NCBI RefSeq assembly: GCF_013782625.1
Contig: NZ_CP056199.1
Location: forward strand, 62,001-126,000
Source: Enterobacter sp. RHBSTW-00994
Lineage (GTDB): Bacteria > Pseudomonadota > Gammaproteobacteria > Enterobacterales > Enterobacteriaceae
Direction of reading: 5' to 3'
DNA length: 64,000 bases
Shown: piece by piece, positions 1 through 64,000 of the stretch
Layout: each line of letters begins with the position of its first letter
Position numbering within the stretch: the stretch's first letter is position 1
Made by a program: the position numbers and the translations under genes
The notes under the pieces: model-generated
Told to the model about the DNA's origin: nothing
The model's input: only the letters and a program-made list of their open reading frames with translations
Database searches by the model: none

Positions 1-773
1 GCGCCGGACTGCAAATGGATCAATGCGTGATGAACGCCGACCTGAGCAACGCCCAGCCCCAGCAGCGCCGCCTGCGTTTGTGCTTCCGGCGCGGAGAGGG
101 TGACGGCGGCTGAGTCTGGCTCCAGCGTGGTCAGGCTGCCATCGCTGCCCCTGAATCCCCAGGGCGAGACGCGTCCTCCCAAAAAGCGCCGGGCAATCAG
201 GTGATGCTGCCGCAGGTCGTCAGGGGTGCGCGGTATTCCGAAACGGGCCAGATAATCCGGGGAGGCTACCAGCACAGTTTTCAGCTGGCAGACAGGACGT
301 GAAATTAACGATGAGTCGACAATGCGCCCACCGCGAATGGTCAGGTCATAGCCGTCGGCAATCAAATCCGTCACCCTGTCGTCAAAATCCACTTCCACCG
401 AGATCCCCGGATAACGCGCTCGTAAGCCAGGCAGTACCGGAAGAAGCTGCTCGCGGCCAAAGGCGGCGCTGGTGGAGATGCGAACGTGACCGCTGGTTTC
501 CATTTTCCGGGCCACGACGGCATCCATTGCGGTGTCCAGTGCGCTGATGGCAATGCGTGCCTGGTGTAAAAAGGCGATCCCCTCTTCGGTCAGGCTCAGT
601 GTGCGGGTGGTGCGATTCATCAGCCTGACGCCGAGCGCCTGCTCCAGCCCGGCAATATTTTTACTCACCGCCGCGGGGCTGATCCCCTGGCTGCGTGCGG
701 CGGCGGCAAAACTGCCTGCATCAGCGGCTTCAACAAACGAGACGATAGCCCGCACGCGTTGTGATAATTCCAT
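1..773 (-). CDS. LysR-family transcriptional regulator (3' end outside window)
   Basis: The frame opens at an ATG (771-773, minus strand) and runs off the left edge, so only about 257 N-terminal residues are visible of a usual ~300. Residues 1-60 form the LysR winged helix-turn-helix, with the typical run AAARSQGISPAAVSKNIAGL. The rest is the periplasmic-binding-protein-like effector domain, including a VDFDDRVTDLIADGYDLTIR stretch typical of the family. It is divergent from a DUF1330 gene and an NAD(P)H oxidoreductase gene, and the 117-bp gap between them carries overlapping inverted repeats. By analogy with other LysR pairs it probably regulates those two genes; the inducer is unknown. Confidence 0.93.
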   Translation of the reverse strand, partial: MELSQRVRAIVSFVEAADAGSFAAAARSQGISPAAVSKNIAGLEQALGVRLMNRTTRTLSLTEEGIAFLHQARIAISALDTAMDAVVARKMETSGHVRISTSAAFGREQLLPVLPGLRARYPGISVEVDFDDRVTDLIADGYDLTIRGGRIVDSSLISRPVCQLKTVLVASPDYLARFGIPRTPDDLRQHHLIARRFLGGRVSPWGFRGSDGSLTTLEPDSAAVTLSAPEAQTQAALLGLGVAQVGVHHALIHLQSG

Positions 774-791
774 GTTCCCCTCCCACATTCA

Positions 792-830
792 CAACCTGAG
801 GTTGATTATCTATCAACCATAACCTCAATT
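792..830. promoter_or_regulatory. Inverted-repeat cluster, probable LysR operator
   Basis: Two overlapping perfect palindromes are visible: CAACCT-G-AGGTTG at 792-804 and GGTTGAT-TATCT-ATCAACC at 800-818. A further AACCTCA at 821-827 repeats the half-site in the opposite direction. The site lies between the start of the LysR gene (773) and the divergent gene at 891, where LysR regulators usually bind. Its use as an operator is inferred. Confidence 0.6.
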
Positions 831-890
831 CTCGTTACGAGTAAACGGGCACATAATCGCCACATCAACCCCATTCAGTGAGGAATCTGT

Positions 891-1205
891 ATGAAACCGT
901 CCGAGCCTGCTTATTTCATTTTTGATGTTGTTATCCACGATCCGGCGGCGATGCAGCCGTATCGGGAAAAAGTGGAGGCCAGCTATCAAGCATTTGGCGG
1001 AAAGCGTCTGGTGATGGGGGGGCAGTGCGACACCGTTGAGGGTAGCGGCCCGCAGGGGATGCTGGTGATGCTGCAATTTGACAGTGTTGAGCAGGCCCAC
1101 GCGTGGCACGACTCTCCGTCGTATCAAGAGATTATTCACTACCGCCACGCTGCCGCCCGCACTAACGCCTGGCTGGTGAAAGGCGTTGCGCCAGAACAAC
1201 ACTAA
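891..1205 (+). CDS. DUF1330 family protein
   Basis: A 104-residue protein of the small dimeric alpha/beta-barrel (ferredoxin-like) DUF1330 type. Visible signature parts are YFIFDVVIHDPAAMQPYREK near the N-terminus, a GG motif followed by the strand end, and the tail SPSYQEIIHYRHAAARTNAW, in which R/H residues follow the usual W-x-S-xEY-x2 pattern. The family has no settled reaction. The ATG is preceded by a GAGGAATCTGT ribosome binding site. It is the first gene of a likely two-gene operon with the oxidoreductase at 1221 (15-nt gap) and is divergent from the LysR gene. Confidence 0.85.
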   Translation: MKPSEPAYFIFDVVIHDPAAMQPYREKVEASYQAFGGKRLVMGGQCDTVEGSGPQGMLVMLQFDSVEQAHAWHDSPSYQEIIHYRHAAARTNAWLVKGVAPEQH

Positions 1206-1220
1206 CAACAGGAGAAGATC

Positions 1221-1745
1221 ATGAGAACATTAGCGATTGTTTCCCACCCGTATGCCGCGCAGTCTCGCATTATCAATGCACTGCAGCAGACCGCCGAAAG
1301 TACGGATAACGTCATCGTCAGAAATCTGGAGTCGCTGTATGGCAACGCGGTGAGTGCCATTGATGTGGCGGAAGAACAAGCAGCTTATGAAGGGGTAGAC
1401 CGCGTGGTGTTTATCTATCCTACCCACTGGTTCAACCTGACGCCGATGCTAAAAGGTTATCTCAATGAAGTGTGGCAGTACGGCTGGGCGTTTGGTGCAG
1501 GCGGCGATGCGCTGAAGGGGAAGGCGTTAAGGGTGGTGACGTCAGCCGGGGCGAGTGAGCACACCTATTCCCATGCCGGGCTGATCCAAAGCTCTATGGA
1601 TGAAGTATTAAGCCCAATGAAAGCCAGCGCGCTGTATGTGGGAATGGCCTGGCTGCCACCGCTGGCATTTTATGAAGTGGCGGCGGCGAATCGTGACCAT
1701 GTACCGCAGTTCCAGCAGGCGCTGGCTGCGGCACTTGCACAGTGA
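1221..1745 (+). CDS. NAD(P)H-dependent oxidoreductase, flavodoxin-like fold
   Basis: A 174-residue member of the MdaB/KefF/NQO1-like flavodoxin-fold family, which use FMN or FAD to reduce quinones and related electrophiles with NAD(P)H. The N-terminus LAIVSHPYAAQSRIINAL is the phosphate-binding strand-loop-helix for the flavin. The segment DRVVFIYPTHWFNLTPMLKGYL is the family hallmark (the Y-P-x-x-W-F-x-x-P loop over the isoalloxazine ring), followed by W-AFG at the active site. A GGAGAAG Shine-Dalgarno sits 5-6 nt before the ATG. It probably detoxifies a quinone or electrophile sensed by the divergent LysR regulator; the substrate is not readable. Confidence 0.9.
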   Translation: MRTLAIVSHPYAAQSRIINALQQTAESTDNVIVRNLESLYGNAVSAIDVAEEQAAYEGVDRVVFIYPTHWFNLTPMLKGYLNEVWQYGWAFGAGGDALKGKALRVVTSAGASEHTYSHAGLIQSSMDEVLSPMKASALYVGMAWLPPLAFYEVAAANRDHVPQFQQALAAALAQ

Positions 1746-1751
1746 CGGAGG

Positions 1752-2714
1752 TTAGCTGATGTCGGCAACCGATGCGCGGGCAACCAGTCGGCCGGTAAAT
1801 GTGCGGCCCTCGGGGACAAAAACGGAGTGGCCGTCGATAAGCGCCTTGATCCGTTGAACGCAGTGATCCAGGAGCTGATCCACCGGATAGGCAATGCAGG
1901 TTAGCGGCGGATAGAGCAGGGAGGCCATTGGTGAATCTTCCAGGCTCATCAGCGATACTTCCTGCGGGATCGCGACGTTAAACTCACGCAGTAACCGCAT
2001 GGCTTCGGCGGCATAGCTATCACGTTTGGCGATGATCGCCGTATATTTCGTAAAGCTATTAATCAACGTCAGCAGCGCCTGCTCGATATTGTTGTTTGCC
2101 ATCACCAGTAACTGGCGGTTGAAGGGCAGAGAGTAGTTCTGTAGCACGCTGCGATACCCTTCCAGCATCTGCTTACTGGCTACGTCATTTTCCGTTTCCA
2201 TCAGCAGGGCAATGTTGCGATGACCTTTTCCCAGCACGTATCGACAGGCACTTTCGGTGGCAAAAGCGTAGTTATAGCCCTGGTTAGCGCTGCCCGCTGT
2301 TGAAAAATCATCAAAGGCGATCACGTTGCTGGCAACGTCGCTGCCGGGTTTGCCCAGCGTGACGACAGCAACACACTGATGCTGAAGGCTTTCGATAGCG
2401 GCCTTTTGTTCGGTGGCATCGTTAACGTATTGAATAAGAAGTGATTTATTCAGTGATTTGACCGCGAGGGACAGTTGCGGCAACAGTGCTGCGCTGAAGT
2501 CCGCCTCTTGAGCAGGGAGAACCATGCCGACCTGGTTTGACGTATTGCTCGCCAGATTTTGCGCAGCAAAGCTGGGACGGTAGTTTAGCTCTTCTACCGC
2601 CCGTAATACGGCCTCACGGCTCTCTTCGCGAACGCCACGCGTCCCGGTCAGTACACGCGAAACGGTGGCCCGGGAAACATTGGCTAACTTTGAAACATCA
2701 TCAATGGTTGGCAT
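1752..2714 (-). CDS. LacI-family repressor of the mannan/PTS locus
   Basis: 320 residues. Residues 1-50 are a textbook LacI/GalR DNA-binding domain: IDDVSKLANVSRATVSRVLT followed by a hinge with RPSFAAQNLA. The remainder is the periplasmic-binding-like sugar domain. It is the last gene of the minus-strand cluster (PTS IIB, IIC, IIA, ROK kinase, then this gene, 54 nt apart). A 14-bp palindrome with the central CG typical of LacI/GalR operators occurs at 5778 and again at 7310, so I infer that this protein binds both. No such site lies directly upstream of this gene, so it would be autoregulated through the operon promoter. The effector is unknown, plausibly a mannobiose-like or phospho-sugar inducer. 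Confidence 0.92.
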   Translation of the reverse strand: MPTIDDVSKLANVSRATVSRVLTGTRGVREESREAVLRAVEELNYRPSFAAQNLASNTSNQVGMVLPAQEADFSAALLPQLSLAVKSLNKSLLIQYVNDATEQKAAIESLQHQCVAVVTLGKPGSDVASNVIAFDDFSTAGSANQGYNYAFATESACRYVLGKGHRNIALLMETENDVASKQMLEGYRSVLQNYSLPFNRQLLVMANNNIEQALLTLINSFTKYTAIIAKRDSYAAEAMRLLREFNVAIPQEVSLMSLEDSPMASLLYPPLTCIAYPVDQLLDHCVQRIKALIDGHSVFVPEGRTFTGRLVARASVADIS

Positions 2715-2768
2715 GGTGTCGTCTGTATTACGGTTTTCCCCCTATAGTAACATAAATGCGGGCAGGAT

Positions 2769-3683
2769 TTAGTCACCAGTGACCCGCACGGGCAACCAGG
2801 CTGCACCGCGAACGCCACTGGCATCGCCGAATTGCGCTTTTGCAATTTGGGTCCGACAGGTGGGCGAAAAAATGTACTTTTCAACTACTGGCGGGAGATC
2901 CCGGTACAGGCTTTCCACGTTCGATAACCCTCCGCCCAGCACGATGACGTGAGGATCGATCGTATTGATAACACCCGCCAGACTGCGGGCAAAAGCGTCG
3001 ATAAAGTGGTGATAATGCGTCACTGCGCGGGGATCGCCTTCGTTGGCGGCAGCGATTATCATCTCCGGCGTGTATTGCGTGCCATGCCGCGCATTGAAAC
3101 GACGGCTGAAACCCGTGCCAGAGATGAAGCTTTCAATGCAGTTTTCATGCTGGCAATAACACCTTTCCACGGAACCATCCTGCTCCGTGTGCCAGCCGGG
3201 AAGCGGGTTATGTCCCCATTCACCGGCAATGGCATTGGGCCCACTGAGTAACTGCCCCTTTACCACAACGCCGCCGCCACAGCCTGTGCCGACAATGACG
3301 CCAAATACCGTTCCGTAACCCTTACCAGCGCCATCAACGGCTTCGGATAAGGTAAAACAGTCAGCATCATTGGCCAGAAATACGGGCTGATTGAGCAATA
3401 CTGTCAGGTCGCGTTTTAAATTCTCGCCGTTGAGCACCAGGCAATTGCAGTTTTTGATTAGTCCACTTTGTGGATCGATCGCCCCCGGCAGGCCGATACC
3501 GACGGTGAAATCATACTGCGTTGCCGTGCGGATGCCGGTGATCATCTCCATCAGGTTATCCAGAAACCCCTGATAGTGAGCTTTACAGGTCGGACGGCGT
3601 TCACGCAGTACAACAGTTCCGGCATCGTCCAGCAGGACGGCCTCCATTTTTGTGCCGCCAATGTCCAGGCCAAGATGAAACAT
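2769..3683 (-). CDS. ROK-family sugar kinase (fructokinase/mannokinase type)
   Basis: 304 residues starting at the ATG at 3683, chosen because GGGAG lies just upstream and the protein then begins FHLGLDIGGTKMEAVLLDD, the ROK phosphate loop. Other landmarks are LANDADCFTLSEAVDGAG, VGTGCGGGVV, GEWGHNPLPG, the zinc/ROK signature C-Y-C-x4-C-I-E-S-F-I-S-G-T-G, and DPHVIVLGGGLSN. It resembles E. coli Mak (fructokinase) more than NagK. Such enzymes phosphorylate free fructose, mannose or glucose with ATP in the cytoplasm. Its position matches gmuE in the B. subtilis glucomannan operon, so I infer that it phosphorylates the hexose released by the GH1 enzyme. The exact sugar is uncertain. Confidence 0.9.
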   Translation of the reverse strand: MFHLGLDIGGTKMEAVLLDDAGTVVLRERRPTCKAHYQGFLDNLMEMITGIRTATQYDFTVGIGLPGAIDPQSGLIKNCNCLVLNGENLKRDLTVLLNQPVFLANDADCFTLSEAVDGAGKGYGTVFGVIVGTGCGGGVVVKGQLLSGPNAIAGEWGHNPLPGWHTEQDGSVERCYCQHENCIESFISGTGFSRRFNARHGTQYTPEMIIAAANEGDPRAVTHYHHFIDAFARSLAGVINTIDPHVIVLGGGLSNVESLYRDLPPVVEKYIFSPTCRTQIAKAQFGDASGVRGAAWLPVRVTGD

Positions 3684-3737
3684 AGTGCTTCTCCCGAAAA
3701 AGAAGAGAGGCAATGCCTCTCTTAAGTCACACAATAC

Positions 3738-4043
3738 TCAATGACGGGTTCTGTAAATATCGAGAAGCTCAGTCACCAGCTCTTTGGCGAGGATGGAGGT
3801 CATCAGGTGATCCTGGGCGTGCACCATCACCAGCGTCATTTTGGTTTTTCCTTCGCCCTCATCGGCCTCAATAAGCTGAGTTTGCACCAGATGCGCTTCC
3901 CGCGCGAAGTGCTGCGCCTGCTTCATTTTTTCATCGGCATCGGCAAAATCCCCGGCTTTGGCGCTGTGCAACGCTTCGAAACACAGGCTACGGGACTGCC
4001 CGGCATTGATGATGATGCCCATGATTTGCTCTTCTAATTCCAT
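3738..4043 (-). CDS. PTS lactose/cellobiose-type IIA component
   Basis: A 101-residue all-helical IIA protein of the Lac family (LacF/ChbA/GmuA type). The phosphorylated histidine lies in MVHAQDHLMTSI near residue 75, and the first helix carries IIINAGQSRSLCFEAL with the usual AGxARS-like pattern. It receives phosphate from HPr and passes it to IIB. The ATG is preceded by AGAGGA. It lies between the IIC and ROK kinase genes in the minus-strand operon. This is the only IIA gene in the cluster, so it would have to serve both IIC proteins. Confidence 0.94.
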   Translation of the reverse strand: MELEEQIMGIIINAGQSRSLCFEALHSAKAGDFADADEKMKQAQHFAREAHLVQTQLIEADEGEGKTKMTLVMVHAQDHLMTSILAKELVTELLDIYRTRH

Positions 4044-4066
4044 AACATCCTCTGACTCTTAACGAT

Positions 4067-5392
4067 TTATGCGGTTTCAGATTGACCAACGCGCGCGGTT
4101 GGCTTTTTCTCGACAGTTTCCTGATCAAGTAGCTGTTTCTCATACGCTTTAAGGAATGGGTAATACATGATAATGGCCGTTACCATGCAGATAAGGCACA
4201 TAATGACCGGGCTAAAGGCCCAGTTCGCAGCCCACGATGCACCAATAGGAGCTGGGGTAGTCCACGGCGTCATGGAGACCACGCGCGCCACCAGACCAAA
4301 ATCCAGTGCGAACCAGGCCAGCGCGGCGTTAACCATTGGAACCAATACAAAGGGGAGGAAAAACAGCGGGTTCATAATCACTGGCGCACCGAACAAAATC
4401 GGTTCGTTGATGTTAAACAGGCCCGGCACGACCCCCATGCGGCCAATAGTGCGCAGATGAACGGCTTTGCTGCGCATCAGCAACAGGGCTAGCGGTAAGG
4501 TCGACCCCACGCCGCCAATCAGCAGGTAGTGATCCCAGAAACCCTGTACATAAATGTGCGGGATTGCGGTTCCTGCCGCCATTGCGGCCTGGTTCACGGA
4601 CAGGTTTGCCATCCAGAATGGGTTCATGATGCCGGTGACAATCAGCGCCCCGTGGATACCCGCAAACCACAGGATCTGGCAAACCAGCACCGAAAGCAGA
4701 ACGGCGGGTAAGGTATCGGACGCGGCAACCAGCGGCTTCACCAGCGACATAATGGCTTCCGGGATGATCATCCCAAGCTGTGCTTCAATAAACAGGTTGA
4801 GTGGATGGAGGGTCAGAACCACTGCCAGCACCGGAATTAAAATTTCGAATGAGCGGGCTACACCGGTCGGCACTTCAGGCGGCAGGCGGATGGTAATGTT
4901 ATTGCGCCGCAGGAAGGCATACAGTTCGGTGGTGTAAATCGACACCAGCAGTGCGGTGAAAATCCCTTGTCCTGAGAAATAGGCGGTCGACACCATGCCG
5001 TCTTTGAGAGGGGCGGCAACCAGCAAAAAGCCCATCAATGAAAGCATGCCCGACGTCAGCGGATCTAGGCCATGATGACGCGCCAGGCTGGCGGCTACGC
5101 CGACGGAGATGAAAAGAGTCATGACTCCCATGCTGAAGTTAAACGGCAGCATCAGGTTTTCACGATGGTCTAACGAAAACTGCAGCCAGGCACGGGCGAA
5201 GCCCCACCGGGTATCCGGTGCGAAGGGGGGGAAAATAAACACCAGCATAAACGAGCCGACAATCATAAACGGCAGGGCAAGAATAAAGCCGTCACGGATC
5301 GACGTGACATATTTTTGCTGGCCGACAGCGCCAGCCATAGGCGTGATTTTGCTCTCTATCACGCTGATTAATTTAGAGTACAGAGCGCTCAT
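4067..5392 (-). CDS. PTS cellobiose/oligo-beta-mannoside-type IIC permease
   Basis: A 441-residue membrane permease of the Lac (CelB/ChbC/GmuC) PTS family with about ten hydrophobic segments. Recognisable landmarks are RDGFILALPFMIVGSFMLVF near the N-terminus, RLPPEVPTGVARSFEILIPV, WFAGIHGALIVTGIMNPFW in the substrate-binding half, and FNINEPILFGAPVIMNPL, which contains the conserved NEP-G motif. It imports a beta-linked disaccharide while the partner IIB phosphorylates it. It is co-transcribed with IIB (11-nt gap) and IIA. The 424-aa paralogue at 5898 shares the same motifs. Substrate specificity cannot be read from sequence alone; mannobiose or cellobiose-like sugars are inferred from context. 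Confidence 0.93.
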   Translation of the reverse strand: MSALYSKLISVIESKITPMAGAVGQQKYVTSIRDGFILALPFMIVGSFMLVFIFPPFAPDTRWGFARAWLQFSLDHRENLMLPFNFSMGVMTLFISVGVAASLARHHGLDPLTSGMLSLMGFLLVAAPLKDGMVSTAYFSGQGIFTALLVSIYTTELYAFLRRNNITIRLPPEVPTGVARSFEILIPVLAVVLTLHPLNLFIEAQLGMIIPEAIMSLVKPLVAASDTLPAVLLSVLVCQILWFAGIHGALIVTGIMNPFWMANLSVNQAAMAAGTAIPHIYVQGFWDHYLLIGGVGSTLPLALLLMRSKAVHLRTIGRMGVVPGLFNINEPILFGAPVIMNPLFFLPFVLVPMVNAALAWFALDFGLVARVVSMTPWTTPAPIGASWAANWAFSPVIMCLICMVTAIIMYYPFLKAYEKQLLDQETVEKKPTARVGQSETA

Positions 5393-5403
5393 GTTGATGT
5401 CCT

Positions 5404-5718
5404 TTAGTTATTATTTTCAATAAGAGACAGGGCATAATCCAGGACGGCCCCACCCTTTTGCATGCCGTAATCCATCATGTTGATGGGCTCGACCTTGATC
5501 CCGTAAGGGGCGGCTTTTTGCTGCAAATCTTTTTGCATGTACTTCACCTGGGGGCCCAGCAGCACCACCTGATAATTCCCTACCTGTTGTTCAAATTCCG
5601 CGACGCCAAAGGCTTTGATATCAACGGCCAGACCGCGCTTATCCGCCTCTTCCACCATCTTTTTCACCAGAAGGCTGGTGGACATGCCAGCGGAACAACA
5701 AAGCATGATTTTTTTCAT
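5404..5718 (-). CDS. PTS lactose/cellobiose-type IIB component
   Basis: 104 residues from the ATG at 5718, which follows GGGAG; an upstream in-frame start at 5742 lacks such a site. The N-terminus KKIMLCCSAGMSTSLLVKKM is the Lac-family IIB phosphate loop, with the phospho-cysteine at residue 8. The rest is the typical small alpha/beta fold, with VVLLGPQVKYM and a C-terminal MDYGMQKG. It takes phosphate from IIA and passes it to the incoming sugar bound by IIC. It is the first gene of the minus-strand operon, so its promoter must lie in the divergent control region 5719-5897. Confidence 0.95.
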   Translation of the reverse strand: MKKIMLCCSAGMSTSLLVKKMVEEADKRGLAVDIKAFGVAEFEQQVGNYQVVLLGPQVKYMQKDLQQKAAPYGIKVEPINMMDYGMQKGGAVLDYALSLIENNN

Positions 5719-5777
5719 GAAAAACTCCCGACTGAGTAACAACGATGAGCGGAATATAGTCTTTACGGATTAATTAT

Positions 5778-5791
5778 GGAAAGCGCTTTCC
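5778..5791. promoter_or_regulatory. LacI-type operator, copy 1
   Basis: The perfect 14-bp palindrome GGAAAGCGCTTTCC with a central CG, the form usual for LacI/GalR repressors. It sits in the gap between the divergent IIB and second IIC genes. The same palindrome, with the same 5' ATTAT and 3' GTA-ATGGA flanks, recurs at 7310. The shared flanks suggest a single regulator, most likely the LacI protein encoded at 1752-2714 (inference). Confidence 0.8.
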
Positions 5792-5809
5792 GTATATGGA
5801 TACGTTAAA

Positions 5810-5825
5810 TGTGAGCATGATCACC
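5810..5825. promoter_or_regulatory. CRP-like site between the divergent PTS genes
   Basis: TGTGA-GCATGA-TCACC matches the CRP consensus TGTGA-N6-TCACA at nine of ten core positions. It lies 18 bp from the LacI-type palindrome. Together they suggest cAMP-CRP activation combined with specific repression, as expected for a sugar-use locus. Confidence 0.6.
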
Positions 5826-5897
5826 ACCTGAAGGCTTTTACTTTATCGGGATGTAGGCGATGATCCCCAAACTTCCCTGTCCTCTATAGGTCCCGCC

Positions 5898-7172
5898 ATG
5901 AGCATTCAGTTTATGAATGTTGCTGTGACACTGATTGAGCAGCGTGTTACCCCTTTTGCCAACCTGCTCACCCGCAGCCAGCACATCACGGCGATGCGGG
6001 ATAGCTTTGCGCTGGCGATGCCGTTCGTTATCGTCGGTAGCCTGATGGTTCCCCTTATTTTTCCGCCGTTTACCGTGGATACCTATGCGTGGTATGGCGC
6101 GGCATATCAGGCTATTCGGCCCATGCTTCTGCCGACGTTTGAGCTGACGATTGGGCTGGTGGCACTGATCATCGCGTTTGGTGCGAGCGCCAGTCTGGGT
6201 AAGCAGTATCAACTCCCTGAGCGCCTCTCTGGCCTGACGGGATGCCTGTCTTTTCTGGTCTTTATTGGTTTTAAAGAGACGGATACCAGTAATATTTTTC
6301 TGGGGGGGATTGGGATATTTAGCGCTTTAATATCAAGCTTCTACAGTATTGAGGTGATGCGGTTCTTTTACCGGCGTGGATGGTGTATTCGCCTGCCGGA
6401 AGAGGTTCCGGTGATGACGCGCAACGGTTTTCAGCTTCTGATGCCCCTGCTCGCCATCATGCTCTCCATTACTCTGGTCAACGCGCTGCTGAAGCAGAAC
6501 ACCGGCATGATTTTACCGGACATGATCAGCGAAGCTTTTCGTCCACTGATCATCGCCTCTGATACGCTTACCGCACTGATTATTACCATTGTTATCTGTA
6601 ACTTACTGTGGTTTGTCGGCATTCATGGCGCATTGATTGTCACCGGCATTATGAACCCGTTCTGGATGACCTATCTGTTTGAAAACCAGCAGGCGCTGGC
6701 GAATAACATCACGCCGCTACCACATATCTATCTGCAAGGATTCTGGGATTTTTACCTGCTCATTGGCGGGATTGGTTCAACGCTGCCGCTGATCTTTATG
6801 GCCCTGCGCAGCCGTTCCCGGCAACTGAAAAGTGTCAGTAAAATTGGCTTAATACCGTCGCTGTTTAACATTAATGAACCGGTACTTTTTGGTTTTCCGA
6901 TCATACTTAACCCGCTGTTTTTAATTCCGTTTATCTGTGTTCCGGTGATTAATGCCTGCCTTGCCTGGTACTTGACTCACCTCGGTGTGCTGGACCGCGC
7001 AGTGGCGATGTTGCCATGGTCGATGCCCGCGCCGCTGGGGGCCGCCTGGTCCGCAAACGGGAGCTGGAAAAACATGTTTATGTGCCTGTTTGCCTTCTTC
7101 AATGCCTGGATGATCTACCGTCCGTTCTTCAGGGTGTATGAACGGCAACTGGTGGAGGCAGAAAGCAAATAA
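5898..7172 (+). CDS. Second PTS cellobiose-type IIC permease
   Basis: A 424-residue paralogue of the IIC at 4067-5392, transcribed in the opposite direction. It keeps the same landmarks: MRDSFALAMPFVIVGSLMVP, RLPEEVPVMTRNGFQLLMPL, WFVGIHGALIVTGIMNPFWM and FNINEPVLFGFPIILNPL. No IIA or IIB gene accompanies it, so it presumably uses the IIA and IIB encoded on the other strand. The ribosome binding site (AGG eight bases before the ATG) is weak. A terminator follows at 7201. It may import a second disaccharide or linkage type released from the same polymer, for example a mixed glucosyl-mannose; this is inference. Confidence 0.92.
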   Translation: MSIQFMNVAVTLIEQRVTPFANLLTRSQHITAMRDSFALAMPFVIVGSLMVPLIFPPFTVDTYAWYGAAYQAIRPMLLPTFELTIGLVALIIAFGASASLGKQYQLPERLSGLTGCLSFLVFIGFKETDTSNIFLGGIGIFSALISSFYSIEVMRFFYRRGWCIRLPEEVPVMTRNGFQLLMPLLAIMLSITLVNALLKQNTGMILPDMISEAFRPLIIASDTLTALIITIVICNLLWFVGIHGALIVTGIMNPFWMTYLFENQQALANNITPLPHIYLQGFWDFYLLIGGIGSTLPLIFMALRSRSRQLKSVSKIGLIPSLFNINEPVLFGFPIILNPLFLIPFICVPVINACLAWYLTHLGVLDRAVAMLPWSMPAPLGAAWSANGSWKNMFMCLFAFFNAWMIYRPFFRVYERQLVEAESK

Positions 7173-7200
7173 TTCTCCGTTTTCCTCATTTATTTTCCCG

Positions 7201-7227
7201 CCAGCGTGCGTAAGCCGCTGGTTTTTT
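7201..7227 (+). terminator. Rho-independent terminator after second IIC
   Basis: The stem CCAGCG/CGCTGG with a nine-base loop is followed by six T. It separates the second IIC gene from the porin transcription unit, which therefore needs its own promoter. Confidence 0.75.
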
Positions 7228-7246
7228 ACTCTCCCGCCAATTTAAG

Positions 7247-7262
7247 TGTGATTTTCGTCACG
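7247..7262. promoter_or_regulatory. CRP-like site upstream of the porin gene
   Basis: TGTGA-TTTTCG-TCACG matches the CRP consensus at nine of ten core positions. It lies 48 bp before the second LacI-type palindrome and 151 bp before the porin start, a fair position for an activator site. Confidence 0.6.
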
Positions 7263-7309
7263 TTTTGTTTTTCCTTATTTTTGATTATGTGATTTAAACC
7301 GGCAATTAT

Positions 7310-7323
7310 GGAAAGCGCTTTCC
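7310..7323. promoter_or_regulatory. LacI-type operator, copy 2
   Basis: The palindrome GGAAAGCGCTTTCC is identical to that at 5778 and has near-identical flanks. It lies 90 bp before the porin ATG and downstream of a CRP-like site, so it would put the porin-GH5-GH1-isomerase unit under the same repressor as the PTS genes. Confidence 0.8.
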
Positions 7324-7413
7324 GTAAATGGATGTACATTTCCGATTTTGATCCGTAGATTCCCGATTGCGCCATAAGACGCTCTTTCACTCAGAAAAAG
7401 AAAAAGGAAATCT

Positions 7414-8748
7414 ATGAACAGGTTGAACCGATTAATACCTCTGGCCCTTCTCATCAATGCGGCTGCTTGCGGGATCGCGCAGGCGGAGCAGTACGACTTC
7501 AAACTGCATGGCTACATGCGCTCAGGCATTCTGGCGAACTCTGACGGCAACCGGGCAGATTCGGTCGGGCTGATGCCGGATGGCAAATGGCGTCTTGGCA
7601 ACGAAGAAGACACCAAAATCGAGCTGATCCCCCAGGTGATGCTGAAATCTGATGCGGGTCCGGTGGCGAAAATTCAGGCCAACATCACCCATCAGAGCAA
7701 ATGTACCTCCGACTGGAACTGTCAGGACGATGACGGCAAAGAGGTGCAGTTCCGCGAAGGGTATGTAGAGCTGAGCAATCTGGACTTTGCGCCGGATGTC
7801 ACCTTCTGGGGCGGGAAACGCTATAGCAGCTCGAACACCTCTAGCCACCAGTTCGACTGGGAGTACATCCAGTACAACGGTACGGGCGGTGGTTTTGACA
7901 ACCTCGACCTCGGCTTCGCCCGCTTTGATGCCGGTGTCTATGCCTTTTCACCTACGGACGAAACCAAAGCGTTCCCGGTGGATAAAGGCGATCAGGGCTA
8001 CCCGGATGATTACTCTCTCAACCTGTGGCTGAAGAAAATTGGCGGCACGGGGTTCGATCTGGAGCTGATTGGCCACCACATGAACCGCAATGAAAAGCAT
8101 CCGACGTCCGCCGAGAAAGGCTATGGCGTTACCGGTGTCTACAACTTTGACGGATTCTGGGGACTGACGGGCGGCTATTCCAAACTGGTGATGCAGTATG
8201 GCCGTGGCCTGGCGGCGGGTGACTCGCTGGGCAAAAACGGCTGGGGTTGGGCAAACCTGGAAGATACCCAATCCTGGCGTGTGATCCTCGACAGCATGGC
8301 GTCACTGGGTAGCGTGGATGTGTCGACATTTGCCTACTACCAGAAAGACAAAAACTACCGTTGGTGGAGCAGCGATGCTGACGGCTGGGGACGCTCAAGC
8401 TGGGTGGCGGGGATCCGCCCGTATCACCAGATCACCAAAAACTTCGCGATGCAGTATGAAGTGGGCTACGAATACCTCGACGATGAAAACTACAAAGGGG
8501 TCAACGGGAAAGGCAAAGGCGGCCTGACGAAAGTTACCATCGCGCCGACGCTGACCTTTGATTCCGGGTACTGGAATCGTCCACAGTTGCGCTTCTTCGT
8601 CACTTACGCGAAGTGGGATAAAGGTGTTTCTGATGCACTGGACGGTAACTATAACTGGGATACCAACACGATTTCCGCCGGTGGTTATAGCCGCAGTGGT
8701 GAGACCGACACAGTGAATTTCGGCGTTCAGGCTGAAGTGTGGTTCTAA
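7414..8748 (+). CDS. LamB-type carbohydrate porin
   Basis: 444 residues. A Sec signal peptide is visible, with cleavage after IAQA (near residue 24). The mature part begins EQYDFKLHGYMRSGILANS, as in maltoporin, and contains WGGKRYSSS and FDWEYIQYNGTGGGFDNLDLG, typical of the LamB barrel. The protein ends in FGVQAEVWF with the terminal aromatic residue needed for outer-membrane assembly. LamB-family trimers pass oligosaccharides along a greasy slide of aromatic residues. It is closer in layout to LamB/BglH-type porins than to general porins. It is the first gene of a unit with the GH5 (12-nt gap). I infer uptake of manno- or gluco-oligosaccharides. Confidence 0.93.
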   Translation: MNRLNRLIPLALLINAAACGIAQAEQYDFKLHGYMRSGILANSDGNRADSVGLMPDGKWRLGNEEDTKIELIPQVMLKSDAGPVAKIQANITHQSKCTSDWNCQDDDGKEVQFREGYVELSNLDFAPDVTFWGGKRYSSSNTSSHQFDWEYIQYNGTGGGFDNLDLGFARFDAGVYAFSPTDETKAFPVDKGDQGYPDDYSLNLWLKKIGGTGFDLELIGHHMNRNEKHPTSAEKGYGVTGVYNFDGFWGLTGGYSKLVMQYGRGLAAGDSLGKNGWGWANLEDTQSWRVILDSMASLGSVDVSTFAYYQKDKNYRWWSSDADGWGRSSWVAGIRPYHQITKNFAMQYEVGYEYLDDENYKGVNGKGKGGLTKVTIAPTLTFDSGYWNRPQLRFFVTYAKWDKGVSDALDGNYNWDTNTISAGGYSRSGETDTVNFGVQAEVWF

Positions 8749-8760
8749 GGAGAGAGCAAA

Positions 8761-10956
8761 ATGATTCAACCTATCAGAAACGTTCTGCTGGCCTCTCTGC
8801 TCTCCGCGCTGGGTTGCGCGGGGGCGATGGCAGCGGAACAGTCGCATTTCGAACACTTTATTACGCGTGACGGCACGCAGTTAATGGATGGCAAAACGGT
8901 ATTCCGCTTTGCGGGTATCCACGCGCCGGAACTGCATCGTATTGAGGATGATGCGCGGGGTGTCTGCAAAGCCGACCCGCGTGGCTGGGGACAATACTTC
9001 AAATGGCCAACGGCGGAAGAGCAGGCGAACTGGATCAACGCCATGGTTGCCACAGGCGCAAAAGCTCAGCGCGTGTATGTGCTTTCCGTTCAGCAGGAGA
9101 ACGATGCCGCCTGCGAACGTGAAACGCATATCCTTGCCCCGGAAAGCCCGGATGGCATGCCGCGCCTGAATGAAAAAGCGATGAAGGTCTACGACAACAT
9201 GATCGCCGAAGCGGATAAACAGGGATTGCGCCTGATCCTGCCGTTTATCGATCACTGGTGGTGGTGGGGGGGACGTGAACAGCTCGCGGCTTTCTACCAT
9301 GAAAAACCGGAAGATTTTTACCGTACGGACAGTAAAACCTATAAGGCCTATCTGGATGTGATTCGCCAGGTGATCACCCGCACCAACTCGGTGACGGGCC
9401 GTTCTTACGCCGACGAAAAGGCAATCATGGCCTGGGAGACGGGGAATGAGCTGGAAGATACCAACGCGGCGTTCCTGAAAGAGACCGCGGCCTGGATCCG
9501 GAAATGGGCCCCGCATCAGCTGATTGTCGACGGGACGTATAAGAAGATTAATGACTTTGCATTAAACGATCCTAACGTTGATATCGTCAGCAATCACTAC
9601 TACACCAACGCCGACAACAACCACCCGGACCAGGTGCGTAAAGACCTGGCAGCCATCGGTGGCAAGAAGGCCTATCTGGTGGGGGAATTTGGTCTGCTCG
9701 ATCACACGCAGCTCAACGACATTATGCAGTCGATTGTTCACAGCGAGGTCAATGGCGCGCAGGCGGTCGGTGGTTTTATCTGGGGTTTCCGCGGGCATCG
9801 CCATGACGGCGGGTTCTACTGGCATAAAGAGTATACCGGTCATTACAGCTATCACTTGCCAGGGTTCCCGGTAGAAGGGAAAGCCAACCAGGAGATGGAG
9901 GTTGTGGATCTGGTGAGGAAGGCAGCGGCACAAATGGCGGGTCTGAAACAGACGCCACCGCTGCCGGTTCCTGATGCGCCGGTACTGCGTGCGACCGATT
10001 CACCGTTCGCCATCAACTGGATGGGCGCTGCCGTCGGGCGTAGCTATGACGTTGAACGAGCCACATCTGAGAAGGGTCCATGGACGCGGGTGGGAGAGAA
10101 CATCTCCGACGGAGTGAATGAGTGGAACCCGGCCACCATGGATCTGTTCCGCGATGATTACCGCAGCCTGCAACGAGGTGAGACTTACTACTACCGAGTG
10201 CTGGCCAAAAACGAAAGCGGCGTGTCTCAACCCTCCAACGTGATCGCCGTGAAACACACGCAACAGAACCAGGCTCCTGCCGTCACTCTGGGGGATGCGA
10301 TGGTGACTTCTCTGGACAAAGGTGTGTTGTTACAGGCGACCTGGACAGACGATAACCTGCCGGATCGCGAGGTGAACGTGGGCTGGACTCACGGGGATAA
10401 CCCGAACGTGCATTTCTGTGATGCCACGAAAACCCACACCCGCGCATGGTTCTCCGCACCGGGTCAGTACGCCCTGACCTTTACCGCCGACGATGGTCTG
10501 CTGAAAGGCAGCAAAACCGTCAATGTCACGGTTAACAAGGTGCAAGGGAAAGTGCCTGCGGATTACTGCAACTTTGCCGGCGGTGTGCTGGATGTTCACA
10601 AAGGTAAGTTGCACGCGGTGAAAAGCGCGGAAAACGTCCTTGCCATTGGTGATGATGGCTTCCTCGGCCCGTTTGCCAGCGAAGGGGATAAGGTGAGCTG
10701 GCAGGTGAATGTGCCGTGGGAAGGGCGGTATACCCTGCACGTCACGTTTAACGGTAAATGGGGTGGAAAGAAAAACTCTTTCGTAGTGAACGGTGGTGCG
10801 CCGATTGCCATTGAATTCCCTCAGACCGATGAAAAAGGCCAGCAGATGGCGATTCCGGTGACGCTGAAGGCCGGGAAAAACAGCATCGACTTTGGTCGTT
10901 TTGCCGGTGACTGGGGCTACATGTTCATCAAATCCATCGAAGTAACTGCAGAGTAG
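8761..10956 (+). CDS. Secreted multidomain GH5 glycanase, probable endo-beta-mannanase
   Basis: 731 residues. A signal peptide ends near AMA (residues 22-24). Residues ~30-400 are a GH5 TIM barrel: the acid/base Glu is E230 in MAWETGNELED and the nucleophile is E309 in YLVGEFGL, with a WWWWGG segment near 167-171 suited to sugar stacking. Residues ~405-500 look like a fibronectin type III domain and ~505-595 like a PKD/Ig-like domain. About 605-731 resemble a CBM35-type carbohydrate-binding module. The neighbours (PTS, phospho-glycosidase, mannose-6-phosphate isomerase) and the resemblance to mannanases suggest beta-1,4-mannan or glucomannan as substrate; a cellulase or mixed-glucanase activity is possible. 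No route across the outer membrane is visible in the protein. Confidence 0.88.
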   Translation: MIQPIRNVLLASLLSALGCAGAMAAEQSHFEHFITRDGTQLMDGKTVFRFAGIHAPELHRIEDDARGVCKADPRGWGQYFKWPTAEEQANWINAMVATGAKAQRVYVLSVQQENDAACERETHILAPESPDGMPRLNEKAMKVYDNMIAEADKQGLRLILPFIDHWWWWGGREQLAAFYHEKPEDFYRTDSKTYKAYLDVIRQVITRTNSVTGRSYADEKAIMAWETGNELEDTNAAFLKETAAWIRKWAPHQLIVDGTYKKINDFALNDPNVDIVSNHYYTNADNNHPDQVRKDLAAIGGKKAYLVGEFGLLDHTQLNDIMQSIVHSEVNGAQAVGGFIWGFRGHRHDGGFYWHKEYTGHYSYHLPGFPVEGKANQEMEVVDLVRKAAAQMAGLKQTPPLPVPDAPVLRATDSPFAINWMGAAVGRSYDVERATSEKGPWTRVGENISDGVNEWNPATMDLFRDDYRSLQRGETYYYRVLAKNESGVSQPSNVIAVKHTQQNQAPAVTLGDAMVTSLDKGVLLQATWTDDNLPDREVNVGWTHGDNPNVHFCDATKTHTRAWFSAPGQYALTFTADDGLLKGSKTVNVTVNKVQGKVPADYCNFAGGVLDVHKGKLHAVKSAENVLAIGDDGFLGPFASEGDKVSWQVNVPWEGRYTLHVTFNGKWGGKKNSFVVNGGAPIAIEFPQTDEKGQQMAIPVTLKAGKNSIDFGRFAGDWGYMFIKSIEVTAE

Positions 10957-10962
10957 TGATTT

Positions 10963-10992
10963 TGGCCGCGTCCATTGGGCGCGGTTTTTTTT
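10963..10992 (+). terminator. Hairpin with T-run between GH5 and GH1 genes
   Basis: CCGCG-nine-base loop-CGCGG is followed by eight T. It looks like an intrinsic terminator inside the presumed operon, with the GH1 ribosome binding site starting ten bases later. Partial read-through would give less intracellular GH1 than secreted GH5; otherwise GH1 has its own promoter, which I could not see. Confidence 0.6.
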
Positions 10993-11007
10993 ATTAACGG
11001 AGGCGTT

Positions 11008-12417
11008 ATGACCCGGTATTCATTCCCCGACGGTTTTTTATGGGGTGCAGCAGCATCTGGCCCACAAACGGAAGGCACAGCGGGGAAACCGCACTGCTCC
11101 ATTTGGGACAGCTGGTTTTCCGAACAACCCGAGCGTTTTTATCAGCAAACCGGTCCGCAGCGTGTTTGCGAGACCTACACCAGGTATCAAGACGATGTCG
11201 CCCTGATGAAACAGACAGGGTTTAACTCGTTCAGAACCTCGATTCAGTGGTCACGCCTGATTGACGATTTTGAAACGGGCGAGCCGAACGCCGATGCCGT
11301 TCGTTTCTATCACGCTTATCTCGACGAAATGATCGCTAACGGCATCGAGCCGATGATCAATCTTTATCACTTTGATATGCCTGAGGTCTTGCAGAAGAAG
11401 TATGGCGGTTTTGAATCAGCACATGTGGCTGAGCTGTTTTCCCGCTTCGCGCGTACGGCCTTTACGCTCTTCGGTCACAAGGTGAAGTACTGGATCACCT
11501 TCAACGAACCGATTGTTCCGGTAGAAGGCGGGTATCTGTATGACTTCCATTATCCGTGTAAACAGGACGGTAAGCTGGCGGCGCAGGTCGCTTTTAACAT
11601 TATGCTGGCGCACGCAAAAGCAGTGCAGGTGTTTCGCGAACTCATGGGGAGCGGTGAAATTGGTGTGGTGCTGAACCTGACACCGACCTACACGCGCAGT
11701 GATTCAGCCGAAGATAAAAAGGCAGCATGGTATGCCGACCTGCTGTTTAACCGCAGTTTCCTTGATCCGCTGGTGAAACATCAGTTCCCCAAAGCGTTGT
11801 GTGAGCTGCTGGCGTTTCATCATTGTCTGCCTGACACCACCCCGGAAGATGTCCGTCTGATTACCGATTCGAGAATCGATTTTCTTGGCGTGAACTACTA
11901 CGTGCCGCGGCGTGTCCAGGCGCGTGAGTCCGCGTATACGCTCGATTACTTCTCCCCGGAGTACTACTTCGAAAACTACGTCGACCCGAACGGTCGCTTT
12001 AACCCTTATCGGGATAATAATGAGATCCTGCCGGTGGCAGTTTACGATATTGCCCGCAATATCCGCGACAATTACGGCAATATTAAGTGGTATCTCGCCG
12101 AAATTGGCATTGCGATGGACCTGGAATCGGAAGGTCCGGTGCAGGCCGATGGTGTGATTGATGACGGGTTCCGCATTGGGTTGATGGAGGAGCATCTGGT
12201 GCAGCTTCACCATGCCATTCGCGATGGCGCGAACTGTTTTGGCGTTCACCAGTGGACGTTTATCGACAACTGGTCGTGGATTAACGCGTTTAAACGTCGC
12301 TACGGATTTTATCGCCTGGATCTCGAAACGGGCGAGCGGCAGATCAAGCGCAACGCGCTGTGGTTCCGGGAGTTGGCCTTAAGTAATCAGTTTTCCACTG
12401 AGGAGCGCCCATCGTGA
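11008..12417 (+). CDS. GH1 family phospho-beta-glycosidase (6-phospho-beta-glucosidase/mannosidase)
   Basis: 469 residues from the ATG at 11008, which follows AACGGAGG; an earlier in-frame start at 10975 lies in the terminator. Residues 4-23 give the GH1 start FPDGFLWGAAASGPQTEG. The acid/base Glu is E167 in TFNEP. The nucleophile region reads YLAEIGIA with E365, where most GH1 enzymes have TENG or SENG. Near residue 429, K-R-R-Y-G-F-Y keeps the Lys and Tyr that bind the 6-phosphate in phospho-glycosidases. It should split the phosphorylated disaccharide made by the PTS. Position and type match GmuD of B. subtilis. The stop overlaps the start of the isomerase gene. Confidence 0.9.
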   Translation: MTRYSFPDGFLWGAAASGPQTEGTAGKPHCSIWDSWFSEQPERFYQQTGPQRVCETYTRYQDDVALMKQTGFNSFRTSIQWSRLIDDFETGEPNADAVRFYHAYLDEMIANGIEPMINLYHFDMPEVLQKKYGGFESAHVAELFSRFARTAFTLFGHKVKYWITFNEPIVPVEGGYLYDFHYPCKQDGKLAAQVAFNIMLAHAKAVQVFRELMGSGEIGVVLNLTPTYTRSDSAEDKKAAWYADLLFNRSFLDPLVKHQFPKALCELLAFHHCLPDTTPEDVRLITDSRIDFLGVNYYVPRRVQARESAYTLDYFSPEYYFENYVDPNGRFNPYRDNNEILPVAVYDIARNIRDNYGNIKWYLAEIGIAMDLESEGPVQADGVIDDGFRIGLMEEHLVQLHHAIRDGANCFGVHQWTFIDNWSWINAFKRRYGFYRLDLETGERQIKRNALWFRELALSNQFSTEERPS

Positions 12418-13595
12418 GCCAGACCTGTTTTTACCCGCTTACCAATGTGGTGAAAAACTATCCCTGGGGAAGCCGGCATTCGCTTAATCAGCGCTTCAAC
12501 GTTCTGAACCCGGACGATCAGCCGCAGGCCGAGCTATGGATGGGTGTCCACCCTGCGGGTGTTTCCCATGTGAAGGTTGCTCAGGAGCTGATGGCTCTGT
12601 CTGATTTGCTGGCCAAAGAGCCTGCGATGATGCTGGGCGAGGCAACGTATCAGCGTTTTAACGACTTGCCGTTTTTGCTAAAAATCCTTGCCGCCGGGCG
12701 CGCGTTGTCGATTCAGGTTCACCCGACCAAAGCCCAGGCAGAATGCGGCTTTGCGCGCGCACAGCAGGCGAACGAGGGGGAGATGCCGGACTATAACGAC
12801 GCGAACCATAAACCGGAGCTGGTCTACGCCATCACCCCATTTGTGGCGATGAACGGTTTTCGTGATACGAACACCATCGCCGCTAACCTGAGTGCTCTGG
12901 ATATCCCCGTGCTCAATACCCTTGCTGCCGGACTGCTTGCACAGCCCGATGGTGACGGGTTACGTGCTTTTTTCATTGCGATGATGCAGCTTACGCCAGC
13001 CACCAAAATGCAGGCCATTGCGCAGGTGATCGCGCGGGGAGAGGATCTTTACGGCGAGGAGACAGGGGCGATTTTCAGGCGCTTACAGCATGACTATCCG
13101 AATGATACAGGCGTACTTGCGCCGCTATTCCTCAACTGTATTACCCTGCAACCCGGTGAAGCGATGTTCCTTTATCCCGGAACGCTGCATGCGTATGTTC
13201 ACGGTACGGCGATTGAGGTAATGGCCAGTTCCGACAACGTGCTACGCGCCGGACTCACGCCAAAGAAAATCAACCTGGATGAGCTGGTTCAATGCACCAC
13301 GTTCACCCCAACAGCCGCTGGCTTGCTCTGTATGTTGCCGGAACCGCACGCCGCAGAAGCACGCTACCCCATTCCGGTTGATGATTTCCGGTTCAGCATT
13401 TTCACCGGGGCAGATCATCAGCCGATGACGACGACCAGCGCCGAGATTGTGCTGGTGATTGAAGGCGATGCGATGCTGAGCCATATCAGCGGTGAAACCC
13501 TGACGCTGAGTGCCGGGGCATCGGTGTTTATTCCTGCCTCCACGAGACAATGGCAGCTCACCACTACCGGAAAAGTGTGCCGCGTCTCATCGTAA
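12414..13595 (+). CDS. manA: Mannose-6-phosphate isomerase, class I
   Basis: 393 residues starting with GTG at 12414, overlapping the GH1 stop by four bases (GTGA), a sign of translational coupling; GAGGAGC lies just upstream. Class I isomerase features are YPWGSRHSL near residue 16, the zinc ligands in LSIQVHPTK (Gln, His), HKPELVYAI (Glu) and GTLHAYVHGTAIEVMASSDN (His), and NVLRAGLTPK. The enzyme interconverts mannose-6-phosphate and fructose-6-phosphate. As it sits in the sugar operon it is probably a locus-specific second copy, like GmuF of B. subtilis, rather than the housekeeping ManA; the chromosomal copy would lie elsewhere. Confidence 0.92.
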   Translation: MSQTCFYPLTNVVKNYPWGSRHSLNQRFNVLNPDDQPQAELWMGVHPAGVSHVKVAQELMALSDLLAKEPAMMLGEATYQRFNDLPFLLKILAAGRALSIQVHPTKAQAECGFARAQQANEGEMPDYNDANHKPELVYAITPFVAMNGFRDTNTIAANLSALDIPVLNTLAAGLLAQPDGDGLRAFFIAMMQLTPATKMQAIAQVIARGEDLYGEETGAIFRRLQHDYPNDTGVLAPLFLNCITLQPGEAMFLYPGTLHAYVHGTAIEVMASSDNVLRAGLTPKKINLDELVQCTTFTPTAAGLLCMLPEPHAAEARYPIPVDDFRFSIFTGADHQPMTTTSAEIVLVIEGDAMLSHISGETLTLSAGASVFIPASTRQWQLTTTGKVCRVSS

Positions 13596-13605
13596 TGTCA
13601 CCCCA

Positions 13606-13625
13606 GAGGGGGCTTATGCCCCCTC
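13606..13625 (+). terminator. Hairpin after the isomerase gene
   Basis: The perfect 8-bp stem GAGGGGGC/GCCCCCTC has a TTAT loop. It lies 10 nt past the isomerase stop and marks the end of the sugar operon, although no T-run follows, so termination strength is uncertain. Confidence 0.5.
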
Positions 13626-13705
13626 CGCATTTCGTGCTTTCTTCGTAGGGTAATGTTGCGGCGTCTGGATAGACTTCCGTTAATGGCCGAACGGGGGACA
13701 ACGAT

Positions 13706-14704
13706 ATGAACTGGCAGCCTTTTCGCGGTAACGCACCGGCAACGATGACGATTTACAGTGCTTCATTTCCCGATGTCAGCGATCAGTGGCCGATGAAAGA
13801 CGACGTCACCCGCGAGATCAACGCGATAGACAAGGCGCTGAAAGCGGACCTCGCGCTGCTGCCTCCTCTTATGGATTACGAAGAGGGCGGCCAGGCTGTA
13901 CTGATTTCCCAGCATATTTATTCTGAACAGGCATACCGTACCCGCCCGGCGCTGGCCGCATGGCGTGCCCGGCTGGTTCCCACGGCGCTGGCGATCTTTG
14001 TGGTGCAAAATCCACTGGAAGATAAGCTCCCCGAAGGCACGCCGATGGACAAGGAAAGCCGTCAGTGGTTTATCCATGCTAACGACGCCATCGGCGTGCG
14101 CTCCCGCGCGCGGGTTCTGGCGACACTGGTGGACAAGTACATCCACAACGACATTGAAAGTGACTGGATAAGCCTGGCAAGTGGCGCAGCTATTCCTGTA
14201 CTGGAGGCGTTGCGAACCGCCAAACTGGATGGGCAGAACGTGCATTTGTCGCTGGTGGATAATGACCCCGTTGCGCTGCGCTGGGCTGAAACCATGGCCG
14301 CGCAGGAGGGATTGAATGTCGGAGAACAACTGACTCTGCTCAGGCGCGACCTGATTCAGACGTTTATCCGCAGTGAAGATCTTCTGCTGGAGCTGGGCGA
14401 ACATCAGGCTGAACTGGTGGATGCGCTGGGGATTTTTGAATACTTCAACGATGCAGATGCGGTGATTTTTTTGCAGCGTGCCCTGCGGCTGGTGAAACCC
14501 GGCGGGGCGGTGATTGTGTCGAATATGCTGACCAGCAGTCCGCAAATCGACTTCACCCTGCGTTGTATCGGCTGGTCGCATATTTTCCCCCGCTCATTAG
14601 AGCAGCTACAGGCTATCCATCTCGCGGCCGGAGTGCCGGTGGAAAATGTTACGGTGATTGTGCCGAAGGATGGGGTATATGCGGTGATGGAAATGCGAAT
14701 TTGA
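13706..14704 (+). CDS. Class I SAM-dependent methyltransferase-like protein
   Basis: 332 residues. The C-terminal half (~150-332) has a Rossmann methyltransferase pattern: SDWISLASGAAIPVLEAL (motif I, with a degenerate glycine loop), VHLSLVDNDPVALRWAE (the acidic residue of motif II), then ELVDALGIFEYFND and LKPGG-like LVKPGGAVIVSNM. The N-terminal 130 residues are not recognised. The substrate is unknown. It is separated from the sugar operon by a hairpin and 110 bp and is probably its own unit. It has no obvious partner gene. Confidence 0.75.
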   Translation: MNWQPFRGNAPATMTIYSASFPDVSDQWPMKDDVTREINAIDKALKADLALLPPLMDYEEGGQAVLISQHIYSEQAYRTRPALAAWRARLVPTALAIFVVQNPLEDKLPEGTPMDKESRQWFIHANDAIGVRSRARVLATLVDKYIHNDIESDWISLASGAAIPVLEALRTAKLDGQNVHLSLVDNDPVALRWAETMAAQEGLNVGEQLTLLRRDLIQTFIRSEDLLLELGEHQAELVDALGIFEYFNDADAVIFLQRALRLVKPGGAVIVSNMLTSSPQIDFTLRCIGWSHIFPRSLEQLQAIHLAAGVPVENVTVIVPKDGVYAVMEMRI

Positions 14705-15007
14705 CGCGCGGGCGGTTCTGTCAGCGGAGCGTGTCGCCGGATATTCCCGGCGAATGTCAGATAAACGTTAATCGGTATTCACCTGCTATTTGTAGAATAA
14801 ATACCCACGGAGAAAGGGATGCCAGTCAGTACAGCGACAGCGTATTATTGTTTTAAATAACGATCTGCCTCATGCGTATTTCCTCTCTTTATATATTCCC
14901 CGCGCAAATAAATGCCACAAAATAAATAAAATATAATTATGTATTCATGAAATATATAATTAACATTAACGGTAAAGTTTTGTAATTAATATTAACTTTT
15001 TGCAATT
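14705..15007. other. AT-rich intergenic region before the TonB receptor
   Basis: No convincing gene is seen here. A TCGCCGG/CCGGCGA hairpin with a six-base loop at 14734-14753 may end methyltransferase transcription, but it has no T-run. The stretch from about 14880 on is strongly AT-rich and probably contains the receptor promoter next to the Fur box at 15008. Confidence 0.5.
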
Positions 15008-15026
15008 AATAATGAAAATGATTCTC
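15008..15026. promoter_or_regulatory. Fur box upstream of the TonB receptor
   Basis: AATAATGAAAATGATTCTC matches the 19-bp Fur consensus GATAATGATAATCATTATC at 15 positions. It ends 32 bp before the receptor start, so iron-dependent repression by Fur is likely. Confidence 0.75.
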
Positions 15027-15058
15027 ACTTTTATTTGTGTTGAGTGAGGGGATCGAAT

Positions 15059-17149
15059 ATGTCCACATCATATGGACGTGATAAATTATTAGTGGGCGCA
15101 GCCGTACTGTTATGCGCGCCGGTTTTTGCCGAAACAGATAATAACATCGAGGACGTTGAGACTATTCAGGTTGTGGCATCGGTGGAGAGTACGCCAAAAG
15201 AAACCCATGTTTACGAGAATAAAATCGCCGCCCGTCAGCCGGAACTTATCAAAGATATTCTGCGTGATATTCCTGGCGTTGATGTTGGCGGGACGAATGG
15301 ATTTAATCAGCAAATCTATATGCGCGGCGTAAGCGACAAGGGAATCAACGTTACCATTGATGGTGCGCGCCAGATGGGCGATGTTTTTCACCATGGCGGT
15401 AATCTGTTAATTGATCCAGCGTTATTAAAGCAGGTTGATGTCTCTGTGGGGGCTAACTCTGTGGTCCATGGTTCCGGGGCATTAGGCGGTGCGGTGAAAT
15501 TTACCACCGTTGACGCGTCTGATTTGCTGCGACCAGGTGAACGTTACGGCGCACGGGTTAAAACCGGTTACGACACCAATAACGACGAATGGTCTAACTC
15601 CCTGACATTATTTGGCCGGGTGGCCGATCGCGTTGACCTGTTGGGCTATATAAGCCGCAGCGATTACGACTATGGCGAAAGCGGAGATGGCACGCGTATT
15701 GGCGCAGATGGCAAAGATAAAAGCTATTTAGTGAAAGCCGGTGTTGATCTTTTTGAAGGCCAAAAAATAAAAGTCTCGGCGGAGCGCGTAAAATCGGACG
15801 GTGAATATCCGTTCCGCGCTGAGTTTTCCTATCGCCCGACGACCACCGCTAATTTCCAGGACTACACGCCGCAACGTTTTACCCGTGAAACCCAAACGCT
15901 CTCTTATGAAGCGGTTGATGGTAGCGGATGGGTTGACCTCAACGTGGTGGGTTATCACACCAAAAATGAACTCGATCGCAGCCAGCCGCATAAAAATATG
16001 GCCGCAGCCATCCGTTCCGGCAAAGCGAACGCCAGTGTTAAAAAGCGCTGGAATAACCAGGACGGTGGCTGGGTGACGAGTGTGGAAACCTGGGGCATTA
16101 ACGTTGACAACCGTTCTGAATTCCAGACGGGAGCTTTTGGTCACACGTTGCACGTGGGCTATGAATGGTTTCAGACCAAAAATCATCGTGATGATTACCA
16201 ATATTCCAGTGGGCGGAAAACCGCATCCTGGGATGGCGAAAAGGGGACCAGCAACTCTGGGTATCTGGAAAATGCCGTACAGTTGGGTGGGCTGACGCTC
16301 ACACCGGGGATTCGCTACGATCATTATCGGGCAGATATGCTTGGCGATGAGGACCAGACATTCACTGAATTCTCCAAAGCCTTTGGCGCTGAGTACCGTT
16401 TTGAATCCGGCTTGGGCTTATTTGCTAACTACACTGAACTGTTCCGTGCTCCCGATACCACCGAATCGATCCGCGTTAATTCCAGCAAGTTTAACCAGAA
16501 AAACCAGCTTGAGCCGGAAACCGGTGAGAATAAAGAGGTCGGCATTTTCTTCGACCATCGTGGCCTAATTGTGCAAGAGGACACGTTCAGTCTTGTCGGT
16601 AAATATTTCCGCACACATTACGATAATCTTATTGTCCAGACAGCTGTTCCCGGTGTATCTGAACTCACAGAGCGTTTTAATGCCGGTAATGCGGTTGTCG
16701 ATGGCTATGAAGCGTCGGTGAATTATGCGGTAAATAATATTATTACCCGTTTCAGCTATTCTCATATCAGCACTGATTATACGTCACCATTGATGGTCAA
16801 AGGGGTGGCTAAATATGGTGATATCCTGGGACGCGATACTGGCGATAAGTACACTGTAGGGTTGACGTATTTGCTGCCGAAATATGACCTGTCCCTCCAC
16901 TGGAACTCACTGTTCTACACGCGTTATAAAGATGAGAAAACGAAAAAGCCTGGCTATGGTGTGAACGATCTGGCGGTGGAATGGGCGCCCGCATCCGGTA
17001 CGCTGGATGGCCTGACGGTAAGCCTGGGGTTATACAACATCTTTGATAAAAACTATGTGTCCCACACGTCGCGCAACAGCTATGGCGTACTGGGTGCAGA
17101 CTACGAACCCGGACGGAGTTTCCGTGCCAGTGTGGCGTATCAGTTCTGA
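15059..17149 (+). CDS. TonB-dependent outer-membrane receptor, heme-receptor type
   Basis: 696 residues from the ATG at 15059, seven bases after GAGGGG; an upstream GTG at 15044 is less likely. Signal peptide cleavage is predicted after VFA, followed by the TonB box ETIQVVAS. The plug domain (~50-160) contains DILRDIPGVDVGG, YMRGVSDKGINVTIDGARQ and GSGALGGAVKFTTVDASDLL, the last typical of the hemin/hemoglobin receptor family. The beta barrel ends in SVAYQF. The LFRAP motif is present, but the stretch up to NQLEP contains no histidine, unlike classical heme receptors. No transport operon follows. The ligand is thus uncertain (heme, hemoprotein or a siderophore). Confidence 0.9.
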   Translation: MSTSYGRDKLLVGAAVLLCAPVFAETDNNIEDVETIQVVASVESTPKETHVYENKIAARQPELIKDILRDIPGVDVGGTNGFNQQIYMRGVSDKGINVTIDGARQMGDVFHHGGNLLIDPALLKQVDVSVGANSVVHGSGALGGAVKFTTVDASDLLRPGERYGARVKTGYDTNNDEWSNSLTLFGRVADRVDLLGYISRSDYDYGESGDGTRIGADGKDKSYLVKAGVDLFEGQKIKVSAERVKSDGEYPFRAEFSYRPTTTANFQDYTPQRFTRETQTLSYEAVDGSGWVDLNVVGYHTKNELDRSQPHKNMAAAIRSGKANASVKKRWNNQDGGWVTSVETWGINVDNRSEFQTGAFGHTLHVGYEWFQTKNHRDDYQYSSGRKTASWDGEKGTSNSGYLENAVQLGGLTLTPGIRYDHYRADMLGDEDQTFTEFSKAFGAEYRFESGLGLFANYTELFRAPDTTESIRVNSSKFNQKNQLEPETGENKEVGIFFDHRGLIVQEDTFSLVGKYFRTHYDNLIVQTAVPGVSELTERFNAGNAVVDGYEASVNYAVNNIITRFSYSHISTDYTSPLMVKGVAKYGDILGRDTGDKYTVGLTYLLPKYDLSLHWNSLFYTRYKDEKTKKPGYGVNDLAVEWAPASGTLDGLTVSLGLYNIFDKNYVSHTSRNSYGVLGADYEPGRSFRASVAYQF

Positions 17150-17168
17150 TGTTCAGCGCATAAACAAG

Positions 17169-17185
17169 CCCCGGTATAACCGGGG
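17169..17185 (+). terminator. Hairpin after the TonB receptor
   Basis: CCCCGGT-ATA-ACCGGGG, a 7-bp stem 20 nt past the receptor stop. No long T-run follows, so it is a weak or Rho-assisted terminator candidate. Confidence 0.45.
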
Positions 17186-17260
17186 TTAACTGGCAGGAAG
17201 AATGCTGTAGCAGCAGGCCAGGCGCTTGCTTTTCATCCGTGACCCGAACATCATCCCCTC

Positions 17261-17695
17261 ATGAACATCGAAACTGCAGTCTCTTCACAATTTGAACGTC
17301 TTGTCGCGATCTGGGAATCATCCGTTCGCGCCACTCACCACTTTTTACAGGAAAGCGATATTGCGGCGCTGCGCCCGTTATTGCTCAACGCGTATCTCCC
17401 CCATCTCAGGGTGGTGATTGCCCGGGATGAAACGGGAGTGATTCACGGCTTTTTAGGCGTAGATCAAAACCGCATTGAAATGCTGTTTGTCGATGACGTG
17501 AGTCGCGGGAAAGGTGTAGGTAAATTACTGCTGAAGTATGCGGTCGAATATTTCGGCGTGAATGAAGTGGATGTTAACGAGCAGAATCCGCAGGGTGTCG
17601 CGTTTTATCAGTATATGGGGTTTGTGCAGGTTGGACGCTCTGAACGGGACGGGCAGGGGAATCTGTTTCCGTTGCTGCATATGCGGTTGGGGTGA
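17261..17695 (+). CDS. GNAT-family N-acetyltransferase (YjaB-like)
   Basis: 144 residues. The acetyl-CoA loop is seen as DVSRGKGVGKLLLKYA (the R-G-K-G-V-G form of motif A), followed by NEQNPQGVAFYQYMGF (motif B). The N-terminal ERLVAIWESSVRATHHFL and the NEQN block resemble E. coli YjaB. Such enzymes transfer acetyl groups to small amines or protein N-termini; the substrate here is unknown. It stands alone between the receptor gene and the AT-rich islet. Confidence 0.87.
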   Translation: MNIETAVSSQFERLVAIWESSVRATHHFLQESDIAALRPLLLNAYLPHLRVVIARDETGVIHGFLGVDQNRIEMLFVDDVSRGKGVGKLLLKYAVEYFGVNEVDVNEQNPQGVAFYQYMGFVQVGRSERDGQGNLFPLLHMRLG

Positions 17696-17703
17696 TAACG
17701 AGA

Positions 17704-17853
17704 TCAGCGTTTAGCTTTCTTATCCCATTTTAATAAGCCGACAATATCTTTTTCTCCTTCGACTTCTTTAAACAGTCGCTGCTTTTTCCAGGTTCCACCA
17801 AAAACAATTAAAGCAAGAGAGTTCGCAATTCGCGTTTTAGAGGCAATGAGGTT
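17704..17853 (-). pseudogene. Possible C-terminal gene fragment without start
   Basis: A minus-strand open frame of 49 codons runs from a stop at 17854-17856 to a stop at 17704 with no start codon. It reads like real protein (ALIVFGGTWKKQRLFKEVEG, ending in a Lys-rich tail). I do not recognise the family. It looks like the surviving 3' end of a truncated gene in the islet next to selC. The 5' end of the fragment overlaps the start of the plus-strand frame at 17846. Confidence 0.3.
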
Positions 17854-18145
17854 TCATGAACTTAGTATTAGTACTGGGGAATTATCTAAAATTTCTGGAC
17901 TTTCTTTTAATCAATTCGAAGGGGTATATGTTTTTTGGAAAACGTTGAATGTATCAACAGAGGTTTTCAATGTTGATGGACAGTATGACTGTGATCAAGT
18001 TAAAGTTAATGAAGCTATTCAAGACGTGAAAAATGGAATATTTGATTATTTATATTATTGGGATCATAGAATATTAGAAAATATTAATTTACAAAGATTA
18101 ATGGCTGATAATTTGAATGCGGGGGAATTTATTAGAGAGAGCTAA
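17846..18145 (+). CDS. Hypothetical AT-rich 99-residue protein, possibly a 5'-truncated remnant
   Basis: The composition is clearly more AT-rich than the neighbours. It has no signal peptide or membrane segment and is rich in aromatic and acidic residues (for example VYVFWKTLNVS and FDYLYYWDH). No clear Shine-Dalgarno precedes the ATG, and the frame stays open well upstream with helix-like sequence, so the present start may not be original. A short direct repeat (attagagagagcta twice) closes the gene. It lies 44 bp from the 3' end of selC, a classic integration site, which suggests a remnant of acquired DNA. Function unknown. Confidence 0.45.
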   Translation: MRFHELSISTGELSKISGLSFNQFEGVYVFWKTLNVSTEVFNVDGQYDCDQVKVNEAIQDVKNGIFDYLYYWDHRILENINLQRLMADNLNAGEFIRES

Positions 18146-18188
18146 TTAGAGAGAGCTAAATTGTGCCATCGCTTCATATCAAAATTTT

Positions 18189-18283
18189 TGGCGGAAGATC
18201 ACAGGAGTCGAACCTGCCCGGGAACGCTGGCGTCCCCAACTGGATTTGAAGTCCAGCCACCTCACCGGAGATGACGATCTTCC
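18189..18283 (-). tRNA. selC: tRNA-Sec (UCA)
   Basis: A 95-nt selenocysteine tRNA on the minus strand. The 8-bp acceptor GGAAGATC/GATCTTCC, the anticodon loop CTTCAAA with TCA, the long variable arm and an encoded CCA end are all visible. It differs from E. coli selC at only a few paired positions. It inserts selenocysteine at UGA codons, as in formate dehydrogenases. Its 3' end faces the AT-rich islet, and selC is a known hotspot for integrating islands. Confidence 0.98.
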
Positions 18284-18314
18284 GCGCCTGCATTGCTACA
18301 TGGAGGCGGGGCGC

Positions 18315-18320
18315 ATTATA
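18315..18320 (-). promoter_or_regulatory. selC promoter, -10 box
   Basis: TATAAT on the minus strand is followed by the GC-rich stretch GCGCCCCGCC, a discriminator typical of stable-RNA promoters. It lies about 30 bp before the tRNA 5' end. The -35 region is poor. Confidence 0.65.
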
Positions 18321-18525
18321 GCTACTTTCAGGCATTTACCACATACCCAGACACACTTTTTTCACTACTCTTTTGACCTGTATTAAGCCATTTGAGTTAA
18401 TTCCTAACAAAATCCTCACGTTAGCTTTTCCCCGTTCTGAGTTTTAACGCGATCACAAAAAGCAAGAAACGTAAGTTACTAACCAGAAAACAGAATACCC
18501 GCCCCGTCGCCAATGGTTTACAACA

Positions 18526-18541
18526 TGTGAAACCGGTCTCA
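18526..18541. promoter_or_regulatory. Overlapping CRP-like and LacI-family-like site before yicJ
   Basis: TGTGA-AACCGG-TCTCA matches the CRP consensus with one core mismatch. Within it, TGAAACC-GGTCTCA is one base short of the perfect palindrome TGAAACCGGTTTCA, the form bound by AscG-like repressors. It ends 29 bp before the yicJ start. Which protein binds is unresolved. Confidence 0.4.
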
Positions 18542-18570
18542 GCGCCCCCTACAGCGTGAAGGATAAAAAA

Positions 18571-19965
18571 ATGAAGAGCGAAGTACTGTCTGTAAAAGAG
18601 AAGATTGGCTATGGCATGGGTGACGCCGCCAGCCACATCATTTTTGATAACGTCATGCTGTACATGATGTTTTTCTACACCGATATTTTCGGCATTCCTG
18701 CCGGGTTTGTCGGAACCATGTTCCTGCTGGCGCGCGCGCTGGATGCCATCTCCGACCCATGCATGGGGCTGCTTGCTGACCGCACCCGCAGCCGTTGGGG
18801 TAAGTTCCGCCCGTGGATTTTGTTCGGTGCTATCCCGTTCGGCATCGTCTGCGTGCTGGCGTACACCACGCCGGACCTTAGCCTGAACGGAAAAATGATT
18901 TATGCCGCTATCACCTACACTCTGCTGACCCTGCTCTATACCGTGGTCAACATTCCTTATTGTGCACTTGGCGGCGTCATCACCAACGACCCAACGCAGC
19001 GTATCTCCCTGCAGTCCTGGCGCTTTGTGCTGGCCACGGCGGGCGGCATGCTCTCCACGGTATTGATGATGCCGCTGGTAAACCTGATTGGTGGTGAAGA
19101 CAAAGCCTTTGGCTTCCAGGGCGGGATTGCCGTGCTGTCGGTGGTCGCGTTCCTGATGCTGGCATTCTGCTTCTTCACCACCAAAGAACGCATCCAGGTT
19201 CCGCCAAGCACCACCTCCATGCGTGAAGACCTGCGCGACATCTGGCAAAACGACCAGTGGCGTATTGTCGGCGTGCTGACCATCCTTAATATCCTCGCCG
19301 TCTGCGTGCGCGGCGGCGCGATGATGTACTACTGCACCTGGATCATGGGCTCGCCGGAAGTATTCGTTGCTTTCCTCACCACCTACTGCGTCGGCAACCT
19401 GATCGGCTCTGCGCTGGCAAAACCGCTTACTGACTGGAAATGCAAAGTCAGCGTCTTCTGGTGGACCAACGCCGCGCTGGCGGTGCTGAGTATCGCTATG
19501 TTCTTCGTGCCGATGCATGCCAGCATCGTGATGTTCGGCTTTATCTTCGTAATTGGCGTGCTGCACCAACTGGTAACGCCAATCCAGTGGGTGATGATGT
19601 CCGACACCGTTGATTACGGCGAATGGACCAACGGCAAACGTCTCACCGGTATCAGCTTTGCAGGCACACTTTTCGTGCTGAAACTGGGCCTGGCACTGGG
19701 AGGCGCAATGATTGGCTGGATGCTGGCCGGCGGCGGTTACGACGCGGCAGCGAAAACCCAGAACAGCGCGACCATCAGCATCATCATTGGCCTCTTCACC
19801 CTGGTTCCGGCGGTCTGCTACGTGCTGAGTGCCATTATCGCCAAACGCTATTACACGCTGAAAACACCATTCCTGTTGAAAATCATGGGTGAGTTGGCGC
19901 AGGGTGCGCGCCGTAATCAGCAGGCATTCGACAACCTGCCAGTCAGCAAAGAATTACAGAACTAA
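18571..19965 (+). CDS. yicJ: GPH-family glycoside-cation symporter YicJ
   Basis: 464 residues from the ATG at 18571, seven bases after AAGGA. It is a twelve-helix glycoside-pentoside-hexuronide:cation symporter, with the family start EKIGYGMGDAASHIIFDNVM and the cytoplasmic loop ISDPCMGLLADRTRSRWGKF. It is adjacent to the alpha-xylosidase yicI (12-nt gap), as in E. coli, and is inferred to import isoprimeverose or related alpha-xylosides in symport with a cation. The position next to selC is also as in E. coli, which supports orthology. Confidence 0.95.
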   Translation: MKSEVLSVKEKIGYGMGDAASHIIFDNVMLYMMFFYTDIFGIPAGFVGTMFLLARALDAISDPCMGLLADRTRSRWGKFRPWILFGAIPFGIVCVLAYTTPDLSLNGKMIYAAITYTLLTLLYTVVNIPYCALGGVITNDPTQRISLQSWRFVLATAGGMLSTVLMMPLVNLIGGEDKAFGFQGGIAVLSVVAFLMLAFCFFTTKERIQVPPSTTSMREDLRDIWQNDQWRIVGVLTILNILAVCVRGGAMMYYCTWIMGSPEVFVAFLTTYCVGNLIGSALAKPLTDWKCKVSVFWWTNAALAVLSIAMFFVPMHASIVMFGFIFVIGVLHQLVTPIQWVMMSDTVDYGEWTNGKRLTGISFAGTLFVLKLGLALGGAMIGWMLAGGGYDAAAKTQNSATISIIIGLFTLVPAVCYVLSAIIAKRYYTLKTPFLLKIMGELAQGARRNQQAFDNLPVSKELQN

Positions 19966-19977
19966 GAGGACGAAAGT

Positions 19978-22296
19978 ATGAAAATCAGTGACGGAAACTG
20001 GCTCATTCAACCGGGCCTGAACGTGACGTATCCGGTTCAGGTATTCGATGTGGATCAGCAGGGTAACGATCTGGTGGTCTATGTTGCGCCACGTGACGTG
20101 CGCGAACGGACCTGGCAGCTCGACACATTGATGTTCACGGTTCGCCTGTTTGCCCCACAGGAAGGGATTGTCGGGGTGCGCATTGAGCACTTCCAGGGGG
20201 CGCTTGATAACGGCCCACACTATCCGCTGAATGTTCTGCAGGATGTGAAGGTTGAGATTGAAAACAACGCGGAATTCGCGGAGCTGAAAAGCGGCACGAT
20301 CAGCGTGCGCGTCACGAAAGGTGAATTCTGGGCGCTGGATTTCCTGCGCAACGGGCAGCGTATTACCGGTAGTCAGTTGAAAAACAACGGCTACGTGCAG
20401 GACAGCAATACAGACCGCAATCATATCTTCGAGCGTCTGGATCTGGGTGTGGGTGAAACGGTCTACGGTCTGGGCGAACGCTTTACCGCGCTGGTGCGTA
20501 ACGGCCAGACGGTGGAAACCTGGAATCGCGACGGCGGAACCAGCACCGAGCAGTCATACAAAAATATCCCGTTCTACCTCACTAACCGGGGTTACGGTGT
20601 GCTGGTGAACCACCCGGAGAACGTGTCGTTCGAAGTGGGATCTGAGAAGGTCTCCAAAGTGCAGTTCAGCGTGGAAGGCGAGCATCTTGAGTATTTTGTG
20701 ATCGACGGCCCGACGCCGAAAGAGGTGCTGAACCGCTATACGCAGTTCACCGGGCGTCCGGCATTGCCACCGGCATGGTCATTCGGCCTGTGGCTCACCA
20801 CATCGTTCACCACCAACTATGACGAAGCCACGGTAAACCGTTTTATCAACGGTATGGCCGAGCGTGACCTGCCGCTACACGTGTTCCACTTCGATTGCTT
20901 CTGGATGAAGGCCTTCCAGTGGTGCGACTTCGAGTGGGATCCGGTGACCTTCCCGGACCCGGAAGGGATGATTCGCCGTCTGAAAGAGAAAGGGCTGAAA
21001 GTCTGCGTGTGGATCAATCCGTATATCGGCCAGAAATCACCAGTGTTCAACGAGCTGAAAAAGAAAGATTATCTGCTCAAACGCCCAGACGGTTCCCTGT
21101 GGCAGTGGGATAAATGGCAGCCGGGGCTGGCGATTTACGACTTCACCAACCCGGATGCCTGCAAATGGTACGCCGACAAGCTGAAAGGTCTGGTGGATAT
21201 TGGCGTGGATTGCTTCAAAACCGATTTCGGCGAACGTATCCCGACGGATGTTGTATGGCATGACGGATCTGATCCGCAGAAGATGCATAACCACTATGCC
21301 TATATCTACAACGAGCTGGTGTGGAACGTGCTGAAAGAGACCGTGGGTGAAGAAGAGGCCGTGTTGTTTGCCCGTTCTGCGTCCGTCGGTGCGCAAAAAT
21401 TCCCGGTGCACTGGGGCGGTGACTGCTACGCCAATTACGAATCCATGGCGGAAAGTCTGCGCGGGGGGTTGTCGATTGGTCTGTCCGGTTTCGGTTTCTG
21501 GAGCCATGATATCGGCGGCTTTGAAAACACCGCTCCGGCGCATGTCTACAAACGCTGGTGCGCGTTCGGATTGTTCTCTAGCCACAGCCGTTTACACGGC
21601 AGCAAATCTTACCGTGTGCCGTGGGCGTACGATGATGAATCCTGCGATGTCGTGCGCCATTTCACACAGCTTAAGTGCCAGATGATGCCGTACTTATATC
21701 GCCAGGCGGCGCTGGCACGAGAGGAAGGTACACCAATGCTGCGGGCAATGATGCTGGAGTTCCCGGACGATCCGGCCTGTGATTATCTCGACCGCCAGTA
21801 CATGCTGGGGGATTCCATGATGGTTGCCCCGGTGTTCTCTGAAGCGGGTGATGTGCAATTTTATCTGCCGGAAGGACGCTGGACGCATCTGTGGCACAAC
21901 GATGAAATCCTGGGCAGCCGCTGGCACAAACAGCAGCACGGTTTCCAGAGCCTGCCTGTATATGTGCGTGATAACACCCTGCTGGCACTGGGTAACAACA
22001 ACCAGAAGCCAGACTACGCGTGGAACGAAGGCACTGCTTTCCAGCTGTTTAACCTGGACGACGGCGCTACGGCAGTCAGTGAAGTACCTGCGGCGGACGG
22101 TACTGTGGCGTTTACGCTGAAGGCATCGCGTCAGGATGGGACTGTGACCATCCAGGGCGCAGGAGAGGCGCGGAGCTGGTCAGTCTGCTTGCGCAACGTG
22201 CAGAACGTGGGCAGCGTGAAAGGCGGCTCACATGCCGGTAGCGAGTGGGGCGTGGTGGTGAAAGCGGATGGCAATGAGGTTGTGATTCATCTCTGA
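19978..22296 (+). CDS. yicI: Alpha-xylosidase, GH31
   Basis: 772 residues, the same length as E. coli YicI, a cytosolic hexameric alpha-xylosidase that releases xylose from isoprimeverose and similar alpha-xylosides. GH31 landmarks are visible: [40 protein letters not shown] and the nucleophile Asp in [12 protein letters not shown] (near residue 416). [18 protein letters not shown] is followed by the region with the acid/base Asp. It forms an operon with yicJ; GAGGACGAAAGT precedes the ATG. The 27-bp hairpin after it separates it from the convergent yicH. Confidence 0.97.
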
Positions 22297-22303
22297 GTTC
22301 TCT

Positions 22304-22330
22304 CTCCCTCTCCCGAAAGGGGAGAGGGAG
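22304..22330. terminator. Bidirectional hairpin between yicI and yicH
   Basis: CTCCCTCTCCC-GAAAG-GGGAGAGGGAG is a perfect 11-bp GC-rich stem placed between two convergent genes. It lacks a T-run and belongs to the same repeat element that covers the end of yicH. Confidence 0.6.
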
Positions 22331-22372
22331 GGTTTGCTCTAGGGAGAGGGCTGGGGCGAAGGGGGAGCTGAC
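22304..22372. repeat. GC-rich palindromic repeat reaching into the yicH coding end
   Basis: After the 11-bp hairpin, the repeat continues with GGGAGAGGGCTGGGGCGAAG, the alternating GGGAGAGGG/GGGG type common as dispersed intergenic repeats in Enterobacter-like genomes. The last nine or so codons of yicH (PPSPQPSP) are encoded within it on the minus strand. Confidence 0.55.
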
Positions 22373-24066
22373 GACGTAACAGCAGGAACTGTCGATACCA
22401 CGCCCCCCGCCATCGTCTGCTGGACTTGCTGTTTATCCATATTCACCGCATTTAGCTTCCCGTTTACCGTCGGCTTCAGCGGCGCATTTGCCTGAACGCT
22501 GCCACTGGCGGTCACCTGAATATTGCCGTCACCAGTAATAGGCAGTGCTGGCCAGCCCCACTGTTGCATCACGTTCAGCGGCACGCCGCGCCCGTTCAGG
22601 CTTACGGTGGTCTGGCGTTGTGCAAGCTGTGAAACGGTTGCGGTGGCTTCAAGGATCCCTTTCTCGGTAAAGGCGCTCAGTTCGGTAATATTGACCGTCG
22701 AGGCGTTGGCGTTGAGCGCCAGCGAAGGACGACGCACATCCACGCGATTAAACGTTGCCGCCGCACCGTTCAGCGTGGCGTTGCCTCCCCACATACCCCA
22801 TTGACGATCTTTAGCCAGTTGCAGATTCGCGCCGTAGCCATCAAGGGAGGTGATTTGCCACGGGAAAGCCGGATCGATATCGATCACCAGGTTACGGCTC
22901 AGACCGAATTTTTTCAGCGTCACACCGTTTAGCCACTCCGGCAACGGATCCATCCACAGCGTTTTCCAGTTTTGCGGCAGAGTGTATTCCAGCCCGGCGA
23001 TGGCAACATCGTCCAGAACCAGCGTTTTGCCATCGCGGAGCCAGTTACCGGACGTACGTACCATGCCGCCTTCCCAGCGGGAGGTAAACTGGCGCAGCGC
23101 AATGCCCTGTGGGGCAAATTCAGCGTTCAGGATCGGGTCGAAAAGATGCAGCGAGCCATAGATAAACTCGCTGGCATTCATCGATAAACGTCCGTCCTGA
23201 CTCTGCCAGTCGCCTTTGCTTAGGGTCAGATTACGCAAGCTTAAATCGAGATCGGTCACCGCCCAGTCCGGCCCTTGCAGACGTGCATCGGTCACGTCGA
23301 GACGGCCAATTTGCAGGGAAGGGAGTGTGGTGATGGGGGCGAAGAAATCCATCAGTGTTTTATCGCTTTGCAGACGGATCTCATTCAGCCGCAGAGTATC
23401 GATTACCCAGCTACCGTCAGCATTGCGCAGTGCGGAGCCAGTGAGGGAGCCGCGCGCCATATCTGCCCCGATGGTGTTCAGCACCACTTCCTTGCCGTTG
23501 AGTTGCCCCTGAATCAGTACATTACTGGCCGGAACGCCATTGAGCGTGAGCGAGCCCGCGCTGATCTGAATCTGTGCATTTTTGCCCAGTACGTTACCCG
23601 CTTCCGGCTGCCATGGGCTAACGCCACCTGTGACTTTTTGCGCACTCAGGTCCCATTCCGTGTTTGGGCTGTTAAACGCCATGTTATTCAGTTGCAACCG
23701 GTCGGCCTGGAAAGGCAGAGGTGCAGTCTGCGGGGAAAGGTTCAGCGTACCGTCATACAGCGAGATGGTATCTACATGCAGCGGATCGGTGATCTGGCGG
23801 CTGCTTAAGCCGATGTCGACTTTTTTGGCAACAAGCGTGGCGGGTTTCCCGTCGCGACCAAAAGTGATGTTTTCCAGGATGATGTGGGAAGGCGATGAAA
23901 AGCGGTGATCCATCTGGTCGAAATTGAGTTCGTAATCGGTATTGACCGTAACCCAACTGCTGACCTGCGCCGCGCCCCAGCGCGTCTGAACCAGAATATA
24001 CAGTGCCAGGATCACGATAAGTATCGCAATCAAAATCCAGATGAGCAGCTTTCCAATAAATTTCAT
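22339..24066 (-). CDS. yicH: AsmA-family inner-membrane protein YicH
   Basis: 575 residues from the ATG at 24066; an upstream in-frame ATG at 24090 has no homology support. The N-terminus MKFIGKLLIWILIAILIVIL is an uncleaved membrane anchor, and the rest is periplasmic beta-strand repeat sequence of the AsmA type, whose members include TamB-like lipid-transfer bridge proteins. E. coli YicH has 569 residues. The C-terminus (SSAPPSPQPSP) is Pro-rich and low in complexity because the stop lies in a GC-rich repeat. It is convergent with yicI. Confidence 0.94.
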   Translation of the reverse strand: MKFIGKLLIWILIAILIVILALYILVQTRWGAAQVSSWVTVNTDYELNFDQMDHRFSSPSHIILENITFGRDGKPATLVAKKVDIGLSSRQITDPLHVDTISLYDGTLNLSPQTAPLPFQADRLQLNNMAFNSPNTEWDLSAQKVTGGVSPWQPEAGNVLGKNAQIQISAGSLTLNGVPASNVLIQGQLNGKEVVLNTIGADMARGSLTGSALRNADGSWVIDTLRLNEIRLQSDKTLMDFFAPITTLPSLQIGRLDVTDARLQGPDWAVTDLDLSLRNLTLSKGDWQSQDGRLSMNASEFIYGSLHLFDPILNAEFAPQGIALRQFTSRWEGGMVRTSGNWLRDGKTLVLDDVAIAGLEYTLPQNWKTLWMDPLPEWLNGVTLKKFGLSRNLVIDIDPAFPWQITSLDGYGANLQLAKDRQWGMWGGNATLNGAAATFNRVDVRRPSLALNANASTVNITELSAFTEKGILEATATVSQLAQRQTTVSLNGRGVPLNVMQQWGWPALPITGDGNIQVTASGSVQANAPLKPTVNGKLNAVNMDKQQVQQTMAGGVVSTVPAVTSSAPPSPQPSP

Positions 24067-24185
24067 GGTCTTCCATCCCGTCAAACGCACATAAAGGAGT
24101 TATGCACGATTTATGCGCAATCCTCAAGGCGGGAATGGTGTAATTAGATGTCACGGCGGGCATTGACTGCCCGCCGTGATGACGA

Positions 24186-25577
24186 TCAATTTTTTTCAGG
24201 CGGGAAAACGAGGTTGAGCACAATCGCAGTGATACCGCCAGCCGCGATGCCGGAGGAGAGCAGGTTTTTCACCCAGTCAGGTGCAAACTGCAGAATCAAC
24301 GGTTGCTGAGAAACGCCCAGACCTACGGCCAGAGACAGCGCGATAATCATGATTGCGCGACGGTTCAGCGGCTCACGGGAGACAATGCGTACACCAGAGG
24401 CCGCGATTGTCCCGAACATGACCAGCGTCGCGCCGCCCAGTACCGGCTCAGGGATGTGCTGCACAAAGCCACTGACCGCCGGGAACAGACCGAGGACGAT
24501 CAGCATCAATGCCACCACAAAACCGACATAACGGCTGGCGACACCCGTCAACTGGATCACGCCGTTGTTCTGGCCGAAGCAGGAGTTCGGGAAGGTGTTG
24601 AACACCGCGGAAACAAATGAGTTCAGACCATTCGCCAGTACGCCGCCTTTCAGGCGCTTCATGTACAACGGGCCAGAAACAGGCTGCTCAGAGACATCTG
24701 ACGTTGCTGTGATATCGCCGATAGTTTCCAGCGAGGTGATCATAAAGACCAGCATCAGCGGCAACAGCAGGTTCCAGTCGATGCCTAAGCCGTAATACAA
24801 CGGAGTAGGGACCATAATCAGCGGGCTGTTGGTTGGGGCGGTATTCTCCGGCAGCATACCCAGCGCCCAGGCCATCAGATAACCAGCAGCCATCGCAATC
24901 ACCAGGGATGCTACACGCAGATACGGGTTACGCTGGCGATTCAGCAGAATAATGATGCCCAGCACCACACCAGCCAGCAGCAGGTTTTTCGGTGCGCCAA
25001 AGGTATGGTCACTCATGGCTGCATAGCCACCGCCGATGGACGTCAGGCCAACCTGAATCAACGACAGACCGATGATCATCACCACCACACCGGAGACCAG
25101 CGGAGTAATCACGCGACGCGCCAGATGCAGTACGCGGGAAATGACCATCTCGGTACAACTTGCCAGCATCAGTGTACCGAACAGGGCCGCCATCATGGTC
25201 GGGACATCCGCGCCGCCCGTTTTCAGTGCCGTCCCGCCCATAATCAGCGGAGCCACAAAGTTAAAACTGGTTCCCTGAATCGACAGCAATCCTGACCCGA
25301 CCGGACCCCAGGCTTTAATTTGAATAACCGAGGCCACGCCGGAGGCAAACAGGGACATGCTGATGATGTGCTGAGTATCTTGTGTCGGTAAACCGAGCGC
25401 CTGACAGATCAACAGAGCAGGAGTAATGACCGCAACAAACATGGCCAGCAAATGCTGACAGGCGGCGAACAACGTTTGCGCCAGAGGCGGGCGATCTTCC
25501 AGGCGGTAGATCAATTCACTATTCTGCTTCTGCGCAATCGGTTGCGCATCAGGAGACTCTATGGTGTTAACGGACAT
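24186..25577 (-). CDS. xanP: Xanthine permease XanP
   Basis: 463 residues from the ATG at 25577, the same length as E. coli XanP (formerly YicE), with near-identical core sequence. It is a nucleobase-ascorbate (NCS2) family transporter of fourteen membrane segments that takes up xanthine with protons. Key residues appear in [20 protein letters not shown] (the conserved Gln-His-type substrate loop), [11 protein letters not shown] and [19 protein letters not shown]. It is monocistronic, with 211 bp before the next gene's start on the other strand. Confidence 0.97.
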
Positions 25578-25803
25578 CGGCGGCAATCCCACGGTGGAAA
25601 AGCGGGCATTTTATCTGACCAGTTGGTAAAAGCAAACGATTGCCAGCGAAAAAAGAACAGAATTCCTTTTCCCTGACGTGACTTTTTCTATAACGATGCG
25701 GAGAAAATAATTACACTTTTGCCGTCGATTGCTCATGAAGAGCACAAATCGGCCCAGGATAACGCCGCGTGTGTATGGAATACGCGCAATTAAAGGAGCC
25801 CCT

Positions 25804-27006
25804 ATGATTCATCTCGATACGTTGTCGACGCTTGTTGCCGCAACGCTGGTGCTGCTGCTCGGGCGCAAGCTTCTGCACAGTATTGCCTTTCTCAAAAAGT
25901 ACACCATTCCTGAACCTGTTGCCGGTGGTTTGCTGGTGGCGCTGGCCTTGCTGGTCCTGAAAAAAAGCATGGGCTGGGAAATCGATTTTGACATGTCCCT
26001 GAAAGACCCGCTGATGCTGGCTTTCTTTGCCACTATCGGTCTGAACGCCAATCTGGCGAGTTTGCGCGCGGGGGGAAAAGTCCTCGGCGTATTTCTGATC
26101 GTCGTGGTCGGGCTGCTGGTGATGCAAAATGCCATCGGCATTGGCATGGCTTCCTTGCTGGGTCTGGATCCGCTGATGGGGTTGCTGGCCGGTTCAATCA
26201 CCCTTTCCGGTGGACATGGTACAGGTGCGGCGTGGAGCAAGCTGTTTACTGAACGCTATGGATTTGAGAATGCCACAGAAGTGGCGATGGCTTGTGCAAC
26301 CTTTGGCCTTGTACTGGGCGGCCTGATTGGCGGCCCGGTGGCGCGGTATCTGGTGAAGCATTCCAGTACACCGAATGGCAGACCGGACGACGAACTGGTT
26401 CCCACGGCATTTGAAAAGCCGGATGTCGGGCGCAGCATTACCTCTCTGGTACTGATTGAAACCATTGCAATGATTGCTATCTGCCTGACTGCTGGAAAGG
26501 TCGTTGCACAATGGCTGGCGGGAACACCTTTTGAGTTGCCGACGTTCGTGTGTGTCCTTTTTGTCGGCGTGGTACTGAGTAACGGCCTGGCCTTGATCGG
26601 GTTCTACCGCGTTTTCGAACGCGCGGTGTCCGTGCTTGGTAACGTCTGCCTGTCACTGTTCCTGGCGATGGCGCTGATGAGCCTTAAGTTGTGGGAGCTG
26701 GCATCTCTGGCATTGCCGATGGTCACCATTCTGGCGGTACAGACCCTCTTTATGGCGCTGTATGCCATGTTTGTGACCTGGCGAATGATGGGGAAAAACT
26801 ACGATGCAGCCGTTCTGGCCGCGGGCCACTGTGGGTTTGGTCTGGGCGCCACGCCAACGGCTATCGCCAATATGCAGGCCATCACCGAGCGTTTTGGCCC
26901 GTCACACACCGCGTTTCTGGTTGTGCCGATGGTCGGGGCATTCTTCATTGACATCGTGAATGCGCTGGTGATTAAACTCTATCTGATGCTACCGATTTTT
27001 GGCTAA
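25804..27006 (+). CDS. gltS: Sodium/glutamate symporter
   Basis: 400 residues from the ATG at 25804, after the AAAGGAGCC ribosome binding site. It closely follows E. coli GltS (401 aa), an ESS-family inner-membrane Na+:glutamate symporter. The two re-entrant hairpins are visible as SITLSGGHGTGAAWSKLF and AAGHCGFGLGATPTAIANMQ. An in-frame upstream start at 25729 gives a basic extension without homology and is rejected. The gene ends three bases before the end of the convergent recG, with no terminator hairpin between them. Confidence 0.97.
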   Translation: MIHLDTLSTLVAATLVLLLGRKLLHSIAFLKKYTIPEPVAGGLLVALALLVLKKSMGWEIDFDMSLKDPLMLAFFATIGLNANLASLRAGGKVLGVFLIVVVGLLVMQNAIGIGMASLLGLDPLMGLLAGSITLSGGHGTGAAWSKLFTERYGFENATEVAMACATFGLVLGGLIGGPVARYLVKHSSTPNGRPDDELVPTAFEKPDVGRSITSLVLIETIAMIAICLTAGKVVAQWLAGTPFELPTFVCVLFVGVVLSNGLALIGFYRVFERAVSVLGNVCLSLFLAMALMSLKLWELASLALPMVTILAVQTLFMALYAMFVTWRMMGKNYDAAVLAAGHCGFGLGATPTAIANMQAITERFGPSHTAFLVVPMVGAFFIDIVNALVIKLYLMLPIFG

Positions 27007-27009
27007 TCG

Positions 27010-29091
27010 TCAGGCGTTGGAATAACGTTCAGTTTCCGGCATCCAGCGCTCAATTAACGCTGCCGCCTGCTCGGGGTAGCGTTCATGAATATGGCGGGCA
27101 AGACGCTGAACTTCGGGGATCATGGCCTGATCGCGCAGTAAATCAGCCACTTTAAATTCGGCATTCCCCGTTTGACGCGTGCCCAGCAATTCGCCAGGCC
27201 CCCGGATTTCCAGGTCTTTTTGCGCAATCACGAAGCCATCGTTGCTGTCGCGCAGGACTTGCAAACGCATTTGCGCCGTTTTAGAGAGCGGAGCTTTGTA
27301 GAGCAGCACACAGTGAGAGGCAACCGCGCCACGACCCACGCGCCCACGCAACTGGTGGAGTTGCGCAAGTCCCAGACGTTCCGGGTTTTCGATAATCATC
27401 AGGCTGGCGTTAGGGACATCAACACCCACTTCGATAACCGTGGTGGCAATCAGCAGATGCAGTTCTCCCTGCTTGAAGGAGTGCATTACCGCCTGCTTTT
27501 CGGCGGGTTTCATACGGCCATGCACCAGGCCCACCTTAAGCTCCGGCAGCGCCAGTTTCAGCTCTTCCCATGTGGCTTCGGCGGCCTGCGCTTCGAGCAG
27601 TTCCGACTCCTCAATCAGTGTGCAGACCCAGTAAGCCTGGCGGTTTTCCGTCGTGGCAGCATTGCGTACACGGTTGATGATATCGCTGCGACGGGTATCC
27701 GGAATCGCTACGGTGGTGACTGGTGTTCGGCCTGGCGGGAGTTCGTCGATGGTGGAGGTGTCCAGATCGGCATAAGCGGTCATTGCCAGGGTGCGCGGGA
27801 TAGGGGTGGCGGTCATGATTAACTGATGTGGGTGGAACCCTTGCTGAAGCCCTTTTTCCCACAGCGCCAGACGCTGGTGAACGCCGAAGCGGTGTTGTTC
27901 ATCGATGATCACCAGGGCCAGACCGTTAAATTGTACCTGTTCCTGGAATATCGCGTGAGTACCCACAATCATCTGAACCTGACCGCTGGCAATGGCATCC
28001 TGTTGCGCAAGGCGCGCCTTGCCTTTTTGCTTACCGGCCAGCCAGCCTACTTCAACCCCGAGCGGGGCAAACCAGTTGCGGAAATTATTCGCATGCTGCT
28101 CGGCCAGCAGCTCAGTAGGCGCCATCAGTGCGACCTGTTTGCCGTGGGCAATGGCACGAAGCGCCGCCAGTGCGGCAACCAGTGTTTTTCCTGAACCAAC
28201 ATCACCTTGTACCAGGCGCATCATTGGTACATCGAGCGCCATATCGCGTTCAACTTCGGCAACCACACGAGCCTGAGCACCGGTTGGTTTAAAGGGCAAT
28301 GACGCCAGCAGCTTATCTTTTAAATCATCACGCTGGCTTAGCGGCTGGGCATGGAAACGCTGTGCGCCAGCACGAAGCGCCAGCATACTCAGGTTATGGG
28401 CCAGTAATTCTTCAAGGATAAGCCGCCGTTGTGCCGGATGTTGCCCACTCTCTAAATCACTGAGTTGCAATGATGGTGGTGGACGGTGCAACGTGCGCAT
28501 CGCTTCCGGCAGGCTCATCATCCCTTGTGCCAGTTCGGGCGGCAGCAGTTCAGTAATGGCGCACGTATCGAGCAGTTCCAGAGCCTGATCGGTGAGCTTA
28601 CGCAGGGTGGCCTGTTTAATGCCTTCGGTAGTTGGGTAGACCGGGGTCAGCGTTTCCTGCAATTCCGGTGTACTAAGATCGCCCTGCACACGGTATTCCG
28701 GGTGGATCATCTCTGCGCCGTACTTGCCACGTTTTGCTTCGCCATAGGCCAGCACACGTCGCCCGGTTGCGAGACCATTTTTCATCGCCGCGCTGAAGTT
28801 GAAGAAACGCATAGTGAGAATGCCGGAGCCGTCGCTGATCTGGCAGGTCATCATTCGGCGTCCACCGAAGGTGATATTACAGTTCAGCACTTCGCCTTCG
28901 ACGGTGGCATACACGCCAGGCAGCAGATCGCCAATCTTATAAAGATGGGTACGGTCTTCGTAACGCAGGGGGAGGTGGAGCAGGAGATCCTGCACGGTGT
29001 GCAGGCCAATTTTAGCCAGTTTGCTACTTTGCGCTGCACCCACGCCCGTCAGCGTATTGAGCGGTACGGCATCCAGCAGGCGGCCTTTCAT
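27010..29091 (-). CDS. recG: ATP-dependent DNA helicase RecG
   Basis: 693 residues, as in E. coli. N-terminal wedge domain (OB fold, ~1-155), then a superfamily 2 helicase core: Walker A LVQGDVGSGKTLVAALAAL, DEQH in VIIDEQHRFG, and motif VI QLRGRVGRG. RecG remodels stalled replication forks and branches Holliday junctions. It is the last gene of the gmk-rpoZ-spoT-trmH-recG operon, three bases after trmH. Confidence 0.98.
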   Translation of the reverse strand: MKGRLLDAVPLNTLTGVGAAQSSKLAKIGLHTVQDLLLHLPLRYEDRTHLYKIGDLLPGVYATVEGEVLNCNITFGGRRMMTCQISDGSGILTMRFFNFSAAMKNGLATGRRVLAYGEAKRGKYGAEMIHPEYRVQGDLSTPELQETLTPVYPTTEGIKQATLRKLTDQALELLDTCAITELLPPELAQGMMSLPEAMRTLHRPPPSLQLSDLESGQHPAQRRLILEELLAHNLSMLALRAGAQRFHAQPLSQRDDLKDKLLASLPFKPTGAQARVVAEVERDMALDVPMMRLVQGDVGSGKTLVAALAALRAIAHGKQVALMAPTELLAEQHANNFRNWFAPLGVEVGWLAGKQKGKARLAQQDAIASGQVQMIVGTHAIFQEQVQFNGLALVIIDEQHRFGVHQRLALWEKGLQQGFHPHQLIMTATPIPRTLAMTAYADLDTSTIDELPPGRTPVTTVAIPDTRRSDIINRVRNAATTENRQAYWVCTLIEESELLEAQAAEATWEELKLALPELKVGLVHGRMKPAEKQAVMHSFKQGELHLLIATTVIEVGVDVPNASLMIIENPERLGLAQLHQLRGRVGRGAVASHCVLLYKAPLSKTAQMRLQVLRDSNDGFVIAQKDLEIRGPGELLGTRQTGNAEFKVADLLRDQAMIPEVQRLARHIHERYPEQAAALIERWMPETERYSNA

Positions 29092-29094
29092 GAT

Positions 29095-29784
29095 TTATCC
29101 TGCGTATTGCATGGTGGACCACCACTCGGCATCGGCTTCAATTTCGCCCTGCGCGTTAACATGGGGGTAAGGCAATTTTTTCTGTTTCGCCACGCGGGCC
29201 AGTACCGGATAGCCGCCTTCAAACAGCAGGCGCTGTTGTTCTTCTTCCGGCAGCATGCTGTTGCTGCGTTCGTACATTCCGGCATTCTGACGCTGGCGCT
29301 GTGCTTCGTACAGAATAAGTGCGGAGGCAACGGAGACATTCAGCGACTGCACCATGCCGATCATCGGGATGATGATGTCCTGATCCGCCAGATCCAGCGC
29401 CTCCTGCGTGATCCCGGTTTTCTCCTGACCCATCAAAATACAGGTCGGGCGGGTGTAGTCGATCTCACGAAAATCAACGGCTTTGTCAGACAGGTTCGTC
29501 GCAAGCACCTGCATACCGCGTCCTTTCAGATGCGATACGGCCTCAGCGATGGTCTGGTGAGTTTTAACGGACACCCAGCTGTTGCTGCCTGCGGCCGTTG
29601 ACGCCATGGTACGCATACGGCTGCCAGGCCAGACGGCGTGCACTTCATGCACACCAACGGCATCTGCAGTACGAACAATCGCAGAGACGTTATGAGGTTT
29701 ATGGACCTGCTCCATGCAGACCGTCAGATCAGGCTGACGTCTGGCGAGCATCTCACAAATGCGCTTATAACGCGTTGAATTCAT
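29095..29784 (-). CDS. trmH: tRNA (guanosine-18-2'-O)-methyltransferase TrmH
   Basis: 229 residues of the SpoU/TrmH (SPOUT) family with the trefoil-knot motifs: NVSAIVRTADAVGVHEVH (motif 1, with the catalytic Arg), ILMGQEKTGITQEALDLAD (motif 2) and IPMIGMVQSLNVSVASALIL (motif 3, knot). It methylates the ribose of G18 in tRNAs. It lies four bases after spoT and three before recG. Confidence 0.97.
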   Translation of the reverse strand: MNSTRYKRICEMLARRQPDLTVCMEQVHKPHNVSAIVRTADAVGVHEVHAVWPGSRMRTMASTAAGSNSWVSVKTHQTIAEAVSHLKGRGMQVLATNLSDKAVDFREIDYTRPTCILMGQEKTGITQEALDLADQDIIIPMIGMVQSLNVSVASALILYEAQRQRQNAGMYERSNSMLPEEEQQRLLFEGGYPVLARVAKQKKLPYPHVNAQGEIEADAEWWSTMQYAG

Positions 29785-29788
29785 AAAA

Positions 29789-31909
29789 CTAGTTTCGATT
29801 ACGGGTGACTTTAATGACGTCAGGCATTACGCGGATTTTGCGCATAATGTTTGCCAGATGCACACGATCACGAGCGGTCAGGCGAATAAAGGCGCTGTAC
29901 ACACGGCCGTCTTTTTCTTCCGTATTCAGGCTCTGAATGTTGGAAGAGGCAGTGTTGATCGCGGCGGTCAGGTTCGCCAGTGCACCCTGGTGGTTGAACA
30001 TATCCACCTTGATCTCGGTGATAAATTCTTGTGCCGTTTCCTTATCCCACTCGACTGCCATGAACTTCTCTGGCTCTTTCTGGTAGCCACGGATGTTACG
30101 ACAGGATTCATGGTGGATAACCAGGCCTTTGCCCGGACTGACGTGCGCAATGATCGGATCGCCGGGGATCGGACGGCAGCATTTTGCGAAGGTGATAAGT
30201 ACACCATCTGCGCCTTTGATTGGCAGATGACCGTGACCTTGTGTCGCTGAGGTAGACGGTGCTGCGGAGGCATCGCCCTGTTGCAAGTTTTTCGCCACGA
30301 CCACGCTCATGGCGTTACCGAGGCCGATTTCTGCCAGCAGGTCATCAAGCGACGCAAGCTTCATGCGTTCCAGCTCGCGCTGAATATTCTCTTTCGAGAT
30401 TTCAGCCAGCTTACGACTGCCGCCCAACGCGTGGTTGAGCAGACGACGGCCCAGGCTGACAGAATCGTCACGCTTCAGGTTTTTCAGCAACTGGCGGATT
30501 TTGGCGCGTGCTTTGGAGCTGACGACAAAATTCAGCCATGCCGCGTTCGGACGTGCGCCCGGAGCGGTGATAATTTCGACCGTCTGGCCGCTGGAAAGCG
30601 GCTGAGACAGCGGGTAAGGCTGTCTGTCGACACGTGCACCAACGCAGGCATGGCCGATATCGGTATGCACAGCGTAAGCGAAGTCGACCGGCGTTGCACC
30701 AGCAGGCAATTCGACAATGCGCCCTTCTGGTGTGAAAACGTAAATCTCATCCGGGAAGAGATCGGATTTAACGCTCTCGATAAATTCAAACGAGCTACCC
30801 GCACTTTGTTGCAGTTCCAGCAGGCTTTGCATCCAGCGCTGGGCGCGGATTTGTGCGGTTGTGCTGCTCTCGCCACCGTGCTCTTTATAAGCCCAGTGTG
30901 CCGCGACACCCATTTCGGCCATCTGGTCCATGTCTTCGGTACGAATTTGTACCTCAACAGGAACACCATGTGGCCCGATCATCGAGGTGTGCAACGATTG
31001 ATATCCGTTTGCTTTTGGAATGGCAATGTAGTCTTTCACACGCCCTGGACGCGGTTTATACAGGCTGTGCATCTGACCCAGCACGCGATAGCAAGTATCG
31101 GCATCGTGGACGATCACGCGGAACGCGTAGATATCCATGATCGAGTGAAAACGCTGCTCTTTGAGCACCATTTTGCAGTAGATGGAGTACAGATGTTTTT
31201 CGCGACCGCTGACGCGGCACGGAATTCCCGCTTCCTGCAAACGCCCCTCAATTTCAGAGAGGATCTTTTGAATCATCTCTTTACGGTTACCACGTGCGGC
31301 TTTCACCACCTCTTTAATCACGCGATAGCGGTTCGGGTACAACGCTTCAAAACCTAGCTCTTCCAGCTCGGTTTTAATGTGGTGAATACCTAAACGGTGC
31401 GCCAGTGGGCTATAGATTTCAAGGGTTTCACGGGCAATGCGGCGACGTTTGTCCGGGCGAAGTGAGCCCAGTGTGCGCATGTTGTGGGTACGGTCAGCGA
31501 GTTTGATGAGAATGACGCGGATATCCTGCACCATTGCCATAATCATCTTGCGGAAGTTTTCGGCTTGCGCTTCTTTCTTGTCGCGGAATTTCAGCTTATC
31601 AAGCTTAGAGACCCCTTCCACCAGTTCGGCAACGCTTTTGCCAAACAGTTGTTCCATATCCTGGTAGGTGGCGGGGGTATCTTCGATCACGTCGTGCAGC
31701 AGCGCGGCCATCAGCGTTTCGTAGTCGAGTTTCATCTCGGCCAGAATACAGGCCACCGCTACCGGGTGCGTGATATAGGGTTCACCGCTTGAACGTGTCT
31801 GGCCCTCGTGAGCGTCACGTGCAACGAGATACGCCTGCTGAAGACGTTTAATCTGGTCTTCAGGCAGGTAGTGTTGAATCAGCTGATTCAGGCTTTCAAA
31901 CAGATACAA
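29789..31909 (-). CDS. spoT: Bifunctional (p)ppGpp synthase/hydrolase SpoT
   Basis: 706 residues (E. coli 702). Order of domains: HD hydrolase (the metal pair H72-D73 in LLHDVIED), synthase domain with RFHSIMDIYAFRVIV and GYQSLHTSMIG, TGS near 385-450 (DEIYVFTPEGRIVELPAGA), a helical/zinc-finger segment with CCRPIPGD, and a C-terminal ACT domain. It balances ppGpp synthesis and breakdown in response to carbon, fatty-acid and iron starvation. It is in an operon with rpoZ, which binds RNA polymerase and helps form a ppGpp site. Confidence 0.98.
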   Translation of the reverse strand: MYLFESLNQLIQHYLPEDQIKRLQQAYLVARDAHEGQTRSSGEPYITHPVAVACILAEMKLDYETLMAALLHDVIEDTPATYQDMEQLFGKSVAELVEGVSKLDKLKFRDKKEAQAENFRKMIMAMVQDIRVILIKLADRTHNMRTLGSLRPDKRRRIARETLEIYSPLAHRLGIHHIKTELEELGFEALYPNRYRVIKEVVKAARGNRKEMIQKILSEIEGRLQEAGIPCRVSGREKHLYSIYCKMVLKEQRFHSIMDIYAFRVIVHDADTCYRVLGQMHSLYKPRPGRVKDYIAIPKANGYQSLHTSMIGPHGVPVEVQIRTEDMDQMAEMGVAAHWAYKEHGGESSTTAQIRAQRWMQSLLELQQSAGSSFEFIESVKSDLFPDEIYVFTPEGRIVELPAGATPVDFAYAVHTDIGHACVGARVDRQPYPLSQPLSSGQTVEIITAPGARPNAAWLNFVVSSKARAKIRQLLKNLKRDDSVSLGRRLLNHALGGSRKLAEISKENIQRELERMKLASLDDLLAEIGLGNAMSVVVAKNLQQGDASAAPSTSATQGHGHLPIKGADGVLITFAKCCRPIPGDPIIAHVSPGKGLVIHHESCRNIRGYQKEPEKFMAVEWDKETAQEFITEIKVDMFNHQGALANLTAAINTASSNIQSLNTEEKDGRVYSAFIRLTARDRVHLANIMRKIRVMPDVIKVTRNRN

Positions 31910-31928
31910 GGGCGACCCGCAGGTTTAA

Positions 31929-32204
31929 TTAACGACGACCTTCAGCAATGGCGGTTACGGCCTGCAGTTCTGCGGCTTCCTGCTCTTGCTGCTCCTGGCG
32001 CTCACGCACGTCGAGGATCTGGTTGTTGATCAGACCTTCTTCGATTTCGCGAAGTGCAATAACGGTGGTTTTATCGTTTTCTTCCGGTACAAGCGGATCT
32101 TTTCCGCCTACCTGCATCTGACGAGCGCGACGCGCGGCGACCAGTACCAGGTCAAAACGGTTACCAATTTTCTCTACAGCGTCCTGAACAGTTACGCGTG
32201 CCAT
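31929..32204 (-). CDS. rpoZ: RNA polymerase omega subunit
   Basis: 91 residues, starting [20 protein letters not shown] as in E. coli omega. It contains [20 protein letters not shown], the part that wraps the beta-prime C-terminus. It helps assemble RNA polymerase and forms one ppGpp-binding site. It lies between gmk and spoT in the operon. The protein ends in a Glu/Gln-rich helical tail. Confidence 0.98.
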
Positions 32205-32258
32205 ACTTAAAATGCTCCACAGGTGAAGAAATGACTGGGCATGATACTGAAAGTGGGT

Positions 32259-32900
<642 letters not shown>

Positions 32901-33067
32901 TTAACGAAGAAGTCCTACATACGGGCCTATTATACACGTCGGCGCAGTGTGACGTAGCCTTTGTCACACTTTTTCCCCCAGATTATTGAATTTTGCGTAC
33001 CGTTTTCCGGTTTTACGTACGGTTTTCAGCAACAAAAATAAAGGCTGGATAGCGCCTCGCAGGTTGA

Positions 33068-34804
<1,737 letters not shown>

Positions 34805-34806
34805 AC

Positions 34807-35424
34807 TCAGTGTGCGCCGTGTTTGTAGTAAAAAACAGGCAGGCCGAGTTTAAGGCGCAGGGCCAGCATACGTGCAGTGAAGCCAAACAACAGCGTGGAG
34901 ATAACCACCACATCGTGGTTGGAAACATAGTGTTGCAAGGCGATGTAGAGTACGGCTGCGGCAAAGGAGATACCTGCGTACAGCTCTTTCTGGAAAACCA
35001 GCGGAATGCGTTTGCAGAACATGTCACGCAACACGCCGCCAAACACCCCTGTGACTACTGCCGCGATAGTGGCAATAACCGGGCCCTCACCCATATCCAG
35101 CGCGATTTGTGCGCCAATGATCGAGAAGACGATAAGGCCAAGTGCATCAAGCACCAGAAACAGGCGGCGCAGATGCGGCATAACCGGAGCCACAATTGTC
35201 GTCAGTACGGCGGCTGTGGCAACGATAATGACGTATTCCGGGTTTTTAACCCAACCAAGCGGGTAATGGCCAAGCAGGATATCGCGTACTGAACCGCCGC
35301 CCAGAGCGGTTGCGGTGGCGATAATAATCACGCCGAAGGTGTCCATACGACGACGCCCGGCTGCGAGCGCGCCCGTCATGGCTTCTGCCGTGATGCCAAT
35401 GAGATACAGAATGTGAAGCAGCAT
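34807..35424 (-). CDS. yicG: Inner-membrane protein YicG (UPF0126/TRIC-type)
   Basis: 205 residues with about seven hydrophobic segments and the paired UPF0126 glycine-rich motifs: [14 protein letters not shown] and a second-repeat [15 protein letters not shown]. The internal duplication is that of TRIC-type trimeric cation channels. The physiological role in enterobacteria is not settled. Order and convergence with ligB are as in E. coli. Confidence 0.94.
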
Positions 35425-35533
35425 ATACCCTCCGGAATGAAGGTCTGGAGGTTAGCGATTTGAGCGTATGATCACGATTGAGATTTTCTAAGGTGAAGTG
35501 TTTAGGATAACTATTATTAATGTTATTTTTTTG

Positions 35534-35571
35534 AATTTCATTAAATTAACAGTATGTAATTTAATGAAATT
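35534..35571. repeat. Perfect 15-bp AT-rich inverted repeat
   Basis: AATTTCATTAAATTA at 35534-35548 is matched exactly by its reverse complement at 35557-35571 around an 8-base spacer. It lies in the 361-bp gap between yicG and ada, which otherwise holds no gene. Such a long perfect arm pair is unusual in intergenic DNA. It could be a cruciform, a regulator site or a remnant of insertion. Confidence 0.7.
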
Positions 35572-35697
35572 AATCTTATTCTGGGTGCTCTTTTTATAGG
35601 GTTTTTATTTTATTTTCACTTAAAAATACTAATCGATTAAAATAACATATGTGGTGGTTAACAACGCAAGTGAACGACAGATGCCTGAGGTATAAGA

Positions 35698-35719
35698 GAG
35701 AGTCAAGATCATGACTCTC
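35698..35719. repeat. 8-bp hairpin GAGAGTCA/TGACTCTC
   Basis: Perfect 8-bp arms enclose AGATCA. The hairpin lies between the long AT-rich inverted repeat and the ada terminator. There is no T-run on either strand, so its role is unclear. Confidence 0.45.
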
Positions 35720-35723
35720 CGAT

Positions 35724-35743
35724 AAAAAGCCCCTGACTGGGGT
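35724..35743 (-). terminator. Terminator after ada
   Basis: Read on the minus strand, CCCC-AGTCA-GGGG is followed by CTTTTT. It lies 43 bp past the ada stop. The stem is short, so termination is probably moderate. Confidence 0.5.
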
Positions 35744-35785
35744 AAGGTCTGGCCATCATAAATCGCTTTTGAGGGACATCCGCAC

Positions 35786-36844
35786 TCAGAGAGATTTTCT
35801 CCTGAGGTTATTTTCGTGGTCGATCAACCATTTCTTCCGGGCAATGCCACCACCGTAGCCGGTCATTGAACCATCTTTGCCGATAACACGATGGCAGGGG
35901 ATGACAATCGCGACGCGATTAGCGCCATTGGCTGAGGCGATTGCCCGAGCGGCTGTTGGTTTGCCAATATCAGTGGCAATCGACTGATAGTGAGTTGTTT
36001 CCCCGAATGAGACGCTTTGCAATTCGTCCCAAACGATGCGCTGGAATTCACTTCCGGGTGTATCAAGGGCGACACTGAACATTTGGCGCTGGCCTGCAAA
36101 ATACTCACCAATCTCTTTCTCGGCCTGGCGCGTGTGTCTGTTCTCCCCCGCGATAATATTGGCGTTAAACAGGTTTTGCAGGTCTCTGAATTCCGTTTCC
36201 AGCGCACGACGGTCAACAAACTCCAGCAGGCATATACCTCGCTCAGTGGCGCAGACAAACATCGGCCCTAATGGGGTGGTAAACCGGTGAATTAAAATAG
36301 TGTCACTGCGCGCACTTGGTGCGGAGCCTGTCAGCTTTTTGCAGGTATACCCAAATCCACTTAGTGACTCATAGCCACTATCGAAGGCGACATCAGTTGT
36401 TGAGCGGCCTGACTTGAGTTCCTGCAATGCCACATTAACGCGCTGCATACGTTGAAAAGCCTGAAAGGTGATACCGTGATTTTGCAGGAACCAGCGTCGT
36501 ACTCGCTCCGGGCTGATGTTGTGTTGTCGAAGCTCAGAATCGCTGATGCGCACTTTCGGCTCTTCCCGCACCAGCCTGAGCGCATGTTCGATAAAGTCCG
36601 GCGCTGTACAGGCATTTTCGGTTGGACGGCACACTTTGCATGGGCGGAAACCGGCATCCAGTGCGGATTTGAAATCATTATAAAATTCAACATTTTCACG
36701 CTTTGGTTTTCGTGCCCGGCACACCGAGATACAAAAGACACCCGTTGTTTTCACGCCAACAAAGAACACGCCCGTGAACTCAGCAGCGCGTTCGAGTAAT
36801 GCTTCGTACCACATATTGCACAAGGCGTTATCGGTTATTTTCAT
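35786..36844 (-). CDS. ada: Ada-type bifunctional regulator/O6-methylguanine-DNA methyltransferase
   Basis: 352 residues (E. coli Ada 354). The N-terminal zinc domain carries C38 and C42 (TTGVFCISVCRARK) and the second pair in GFRPCKVCRP; C38 accepts methyl groups from phosphotriesters. An AraC-type DNA-binding domain follows (~85-180, PERVRRWFLQNHGITFQAFQRMQ). The C-terminal methyltransferase has the PCHRV active site. The sequence is quite divergent from E. coli Ada. Its start lies inside the end of the PEP-mutase-family gene (17-bp overlap), so the two are co-transcribed. It sits where K-12 has dinD, which suggests gene replacement or acquisition. Confidence 0.92.
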   Translation of the reverse strand: MKITDNALCNMWYEALLERAAEFTGVFFVGVKTTGVFCISVCRARKPKRENVEFYNDFKSALDAGFRPCKVCRPTENACTAPDFIEHALRLVREEPKVRISDSELRQHNISPERVRRWFLQNHGITFQAFQRMQRVNVALQELKSGRSTTDVAFDSGYESLSGFGYTCKKLTGSAPSARSDTILIHRFTTPLGPMFVCATERGICLLEFVDRRALETEFRDLQNLFNANIIAGENRHTRQAEKEIGEYFAGQRQMFSVALDTPGSEFQRIVWDELQSVSFGETTHYQSIATDIGKPTAARAIASANGANRVAIVIPCHRVIGKDGSMTGYGGGIARKKWLIDHENNLRRKSL

Positions 36845-37592
36845 CGCAAAAAACGTCCGAGAAAGAGTGGTGTGAGCGAACCAGGCACAGCAAATCCTTC
36901 AGCCTGGCCTGTAAGCGATCATGGATAAAATTGCCCATTGAAATGCGTTTCACGCCAAGCGCAGTCAGTGTCGTGAAATCCGCCAGTGCCGGCATGCACA
37001 TAACATTTAAGGGTAATGTAATATCCCGGACAATCGCAGTAATGTCATCAGGCCGGGTTACGCAAGGTACAAAATAACCATGTGCACCACTGCTTGCATA
37101 GAGGTGTCCCCGATACAGCGTCTCCTCCAGTGCATTCTCACTGTTCAGTAAAAATGTATCGGTACGAGCATTCAAAAACATACCAGGACAGGCCTGGGCG
37201 ATCTCCTGCAATTTGCCTGCAAACTGTATTGCATCATCCAGGTGGCGAACATTGCCGACGACATGGCTATCTTCAATATTGATTCCCACGACGCCAAGCT
37301 TCGCCAGTTGACGGATATTGTCAATAATGCGGTCCACGGTATCCCCATATCCGGCTTCCAAATCAACGCTTAATGGCAGGTTTGTCACGGTGCGAATACG
37401 GGCGACGATAAATAACAGTTCCTCAAAACTCATGCCCTCGCCGTCTTCGTATCCTAGCATTGCGGCCATGGCGGCACTGGATGTACCCAACGCGTGATAC
37501 CCGGCCTGATGTGCGACCTGGGCACTGCAGGCATCCCAGACGTTGGCAAGGATTAAGGGCTGGTTTTGGTGGTGAAGTGCATAGAAGTCCAT
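36828..37592 (-). CDS. Isocitrate lyase/PEP mutase family protein
   Basis: 254 residues, an alpha/beta-barrel of the ICL/PEP-mutase superfamily. Conserved parts are LANVWDACSAQVAHQAGYHALGTSSAA (substrate loop), LPLSVDLEAGYGD (metal-binding Asp/Glu) and VVGINIEDSHVVG. The K-K-C-G-H signature of true isocitrate lyase is absent, so this is one of the family members with unassigned C-C-lyase or mutase activity. It is the first gene of a two-gene unit with ada (overlap of 17 bp). Why an alkylation-response regulator is coupled to such an enzyme is unknown. Confidence 0.87.
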   Translation of the reverse strand: MDFYALHHQNQPLILANVWDACSAQVAHQAGYHALGTSSAAMAAMLGYEDGEGMSFEELLFIVARIRTVTNLPLSVDLEAGYGDTVDRIIDNIRQLAKLGVVGINIEDSHVVGNVRHLDDAIQFAGKLQEIAQACPGMFLNARTDTFLLNSENALEETLYRGHLYASSGAHGYFVPCVTRPDDITAIVRDITLPLNVMCMPALADFTTLTALGVKRISMGNFIHDRLQARLKDLLCLVRSHHSFSDVFCDENNR

Positions 37593-37699
37593 GGTTGTCT
37601 CCGGTTGTGGTGTGCAGCATCAATGTGCCGTTTTGCATGGGCCACCCACAACCGAAAATCGGACGAGCATTTTTACTTGTATCTGGTTGGAGGGAAAAG

Positions 37700-37727
37700 A
37701 AAAAGGCCATTTTTCAATGGCCTTTTA
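37700..37727. terminator. Bidirectional terminator after yicC
   Basis: GGCCATT-TTTC-AATGGCC is flanked by five A on one side and TTTT on the other. On the minus strand it lies 29 bp after yicC and ends that unit before the PEP-mutase-family gene. Confidence 0.8.
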
Positions 37728-37755
37728 CGCTGAGTATTAATGTGCGCGCAGTATG

Positions 37756-38619
37756 TTATTCGATGTTCTGGATCTGTTCGCGCATTTGCTCAATAAGCAC
37801 TTTCAGCTCAATCGCTGAATTGGTCACGTCGGAATTAATCGATTTAGACGCCAGCGTATTCGATTCGCGGTTGAACTCCTGCATCATAAAATCGAGGCGA
37901 CGGCCCACAGCTTCTTTCTTTTTCAGAATGTTGTACGTCTCTTTGACGTGTGCTTCCAGACGATCCAGCTCTTCAGCAACGTCAACACGTTGCGCCATCA
38001 GAACAAGCTCTTGCTCCAGTCGATTGTTTTCGAGCTGCACTTCTGCTTCTTCCAGTTTGGCAACCAGACGTTCGCGCTGCCACTGCAGCACTTCTGGCAT
38101 ATGTGCACGGACTTTGGTCACTTCGGCACTAACACCTTCAAGACGCTGTTCAATGAGCGCTTTTAGTGCCTGGCCTTCCGTTTCACGGGCTACAATGAAG
38201 TCGTCCAGCGTACCGTCTAGCGCACTGAGGATTTCAGATGTAATCGCATCGAGATCCTGTTCGCCGGCCGCCATAACGCCAGGCCAGCGCAGAATATCAA
38301 CAGGGTTAATCTCGCCCTCATCGCTCTGCATCTTGACCCAGTTCGCTGCGTTAACCAGCTGTTTGGCCAGTTTCTCATTCAGGATCAGCTCACCTTGCGC
38401 ACTGGCATCAGGCTCAAAACGCAGGTTACATTCCACTTTGCCGCGCGTCAGACGAGCACGAATACGCTCACGTACAACAGGCTCCAGGCTGCGGAATTGC
38501 TCCGGCATACGGAAATAAGTTTCCAGATAGCGCTGGTTTACCGAGCGCATTTCCCAGGTAGCGCTACCCCAGCTACCCTTGATTTCACGCCGGGCGTAGG
38601 CGGTCATACTGCGAATCAT
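37756..38619 (-). CDS. yicC: YicC family endoribonuclease
   Basis: 287 residues, as in E. coli. The N-terminus MIRSMTAYARREIKGSWGSA is the family signature, and the C-terminus RRLDFMMQEFNRESNTLASK with SINSDVTNSAIELKVLIEQM is the DUF1732 part. YicC-type proteins are reported to be endoribonucleases that act on small RNAs such as RyhB. It is divergent from rph with a 125-bp promoter region. Confidence 0.96.
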   Translation of the reverse strand: MIRSMTAYARREIKGSWGSATWEMRSVNQRYLETYFRMPEQFRSLEPVVRERIRARLTRGKVECNLRFEPDASAQGELILNEKLAKQLVNAANWVKMQSDEGEINPVDILRWPGVMAAGEQDLDAITSEILSALDGTLDDFIVARETEGQALKALIEQRLEGVSAEVTKVRAHMPEVLQWQRERLVAKLEEAEVQLENNRLEQELVLMAQRVDVAEELDRLEAHVKETYNILKKKEAVGRRLDFMMQEFNRESNTLASKSINSDVTNSAIELKVLIEQMREQIQNIE

Positions 38620-38652
38620 AGACGTTCCCGTTTTTAAAGGAGAGATGGGGGG

Positions 38653-38658
38653 ATTATA
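38653..38658 (-). promoter_or_regulatory. yicC promoter, -10 box
   Basis: TATAAT on the minus strand lies 34 bp before the yicC start. The -35 element is not clear. Confidence 0.5.
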
Positions 38659-38702
38659 GCTTTCAGGGGCTTCTCAGGATAGGAATAAGCGTCCTTTATC
38701 CG

Positions 38703-38708
38703 TATAAT
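38703..38708 (+). promoter_or_regulatory. rph-pyrE promoter, -10 box
   Basis: TATAAT lies 37 bp before the rph start, facing away from yicC. The -35 element is poor. Confidence 0.6.
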
Positions 38709-38744
38709 GCGCAGCCACATTCGTTTCAAGCCGGAGATAACATC

Positions 38745-39461
38745 ATGCGTCCAGCAGGTCGTAGCGCCAACCAGGTGCGCCCCGTCACCCTGACCCGTAA
38801 CTATACAAAACACGCTGAAGGCTCCGTGCTGGTTGAATTTGGTGATACCAAGGTTCTGTGCACAGCCTCTATTGAAGAAGGTGTACCGCGTTTCCTGAAA
38901 GGTCAGGGCCAGGGCTGGATCACTGCCGAATACGGCATGCTGCCACGTGCAACCCATACCCGTAATGCGCGTGAAGCTGCGAAGGGTAAGCAGGGGGGGC
39001 GTACTATGGAAATTCAGCGTCTGATCGCGCGTGCGCTGCGCGCAGCAGTTGACCTGAAAACCCTCGGTGAATTCACCATTACCCTGGACTGTGATGTTAT
39101 TCAGGCTGATGGCGGCACGCGTACGGCATCAATTACCGGTGCTTGTGTGGCGCTGGCTGATGCACTGAACAAGCTGGTTGCTGCCGGTAAACTCAAAACG
39201 AATCCAATGAAAGGGATGGTTGCTGCCGTCTCCGTGGGTATTGTTAACGGTGAAGCGCTTTGTGACCTGGAATATGTTGAAGATTCGGCGGCAGAAACCG
39301 ACATGAACGTGGTGATGACTGAAGACGGTCGCATCATTGAGGTTCAGGGGACGGCAGAGGGCGAGCCCTTCACCCATGAAGAGCTTCTCAACCTACTGGC
39401 TCTCGCCAGAGGGGGAATCGAATCCATTATCGTGACGCAGAAAGCGGCATTAGAAAATTGA
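38745..39461 (+). CDS. rph: Ribonuclease PH
   Basis: 238 residues, full length. This matters because E. coli K-12 carries a frameshift here that reduces pyrE expression. The phosphate-binding and catalytic parts are [29 protein letters not shown] and [21 protein letters not shown]. RNase PH trims tRNA 3' ends using phosphate. It is followed by a terminator 5 nt past the stop and then pyrE, the layout of the UTP-sensing attenuator. Confidence 0.98.
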
Positions 39462-39465
39462 TTTT

Positions 39466-39494
39466 AAAGGCGACCAGTGAGTCGCCTTTTTTTT
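39466..39494 (+). terminator. pyrE attenuator/terminator
   Basis: GGCGAC-CAGTGA-GTCGCC is followed by eight T, directly after rph. In E. coli the coupling of rph translation to this hairpin lets low UTP raise pyrE expression; the close spacing here preserves that arrangement. Confidence 0.9.
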
Positions 39495-39532
39495 GTTCGT
39501 AGAAAATGAAAAGTAAGATGAGGAGCGAATCC

Positions 39533-40174
39533 ATGAAACCATATCAGCGCCAGTTTATTGAGTTTGCGCTTAACAAGCAGGTACTTAAGTTTGGCGAATT
39601 TACGCTGAAATCCGGGCGTAAAAGTCCCTATTTCTTCAACGCCGGGCTGTTTAATACCGGGCGCGATCTGGCACTGTTAGGCCGTTTCTATGCCGAAGCG
39701 CTGGTGGATTCAGGGATTGATTTCGACCTGTTGTTTGGCCCGGCTTATAAAGGTATTCCGATTGCGACCACCACGGCGGTGGCGCTGGCAGAACATCACG
39801 ACCGCGATGTGCCGTATTGCTTTAATCGTAAAGAGGCAAAGACCCACGGCGAAGGTGGCAACCTGGTTGGCAGTGCGCTGCAAGGGCGTGTGATGCTGGT
39901 CGACGATGTGATCACCGCTGGTACGGCAATTCGTGAATCCATGGAGATTATTCAGGCTAACGGCGCTACGCTTGCGGGGGTACTGATCTCTCTCGACCGT
40001 CAGGAGCGGGGCCGTGGCGAGATTTCTGCCATTCAGGAAGTTGAACGTGATTATGGCTGCAAAGTGATTTCCATCGTGACGCTGAAAGACTTGATTGCCT
40101 ATCTGGAAGAAAAGCCAGAGATGGCCGATCACCTGGCGTCGGTGCGCGCGTATCGGGAAGAATTTGGCGTTTAA
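39533..40174 (+). CDS. pyrE: Orotate phosphoribosyltransferase
   Basis: 213 residues from the ATG at 39533, after GATGAGGAGCG. It has the PRPP-binding loop [16 protein letters not shown] and the substrate parts [14 protein letters not shown] and [17 protein letters not shown]. It makes OMP from orotate and PRPP. It is under control of the attenuator just upstream. An IS481-type element begins about 24 bp past its stop. Confidence 0.98.
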
Positions 40175-40180
40175 GTCAAT

Positions 40181-40197
40181 TGCCCGGTGGCGCTACG
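40181..40197. repeat. Left part of a REP element split by the IS
   Basis: TGCCCGGTGGCGCTACG is the first half of a typical enterobacterial REP. Its complement arm, GCTTACCGGGCCTAC, is found at 41495-41509 on the far side of the insertion. Confidence 0.7.
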
Positions 40198-41494
40198 GTA
40201 TGAACCGGAAACATGGGTAACACTTTAGACCGGATACATGGGTAACAGTTATAACTGGCATAGAAGAGGAGACTCACTATGCCCTGGACTGAGACCCGAC
40301 CTATGCAACGCCTTGATTTCATCCGTGCCTGCCATGCAGGTACGGACTCCTTCTCCACTCTTTGTCGTCTTTTTGGCATCAGCCGAAAAACCGGCTACAA
40401 ATGGCTTGAACGTTTTGACCCTTCTGACCTGTCGTCTCTCTCTGACCGGTCACGTGTTCCGCACACTCACTCCCGGACTGTTCCTGATTATATCGCCGGG
40501 CATCTCACTGCCCTGAGGCAAAAACACCCTGACTGGGGCCCTAAAAAACTGCGGATGTGGTTACTCAATCACCATGTCGATTTTACCGTACCTGCTGCCA
40601 GTACTATCGGCGATATCCTTAAACGTGAAGGTCTGGTCCCGGATAAAAAGAGAAAACGCAGAACACCGGGTAATCGCCAGCCCCTGACTACCCTCAGTGA
40701 AAATAATCAGGTCTGGAGCGCTGATTTTAAAGGTAAGTTCAGATTGCTGAGCAGAGAGTACTGTCATCCCTTTACCCTGACCGACAATCACAGCCGATAT
40801 CTGCTGTGCTGCCGTGGAACGCACCGGGAGAGCGAGTCCTTTGTCAGAGCGTGTCTGACAGATGCGTTTCTGGAATATGGTCTGCCGGAAGTGCTCAGAA
40901 CTGATAACGGTCAACCCTTCGCGGGAACAGGTATAGCCGGATTAAGTCGCCTTGCCGTCTGGCTAATCAAGCTGGGCATAAAACCGGAACGTATCAGAAA
41001 GGGTCATCCGGAAGAAAATGGTCGTCATGAGAGAATGCACCGTTCCCTGAAAAGTGCGGTGAAACATGGCAACACCTGCATGACGATGGAAGAGCAACAG
41101 CGGTGGTTCAGTGATTACCGGAAAGAATTTAACGATGAAAGGCCACATGAAGCACTGGCTGGAGCAACCCCCGGAACGGTGTGGCATCCCTCAGGGCGGC
41201 ACTGGGATGGCAGGGTTCCTGAATATACGTATCCGGCAGAAGGCATGGTCTACAGAGTGAAATCGAGGGGGACACGCTATATGGGTAAAAAGGGGACGGT
41301 GTTCCTGAGTGAAGCGCTGACAGATGAATACGTTATGCTGAAAGAACAAGATGATGGCCTGGAGGCCATCATCTTTAATGGAATAACACTTGCGTACTAC
41401 GACCGCAAAACCCAGAGTATTCTGCGGATAGACTAAAAAGTGTTACCTATGTTCCCGGTCTGATCTGTCACCTATGTATCCGGTCATACATGTT
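40198..41494 (+). mobile_element. IS481-family insertion sequence
   Basis: The element is about 1.3 kb. The left end has two direct copies of an ACCGGAxACATGGGTAACA-like motif (from 40201 and from 40229). The right end has two inverted copies (41442-41486). Between them is one transposase gene. The exact ends are uncertain by a few bases because no clean target duplication is visible. It lies between pyrE and slmA and splits a REP element. Confidence 0.85.
40279..41436 (+). CDS. IS481-family transposase
   Basis: 385 residues. Helix-turn-helix residues lie near 1-110 (FSTLCRLFGISRKTGYKWL), followed by an rve-type integrase core with the DDE residues in WSADFKGKF, LRTDNGQPF and GHPEENGRHERMHRSLK. 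The C-terminal tail is beta-rich. The gene is intact with an AGAGGAG ribosome binding site, so the element may still be active. Confidence 0.93.
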   Translation: MPWTETRPMQRLDFIRACHAGTDSFSTLCRLFGISRKTGYKWLERFDPSDLSSLSDRSRVPHTHSRTVPDYIAGHLTALRQKHPDWGPKKLRMWLLNHHVDFTVPAASTIGDILKREGLVPDKKRKRRTPGNRQPLTTLSENNQVWSADFKGKFRLLSREYCHPFTLTDNHSRYLLCCRGTHRESESFVRACLTDAFLEYGLPEVLRTDNGQPFAGTGIAGLSRLAVWLIKLGIKPERIRKGHPEENGRHERMHRSLKSAVKHGNTCMTMEEQQRWFSDYRKEFNDERPHEALAGATPGTVWHPSGRHWDGRVPEYTYPAEGMVYRVKSRGTRYMGKKGTVFLSEALTDEYVMLKEQDDGLEAIIFNGITLAYYDRKTQSILRID

Positions 41495-41552
41495 GCTTAC
41501 CGGGCCTACAGATCATGTAGGCCGGATACGTTGCAGCAGACATCCGGCAAGA
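41495..41552. repeat. REP/BIME, right part
   Basis: It starts with the second arm of the split REP, followed by GGCCTACA-GATCA-TGTAGGCC and then CCGGATACG through CATCCGGCAAG, a second REP in inverted orientation. The two form a BIME-like pair between pyrE and slmA, where E. coli also has REP sequence. Confidence 0.75.
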
Positions 41553-41555
41553 ACG

Positions 41556-42152
41556 TTACTGTAGTTGGGCAGCAACTAACGGCCAGCGGGCTTCAAAATC
41601 ATCTGTTGGACTGTATTTGAATTCGCTACGGACAAACCGGGAAAGCATACCTTCGCAGAACGCTAATATCTGACTGGCCAGCAGGGTTTCGTCGGTGACA
41701 TAACCTTCACCTTCACGCATTTTCTTTTCACGCAGAACCTGGCGCAATTGCGCTTCAATACGCTCAAAAAGCTGATTAATGCGGCCCTGCAGCCGGTCCT
41801 GCTCAAACATCAATGCGTGACCAGTCAGGATGCGGGTCAGACCTGGATTGCGTTCACCAAAGCCCAGAATCAACTGAACAATGAGACGCAGACGCGCAGT
41901 GGTGTCTTTTTCGTCTTTCAGAATCAGATTGATACGTGTGATCAGGCTGTCTTCGATAAACTCGATCAAGCTGTCAAACATCCGGGTTTTGCTCGGGAAA
42001 TGACGGTATAACGCCGCTTCTGATACGCCAACAGAGGCGGCCAGTTTTGCGGTGGTGATGCGTTGACTGCCATCGCTGGATTCAAGCATCAGAGCCAGAG
42101 ATTGAAGTATTTCTTCGCGACGATTCCTTTTCGCGGTTTGTTTTTCTGCCAT
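41556..42152 (-). CDS. slmA: Nucleoid occlusion factor SlmA
   Basis: 198 residues from the ATG at 42152; the longer frame upstream has no homology support. The TetR-type HTH is visible as [22 protein letters not shown], followed by the helical dimerisation domain. SlmA bound to DNA blocks FtsZ ring assembly over the nucleoid. It lies between pyrE and dut as in E. coli. Confidence 0.97.
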
Positions 42153-42273
42153 GTTACAAAATACCCCTGAAAAATAAGCACTTGCCAGGCTGGCATCCAC
42201 ACAGCGACCGCAAACTGATGTTTGCGGTTTGTTATTGCATTATGGCGCTGTGAGATACGTGTTTATTGAGCGA

Positions 42274-42732
42274 TCAATTACGCCCTGAGTGGCCGAAACC
42301 GCCTTCGCCGCGGTCGGTGGCATCAAAGTCTTCCACCAGATTAAATTCAGCCTGTACTACCGGTACAAATACCATCTGGGCGATACGTTCGCCCGGTTCA
42401 ATGGTGAAGCTGTCCTGACCACGGTTCCAGACGGAAACCATCAGTTGGCCCTGATAGTCAGAATCGATCAAGCCCACCAGGTTGCCCAGTACGACGCCAT
42501 GCTTATGGCCCAGGCCAGAGCGCGGCAGGATAACCGCAGCCAGAGACGGATCGGCAATATGAATAGCCAGCCCAGTTGGGATCAAGGTAGTTGCACCTGG
42601 AGCCAGCGCTACGGCGTCATCGAGACAGGCACGCAGGTCAAGACCGGCAGAGCCGGAGGTGGCATAGGTTGGCAGCGGGAATTGCTGTCCAACACGCGGG
42701 TCCAGAATCTTAACGTCGATTTTTTTCATCAT
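42274..42732 (-). CDS. dut: dUTP diphosphatase
   Basis: 152 residues counted from the first of two adjacent ATGs (42732 and 42729). The five dUTPase motifs are present, including [26 protein letters not shown] and the C-terminal [11 protein letters not shown]. It splits dUTP to dUMP, keeping uracil out of DNA. Its start overlaps the end of coaBC by 23 bp, as in E. coli. Confidence 0.97.
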
Positions 42733-43921
42733 AACGGGTAACGATCTCGTCCAGTAATTGTTGGCCCAGGAGTTCCTTGCGCGCGAGCGGTAAGACTTTA
42801 TCTCCATCCTGCCAGAAAAGGTGCAATGCATTGCTGTCGCTGTTAAATCCTTGCGTGGCCAGCGATACATCGTTCGCGCAAATCAAATCGAGGTTTTTGC
42901 GGGTACGTTTTTGCCGGGCATATTCTTCCACATTATTCGTTTCTGCGGCAAACCCAACAACGTAAGGTCGATGGTCTTTCAGTGCAGCGACACCTGCAAC
43001 AATATCTGGGTTCTTCACCATTTTTATTGTTAATTCATCGCCTTGCTTTTTAATTTTTGCCTCTGCGATGGTTTCTGCGCGGTAATCAGCGACAGCCGCA
43101 CAGCCAATAAAAATCTGTTGTTTTTGCGCGTGAGCCTGAACGGCGGCTTCCATGTCCAGTGCGGTCACGACATCAATACGTTGTACAAAAGCCGGGGTTG
43201 GCAAAGACACCGGGCCGCTCACGAGTGTGACGTTCGCGCCACGTTTTGCTGCAGCGGCAGCAATAGCAAATCCCATCTTGCCTGAACTATGGTTCGTAAT
43301 ATAACGAACCGGGTCCAGCGGCTCGCGCGTCGGGCCCGCGGTAATCATGATGTTGAGATGTTGCAGATCGTTGACAGGGGCAAAATGGGTGGCGGCCATA
43401 TCCACGATAGTGAGGGGGTCGAGCATACGACCAGGTCCCACATCGCCACACGCCTGGCTGCCGCTATCCGGACCCCAAATCAGTAGCCCGCGTGATGCCA
43501 GCGTCTCCAGATTATGTTGGGTGGCGGCGTTGCGGTACATCTGCTGGTTCATGGCCGGTACGACAGCGACGGGGGCCGGGGTAGCCAGACAAATGGTCGA
43601 CACCAGATCATTTGCCATGCCTGCTGCGACACGGGCAATTAAGTCGGCTGTGGCAGGAGCCAAAATCACTAAGTCAGCCCACTTACCGAGCTCGATGTGG
43701 CCCATTGCCGCTTCTGCCGCTGGATCGAGCAGGCTGTCGGATACCGGATATCCCGAAACAGCCTGTAGGCTCAGTGGGGGGATAAAGGCTTTTCCACCTT
43801 CCGTAATGGCAACGCGCACATCAGCCCCGCGCTCGCGTAAGCGACGTACCAATTCCGGCGCTTTATAGGCGGCAATTCCGCCGCTTACGCCAAGAACGAT
43901 TTTTTTACCGGCCAGGCTCAT
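42710..43921 (-). CDS. coaBC: Bifunctional phosphopantothenoylcysteine decarboxylase/synthetase
   Basis: 403 residues from the ATG at 43921 ([10 protein letters not shown]); an adjacent ATG at 43924 is equally possible. The N-terminal flavoprotein CoaC domain (~1-190) has [10 protein letters not shown], the His in [20 protein letters not shown] and PAMNQQMY. The C-terminal CoaB domain has [25 protein letters not shown] and the C-terminal KxDK-type loop region. It performs two steps of coenzyme A synthesis. It is also called dfp. Confidence 0.97.
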
Positions 43922-44096
43922 CATGATTCTTTCCTGTTGGGTTTCACCAGAGTACGGGCATTTTATCACAATCCCAAAAGCGGGGGTGAGGTTGTCCATT
44001 GGTCACTTTGCGAGGCGCTACGCAGGAACGAAAAATGAGCATCGAGAGGGGAGAACACCTGTGGCAGCATGGCAAGAAACATGAGGAGATCGGACT

Positions 44097-44762
44097 ATGG
44101 AAAGTACTTCGGTGCTATTACCGCGCGAAAAAATGCTGCGCGATGGCATTACATCGCTGGATGATGAAGAGCTACTCGCGCTGTTTTTGCGTACCGGGAC
44201 GTCGGGGAAAACGGTTTTTCTGCTGGCGAAAGAGTTACTGGAACATTTTGGCTCTCTGTACGGTTTGCTTACCGCCGATCTGGCAGAATTTAAACATGTC
44301 GAAGGCATTGGTGTGGCTAAATTTGCCCAGCTAAAAGGGATTGCAGAGCTTGCCAGTCGCTTCTATAACGTCCGGATACGGGTGGAAAACCCACTATTAA
44401 GCCCTGAAATTACACGTGATTTCCTGCAAAGCCAGTTAAGTGATGCAGAACGTGAGATCTTCATGGTGATCTTTCTTGATAATAAAAACCGCGTCCTGAA
44501 GCATTGTCACCTTTTTGCGGGAACATTGAGTCATGTTGAGGTCCATCCGCGAGAAATTGTGCGCGAAGCGATAAAAGTGAATGCAGCCGCCGTGATCCTC
44601 GCGCATAATCACCCCTCTGGTTGCGCTGAACCGAGCAGAGCCGATAAAGAAATAACCGAACGGATTATCAAATGCTGTCAATTCATGGACATTCGTGTTC
44701 TTGACCATCTGGTAATTGGCCGTGGAGAGTACATTTCTTTTGCAGAACGTGGTTGGATTTAG
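44097..44762 (+). CDS. radC: RadC family JAB1/MPN-domain protein
   Basis: 221 residues. The N-terminal helix-hairpin-helix region includes [16 protein letters not shown], and the C-terminal JAB/MPN+ domain carries HNHPSG followed by ADKEIT (the metal-binding His-x-His and Asp). Its assignment to DNA repair in E. coli was withdrawn, and its function remains open. It is divergent from coaBC and followed by the rpmBG operon. Confidence 0.95.
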
Positions 44763-44804
44763 ACCAATTCACGCGATCCATTGGGATCTTTGTCTGTTCG
44801 GGAC

Positions 44805-44833
44805 TTGAGCACACCGCCGAGTCAGCGTATACT
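44805..44833 (+). promoter_or_regulatory. rpmBG promoter
   Basis: TTGAGC at 44805-44810, a 17-bp spacer and TATACT at 44828-44833 give a good sigma-70 promoter. A leader of about 140 nt precedes rpmB. Confidence 0.75.
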
Positions 44834-44957
44834 ACGCCACCTTTGAGAATCTCGGGTTTGGCATTTGGGCCTGGCAATCGAGAGTTCACTTAGAACTGCG
44901 ATGACCGGGCTGTAAAGCCTGACGAGGCGCCGATACCCCATACGAAGCTCGAGCTAA

Positions 44958-45215
<258 letters not shown>

Positions 45216-45234
45216 GTACTTAACGAGGAAATAA

Positions 45235-45405
<171 letters not shown>

Positions 45406-45424
45406 TTTTAGAATTCTCGTACTG

Positions 45425-45451
45425 AAAAACCCCGCAACTGCGGGGTTTTTT
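45425..45451 (+). terminator. rpmBG terminator
   Basis: AAAACCCCGCA-ACT-GCGGGGTTTTTT, a classic GC-rich stem with a T-run, 19 nt past rpmG. Confidence 0.92.
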
Positions 45452-45477
45452 GCATTCTGACCCTCAACGGAGGAACC

Positions 45478-46287
45478 ATGCCTGAATTACCTGAGGTCGA
45501 GACCAGCCGTCGTGGCATCGAGCCACATCTGGTTGGTGCGACTATTCTTCATGCGATCGTTCGCAATGGCCGCCTTCGTTGGCCGGTCTCCGATGAGATC
45601 CACGCTTTGAGCGATAAACCCGTTCTTAGCGTGCAACGTCGCGCTAAATACCTGCTGCTGGAACTGCCTGACGGCTGGATTATCATCCACCTGGGGATGT
45701 CCGGGAGCCTGCGTATACTTCCTGAAGAACTACCGGCTGAAAAACATGACCACGTTGATCTGGTCATGAGTAACGGTAAAGTGCTGCGCTACACCGATCC
45801 CCGACGCTTTGGCGCATGGTTGTGGACCAAAGAGCTTGAGGGGCATAGCGTACTGGCACATCTGGGGCCAGAGCCGCTGAGTGACGCGTTTAACGCGGAA
45901 TACCTGAGGGCGAAGTGCGCGAAGAAGAAAACGCCAATTAAGCCCTGGTTGATGGACAACAAGCTGGTTGTTGGTGTGGGGAACATCTATGCCAGTGAAT
46001 CGCTCTTTGCCGCCGGGATCCATCCCGATCGGCTGGCATCTTCGTTGTCCGCTCAGGAGTGTGAATTACTGGTCAGGGTCATTAAAGCTGTGCTACTGCG
46101 GTCAATTGAGCAGGGCGGGACGACGCTGAAGGACTTCCTGCAAAGTGACGGCAAGCCTGGCTATTTTGCACAGGAATTGCAGGTTTACGGGCGTAAGGGC
46201 GAACCCTGCCGGGTATGCGGTACACCGATTGTGGCGACGAAGCATGCTCAGCGAGCAACGTTTTATTGCCGTCAGTGCCAGAAGTGA
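45478..46287 (+). CDS. mutM: Formamidopyrimidine-DNA glycosylase
   Basis: 269 residues. The N-terminus [13 protein letters not shown] supplies the catalytic N-terminal Pro and Glu. K57 lies in [11 protein letters not shown], and the C-terminal zinc finger is C-R-V-C-G-x-C-R-Q-C at ~244-267. It removes 8-oxoguanine and opened purines. GGAGGAACC precedes the ATG. It is convergent with coaD, one base apart. Confidence 0.98.
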
Positions 46288-46288
46288 G

Positions 46289-46771
<483 letters not shown>

Positions 46772-47542
46772 TCACGTTTTCTCTGAGTAGCCGCGGCAGA
46801 GCGCCCACAGCTCGGTGTATTTATTAAAAGTATACTGTGCATTCACCACCGCCAGTAACCAGCCCTGCTTGCCATCCAGCACACCCCCGCGCAGCAACAG
46901 CGTTTTCAGAAACGCGCCCAGCGTATGGGAGAAAATACCCGTCAGAGAGACTTTTTTGCCGCGCTGATGGCGCTCTTGTGCCCATGCTGTGGCGTAGTTG
47001 AGCTGTTTACGCTGGAAGCTGGCAAAATCGCGGCAGGTGAGGTGTAGAAGGTCGCCAGTCAGGGCGATAACCTTCGCATTGTTACTCACCAGAGATTCAT
47101 GCACCAAATTTTCGTTGTACTGGTAACGCTCGCGTTCATACAGGCGCATGACGCGGTCAGGATACCAGCCACTGTGGCGCATAAAGCGACCCAGGAAATA
47201 GTTACGACGTGCGATGCTGTAGATTGCGTCAGGCTGCGGGGCAGCGAGCACGCTCTGAATCGCGACCTGGAGTTCAGGCGTCATGCGCTCGTCGGTATCG
47301 ATCATCAGCACATAGTCGCCCGTTGCATAAGATTGCGCGCGCTGGCGTTGAATACCGTAGCCCTGCCAGTCGGTATTGGTATAGACCTGTACACCCGCGG
47401 CACGGGCGATTTCTACCGTATTGTCCTCACTGCCAGAATCAAGCAGGACGATTTCGTCTGCCCAGGCGACAGAGGACAGACAGTCTGGAAGCAGGTCGGC
47501 GGCGTTTTTGGCGATCATTACGACCGACAGACGCTTGGGCAT
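46772..47542 (-). CDS. waaE: LPS core glucosyltransferase, WaaE/KdtX type (GT2)
   Basis: 256 residues from the ATG at 47542, which overlaps the waaA stop (TAATG). A GT2 fold is visible: [34 protein letters not shown] and the metal-binding [10 protein letters not shown]. Then come [20 protein letters not shown] and [18 protein letters not shown]. In Klebsiella and Serratia this enzyme adds beta-1,4-glucose to heptose I of the inner core. E. coli lacks it at this spot. Confidence 0.92.
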
Positions 47543-48816
47543 TAGTGACTCCGCTGAGGCAGATAAGGTTGCAGAAGTTGCAGCAGACGGGTCAGTGCAC
47601 CCTGATTCTGATGCAGGACTTCGACGGCATGGCGGCCATACCACAGGCGGTAATCTTCGTCTGTCAGCAGGGTTGATACCTCTTTCACGACGGAATCCGC
47701 ATCGGTCACGGTAATTAAGCCGTCGGCTTGCTGCAATTTAGCGCAGATATCTTTGAAGTTAAATGTATGCGGCCCCATCAGCACCGGAATGGCATGTGCA
47801 GCAGGTTCCAGTGGGTTATGACCACCACGTTCAACCAGGCTACCGCCGACGAAGGCCAGATCGGCAATTCCGTACAGCAGCATCAGTTCTCCCATCGTAT
47901 CGCCAATCACCACCTGAGTGCTGCTGGATGGGATCTCTCCACTGCTGCGGAGGGTGAAACTGAAACCGCCTTTTTGCACCATGTCACGGGCGTCTTTGAA
48001 ACGCTCCGGGTGACGGGGAACCAGAATCAGCAGTAAATCCGGGAATTTCTCCAGCAGTTTACGGTGGGCCTGGAGAATAATGTCTTCTTCACCATCATGA
48101 GTGCTGGTAGCGATCCAGACCTGGCGGCGTGGGGCCCACTGACGACGCAGCGTAATTGCACGTGCGGCGAGTTCAGGTGTCACGGAAATATCGAATTTCA
48201 GGCTACCGGTTACCGCGAGCTGGTTACGTTTCAAACCCAGCGCTGTAAATCGTGCGGCATCTTCTTCGTTTTGCGCCGCAATCAGCGTGATCTTACTGAG
48301 CAGGCGGCGCATGAATTTACCGAGTTTGCCGTAACCTTTTGCGGAACGTTCAGATAAGCGCGCATTGGCAATCACGAGTGGGATTTTACGAGCGTGCAGG
48401 GCGGAAATCATATTTGGCCATAGCTCGGTTTCCATCACAATCACCAGCTTTGGGCGAACGGTATTGAGGAAGCGGTTCATGGCACAGGGCAAATCGTAAG
48501 GCAGGTAGACGTGGTGCACGTCTTTACCAAAAGCGGATAACGCACGTTCAGATCCTGTCGGCGTCATGGTAGTGACAGTGATCGGCAATGACGGATAGCG
48601 GTGACGCAGGGCGCGAACCAACGGGATCGCCGCCAGCGTCTCACCAACAGAAACGGAATGCAGCAAAATACCGTCCGGGGCAACTTTATTGCGGCAATAG
48701 CCATAACGTTCGGCCCAGCGTTTTCGGTACGCAGGCGCTTTACGGCTACGAAGCAACAGTCGCAGCCACACCAGTGGCTGAATGATGTAGAGCAGAGCGG
48801 TATACAACAATTCCAA
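47542..48816 (-). CDS. waaA: Kdo transferase WaaA
   Basis: 424 residues if started at the TTG at 48816, which aligns with the E. coli start (ELLYTALLY); an in-frame ATG at 48861 would add 15 residues and is an alternative. It has an N-terminal membrane helix, then [30 protein letters not shown] and the C-terminal [20 protein letters not shown] with the GT30 GGS-H-x-NP motif. It transfers two Kdo residues to lipid A precursor. It is essential and coupled to waaE. Confidence 0.95.
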
Positions 48817-48883
48817 GCGATTATCCGTTTTTTTTAGTTTCGGCGGGCAAATTCTAAGCATTTAAGCCAGGTAAAGCTATCTC

Positions 48884-49867
48884 TTATGCCAGATACCGTT
48901 TTAAACGGAAATAACGACGACCCAGTCGCCAGTGCTGGCGCAGCCCACGGGCGTTTTTCCAGATCAGTGCCCAGATCCCGCGGTCGAACAGTTCGCGGAT
49001 GATTTCGCGTTTCTTGGTTAGATCGCCGATGTTATTAATGGCATGAAGAATGCCCAGGCCCTCTTTCGCGATCTGCCACTGACAGGCTGGAACCCGGCGC
49101 ACGGCTTCCGGGTAACGCTGGTTGATAGCCTCCAGCATTTCGAGGATTTTCATGTAATGGCGCGCGTTACGCATACGCGTATCGTCTGTACCCGGCGTGT
49201 GGGATACTGACGCGGAGTGGATGAGATAGTCGTAAAACGTTTCGTCCGTGTACTGCACGCGTTTTGCGGTCAACAGGACTTCAGTGGTCCATGGAATATC
49301 CTGGTGGCGTAGCCCATGCTCGAAGGTAAAGCCCTGCTCTTTAATGAATGTATGGCGATAAATATTCAACCAGGTGACGTGCAGGAATTTACGTGATGCC
49401 AGAGCACGCTGTAGCCACGTTGGGCCATCCAGCACGCCGGTGGATTGCAGTTTGTCGGACGGGAAGATTTTCTTCGACGGTCTGCCATCATCGTAGATAT
49501 AGGTCCCGTTGCAGGTCGCAACATCAAGATCGTTCTTTTTGGCCATCTCCAGCAGACGTGGGTACATGCCAGGGTAGATGACGTCATCAATATCGGGAAA
49601 CGCCACATACTCACCCGTTGCTTCCGCCAGGCCGGTATTACGGGCTGCTGAAACCCCCTGATTTGCCTGGTCAATGACCTTATAAAACGGGAATTCGCTG
49701 GCGTACTGCGCAATGATGGCTGAGGAGTTGTCGCTTGACCCGTCGTTCACAACGACCAGTTCCAGACTGTCCAGATGTTGAGCTTTGATGCTGTCGAAAA
49801 ATGCACTCAGGAATTTTTCACCGTTATAGACGGCGACCACAAGGCTCAATAAAGGTTTGTCGGACAT
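48884..49867 (-). CDS. GT2-family glycosyltransferase, LPS core
   Basis: 327 residues from the ATG at 49867 (SDKPLLSLVVAVYNGEKFLS). GT-A features include VVVNDGSSDNSSAIIAQYA and a FPDIDDVIYPGMYPRL metal site (DxDD). The middle HVTWLNIYRHTFIKEQGF and HQDIPWTTEVLL are typical of LPS and capsule GT2 enzymes. It lies 68 bp before waaA on the same strand and is divergent from a GT4 gene. It probably adds an outer-core sugar; donor and acceptor are unknown. Confidence 0.87.
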   Translation of the reverse strand: MSDKPLLSLVVAVYNGEKFLSAFFDSIKAQHLDSLELVVVNDGSSDNSSAIIAQYASEFPFYKVIDQANQGVSAARNTGLAEATGEYVAFPDIDDVIYPGMYPRLLEMAKKNDLDVATCNGTYIYDDGRPSKKIFPSDKLQSTGVLDGPTWLQRALASRKFLHVTWLNIYRHTFIKEQGFTFEHGLRHQDIPWTTEVLLTAKRVQYTDETFYDYLIHSASVSHTPGTDDTRMRNARHYMKILEMLEAINQRYPEAVRRVPACQWQIAKEGLGILHAINNIGDLTKKREIIRELFDRGIWALIWKNARGLRQHWRLGRRYFRLKRYLA

Positions 49868-50024
49868 GCTTTCTCCGTTGTGTTCAAGGCAGACCACCCA
49901 TGTTGGTAAGGCCATTCGTGCTGTATTATATCCGGTGGATACTAAAAACATATGCCTGGAGGGACAAAGATCCTTTTGGGCGGCAAATTAGCGTCACGCT
50001 GGCGAGATTCATAACAGGAAATGT

Positions 50025-51128
50025 ATGCATATTGTTCACACTGAAGCAGACGGTGGCAAAGGCGGGCAGCCTCTGCGCATTATTAACGAATCGTTAGGGA
50101 TGATTCAGCGTGGCCATCAGGTGACCATTCTTTGTCCGGAAACCGCCCCCCTGCATGCGCTGGCGCGAAACGCCGGGCTGGCGGTGGTGACGATGCCGTT
50201 AAAGCGTAAGAACCTTAAAAATCTGCAGCTATTGCGTCGCTGGATGCGCGATAACCGTAAATCGATTGATGTCATCAATAGCCATAACTCCTCCGATACC
50301 TGGCTGGTGGCACTGGCGAATCTGACGTTGTCTAACCCCGTTCCGCTGGTGCGTACCCGCCATGCTTCTGGTGTACCACGTGACAACTGGACAACGCGCT
50401 GGCTGTTTCGCAAAGCCTGTTCACATATCGTGACGACCGGTGAAGCACTGCGTCTTCAGGTGGCGAATATTGGTGTCCCGATGTCCCAGAGTACCTCTGT
50501 GCCAAGCGGCGTCGATACGCTGCGTTTCCACCCGGCTGATAAGCATGAGGCCCGTGACCACTGCGGTTTATCGCAGGAGGATTTCTGGCTAGGCGTGGTG
50601 TCGCATTTGCGTCCTAACAAAGGCCACAGCGTGTTGTTGCGTGCCCTGGCAGCAATCGACAATCCACACATCAAGCTGGCGATTGTTGGCGAAGGCCCGC
50701 ACAAAGCGACGCTGGAGCAGGAGATCGTGAATCTGGGATTACAGCAACGCGTCCTGATGGCAGGGCATCGCAGCGATCCTGAACGCTGGTTCCCGGCGTT
50801 TGATATTGCGTTAAGTCCTTCACACGATATGGAAGGTTTACCGCAGGGCGTTCTGCAATCATTAGCCTCCCGCATTGCCACTATCGCGACAGATGCTGGC
50901 GGTACGGGCGATGCAGTGATTAACGGTCAGACGGGGATTTTGATCGCGCAGCGCGATGAGAAAGCGCTGCACGATGCAATTGTGAAACTGTATGACGACG
51001 CGGGGATGCGTGAGACGCTTGCACAGCAAGGCTACGATTATCTGTGTAGCCACTTCACGCGCGAATGTATGCTGGACGCAATGGAGAACGTCTTCTCTGA
51101 TGCGGCTCAGCGCAGCAGGTCGCGGTAA
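50025..51128 (+). CDS. GT4-family glycosyltransferase, LPS core
   Basis: 367 residues after AACAGGAAATGT. The GT-B fold is visible: MHIVHTEADGGKGGQPLRII (acceptor-domain loop), VVSHLRPNKGHSVLLRAL, and SPSHDMEGLPQGVLQSLA with the GT4 E-x7-E motif (the first Glu in DMEGLPQ). It is the only plus-strand gene within the core cluster, divergent from the GT2 gene at 48884 and overlapping the convergent GT4 gene at 51107 by 22 bp. It is likely a core sugar transferase with separate regulation. Confidence 0.86.
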   Translation: MHIVHTEADGGKGGQPLRIINESLGMIQRGHQVTILCPETAPLHALARNAGLAVVTMPLKRKNLKNLQLLRRWMRDNRKSIDVINSHNSSDTWLVALANLTLSNPVPLVRTRHASGVPRDNWTTRWLFRKACSHIVTTGEALRLQVANIGVPMSQSTSVPSGVDTLRFHPADKHEARDHCGLSQEDFWLGVVSHLRPNKGHSVLLRALAAIDNPHIKLAIVGEGPHKATLEQEIVNLGLQQRVLMAGHRSDPERWFPAFDIALSPSHDMEGLPQGVLQSLASRIATIATDAGGTGDAVINGQTGILIAQRDEKALHDAIVKLYDDAGMRETLAQQGYDYLCSHFTRECMLDAMENVFSDAAQRSRSR

Positions 51129-52216
51129 AGCGCCTGTAACTCTTTGGCCATTCTGTCCAGAGTATAGGGTTCAGCCGTTGCGCGCGCGGCGGCTGAATAG
51201 TTAACGCCCTGCTCAAGGCCTTGCAGCCAGTGAGTGATCGCCTGCTGATAGCCTGCACTGTCCAGTGCATCACGCACCCAGCCGTTTTGGCCTTCTTCTA
51301 CCCACTCCGCTGCGCCGCAGCCGTGGCTGGTGAAAAGCGGTAAGCCACAGGCCAGCGCTTCCACGCAGACATTCGGGAACGGATCGTAGAGCGTTGGCAG
51401 AATCAGCGCATCAGCCGTACCGTAAACTTCACGCACATCAGCAACAGGCCCCAGGAAGTGCACGCGAGATGCAACACCCAGCGTTCGTGCCAGCTTTTCA
51501 AATTTACGGGCATGCTTATCGCGCCCGGCAATCAGTAGCCAGACATCCTGGTGCGGCACAATGGCGCGTAATGCGGTCGCAACACCTTTACGGCTAAAGC
51601 CGGAACCCACATATGCCAGTACTGGCGCGGTTTGCGGGATGCCCAGCGCCGCACGTTGCGAATGTGCGCGCACGTCCGGGCTGAAATACGCGGTATCCAC
51701 ACCGTTGTAGATCACTGTTAGCTTGTCATCCGGCAGCGCGAAGCGGTGGGCGATGTCATCACGCACCATCTTCGAGTTACAGATAACCTTACGCAGCTGT
51801 GGGTGGGTAAACATCTGCGTCTCGGCATGCAAAATATAACGATGATAGCGGCTCAGCGACTGCGCCCAGCGTGCCAGCGGCGACAAAATACGGCCATACT
51901 GTTCAAGCCAGGTGGCATGAACACCATCACCTGCGCGAAAAATTGTGGCGCCAGGGATACGTTCATGACTCTGCACGATATCGAATTGCGCGAAATGCGA
52001 GGCGGCTTCCGCTGCAAATCCGGATTCACGGGCAATGCGATTACGGAACGGCGGGTTAACGGTGAGTGTGTTCCAGCCCGCAGCATCTTCCCACTGGCGG
52101 GCAATCAGCGTCACATCCAGCGAGGTATCCTGCGCCAGGACGTTTAGCGCACGGGAAACAAAGCGTTCTGCGCCACCGTTCGGGTTGTAGGTTTGTCGGA
52201 CGATAGCCAGCTTCAT
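51107..52216 (-). CDS. GT4-family core glycosyltransferase (WabG-like)
   Basis: 369 residues. It has NPNGGAERFVSRAL at the N-terminus, VQSHERIPGATIFRAGDGVH, YVGSGFSRKGVATALRA and LPTLYDPFPNVCVEALACGLP with the GT4 E-x7-E. By position directly after waaQ and by the RxxYxxxGGAERF start, it corresponds to the enzyme that acts on heptose II, WabG in Klebsiella (a galacturonic acid transferase); the donor sugar is inferred, not proven. It overlaps the waaQ stop by four bases (ATGA). Confidence 0.85.
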   Translation of the reverse strand: MKLAIVRQTYNPNGGAERFVSRALNVLAQDTSLDVTLIARQWEDAAGWNTLTVNPPFRNRIARESGFAAEAASHFAQFDIVQSHERIPGATIFRAGDGVHATWLEQYGRILSPLARWAQSLSRYHRYILHAETQMFTHPQLRKVICNSKMVRDDIAHRFALPDDKLTVIYNGVDTAYFSPDVRAHSQRAALGIPQTAPVLAYVGSGFSRKGVATALRAIVPHQDVWLLIAGRDKHARKFEKLARTLGVASRVHFLGPVADVREVYGTADALILPTLYDPFPNVCVEALACGLPLFTSHGCGAAEWVEEGQNGWVRDALDSAGYQQAITHWLQGLEQGVNYSAAARATAEPYTLDRMAKELQALYRDLLR

Positions 52217-53316
52217 GCAGGATATTCCAGCAATAACGTATCAATGGCGCTCAGCACCTGTTGAGGTGTGATTGCCGTAATGCAGTCAGAAACGCCGCCG
52301 TCACCACAGCCTGCTTTGCCGCAAGGCTGACAGGTAAATCCGGCAGTGATAACGCGATAATTCACGCCCCACGGCGCCCACTTGATCGCCCCGGTTGGGC
52401 CAAAAATGGCCACCGTCGGTGTACCTACGGCGCTGGCGAGGTGCATTGGCATAGAATCGACGCCAAAGTAAATACGCGCGTGTTTCATGAGCGCGCCCAG
52501 CTCTTTCAGGTTCAACTGGCCGCTTAAATCAAACACCGGCTGGGTGAGTGCGGCGCGCAGCTCATCCATATACGCAGTTTCTTCTTTTGACGGTGCTGCA
52601 GAGAGAATAATTGGCAGGCCACGCGCCGCCAGGTTATCGATGGTTGCCGCCAGTTTTTTGATATCCCAGGCCTTAAACATCCAGCGGGACGTTGGGTGCA
52701 CCAGAATATAGGATTTACTGGCGAGTCCAAACCCGGCCAGTTTCTCCGCAACCGAGGCTTCTGCCGCATCGCCCGGTACAAACAGGGTATGCTTGTCTTC
52801 ATCAGATTGCGGATGAATACCGATGCGCCGCAGTGCATCAAGATTCACTTCGACCATATGGCGGCTGTTGTCCTGAATCGCCGGGTAGAGCGTGGTGAAG
52901 GATTTCACCCAGCGACGACGCGACAGGCCACCGCGTTTATCCGGCTTAAAACCCACGGAGACACGCGGTTTCAGGCGACGCGCCAGGCGTGCGCCATGCC
53001 AGTGTTCGGTCAGGTTAATCAGCACATCGTACTGGCGACCTTTCAGGGTATTCAGTAGCGCACGATACAGACGAAGCTGTTCAAACCAGCCTTTTTTACG
53101 CCAGTTGCGGCCAATGGTATGTACTTGATCGATATACGGATGGCTGGTTAGCATCGCCTGGGTGTCGTCATACACCAGGGCATCCACTTCAACGTCCGGC
53201 CAGTTCTTTTTCAACACGGTAAAGACCGGCGAAGTTAGCAGAACATCACCGTGGTGACGCAGCTTAATGATCAGCACGCGCTTTGGTGGGCGCTCCGCTG
53301 AGAAAAAATCAGACAT
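52213..53316 (-). CDS. waaQ: LPS heptosyltransferase III
   Basis: 367 residues of the GT9 family: RVLIIKLRHHGDVLLTSPVF at the start, HPTSRWMFKAWD and the C-terminal FGVDSMPMHLASAVGTPTVA. CQPCGKAGCGDGGVSDCI is the Cys-rich loop typical of WaaQ. It adds a branching heptose to heptose II. Its start overlaps the end of waaC by eight bases. Confidence 0.93.
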   Translation of the reverse strand: MSDFFSAERPPKRVLIIKLRHHGDVLLTSPVFTVLKKNWPDVEVDALVYDDTQAMLTSHPYIDQVHTIGRNWRKKGWFEQLRLYRALLNTLKGRQYDVLINLTEHWHGARLARRLKPRVSVGFKPDKRGGLSRRRWVKSFTTLYPAIQDNSRHMVEVNLDALRRIGIHPQSDEDKHTLFVPGDAAEASVAEKLAGFGLASKSYILVHPTSRWMFKAWDIKKLAATIDNLAARGLPIILSAAPSKEETAYMDELRAALTQPVFDLSGQLNLKELGALMKHARIYFGVDSMPMHLASAVGTPTVAIFGPTGAIKWAPWGVNYRVITAGFTCQPCGKAGCGDGGVSDCITAITPQQVLSAIDTLLLEYPA

Positions 53317-54295
53317 AGGCTCTCTCTGCTGCCAGCAAAGGCTCTAATTGCGCAAATACCGCAGCGGCGTTGAGGTCGCTCAGCTGCGATGAATGTTCCG
53401 GACGGCAGATATATTGATTTTTTCCGTAGCCGCCGATAAGGCCCGGGTCCGTTGGGCCGTAAAGCGTAATATTAGGACGATCCAGCGCCGCCGTCAGGTG
53501 GCTGAGGCCGGTATCGACAGAAACCACTGCCATTGCCCCCGCCAGTTCTTGTGCCACGCCATCCAGCTTCATGCGCGGCAGAACGTCCACGTAATCAAAG
53601 CCTTCAGCCAGACGTTTAGCACGCGCCTCTTCATGCGGCGCCCCCCACGGGAGCTTGATGCGCAGCCCGGCGTTGCCAAGCAAACCAATCAGGTCGCGCC
53701 AGTGTGTTTCTGGCCAGTGCTTGTCATCACGGGTGGTTGCATGCAGGAAAACTAAGTAAGGCGGGGCATCTTGCTGTGAAGCATGGAGGAAATGTTGCGA
53801 AATGGCGTAGTCGCCCTGGATGTCTGGTTTTGCATAGCCCAGGCTTTTGGCAAACAGCTCACGGGTGCGTTCTACGGCGTGCTGTTGTTTGGCTATATGA
53901 TGACGACGGTTGTAGAACAGGCTCGCCAGCGGCTCGCGGGCGGTTTGCCAATCCATTCCGTGCTTCACGCCGTGTGCCAGACGAGTAACCAGCGCGGCGC
54001 TTTTTACCAGCCCTTGTGCGTCAATAATTGCATCATAGTGTTGCGCCTGCACTGCAGCGCGAAATGTGTTGCGTTCGGCTTTAATAGGGGCTGAGAACCA
54101 GGTTTTTCGCCAGCGACGAATCGCTACCGGGATCACGCGGTCAACTGATTCATGCCAGGTGGGGATCTGCGCGAAGCCTTCTTCCACGACCCAGTCAAAA
54201 CGAATGCCGGGAATGGCCTGCATGGCGTCCGTCAGCGACGGTAGCGTATGCAGGACATCGCCCATGGAAGAGGTTTTAACGATCAATACCCGCAT
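53309..54295 (-). CDS. waaC: LPS heptosyltransferase I
   Basis: 328 residues (E. coli 319), GT9: MRVLIVKTSSMGDVLHTLPS, HATTRDDKHWPETHWRDL and SVDTGLSHLTAALDRPNITL. It adds the first L-glycero-D-manno-heptose to Kdo. It lies three bases after waaF in the hldD-waaF-waaC-waaQ operon. Confidence 0.97.
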   Translation of the reverse strand: MRVLIVKTSSMGDVLHTLPSLTDAMQAIPGIRFDWVVEEGFAQIPTWHESVDRVIPVAIRRWRKTWFSAPIKAERNTFRAAVQAQHYDAIIDAQGLVKSAALVTRLAHGVKHGMDWQTAREPLASLFYNRRHHIAKQQHAVERTRELFAKSLGYAKPDIQGDYAISQHFLHASQQDAPPYLVFLHATTRDDKHWPETHWRDLIGLLGNAGLRIKLPWGAPHEEARAKRLAEGFDYVDVLPRMKLDGVAQELAGAMAVVSVDTGLSHLTAALDRPNITLYGPTDPGLIGGYGKNQYICRPEHSSQLSDLNAAAVFAQLEPLLAAERAYV

Positions 54296-54298
54296 TCG

Positions 54299-55345
54299 TT
54301 ATCCTTCATCGTTCAACAGCAAATCGTTGAGCTCTTCAAGAACGCGCTGCGGCGTAATGTCGATCAGGCTCTGATGATAACCTTCCGCCGCATCGCCTTT
54401 ACGGACTTTGTGGTAGCCGGTAATCAGGCGGATCACCCGCGCTTTATTCGACAACGGCGGCGTAAAGTCCGGGCTACTCGGACCATAAAGGGCGACCAGC
54501 GGACGATTCAGTGCAGCGGCAACGTGCATCAGGCCTGAGTCGTTAGTGACGACGGCTTTACAGGCCGCAAGTAAAATCACCGCTTGTTCCAGTTGAGTTT
54601 CACCGGCCAGATTGCGACACCAGGCCTGCTGCTCGTTACTGAGTGTGGCCAGGATTTCGTTGCCTGCTTCGTGGTCTTTCGCCGAGCCAAACAGGACAAT
54701 CTGATAGCCTTCGTCAATCAACTGCTTCGCCAGCTCGGCGTAGTGATAGTGCGGCCAGCGTTTTGCCGGGCCGAATTCAGCGCCTGGGCAAAAGCCGATC
54801 ATCGGGCGTTCGGACGAGATACCAAAGGTGTTACAGGTCTGAGATTTCTCACCATCGTTAACCTGCAACTGTGGCCACAACAGCGGCTGTGGCAGATCTT
54901 TGGCGCTGCGCATTACCCCTTTGTCGTAGGCCAGAGCGACATAGCGTTCTACCATCAACGGCCAGGCTTCTTTATCCAGGACTCGCGCGTCATTCAGCAG
55001 GCCATAGCGCATTTCACCGCGCCAGCCGGTGCGATGAGGTACACCTGCAAAGAAAGGCACTAAGGCCGATTTGAACGAGTTTGGCAGGACGTAGGCGCGG
55101 TCATAGCGCTTGTCTCGCAGACTATGACCGAGCTTACGGCGTTCGCCAATTTCCAGCGCCCCGTGGCCAAGCGGCATCGGGATCGCGTCATTGACTTCCG
55201 GCATACGCGATAACAACGGACGACACCATGCCGGAGCCATCACGTCGATTACTGCCTGGGGATAGCGCGCCTTGAGCGTGCGATAGAGACTTTGCGACAT
55301 CATCATGTCGCCCACCCATGACGGGCCTATCACCAAAATTTTCAT
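54299..55345 (-). CDS. waaF: LPS heptosyltransferase II
   Basis: 348 residues, the same length as in E. coli. GT9 motifs are MKILVIGPSWVGDMMMSQSL, GFCPGAEFGPAKRWPHYHYA and VTNDSGLMHVAAALNRPLVA. It adds the second heptose. It is separated from hldD by only two bases. Confidence 0.98.
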   Translation of the reverse strand: MKILVIGPSWVGDMMMSQSLYRTLKARYPQAVIDVMAPAWCRPLLSRMPEVNDAIPMPLGHGALEIGERRKLGHSLRDKRYDRAYVLPNSFKSALVPFFAGVPHRTGWRGEMRYGLLNDARVLDKEAWPLMVERYVALAYDKGVMRSAKDLPQPLLWPQLQVNDGEKSQTCNTFGISSERPMIGFCPGAEFGPAKRWPHYHYAELAKQLIDEGYQIVLFGSAKDHEAGNEILATLSNEQQAWCRNLAGETQLEQAVILLAACKAVVTNDSGLMHVAAALNRPLVALYGPSSPDFTPPLSNKARVIRLITGYHKVRKGDAAEGYHQSLIDITPQRVLEELNDLLLNDEG

Positions 55346-55347
55346 AC

Positions 55348-56280
55348 TTACGCGTCGCGGTTCAACCAGGCCATGTACTCCGTTACACCTTCTGCAACGG
55401 TCTTGAACGGCTTGTCATAGCCAGCAGCACGCAGGTTGGTCAGGTCGGCCTGAGTGAATGCCTGGTAGCGGCCTTTCAGTTTTTCCGGGAACGGAATGTA
55501 CTCAAGGCTGCCTTTTTTGTGGTACGCCAGCGCAGCGTCTGCCACCGCCTGGAAGGATTCCGCGCGACCAGTACCCAGGTTGAAGATGCCGGATACGCCG
55601 TTTTCCCAGAACCACAGGTTCACTGCAGCAACGTCACCGACGTAAACGAAGTCGCGCTTAAAGCCATCACTGCCTTCGAACAATTTCGGGCTTTCGCCGT
55701 TGTTCAACTGAGTGTTCAGGTGGAATGCCACACTCGCCATGCTGCCTTTATGTCCTTCACGCGGCCCGTACACGTTGAAGTAACGGAAGCCGACAATTTG
55801 TGAGTTCGCTTCTGGCAGAACCTGGCGCACATATTCGTCGAACAGGAACTTTGAGTAGCCGTAGACGTTCAGTGGCTGTTCGTATTCACGGGACTCAATG
55901 AAGTCAGACGTACGGCCGCCGTACGTGGCTGCAGAAGAGGCATACAGGAACGGAATTTCACGCTCCAGGCAGTAGTGGAGGAGCTCTTTAGAGTACTGGT
56001 AATTGTTGTCCATCATGTACTTGCCATCCCACTCGGTGGTGGAGGAACAAGCACCTTCATGGAAGATGGCATCAATATCGTCGAACTCTTCACCTGCCAT
56101 AATCTGGATAAGGAAATCTTCTTTATCCATGTAGTCGGCAATGTTCAGATCCACCAGGTTTACAAACTTAGTACCGTCTTTCAGGTTGTCCACTACCAGG
56201 ATGTCGGTGATGCCTTTGTCATTGAGAGCTTTAACAATGTTGCTGCCGATAAAGCCCGCGCCGCCGGTAACGATGATCAT
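55348..56280 (-). CDS. hldD: ADP-L-glycero-D-manno-heptose-6-epimerase
   Basis: 310 residues, an NADP-dependent short-chain dehydrogenase with [18 protein letters not shown] (Rossmann loop), the Y-x3-K catalytic pair in [13 protein letters not shown] and the [20 protein letters not shown] block. It makes the heptose donor used by WaaC, WaaF and WaaQ. It is the first gene of the core operon, divergent from kbl. Confidence 0.98.
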
Positions 56281-56495
56281 AACTGTAACCTTTGAAGTGT
56301 GGAGTCCGGGGACAATCCCGGACGCTAATATTCATATCATATCATTACTATGGCGACCCTTCAGCCATTCACCGACATCGCGCAAGGGTACGCGTGATTT
56401 ATGCTGCAAAAACGAGAAGAGATAATGTGTCATCTCGTCATGAAGTATAGCTTTGGGTAATATGTGCCGAAATTTGCCGAGTCTGGAGAATTGCA

Positions 56496-57692
56496 ATGCG
56501 TGGTGATTTTTACAAACAGTTAAACAGCGACCTGGACACCGCACGTGCGGAAGGGTTGTTCAAAGAAGAGCGTATTATTACGTCTGCGCAGCAAGCGGAC
56601 ATCACTGTTGCTGATGGCAGCCATGTGATCAACTTTTGTGCGAACAACTACTTAGGTCTTGCGAATCACCCTGAGCTAATTGCCGCGGCTAAAAACGGCA
56701 TGGACACCCACGGTTTTGGTATGGCTTCCGTCCGCTTTATTTGTGGTACTCAGGACAGCCACAAGCAGCTTGAGAAAAAGCTGGCTGAGTTCCTCGGTAT
56801 GGAAGATGCGATTCTGTACTCCTCGTGCTTCGATGCTAACGGCGGTCTGTTTGAGACGTTGCTTGGCGCAGAAGATGCGATTATCTCCGACGCCCTGAAC
56901 CACGCCTCTATCATCGACGGCGTGCGTCTGTGTAAAGCGAAACGCTTCCGCTATGCAAACAACGACATGGTCGAGCTGGAGGCGCGCCTGAAAGAAGCGC
57001 GTGAAGCCGGTGTGCGTCATGTACTGATCGCGACCGACGGTGTGTTCTCGATGGATGGCGTGATCGCCAACCTGAAAGGTGTGTGCGATCTGGCTGATAA
57101 ATACGATGCGCTGGTGATGGTCGATGATTCCCATGCGGTTGGCTTTGTGGGCGAGAACGGCCGTGGTTCCCACGAATACTGTGACGTGATGGGCCGTGTG
57201 GACATCATTACCGGTACGCTGGGTAAAGCGCTGGGTGGGGCATCTGGTGGCTATACCGCAGCACGCAAAGAAGTGGTTGAGTGGCTGCGTCAGCGCTCTC
57301 GTCCGTATCTTTTCTCCAACTCGCTGGCGCCAGCCATTGTGGCGGCTTCCATCAAAGTGCTGGAAATGGTGGAAGTAGGCAGCGAACTGCGCGATCGCCT
57401 GTGGTCCAATGCCCGTTTGTTCCGCGAAAAAATGAGTGCTGCAGGTTTTACTCTGGCCGGTGCTGACCACGCGATCATCCCGGTGATGCTGGGCGATGCG
57501 GTCGTGGCGCAGAACTTTGCCCGTGAACTGCAAAAAGAAGGTATCTACGTGACCGGGTTCTTCTTCCCGGTTGTACCAAAAGGCCAGGCCCGTATCCGTA
57601 CACAGATGTCTGCGGCGCATTCGCCTGAACAAATTGAGCGTGCGGTTGAAGCCTTTATCCGCATCGGCAAACAACTGGGCGTGATTGCCTAA
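56496..57692 (+). CDS. kbl: Glycine C-acetyltransferase (2-amino-3-ketobutyrate CoA ligase)
   Basis: 398 residues, as in E. coli. A PLP-dependent alpha-oxoamine synthase: [34 protein letters not shown] and the PLP lysine in [14 protein letters not shown]. It splits 2-amino-3-ketobutyrate with CoA to glycine and acetyl-CoA. It is in an operon with tdh, which makes its substrate. TCTGGAGAATTGCA precedes the ATG. Confidence 0.98.
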
Positions 57693-57701
57693 GGATCTGT
57701 G

Positions 57702-58727
57702 ATGAAAGCGTTATCCAAACTGAAAGCGGAAGAAGGAATTTGGATGACCGACGTGCCGGAGCCGGAAGTCGGTCATAACGATCTGCTGATCAAAATTCGT
57801 AAAACCGCCATCTGCGGCACTGACGTCCACATCTACAATTGGGATCAGTGGTCACAGAAGACTATTCCGGTTCCCATGGTTGTCGGTCATGAATATGTCG
57901 GCGAAGTGGTGGGTATTGGCCAGGAAGTGAAAGGTTTTAAAATTGGCGATCGCGTCTCCGGCGAAGGCCATATCACCTGTGGTCATTGCCGTAACTGCCG
58001 TGGTGGTCGTACTCACCTGTGCCGCAATACCGTCGGCGTAGGCGTAAACCGTCCTGGTTGTTTCGCGGAATATCTCGTGATCCCGGCATTCAACGCCTTT
58101 AAAATTCCGGACAACATCTCTGATGATTTAGCCTCTATCTTCGACCCGTTCGGTAACGCCGTGCACACGGCGCTGTCGTTTGATCTGGTGGGTGAAGATG
58201 TGCTGGTGTCTGGTGCAGGCCCGATTGGCATTATGGCAGCGGCTGTGGCGAAGCATGTCGGTGCACGTCACGTTGTGATTACCGATGTGAATGAATATCG
58301 CCTGTCGCTGGCACGTAAAATGGGTGTCACCCGTGCGGTAGATGTTTCTAAAGAGAGCTTGAACGACGTGATGGCTGAACTGGGCATGACCGAAGGCTTT
58401 GACGTGGGCCTGGAGATGTCCGGCGCACCACCGGCGTTTCGTACTATGCTCGACACCATGAACCACGGTGGTCGTATTGCGATGTTGGGTATTCCGCCAT
58501 CGGATATGTCTATCGACTGGAACAACGTCATCTTTAAAGGCTTGTTCATCAAAGGCATCTATGGCCGTGAGATGTTCGAAACCTGGTACAAGATGGCGGC
58601 TCTGATTCAGTCAGGTCTGGATCTGTCACCGATTATTACGCATCGTTTCTCTATTGATGAGTTCCAGCAAGGCTTTGACGCAATGCGTTCTGGCCAGTCA
58701 GGAAAAGTGATCCTGAGCTGGGAGTAA
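57702..58727 (+). CDS. tdh: L-threonine 3-dehydrogenase
   Basis: 341 residues from the ATG at 57702, next to a GTG at 57699. A zinc medium-chain dehydrogenase: catalytic Cys38 in [22 protein letters not shown], the structural zinc cysteines in [14 protein letters not shown] and the NAD loop [14 protein letters not shown]. It oxidises threonine to 2-amino-3-ketobutyrate. It is followed by a strong palindrome. Confidence 0.98.
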
Positions 58728-58735
58728 TCCTGCCG

Positions 58736-58763
58736 AATGACACCCGTATCTACGGGTGTCATT
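58736..58763. terminator. Palindromic terminator after tdh
   Basis: AATGACACCCGTA-TC-TACGGGTGTCATT has perfect 13-bp arms and lies 8 bp past tdh. No long T-run follows, but the stem is strong; it marks the boundary between kbl-tdh and the LPS group. Confidence 0.7.
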
Positions 58764-58906
58764 ACCCCGATTTAGCGGTTTGACTTTCCAGAGGTTACTT
58801 GTTAACTTTTGGCGAATTTTTCTCCACCTGGTCTTTTTAGCGAGCTCATTTTTTGCAGTAATAATGATGTCGTCAGAAAAGATTTGGCCAGACTAATCAG
58901 GTCATT

Positions 58907-60487
58907 ATGTCCACTCTGTTTTCACAAAAGTCTGTTGATACATCGTCGCGCGTCACGGGTAGTATTCTGATAGTGATTTCTTTGCTAATAGTGATTGGCG
59001 TTAACATTCTAAATGCGAAATATAATGCCGTAATTAACCGGACGTTGGTTTTTTTACTGATATTACTGACTGTTAAATGTATCCATAATAAATATATAAG
59101 AAATATTCTGGCCATCGTTTTATTAATTCCGGTTGCAGCTGATGTCACTCTTCAGTTATATGCCTGGAACAATTTTAATTCTGCATTTAGTTATGGATTC
59201 GCGCTCAGCGTATTAAATACCACATCGGGCGAAGCGAGTTCGATGCTGGGGTTGTACTGGCGTGATTGTCTCATTTTTGTTGCGCTCTCGGCACTGTTTA
59301 TCTATACCGCTAATACGGGGGCATGGCCTGTTGCTCCACGTTTTCGCCGCTGGCCGGGCATTGTGTTGGGACTGACGGTCTTTGCCTTTTTTGCTCAGGC
59401 CTGGCAGCACCAACTCAGAAAGAGCAATGTTGAAAGCCTGACTCAGCGCGTTGTACAGGCGACACCCGTCAGCACGGCAAAAGTGTTTATGCAGGCGGTT
59501 GAAGATATTTCAGTCGTCGCCAATATTGGTAACAATATCCCTGATTATAAAATTACGCTGTCGGATACCGGTATCGATAACTATGTGCTGATTATTGGTG
59601 AATCGGAACGGACGGCGAACATGGGTATCTATGGTTATCAACGGGATACCACGCCGGAACTGGTGAAGCAGCAATCGCAACTCCTGTTATTCCGCAATGC
59701 GGTGACCCCTGCACCTGTCACGATCATGGCAGTGCCCCTGGCAATAACAGCCGATACGGTAAAAGCGAGAGATCCGCGTAAATACGGTGATAATGTCATC
59801 AATATCGCCAATAAAGCGGGATACGATACCTCCTGGTTTAGCCGCCAGGGAAAAGGTGGGGCGCATAACAACGTGATTACCGGGATTGCCATGAATGCTC
59901 GCCAGCATGAGTGGGTTGACGGTGGCTACGATGAAGATCTCTTGCCATTATTGAATGATGCGTTGAAAAAACCGGGTAAAAAAATCATTGTCCTGCACCT
60001 GTATGGTAGCCACGAGCCTGCCTGCCGTCGTTTCCCTGCCAGTGAATCCGTATTAAAAGGTGGCAGTGAAGCTGATGATTGTTATGACAATTCAGTGCGT
60101 TATACGGATAAGGTTATGGGCAAAATTTTTGCTGCACTGGACAACTCGCGTTCATCGGTCATGTACTTTTCCGATCATGGTTTAGTGCGTGATCCGCAGC
60201 GTTCAGTTGTGTATTCACATGGTGGCGTCAATCCACCGAGAGAAGCGCTGCATATCCCGATGTTTATCTGGTATAGCCATCAGGTTGATTCTAAAAATAA
60301 ATTTACCGGGGACTACACAACCCCATGGTCTGCTGATGACGTCAATACGCTTGCCGAGTTGTGGCTCGGTATCCATCGACAGGGAGAACCGGTCAATTCC
60401 GTACAGTCATGGCTTTCCGGTTACAATAAAAATGTGTCAGTACTGGACACCACGGGTAAATTGTATGACTGGGGCAATATTCGTTAA
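58907..60487 (+). CDS. Phosphoethanolamine transferase (sulfatase-fold membrane enzyme)
   Basis: 526 residues. Five hydrophobic segments in the first ~170 residues are followed by a periplasmic alkaline-phosphatase-fold domain: LIIGESERTANMGIYGY (metal-binding Glu), the nucleophile Thr region TPAPVTIMAVPLAIT, LHLYGSHEPACRRFP and YFSDHGLVRDP. It belongs to the EptA/EptB/CptA/OpgE group, which moves phosphoethanolamine from phosphatidylethanolamine to LPS or glucans. Next to an O-antigen ligase and two glycosyltransferases it most likely modifies the LPS core. The precise acceptor is unknown. It and its neighbours are more AT-rich than kbl-tdh. Confidence 0.9.
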   Translation: MSTLFSQKSVDTSSRVTGSILIVISLLIVIGVNILNAKYNAVINRTLVFLLILLTVKCIHNKYIRNILAIVLLIPVAADVTLQLYAWNNFNSAFSYGFALSVLNTTSGEASSMLGLYWRDCLIFVALSALFIYTANTGAWPVAPRFRRWPGIVLGLTVFAFFAQAWQHQLRKSNVESLTQRVVQATPVSTAKVFMQAVEDISVVANIGNNIPDYKITLSDTGIDNYVLIIGESERTANMGIYGYQRDTTPELVKQQSQLLLFRNAVTPAPVTIMAVPLAITADTVKARDPRKYGDNVINIANKAGYDTSWFSRQGKGGAHNNVITGIAMNARQHEWVDGGYDEDLLPLLNDALKKPGKKIIVLHLYGSHEPACRRFPASESVLKGGSEADDCYDNSVRYTDKVMGKIFAALDNSRSSVMYFSDHGLVRDPQRSVVYSHGGVNPPREALHIPMFIWYSHQVDSKNKFTGDYTTPWSADDVNTLAELWLGIHRQGEPVNSVQSWLSGYNKNVSVLDTTGKLYDWGNIR

Positions 60488-60535
60488 CACGGTTGCATTC
60501 AACGTATGACGACGTGTGCGCTTTGAGTAGATGGA

Positions 60536-61801
60536 ATGATGATGATTGATGTGAAACGAGAAAAGATCCACTTTGCGTTAATGCAATTACTGTTCGGATT
60601 TTGCGTGATCGCGTTTGGCTGTGTTGTTGTTGAGCCAAACGCATCTGCGAAAGTGCTTAGCGCGGCGTGGATGACGGCACTGGTTATTTTTATCCTGGAC
60701 ATTAAAAATGTGAAAAAGCACGATGCTTTTTGGTTTTGTCTCGTGCTGTTTATCATCGGAGTCAGTGATTTAGTCTGGTACAGAATGTTCAAAGTGGATG
60801 GGAGTTCGGCCATTAACTCTTACCGTGCTTATCTTGAGGCCGGAAAAATATGCATATTCGGTGCTTTTTCTCTGTTTATCTTCGCGAATAATAACCACCT
60901 AAAAGTAGGCAGTAATAAAATCCATGCTCTGCTGGCGATCGTGTTGCAACTGAGCATTATAATATATGGTGGTTATCAGCATTTCTTCCTCGAAAGCCAA
61001 AGGGTCACGCTTTCTCTGGCGGGCGGCACGGATGCAACAGGGGCTGCATATACCATCACCTTTATTTCCTTCTACATTATTCTGGTTGCCCAACATAGCC
61101 TCAGTAAATGGAAAGAGTTTTTTATTCTTGGTCATTTCTTTATCACTTTCCTGATCCTGGTCGCGACTGAAACCCGTGCGGCAATTTTAACTTATCCCGT
61201 TATCTTCTTTGGTCTGCTGCTGGTGAAGTTTTACAAAGAGAAGCATATTCCCTGGAAAGGCGTTGCTGTTTTTCTTGTCGCTTTGCTGGCTGGTGCATTC
61301 ATGATGAAAAACAGTCTGACGCACCGCTATAATGACTTTAACAATGATATCGTTGCCTATGATAAGGAAAACAGCACGACATCCATCGGAGCGCGTCTTG
61401 CGATGTGGGAAACCGGGTTGTCTGCGGCGAAAGATAATTACCTGTGGCAATCAACGGATGCGCGAAACGCAAAGATAGTTACCCAGATCGATAAGGACCC
61501 AAGCTTGTCCGGTGCGCTCGATTATATCCGTGGGCATCTGCATAATGAATTTATCGAGACCCTCTCATTAAAGGGACCATCGGGCGTTATTTTGTATATT
61601 CTGTTTATTATCTCCTTTGCCTGGTACGCGTTACGTAAACTGAATAGTATTATTTTATGCGCTTTTTTAGCTTCATTAATTTTATTCGGTTTAAGTGGTG
61701 TCATGTTCTATTCCAAAACTACACCTGTTGCCTGGATGTTGACACTTATTATGTCGGTTGTTTTCCTGGAGCAGAACAAGCACCGAAGTGTCATTAAGTA
61801 A
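60536..61801 (+). CDS. waaL: O-antigen ligase family protein (WaaL type)
   Basis: 421 residues with about eleven membrane segments. The Wzy_C signature region reads TETRAAILTYPVIF, followed by SIGARLAMWETGLSAAKDNY in the large periplasmic loop and GHLHNEFIETLSLKGPSG, with the conserved Arg and His of WaaL enzymes. It would join undecaprenyl-linked O antigen to the finished core in the periplasm. Three ATGs in tandem open the gene; the first is taken. WaaL is poorly conserved, so the name rests on topology, motifs and the LPS context. Confidence 0.8.
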   Translation: MMMIDVKREKIHFALMQLLFGFCVIAFGCVVVEPNASAKVLSAAWMTALVIFILDIKNVKKHDAFWFCLVLFIIGVSDLVWYRMFKVDGSSAINSYRAYLEAGKICIFGAFSLFIFANNNHLKVGSNKIHALLAIVLQLSIIIYGGYQHFFLESQRVTLSLAGGTDATGAAYTITFISFYIILVAQHSLSKWKEFFILGHFFITFLILVATETRAAILTYPVIFFGLLLVKFYKEKHIPWKGVAVFLVALLAGAFMMKNSLTHRYNDFNNDIVAYDKENSTTSIGARLAMWETGLSAAKDNYLWQSTDARNAKIVTQIDKDPSLSGALDYIRGHLHNEFIETLSLKGPSGVILYILFIISFAWYALRKLNSIILCAFLASLILFGLSGVMFYSKTTPVAWMLTLIMSVVFLEQNKHRSVIK

Positions 61802-61810
61802 TCATTTTGA

Positions 61811-61847
61811 TTCTCCGCCGGGAAAACGGTATTCTTCCGGTGGAGAA
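61811..61847 (+). terminator. Intercistronic hairpin after waaL
   Basis: TTCTCCGCCGG and CCGGTGGAGAA pair over 11 bp with one G-U in RNA. It lies between waaL and the GT2 gene and ends 25 bp before the latter's ATG, so it may limit read-through or protect the upstream mRNA. Confidence 0.4.
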
Positions 61848-61872
61848 ATGCCATTGACCAGACGAGCAGGCT

Positions 61873-62721
61873 ATGAACGAACTGATATCGGTAATTATCA
61901 CTACCTACAATCGAGAGGACTTACTGGAGCGTGCTATTCGCTCAGTAATCGCCCAAACATATCCTGCGGTAGAATTGATTATTGTTGATGATTGCTCGAA
62001 CGAAAAAACACCACAATTGATAGAGCGCATAAGAGCGGAGTGTGAAACACGCTTTGTGAATTTCATTTATGAGCGCAATGCGAAAAATAGCGGCTCTAAC
62101 TTCAGTCGCAACCGTGGTTATGCTCTGTCGCAGGGTGTTTTCGTGACCGGCCTTGATGATGATGATTACTTCTTGCCAGAGCGTTTGTCGAAACTGGTTT
62201 CTCGCTATGATGAAAACTACGCTTTCGTGACGGATACACTTGCCCGACTGGACAAAACCCACGGTACTTACCCTGACACCAATGATAAAAGAATTATAGG
62301 ATTACAGGATGTTCTTTGTGAGAACGTCGTTGGTAACCAGGTTCTGACGACTCGCGAAAAGCTTTTGGGCGTCGGCGGATTTTCCCCTGAAATCAAACAG
62401 CAGCAGGATCGTGATGTCTGGATTAAATTAATCCTGAAATACGGCCCTGGCATTAAGTACAGCTTTACTACGGCAATGGTGGATGCGGAACACGGCAGTA
62501 ACCGAATTACATCACAAATTAAAAAATACAATGCTTATCGTAAGCTTTATTTTAAATATCGCGAGCATATGTCTGAAGAGACAAAAAGTAATAACCTGTT
62601 CCAGCTAATGTCGTTTAGAGGATTTACCTCTAAACGAATGAATCGTTTATTACGTGGACATAAGAAAGACGCTAAGTTAAGAATGAAACTTTTCCGTCGC
62701 ACATTAAAAGAAATGTTTTGA
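61873..62721 (+). CDS. GT2-family glycosyltransferase
   Basis: 282 residues: ISVIITTYNREDLLERAIRS, LIIVDDCSNEKTPQ and the DDDD metal motif in VTGLDDDDYFLPERL, then QQDRDVWIKLILKYG. A standard inverting GT-A enzyme in the LPS group between waaL and a GT32 gene (16-nt gap). It probably adds a core or O-unit sugar; donor and acceptor cannot be read. Confidence 0.88.
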   Translation: MNELISVIITTYNREDLLERAIRSVIAQTYPAVELIIVDDCSNEKTPQLIERIRAECETRFVNFIYERNAKNSGSNFSRNRGYALSQGVFVTGLDDDDYFLPERLSKLVSRYDENYAFVTDTLARLDKTHGTYPDTNDKRIIGLQDVLCENVVGNQVLTTREKLLGVGGFSPEIKQQQDRDVWIKLILKYGPGIKYSFTTAMVDAEHGSNRITSQIKKYNAYRKLYFKYREHMSEETKSNNLFQLMSFRGFTSKRMNRLLRGHKKDAKLRMKLFRRTLKEMF

Positions 62722-62737
62722 GTTGAAGTAAGGTGAC

Positions 62738-63652
62738 GTGATGAACATCAATATGATTAATACACTCATCAAGAAAACCCGGCGCTGGTATAAGAAGACC
62801 GGGCTTTCTTTTTTTCAACGGGCGGCGTGGCATTTTGAGAAAAAGAAAAAAGAGGCGCTCTTTAGCGTCATCGATAGCCTGGGTATTCAGGCAGAACCGG
62901 TCGTTGAGGCTCACGCTGCGCAATCGCGTATCATCTGGATCTGCTGGTTTCAGGGGCTGGAGAGTGCGCCAGCGCTGGTTAAGCGTTGCATTGAATCCGT
63001 ACAGCGTCATACACCAGACGCACAGGTCGTTATCCTGACGGATGATAATATTCCTGATTATCTCTCTTTGCCCGAACACATTAAAACGAAGTACCAGTCG
63101 GGGTTGATTAGTAAGGCACAATATTCGGACATTGTTCGCTGCTCTTTGCTGTATCAGTATGGTGGGATCTGGATGGATGCGACGGTTTTCATGAGTAAAC
63201 CATTGCCTGAATCCTTCTATGAAAAACGCTTCTCATCGCTGCGTTTTGACCAGCATGAGGGCGCCGTGAGCCAGGGATACTGGACGGCGTATTTTCTTGC
63301 GGCTCAAAAGGGGAATGCGTTAGTCAGGCTGGTCCGGGATATTCTTTACAGTTACTGGCAGCATCACGATACCCTGATCGAATATTTCTTAATTGATTAC
63401 AGCTTCTTATATGCCAGAGAGAGATATCCGCAGTTTCATCAGGTCATGGAAGAACAGCCGATTACCGGAAATAATCGCTTTTTGATTCGCCAGTTCATTT
63501 CTTCGGTCCCGGATGAGAAGGCTGTAGAGGTCTTGAAGCGTGATCCTGTGGGTATTTACAAACTCTCTCATAAAGAACAATACCGCACCATCGATAAGGG
63601 TCAGCCGACGGTTTACAGTCAAATTCTGGACGGTTCCTTCCGTCTTCAGTGA
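62738..63652 (+). CDS. GT32-type glycosyltransferase (capsular polysaccharide synthesis family)
   Basis: 304 residues after AAGTAAGGTGACGTG. The central SKAQYSDIVRCSLLYQYGGIWMDATVF holds the GT32 D-x-x-R-x3-L-x2-YGG-x-W-x-D (DxD-like) motif. The N-terminus is helical and basic (IKKTRRWYKKTG). It resembles the Caps_synth/Gly_transf_sug family that includes E. coli-type LPS and capsule GTs. It is the last gene of the LPS group, followed by a bidirectional terminator. Confidence 0.85.
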   Translation: MMNINMINTLIKKTRRWYKKTGLSFFQRAAWHFEKKKKEALFSVIDSLGIQAEPVVEAHAAQSRIIWICWFQGLESAPALVKRCIESVQRHTPDAQVVILTDDNIPDYLSLPEHIKTKYQSGLISKAQYSDIVRCSLLYQYGGIWMDATVFMSKPLPESFYEKRFSSLRFDQHEGAVSQGYWTAYFLAAQKGNALVRLVRDILYSYWQHHDTLIEYFLIDYSFLYARERYPQFHQVMEEQPITGNNRFLIRQFISSVPDEKAVEVLKRDPVGIYKLSHKEQYRTIDKGQPTVYSQILDGSFRLQ

Positions 63653-63653
63653 T

Positions 63654-63683
63654 AAAAAAAGCCACCTTGCCAGGTGGCTTTTT
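63654..63683. terminator. Bidirectional terminator
   Basis: Seven A, GCCACCT-TGCC-AGGTGGC, then five T. It serves both the GT32 gene and the convergent yibQ. Confidence 0.93.
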
Positions 63684-63687
63684 AGTA

Positions 63688-64000
63688 TCAGGATTTGTTA
63701 CCCCAGCCCTGCCACTGTTGCTGAACGTATTTCACCAGCGTGCTTTCGCTGATGCTCTCCCCAATCACAGAGAAGAAATGCGTTGCGTAAACAGGTTCAA
63801 GCGGTTTTTTCGGTTTGCAGAGTTTTACGCCACGGAACGGATTGCGTGGCTGAGAAACGGGCTGTGTGGTGTTCAGGTTTGGCGTCGAGGTATCAACTTG
63901 TGGTTCGTTCAGCAGGTCACCAGGACGCACGAGAGTGATATCGCCAGGCAATGTCGGCAACATTTGTTGCAGGACGCGAACGGTTGTCGGATGCGGATGG
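63688..64000 (-). CDS. yibQ: YibQ, divergent polysaccharide deacetylase family (5' end outside window)
   Basis: Only the C-terminal ~104 residues are visible, and the frame continues past the right edge. It includes HPHPTTVRVLQQMLPTLPGD and ITLVRPGDLLNEPQVDTS, the end of the divergent polysaccharide deacetylase domain, followed by a Pro/Asn-rich tail. In E. coli, yibQ lies beside envC and gpmM, next to the tdh-kbl region, so the position supports the name. The family is inferred to act in the periplasm on cell-wall sugars; activity is not shown. Confidence 0.8.
   Translation of the reverse strand, partial: HPHPTTVRVLQQMLPTLPGDITLVRPGDLLNEPQVDTSTPNLNTTQPVSQPRNPFRGVKLCKPKKPLEPVYATHFFSVIGESISESTLVKYVQQQWQGWGNKS

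Follow-up and report, generated by a model that had tools for sequence, protein, structure and literature searches.

Gene content of the locus

The window, a 64,000-nucleotide stretch of Enterobacter sp. RHBSTW-00994 DNA, carries ten genes in two divergent blocks (Table 1). On the minus strand (1752-5718) lie the genes for a LacI-family repressor, a ROK kinase and the PTS proteins IIA, IIC1 and IIB. The plus strand (5898-13595) encodes a second permease, IIC2, followed by a LamB-type porin, an exported GH5-CBM35 enzyme, a GH1 enzyme and a mannose-6-phosphate isomerase. All ten genes were found where an earlier note on this DNA had placed them, and its domain calls were upheld by Pfam and NCBIfam searches, with one caveat for the GH5 enzyme (see below). 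This gene set was found again in other genera, so that the arrangement is not a matter of chance. Neither an alpha-galactosidase gene nor an export gene was found among the ten. For the neighbouring reading frame (13706-14704) the name rsmC was considered and dropped, since no Pfam or NCBIfam match backs a name.

Table 1. Features of the locus, in window positions
Feature	Position	Strand	Evidence
LacI-family repressor	1752-2714	-	Pfam LacI and Peripla_BP_3; 27/27 loci
ROK-family hexose kinase	2769-3683	-	ATG start; Pfam, NCBIfam; 24/27 loci
Terminator-like hairpin, IIA-ROK gap	3703-3723	-	Stem-plus-T-run test
PTS IIA, Lac/Chb family, VHAQDH motif	3738-4043	-	Pfam, NCBIfam
PTS IIC1, LacE/CelB family	4067-5392	-	Pfam, NCBIfam
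PTS IIB, Lac/Chb family, active-site region CCSAGMST	5404-5718	-	Pfam, NCBIfam
Candidate operator O1, GGAAAGCGCTTTCC, between divergent IIB and IIC2 genes	5778-5791		Genome-wide sequence scan, conservation
CRP-like box TGTGA-N6-TCACC, 32 bp from O1 start	5810-5825		Offset conservation
PTS IIC2	5898-7172	+	Pfam, NCBIfam
CRP-like box TGTGA-N6-TCACG, 63 bp before O2 start	7247-7262		Offset conservation
Candidate operator O2, GGAAAGCGCTTTCC, upstream of porin gene	7310-7323		Genome-wide scan, conservation
LamB-type oligosaccharide porin	7414-8748	+	Pfam LamB, 295 bits; 27/27 loci
Exported GH5 enzyme, probable endo-beta-mannanase; Fn3-like middle part, C-terminal CBM35	8761-10956	+	Pfam, PDB sequence searches
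Terminator-like hairpin and U-tract, GH5-GH1 gap	10964-10992	+	Ends just before GH1 ribosome-binding site
GH1 enzyme, proposed 6-phospho-beta-glycosidase	11008-12417	+	Pfam, NCBIfam
Class I mannose-6-phosphate isomerase	12414-13595	+	Pfam, NCBIfam; 15/27 loci

The probable mannanase and a published relative

The Pfam Cellulase model PF00150 (GH5) did not match the protein encoded at 8761-10956 at 0.001, so the GH5 assignment rests on PDB sequence searches. Ten PDB profile matches were obtained at E <= 1e-10. Nine of them bear the name mannanase or mannosidase; the remaining one is 1uuq ('mannosyl-oligosaccharide glucosidase', MAN5A). The NE motif and, in a weak second stretch, the GEFG motif align with 9m20. 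The acid/base E230 and the nucleophile E309 are kept in 28 of 29 GH5 copies, the remaining copy being unreadable. A plain Sec-type signal peptide was recognized by reading, and the CBM35 spans residues 613-729.

A probable ortholog has been characterized. Man1E, a beta-mannanase of 'Enterobacter aerogenes' B19, is encoded by a 2196-bp gene and has 731 amino acids including a signal peptide (PMC7362650). According to the accessible part of that report, it is an endo-beta-mannanase on locust bean gum (LBG), konjac and guar, with its highest affinity for galactomannan (LBG) and not for konjac, and it is inactive on xylan, starch and CMC. As far as cellulose goes, this contradicts the case, raised in the earlier note, of a GH5 enzyme that acts only on cellulose or xyloglucan. 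Man1E and the window enzyme agree in length, signal peptide, E230/E309, H279, W341, seven glycines and the CBM35, all at matching positions; judged by length and residue positions, they are probably orthologs. The printed start of the Man1E primer (reading MAFPIR) agrees with the E. mori protein (L007). We consider the window enzyme to be probably an endo-beta-mannanase, its activity being known from this probable ortholog. The authors labelled Man1E "GH1", and their paper deals with the enzyme alone, as 'operon', 'cluster' and 'genome' gave no match in the main text as far as it was accessible (PMC7362650). The earlier statement that there is no well-described enterobacterial equivalent thus stands for the locus, on which our literature search found no paper, but not for the enzyme, which is in print as Man1E.

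Transport proteins and cytoplasmic enzymes

The families of IIA, IIB and IIC, together with the active-site His and Cys residues and the NxEP motif, identify a Lac-family PTS. His75 and His79 of IIA were present in 25 of 26 copies (one was unreadable) and Cys7 and Cys8 of IIB in all 28. The two permeases are 44% identical to each other. For IIC1 the sole PDB match at 0.001 was 3qnq, a cellobiose-specific IIC, and the protein is 71% identical to another IIC of the same genome. The latter belongs to a paralogous locus at 40.2-46.3 kb of the genome (L004, L065), in which IIA is 57% and GH1 50% identical to the proteins described here and which also has a LacI regulator and a LamB-like porin. A mannanase, isomerase, ROK kinase or second IIC was not noticed there by reading the ORFs of at least 180 aa. 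In the searched sets, close relatives of IIC2 occurred only within the cassette, and relatives of at least 76% were confined to those 4 of 40 genus genomes that carry the mannanase. A decayed paralog was ruled out for IIC2, because its NINEP motif is intact in 27 of 28 copies. This second IIC, specific to the mannan cassette, is new here; its gene probably forms its own transcription unit. The porin gene adjoins the GH5 gene in 27 of 27 loci.

The best PDB match of the GH1 enzyme was 5foo, named 6-phospho-beta-D-glycosidase. Of the catalytic Glu pair, E167 was found in 27 of 28 copies (one unreadable) and E365 in all 28, as were S423, K429 and Y432. The pattern is that of PDB 5foo/4b3k, but compared with LacG, whose Ser/Lys/Tyr phosphate site served as reference, the Lys is shifted by one residue towards the N-terminus. 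From these residues and from relatives we propose that the enzyme is a 6-phospho-beta-mannosidase/glucosidase. The ROK kinase reached 348 bits with its top NCBIfam model, fructokinase, which is under the 443-bit cut-off of that model, and we propose it to be a mannokinase. The isomerase is a second copy in the genome, another manA being located elsewhere.

Regulatory sites and hairpins

The earlier note had described the genes as tied by shared operators, and the genome scan made this case stronger than claimed. GGAAAGCGCTTTCC occurs at O1 and O2, one site per promoter region, and nowhere else in the 4.89-Mb genome. Among 40 sampled genus genomes we found seven sites, exactly in the four genomes carrying the mannanase. 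O1 and O2 are palindromic with a central CG, restricted to the locus and conserved in related loci; we propose them as candidate operators for the LacI repressor that the cassette itself encodes. The LacI gene is the last of the minus-strand operon and is therefore probably autoregulated. Across genera, CRP-like boxes stand at fixed spacing from the operators. On the O1 side the box had an identical offset, with one mismatch, in 28 of 29 loci scanned. The O2-side box was located at -63 in 20 of the 29 and at -64 in one more, and was not found in eight. ManR regulators of mannose and mannosides are listed by Ravcheev 2014 (PMC4052901), the accessible part of which does not name the cassette locus.

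The terminator-like hairpin in the GH5-GH1 gap is conserved and, like IIC2, new here. In 15 aligned loci, 4 of its 10 pairs have changes on both sides. Of 23 IIA-ROK gaps (one has length 0), 10 gave a hairpin in the stem-plus-T-run test; the IIA/ROK hairpin is thus only partly conserved.

Distribution and mobility of the cassette

The GH5-anchored searches, which do not give an unbiased sample, yielded 27 loci with IIC2 and GH5, including a frame-broken one (L042) that did not enter the identity medians. Gene order was collinear in 26 of them. Eight core genes are present in all 27; ROK (24/27) and isomerase (15/27) genes are optional parts of the cassette. Loci without IIC2 were left out of this count (L011, L029-L041, L043). 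Some of these are on short contigs (e.g. L040, L041), so that the absence of IIC2 there says little. One survey returned 12 mannanase-positive genomes, in two of which the copies are broken or split (G028, G235). Mannanase, close IIC2 relatives and operator co-occurred in the same 4 of 40 genus genomes and in none of the other 36.

DNA similarity to one congener (G299) spans window positions 1783 to 13598. Outside the cassette, no match was found between window positions 1-30000 and the flanks of this genome and two others (G308, G319). The boundaries of the cassette are those of the ten-gene block, 1752 and 13595. In E. coli LR-06 the cassette lies on an ssrA-linked island, and plasmids of Klebsiella and Enterobacter carry it as well. 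By megablast, 4 of 5426 E. coli genomes gave a match, K-12 not being named among them; the count may miss more divergent copies. K. pneumoniae ATCC 13883 (L018, 5.28-Mb scaffold) carries the locus without the isomerase; as to the celB virulence locus of this species, PMC12405260 treats celABF, and its accessible part has no match for 'mannan'. We rejected a phage origin, since a megablast comparison of 5404-10956 with 50,697 phage records gave no match. Judged by these comparisons, the ten-gene block is a discrete, self-contained, horizontally moving cassette.

Discussion

With this cassette, enterobacteria can very probably cleave plant mannan and take up the fragments in phosphorylated form, to be used in normal sugar metabolism. 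The proposed breakdown and PTS uptake of beta-mannan/glucomannan, already put forward in the earlier note, is supported by the published assays of the probable ortholog, by the gene set and by the locus-private operator. In the proposed pathway, the Sec-exported GH5-CBM35 endo-mannanase would cut the polymer, probably at the cell surface or outside after type II secretion. Manno- and glucomanno-oligosaccharides would enter through the LamB-type porin. IIA and IIB would serve both IIC permeases, by which disaccharides would be imported and 6-phosphorylated. GH1 would then split the 6-phospho-disaccharide into hexose 6-phosphate and free hexose; the ROK kinase would phosphorylate free mannose, and the isomerase would convert mannose 6-phosphate to fructose 6-phosphate. 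Two predicted LacI operators, each with a CRP-like box, may turn on three presumed transcription units once mannan fragments, but no better sugars, are available. We hold it highly probable that the locus is a self-contained mobile beta-mannan/glucomannan cassette following this path.

Where the mannanase acts bears on a different reading. MalS is a periplasmic amylase acting on maltodextrins, and the mannanase may likewise stay in the periplasm and trim manno-oligosaccharides admitted by the porin, the cell living on fragments released by other microbes with no polymer attack of its own. The plain signal peptide, the lack of an export gene among the ten and the constant neighbourhood of porin and GH5 genes fit such a life. 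A T2SS cluster is available elsewhere in the genome, which speaks for export, but its presence does not track the cassette: gspD is found in 36 of 40 genus genomes, including 32 of the 36 without mannanase. It does not tie the mannanase to export, and we rejected it as support for the export of this particular enzyme. A CBM35 on an endo-acting enzyme, however, makes most sense against polymer, and LBG, konjac and guar are in vitro substrates of the probable ortholog (PMC7362650, accessible part); we regard the scavenging life as unlikely.

A second alternative concerns the main substrates. IIC1 may take cellobiose-like sugars and IIC2 mannobiose, in a system serving mainly mixed glucose-mannose chains (glucomannan and cello-oligosaccharides) rather than pure mannan. 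The 71% identity of IIC1 to the IIC of another chromosomal PTS/GH1/porin locus, the restriction of close IIC2 relatives to the cassette, as far as searched, and the response of B. subtilis gmu to cellobiose and mannobiose, as given in the accessible sources, point this way; the higher affinity of Man1E for LBG than for konjac points against it, and we give this version somewhat less than even weight. A third reading, in which an unrelated beta-glycoside or a host glycan is the substrate of the cassette and the mannanase is incidental, is compatible with the broad PTS, GH1 and porin families. It is nevertheless very improbable, given a mannose-metabolism isomerase and ROK kinase in the gene set, one operator pair flanking mannanase and PTS units, and the restriction of mannanase, close IIC2 relatives and operator to the same four of the 40 genus genomes.

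The E. coli chitobiose system comprises chbBCARFG, the ChiP porin and a Gsp-exported chitinase. It follows the same logic of exported endo-enzyme, specific porin, Lac-family PTS and cytoplasmic hydrolase, but differs in polymer, regulators and hydrolase families, and its genes are not in one cassette. The functional set of the cassette matches that of the B. subtilis glucomannan operon gmuBACDREFG (Sadaie 2008, as cited in the accessible parts of PMC10766802, PMC3585215 and PMC11669640). Shared with it, on this evidence, are PTS IIB, IIA and IIC, GH1, a fructokinase-type kinase, mannose-6-phosphate isomerase and an exported mannanase, as well as a local repressor combined with global carbon control, seen in gmu as repression by glucose and indirectly suggested for the cassette by the CRP-like boxes. 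The regulator is of the LacI family in the cassette and of the GntR type (GmuR) in gmu. Unlike gmu, the cassette is mobile, has an outer-membrane porin and two IICs, and is presumably transcribed as three units, with CRP-like boxes. Its mannanase has a GH5-like catalytic domain and a CBM35, whereas GmuG of B. subtilis is a GH26 mannanase. The earlier view of the same job done with a different polymer-cutting enzyme, another regulator class and an added porin is largely borne out, and the cassette is a gmu-like system in a new form. Tentatively, we suggest that in a transferable Gram-negative cassette one IIA/IIB pair feeds two IICs, of which IIC1 would take cellobiose-like or glucosyl-mannose units and IIC2 mannobiose, and that the hairpin-plus-U-tract elements (GH5/GH1, partly IIA/ROK) act as partial terminators. 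The outer, polymer-facing proteins and the transport proteins would then be made in large amounts and the cytoplasmic enzymes in small amounts.

The published enzyme Man1E gains a probable pathway, and its GH1 family label is put in question. If our interpretation is true, enterobacteria, among them K. pneumoniae and rare E. coli, could use mannans from plants and the diet (guar, locust bean gum, konjac) by way of the PTS. The genes for this would form a compact unit that is transferable in nature and has private operators. This would bear on gut ecology and on the use of mannan gums in feed and food.

Gene content and predicted function

The ten genes that the earlier note had assigned to one locus were all recovered at 1752-13595 with the expected families (Pfam, NCBIfam), in a single-contig genome of 4.89 Mb of which the window covers bases 62001-126000. 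The minus-strand unit has the order IIB-IIC1-IIA-ROK-LacI and the plus-strand unit the order LamB-GH5-GH1-isomerase, while IIC2 is a single gene, divergent from the minus-strand unit. For the ROK gene, 3683 is the most likely start; its family scans were run on a frame 12 bases longer. The proposed function in mannan utilisation is very probably right. Among the open-licence PMC papers listed by the literature searches, none on this locus was noticed.

Features of the locus and its surroundings (window positions)
Feature	Position	Strand	Remark
Hairpin, terminator-like, IIA/ROK gap	3703-3723	-	similar element in 10/23 gaps
First operator	5778-5791		between IIB and IIC2
Second operator	7310-7323		upstream of porin
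GH5-CBM35 gene	8761-10956	+	
Hairpin with U-tract, terminator-like, GH5/GH1 gap	10964-10992	+	10-pair stem; ends just before GH1 ribosome-binding site
tRNA-Sec gene (selC)	18189-18283		4.6 kb past cassette

Transport and intracellular enzymes

Pfam and NCBIfam place IIA, IIB and the two IICs in the Lac/Chb PTS family. The active-site His of IIA was kept in 25/26 sequences, the active-site Cys of IIB in 28/28 and the NINEP Glu in 26/28 (IIC1) and 27/28 (IIC2), the remaining rows being unreadable or frame-broken. For IIC1 and IIC2 alike, 3qnq was the sole solved relative at 0.001. The closest solved structure to GH1 in a PDB sequence search was a 6-phospho-beta-glycosidase, and S423, K429 and Y432 were invariant (28/28). 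A further manA copy lies at 2.075 Mb of the genome.

The two IICs are 44% identical. IIC1 is 71% identical to the IIC of another locus, which lies some 17 kb further upstream on this chromosome; this paralogous PTS locus (L065:1716-7850, genome ~40.2-46.3 kb) also holds a GH1, a LacI regulator and a LamB-like porin. An IIC 44-49% identical to IIC2 was present in 38 of the 40 genomes of the genus and is presumably the ortholog of the paralogous-locus IIC. Relatives of IIC2 at 76% or above were confined to the mannanase genomes (4/40, window genome included), and all remaining IICs in the 40 genomes (matches at E <= 1e-60) were at most 49% identical to it. Among plasmid records, 4 of the 129 IIC2 matches (E <= 1e-60) exceeded 60%, and these were the four with a full-length mannanase.

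The predicted mannanase

The GH5 protein has 731 aa with a CBM35 at residues 613-729 (Pfam); the Pfam Cellulase model did not match its catalytic part. A single-sequence PDB search returned mannanases (best E 2.6e-12), with CBM35 and titin/Fn3-type matches further along the protein. A profile of 15 relatives found 10 distinct chains at E <= 1e-10. Nine of these bear the name mannanase or mannosidase; 1uuq, the tenth, is called mannosyl-oligosaccharide glucosidase or MAN5A. In the profile alignment the acid/base motif lay in the main stretch and the nucleophile motif in a weak second stretch alone.

Man1E is a published beta-mannanase of 'Enterobacter aerogenes' B19. The article (PMC7362650) describes a 2196-bp gene, a product of 731 aa with a signal peptide at 1-24, residues E230, E309, H279 and W341, seven conserved glycines and a CBM35. 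Identical residues were found at these positions in the window GH5 and four relatives. Because the residues at the described positions agree, Man1E is very probably the ortholog of the window enzyme. According to the same article, Man1E was active on locust bean gum, konjac and guar, releasing manno-oligosaccharides, and did not cleave xylan, starch or CMC. Its authors relied on a CDD hit when they labelled it GH1; their own alignment sets its residues against GH5 mannanases. These aligned residues, together with the PDB relations of the window ortholog, point to GH5 rather than GH1.

A type II secretion cluster (C, D, E, F, G, J, K, L, M and prepilin peptidase; Pfam, with H and I outside the scan) lies at 1.525-1.536 Mb and offers a route for export of the mannanase. 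The link is not specific, since gspD occurs in 36/40 genomes of the genus, all four mannanase carriers among them. Elsewhere on the chromosome, a 362-aa protein with a signal-like N-terminus and a Pfam Cellulase match, without an NCBIfam match, is encoded at L064:2119-3207 (genome 24.1-25.2 kb) and may be another polysaccharide enzyme.

Putative operators and intra-operon hairpins

The sequence GGAAAGCGCTTTCC has two copies in the genome, one in each of the two promoter regions of this locus. As a control, the reversed sequence was searched and gave 0 occurrences in the genome. Within the genus, GGAAAGCGCTTTCC was found in 4/40 genomes, the same four that carry the mannanase, and each of its 7 places lies beside a cassette. 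The looser palindrome GAAANCGNTTTC was scanned in 26 cassette loci (window, L005-L028, L042). At least two sites were present in 25, and the Kluyvera locus L017 has one. Of 14 loci without the cassette, two matched this looser pattern (5 sites and 1 site), in no case with GG and CC ends. A CRP-like box (one mismatch) starts 32 bp after the first operator start in 28/29 loci, the exception being the rearranged Aeromonas simiae locus. Before the second operator, a box with at most one mismatch was seen at 63 bp in 20/29 loci and at 64 bp in one more; it was not found in 8/29. In a reduced copy of Enterobacter sp. JUb54 (L011:8284-8569) both operators are kept, 271 bp apart; IICs, IIA, IIB, ROK, LacI and GH1 were not found there.

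The GH5/GH1 hairpin was compared in 15 loci, picked from 26 with gap sequence. In this alignment 96.6% of cells pair, against 31-59% in slid controls. The hairpin is kept across genera, and 4/10 pairs changed on both sides (compensatory), which 2/500 shuffles reached; such counts are not probabilities because related species are among the 15. In L024 the gap is longer and contains a stem that lacks a U-tract; in L025 it exceeds the 400-nt limit set for the analysis. When 1700-13800 was scanned for terminators, 26 sites emerged versus 14.7 (sd 3.9) in shuffles; this hairpin ranked first, exceeding all others in number of pairs and of G-C pairs. Its proposed role is partial termination or processing.

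Spread and boundaries of the cassette

A scan of genome contigs gave 35 GH5 relatives, and 42 loci (39 fetched loci, L005-L043, plus genus genomes G299, G308 and G319) were analyzed gene by gene. Sought beyond the window, as the earlier note had suggested, the gene set recurred. Both IIC2 and GH5 were held by 27/42 loci, including Klebsiella, Kluyvera, Kosakonia and Yersinia and reaching Photobacterium and Aeromonas; all 27 also have LacI, IIA, IIC1, IIB, LamB and GH1, and 26 are collinear, Aeromonas simiae being rearranged. The other 15 comprise L011, where porin, GH5 and isomerase are all that remains of the ten genes, and 14 GH5-bearing loci of Alteromonadaceae, Neiella, Colwellia, Paraglaciecola, Cellvibrio and similar taxa, in which PTS genes of the set were absent within up to 10 kb on each side. 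The mannanase occurs in 12/295 genomes of the family and 4/40 of the genus, window genome included.

ROK was present in 24 and the isomerase in 15 of the 27, and these two were the least conserved (medians 66%, 23 copies, and 53%, 14 copies). This is in line with both being optional where the host owns manA. Three Kluyvera copies (L017, L022, L028) lack both. In these copies the regulator and transport genes share 88-94% identity with the window, yet the GH5 only 67-75%, a pattern suggestive of parts having been exchanged inside the cassette.

The ten genes stand in the same order on two plasmids, an IncFIB plasmid of K. pneumoniae (L006) and one of E. mori (L007), and on an ssrA-adjoining island of E. 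coli LR-06 (L005, 1092213-1118375) that also has integrase, recombinase, relaxase and ParB-like genes. The GH5 gene was matched in 4/5426 E. coli genomes, with the neighbourhood viewed in LR-06 alone. In a 5.37-Mb K. pneumoniae record (L008) the cassette, without isomerase, lies between sit-type and hyp/hyc genes.

When window 1-30000 was compared with the flanks fetched for G299, G308 and G319, all DNA matches fell within the cassette, ending at 1783 and 13598 for G299. The right-hand neighbour lies ~0.9 Mb (G299) and ~1.2 Mb (G308) from the cassette and was not found in G319. In G315, a genome of the genus without the mannanase, the left (flavodoxin-like, 90%) and right (82%) neighbours flank a different 319-aa gene. 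The window also contains selC, a known island site.

The ten genes very probably function as a PTS-based mannan cassette. Compared with the Bacillus subtilis gmu operon, as described in PMC10766802, PMC3585215 and PMC11669640, the logic is similar, but the cassette differs in regulator class and mannanase family, includes a porin and a second IIC of its own, and is mobile.
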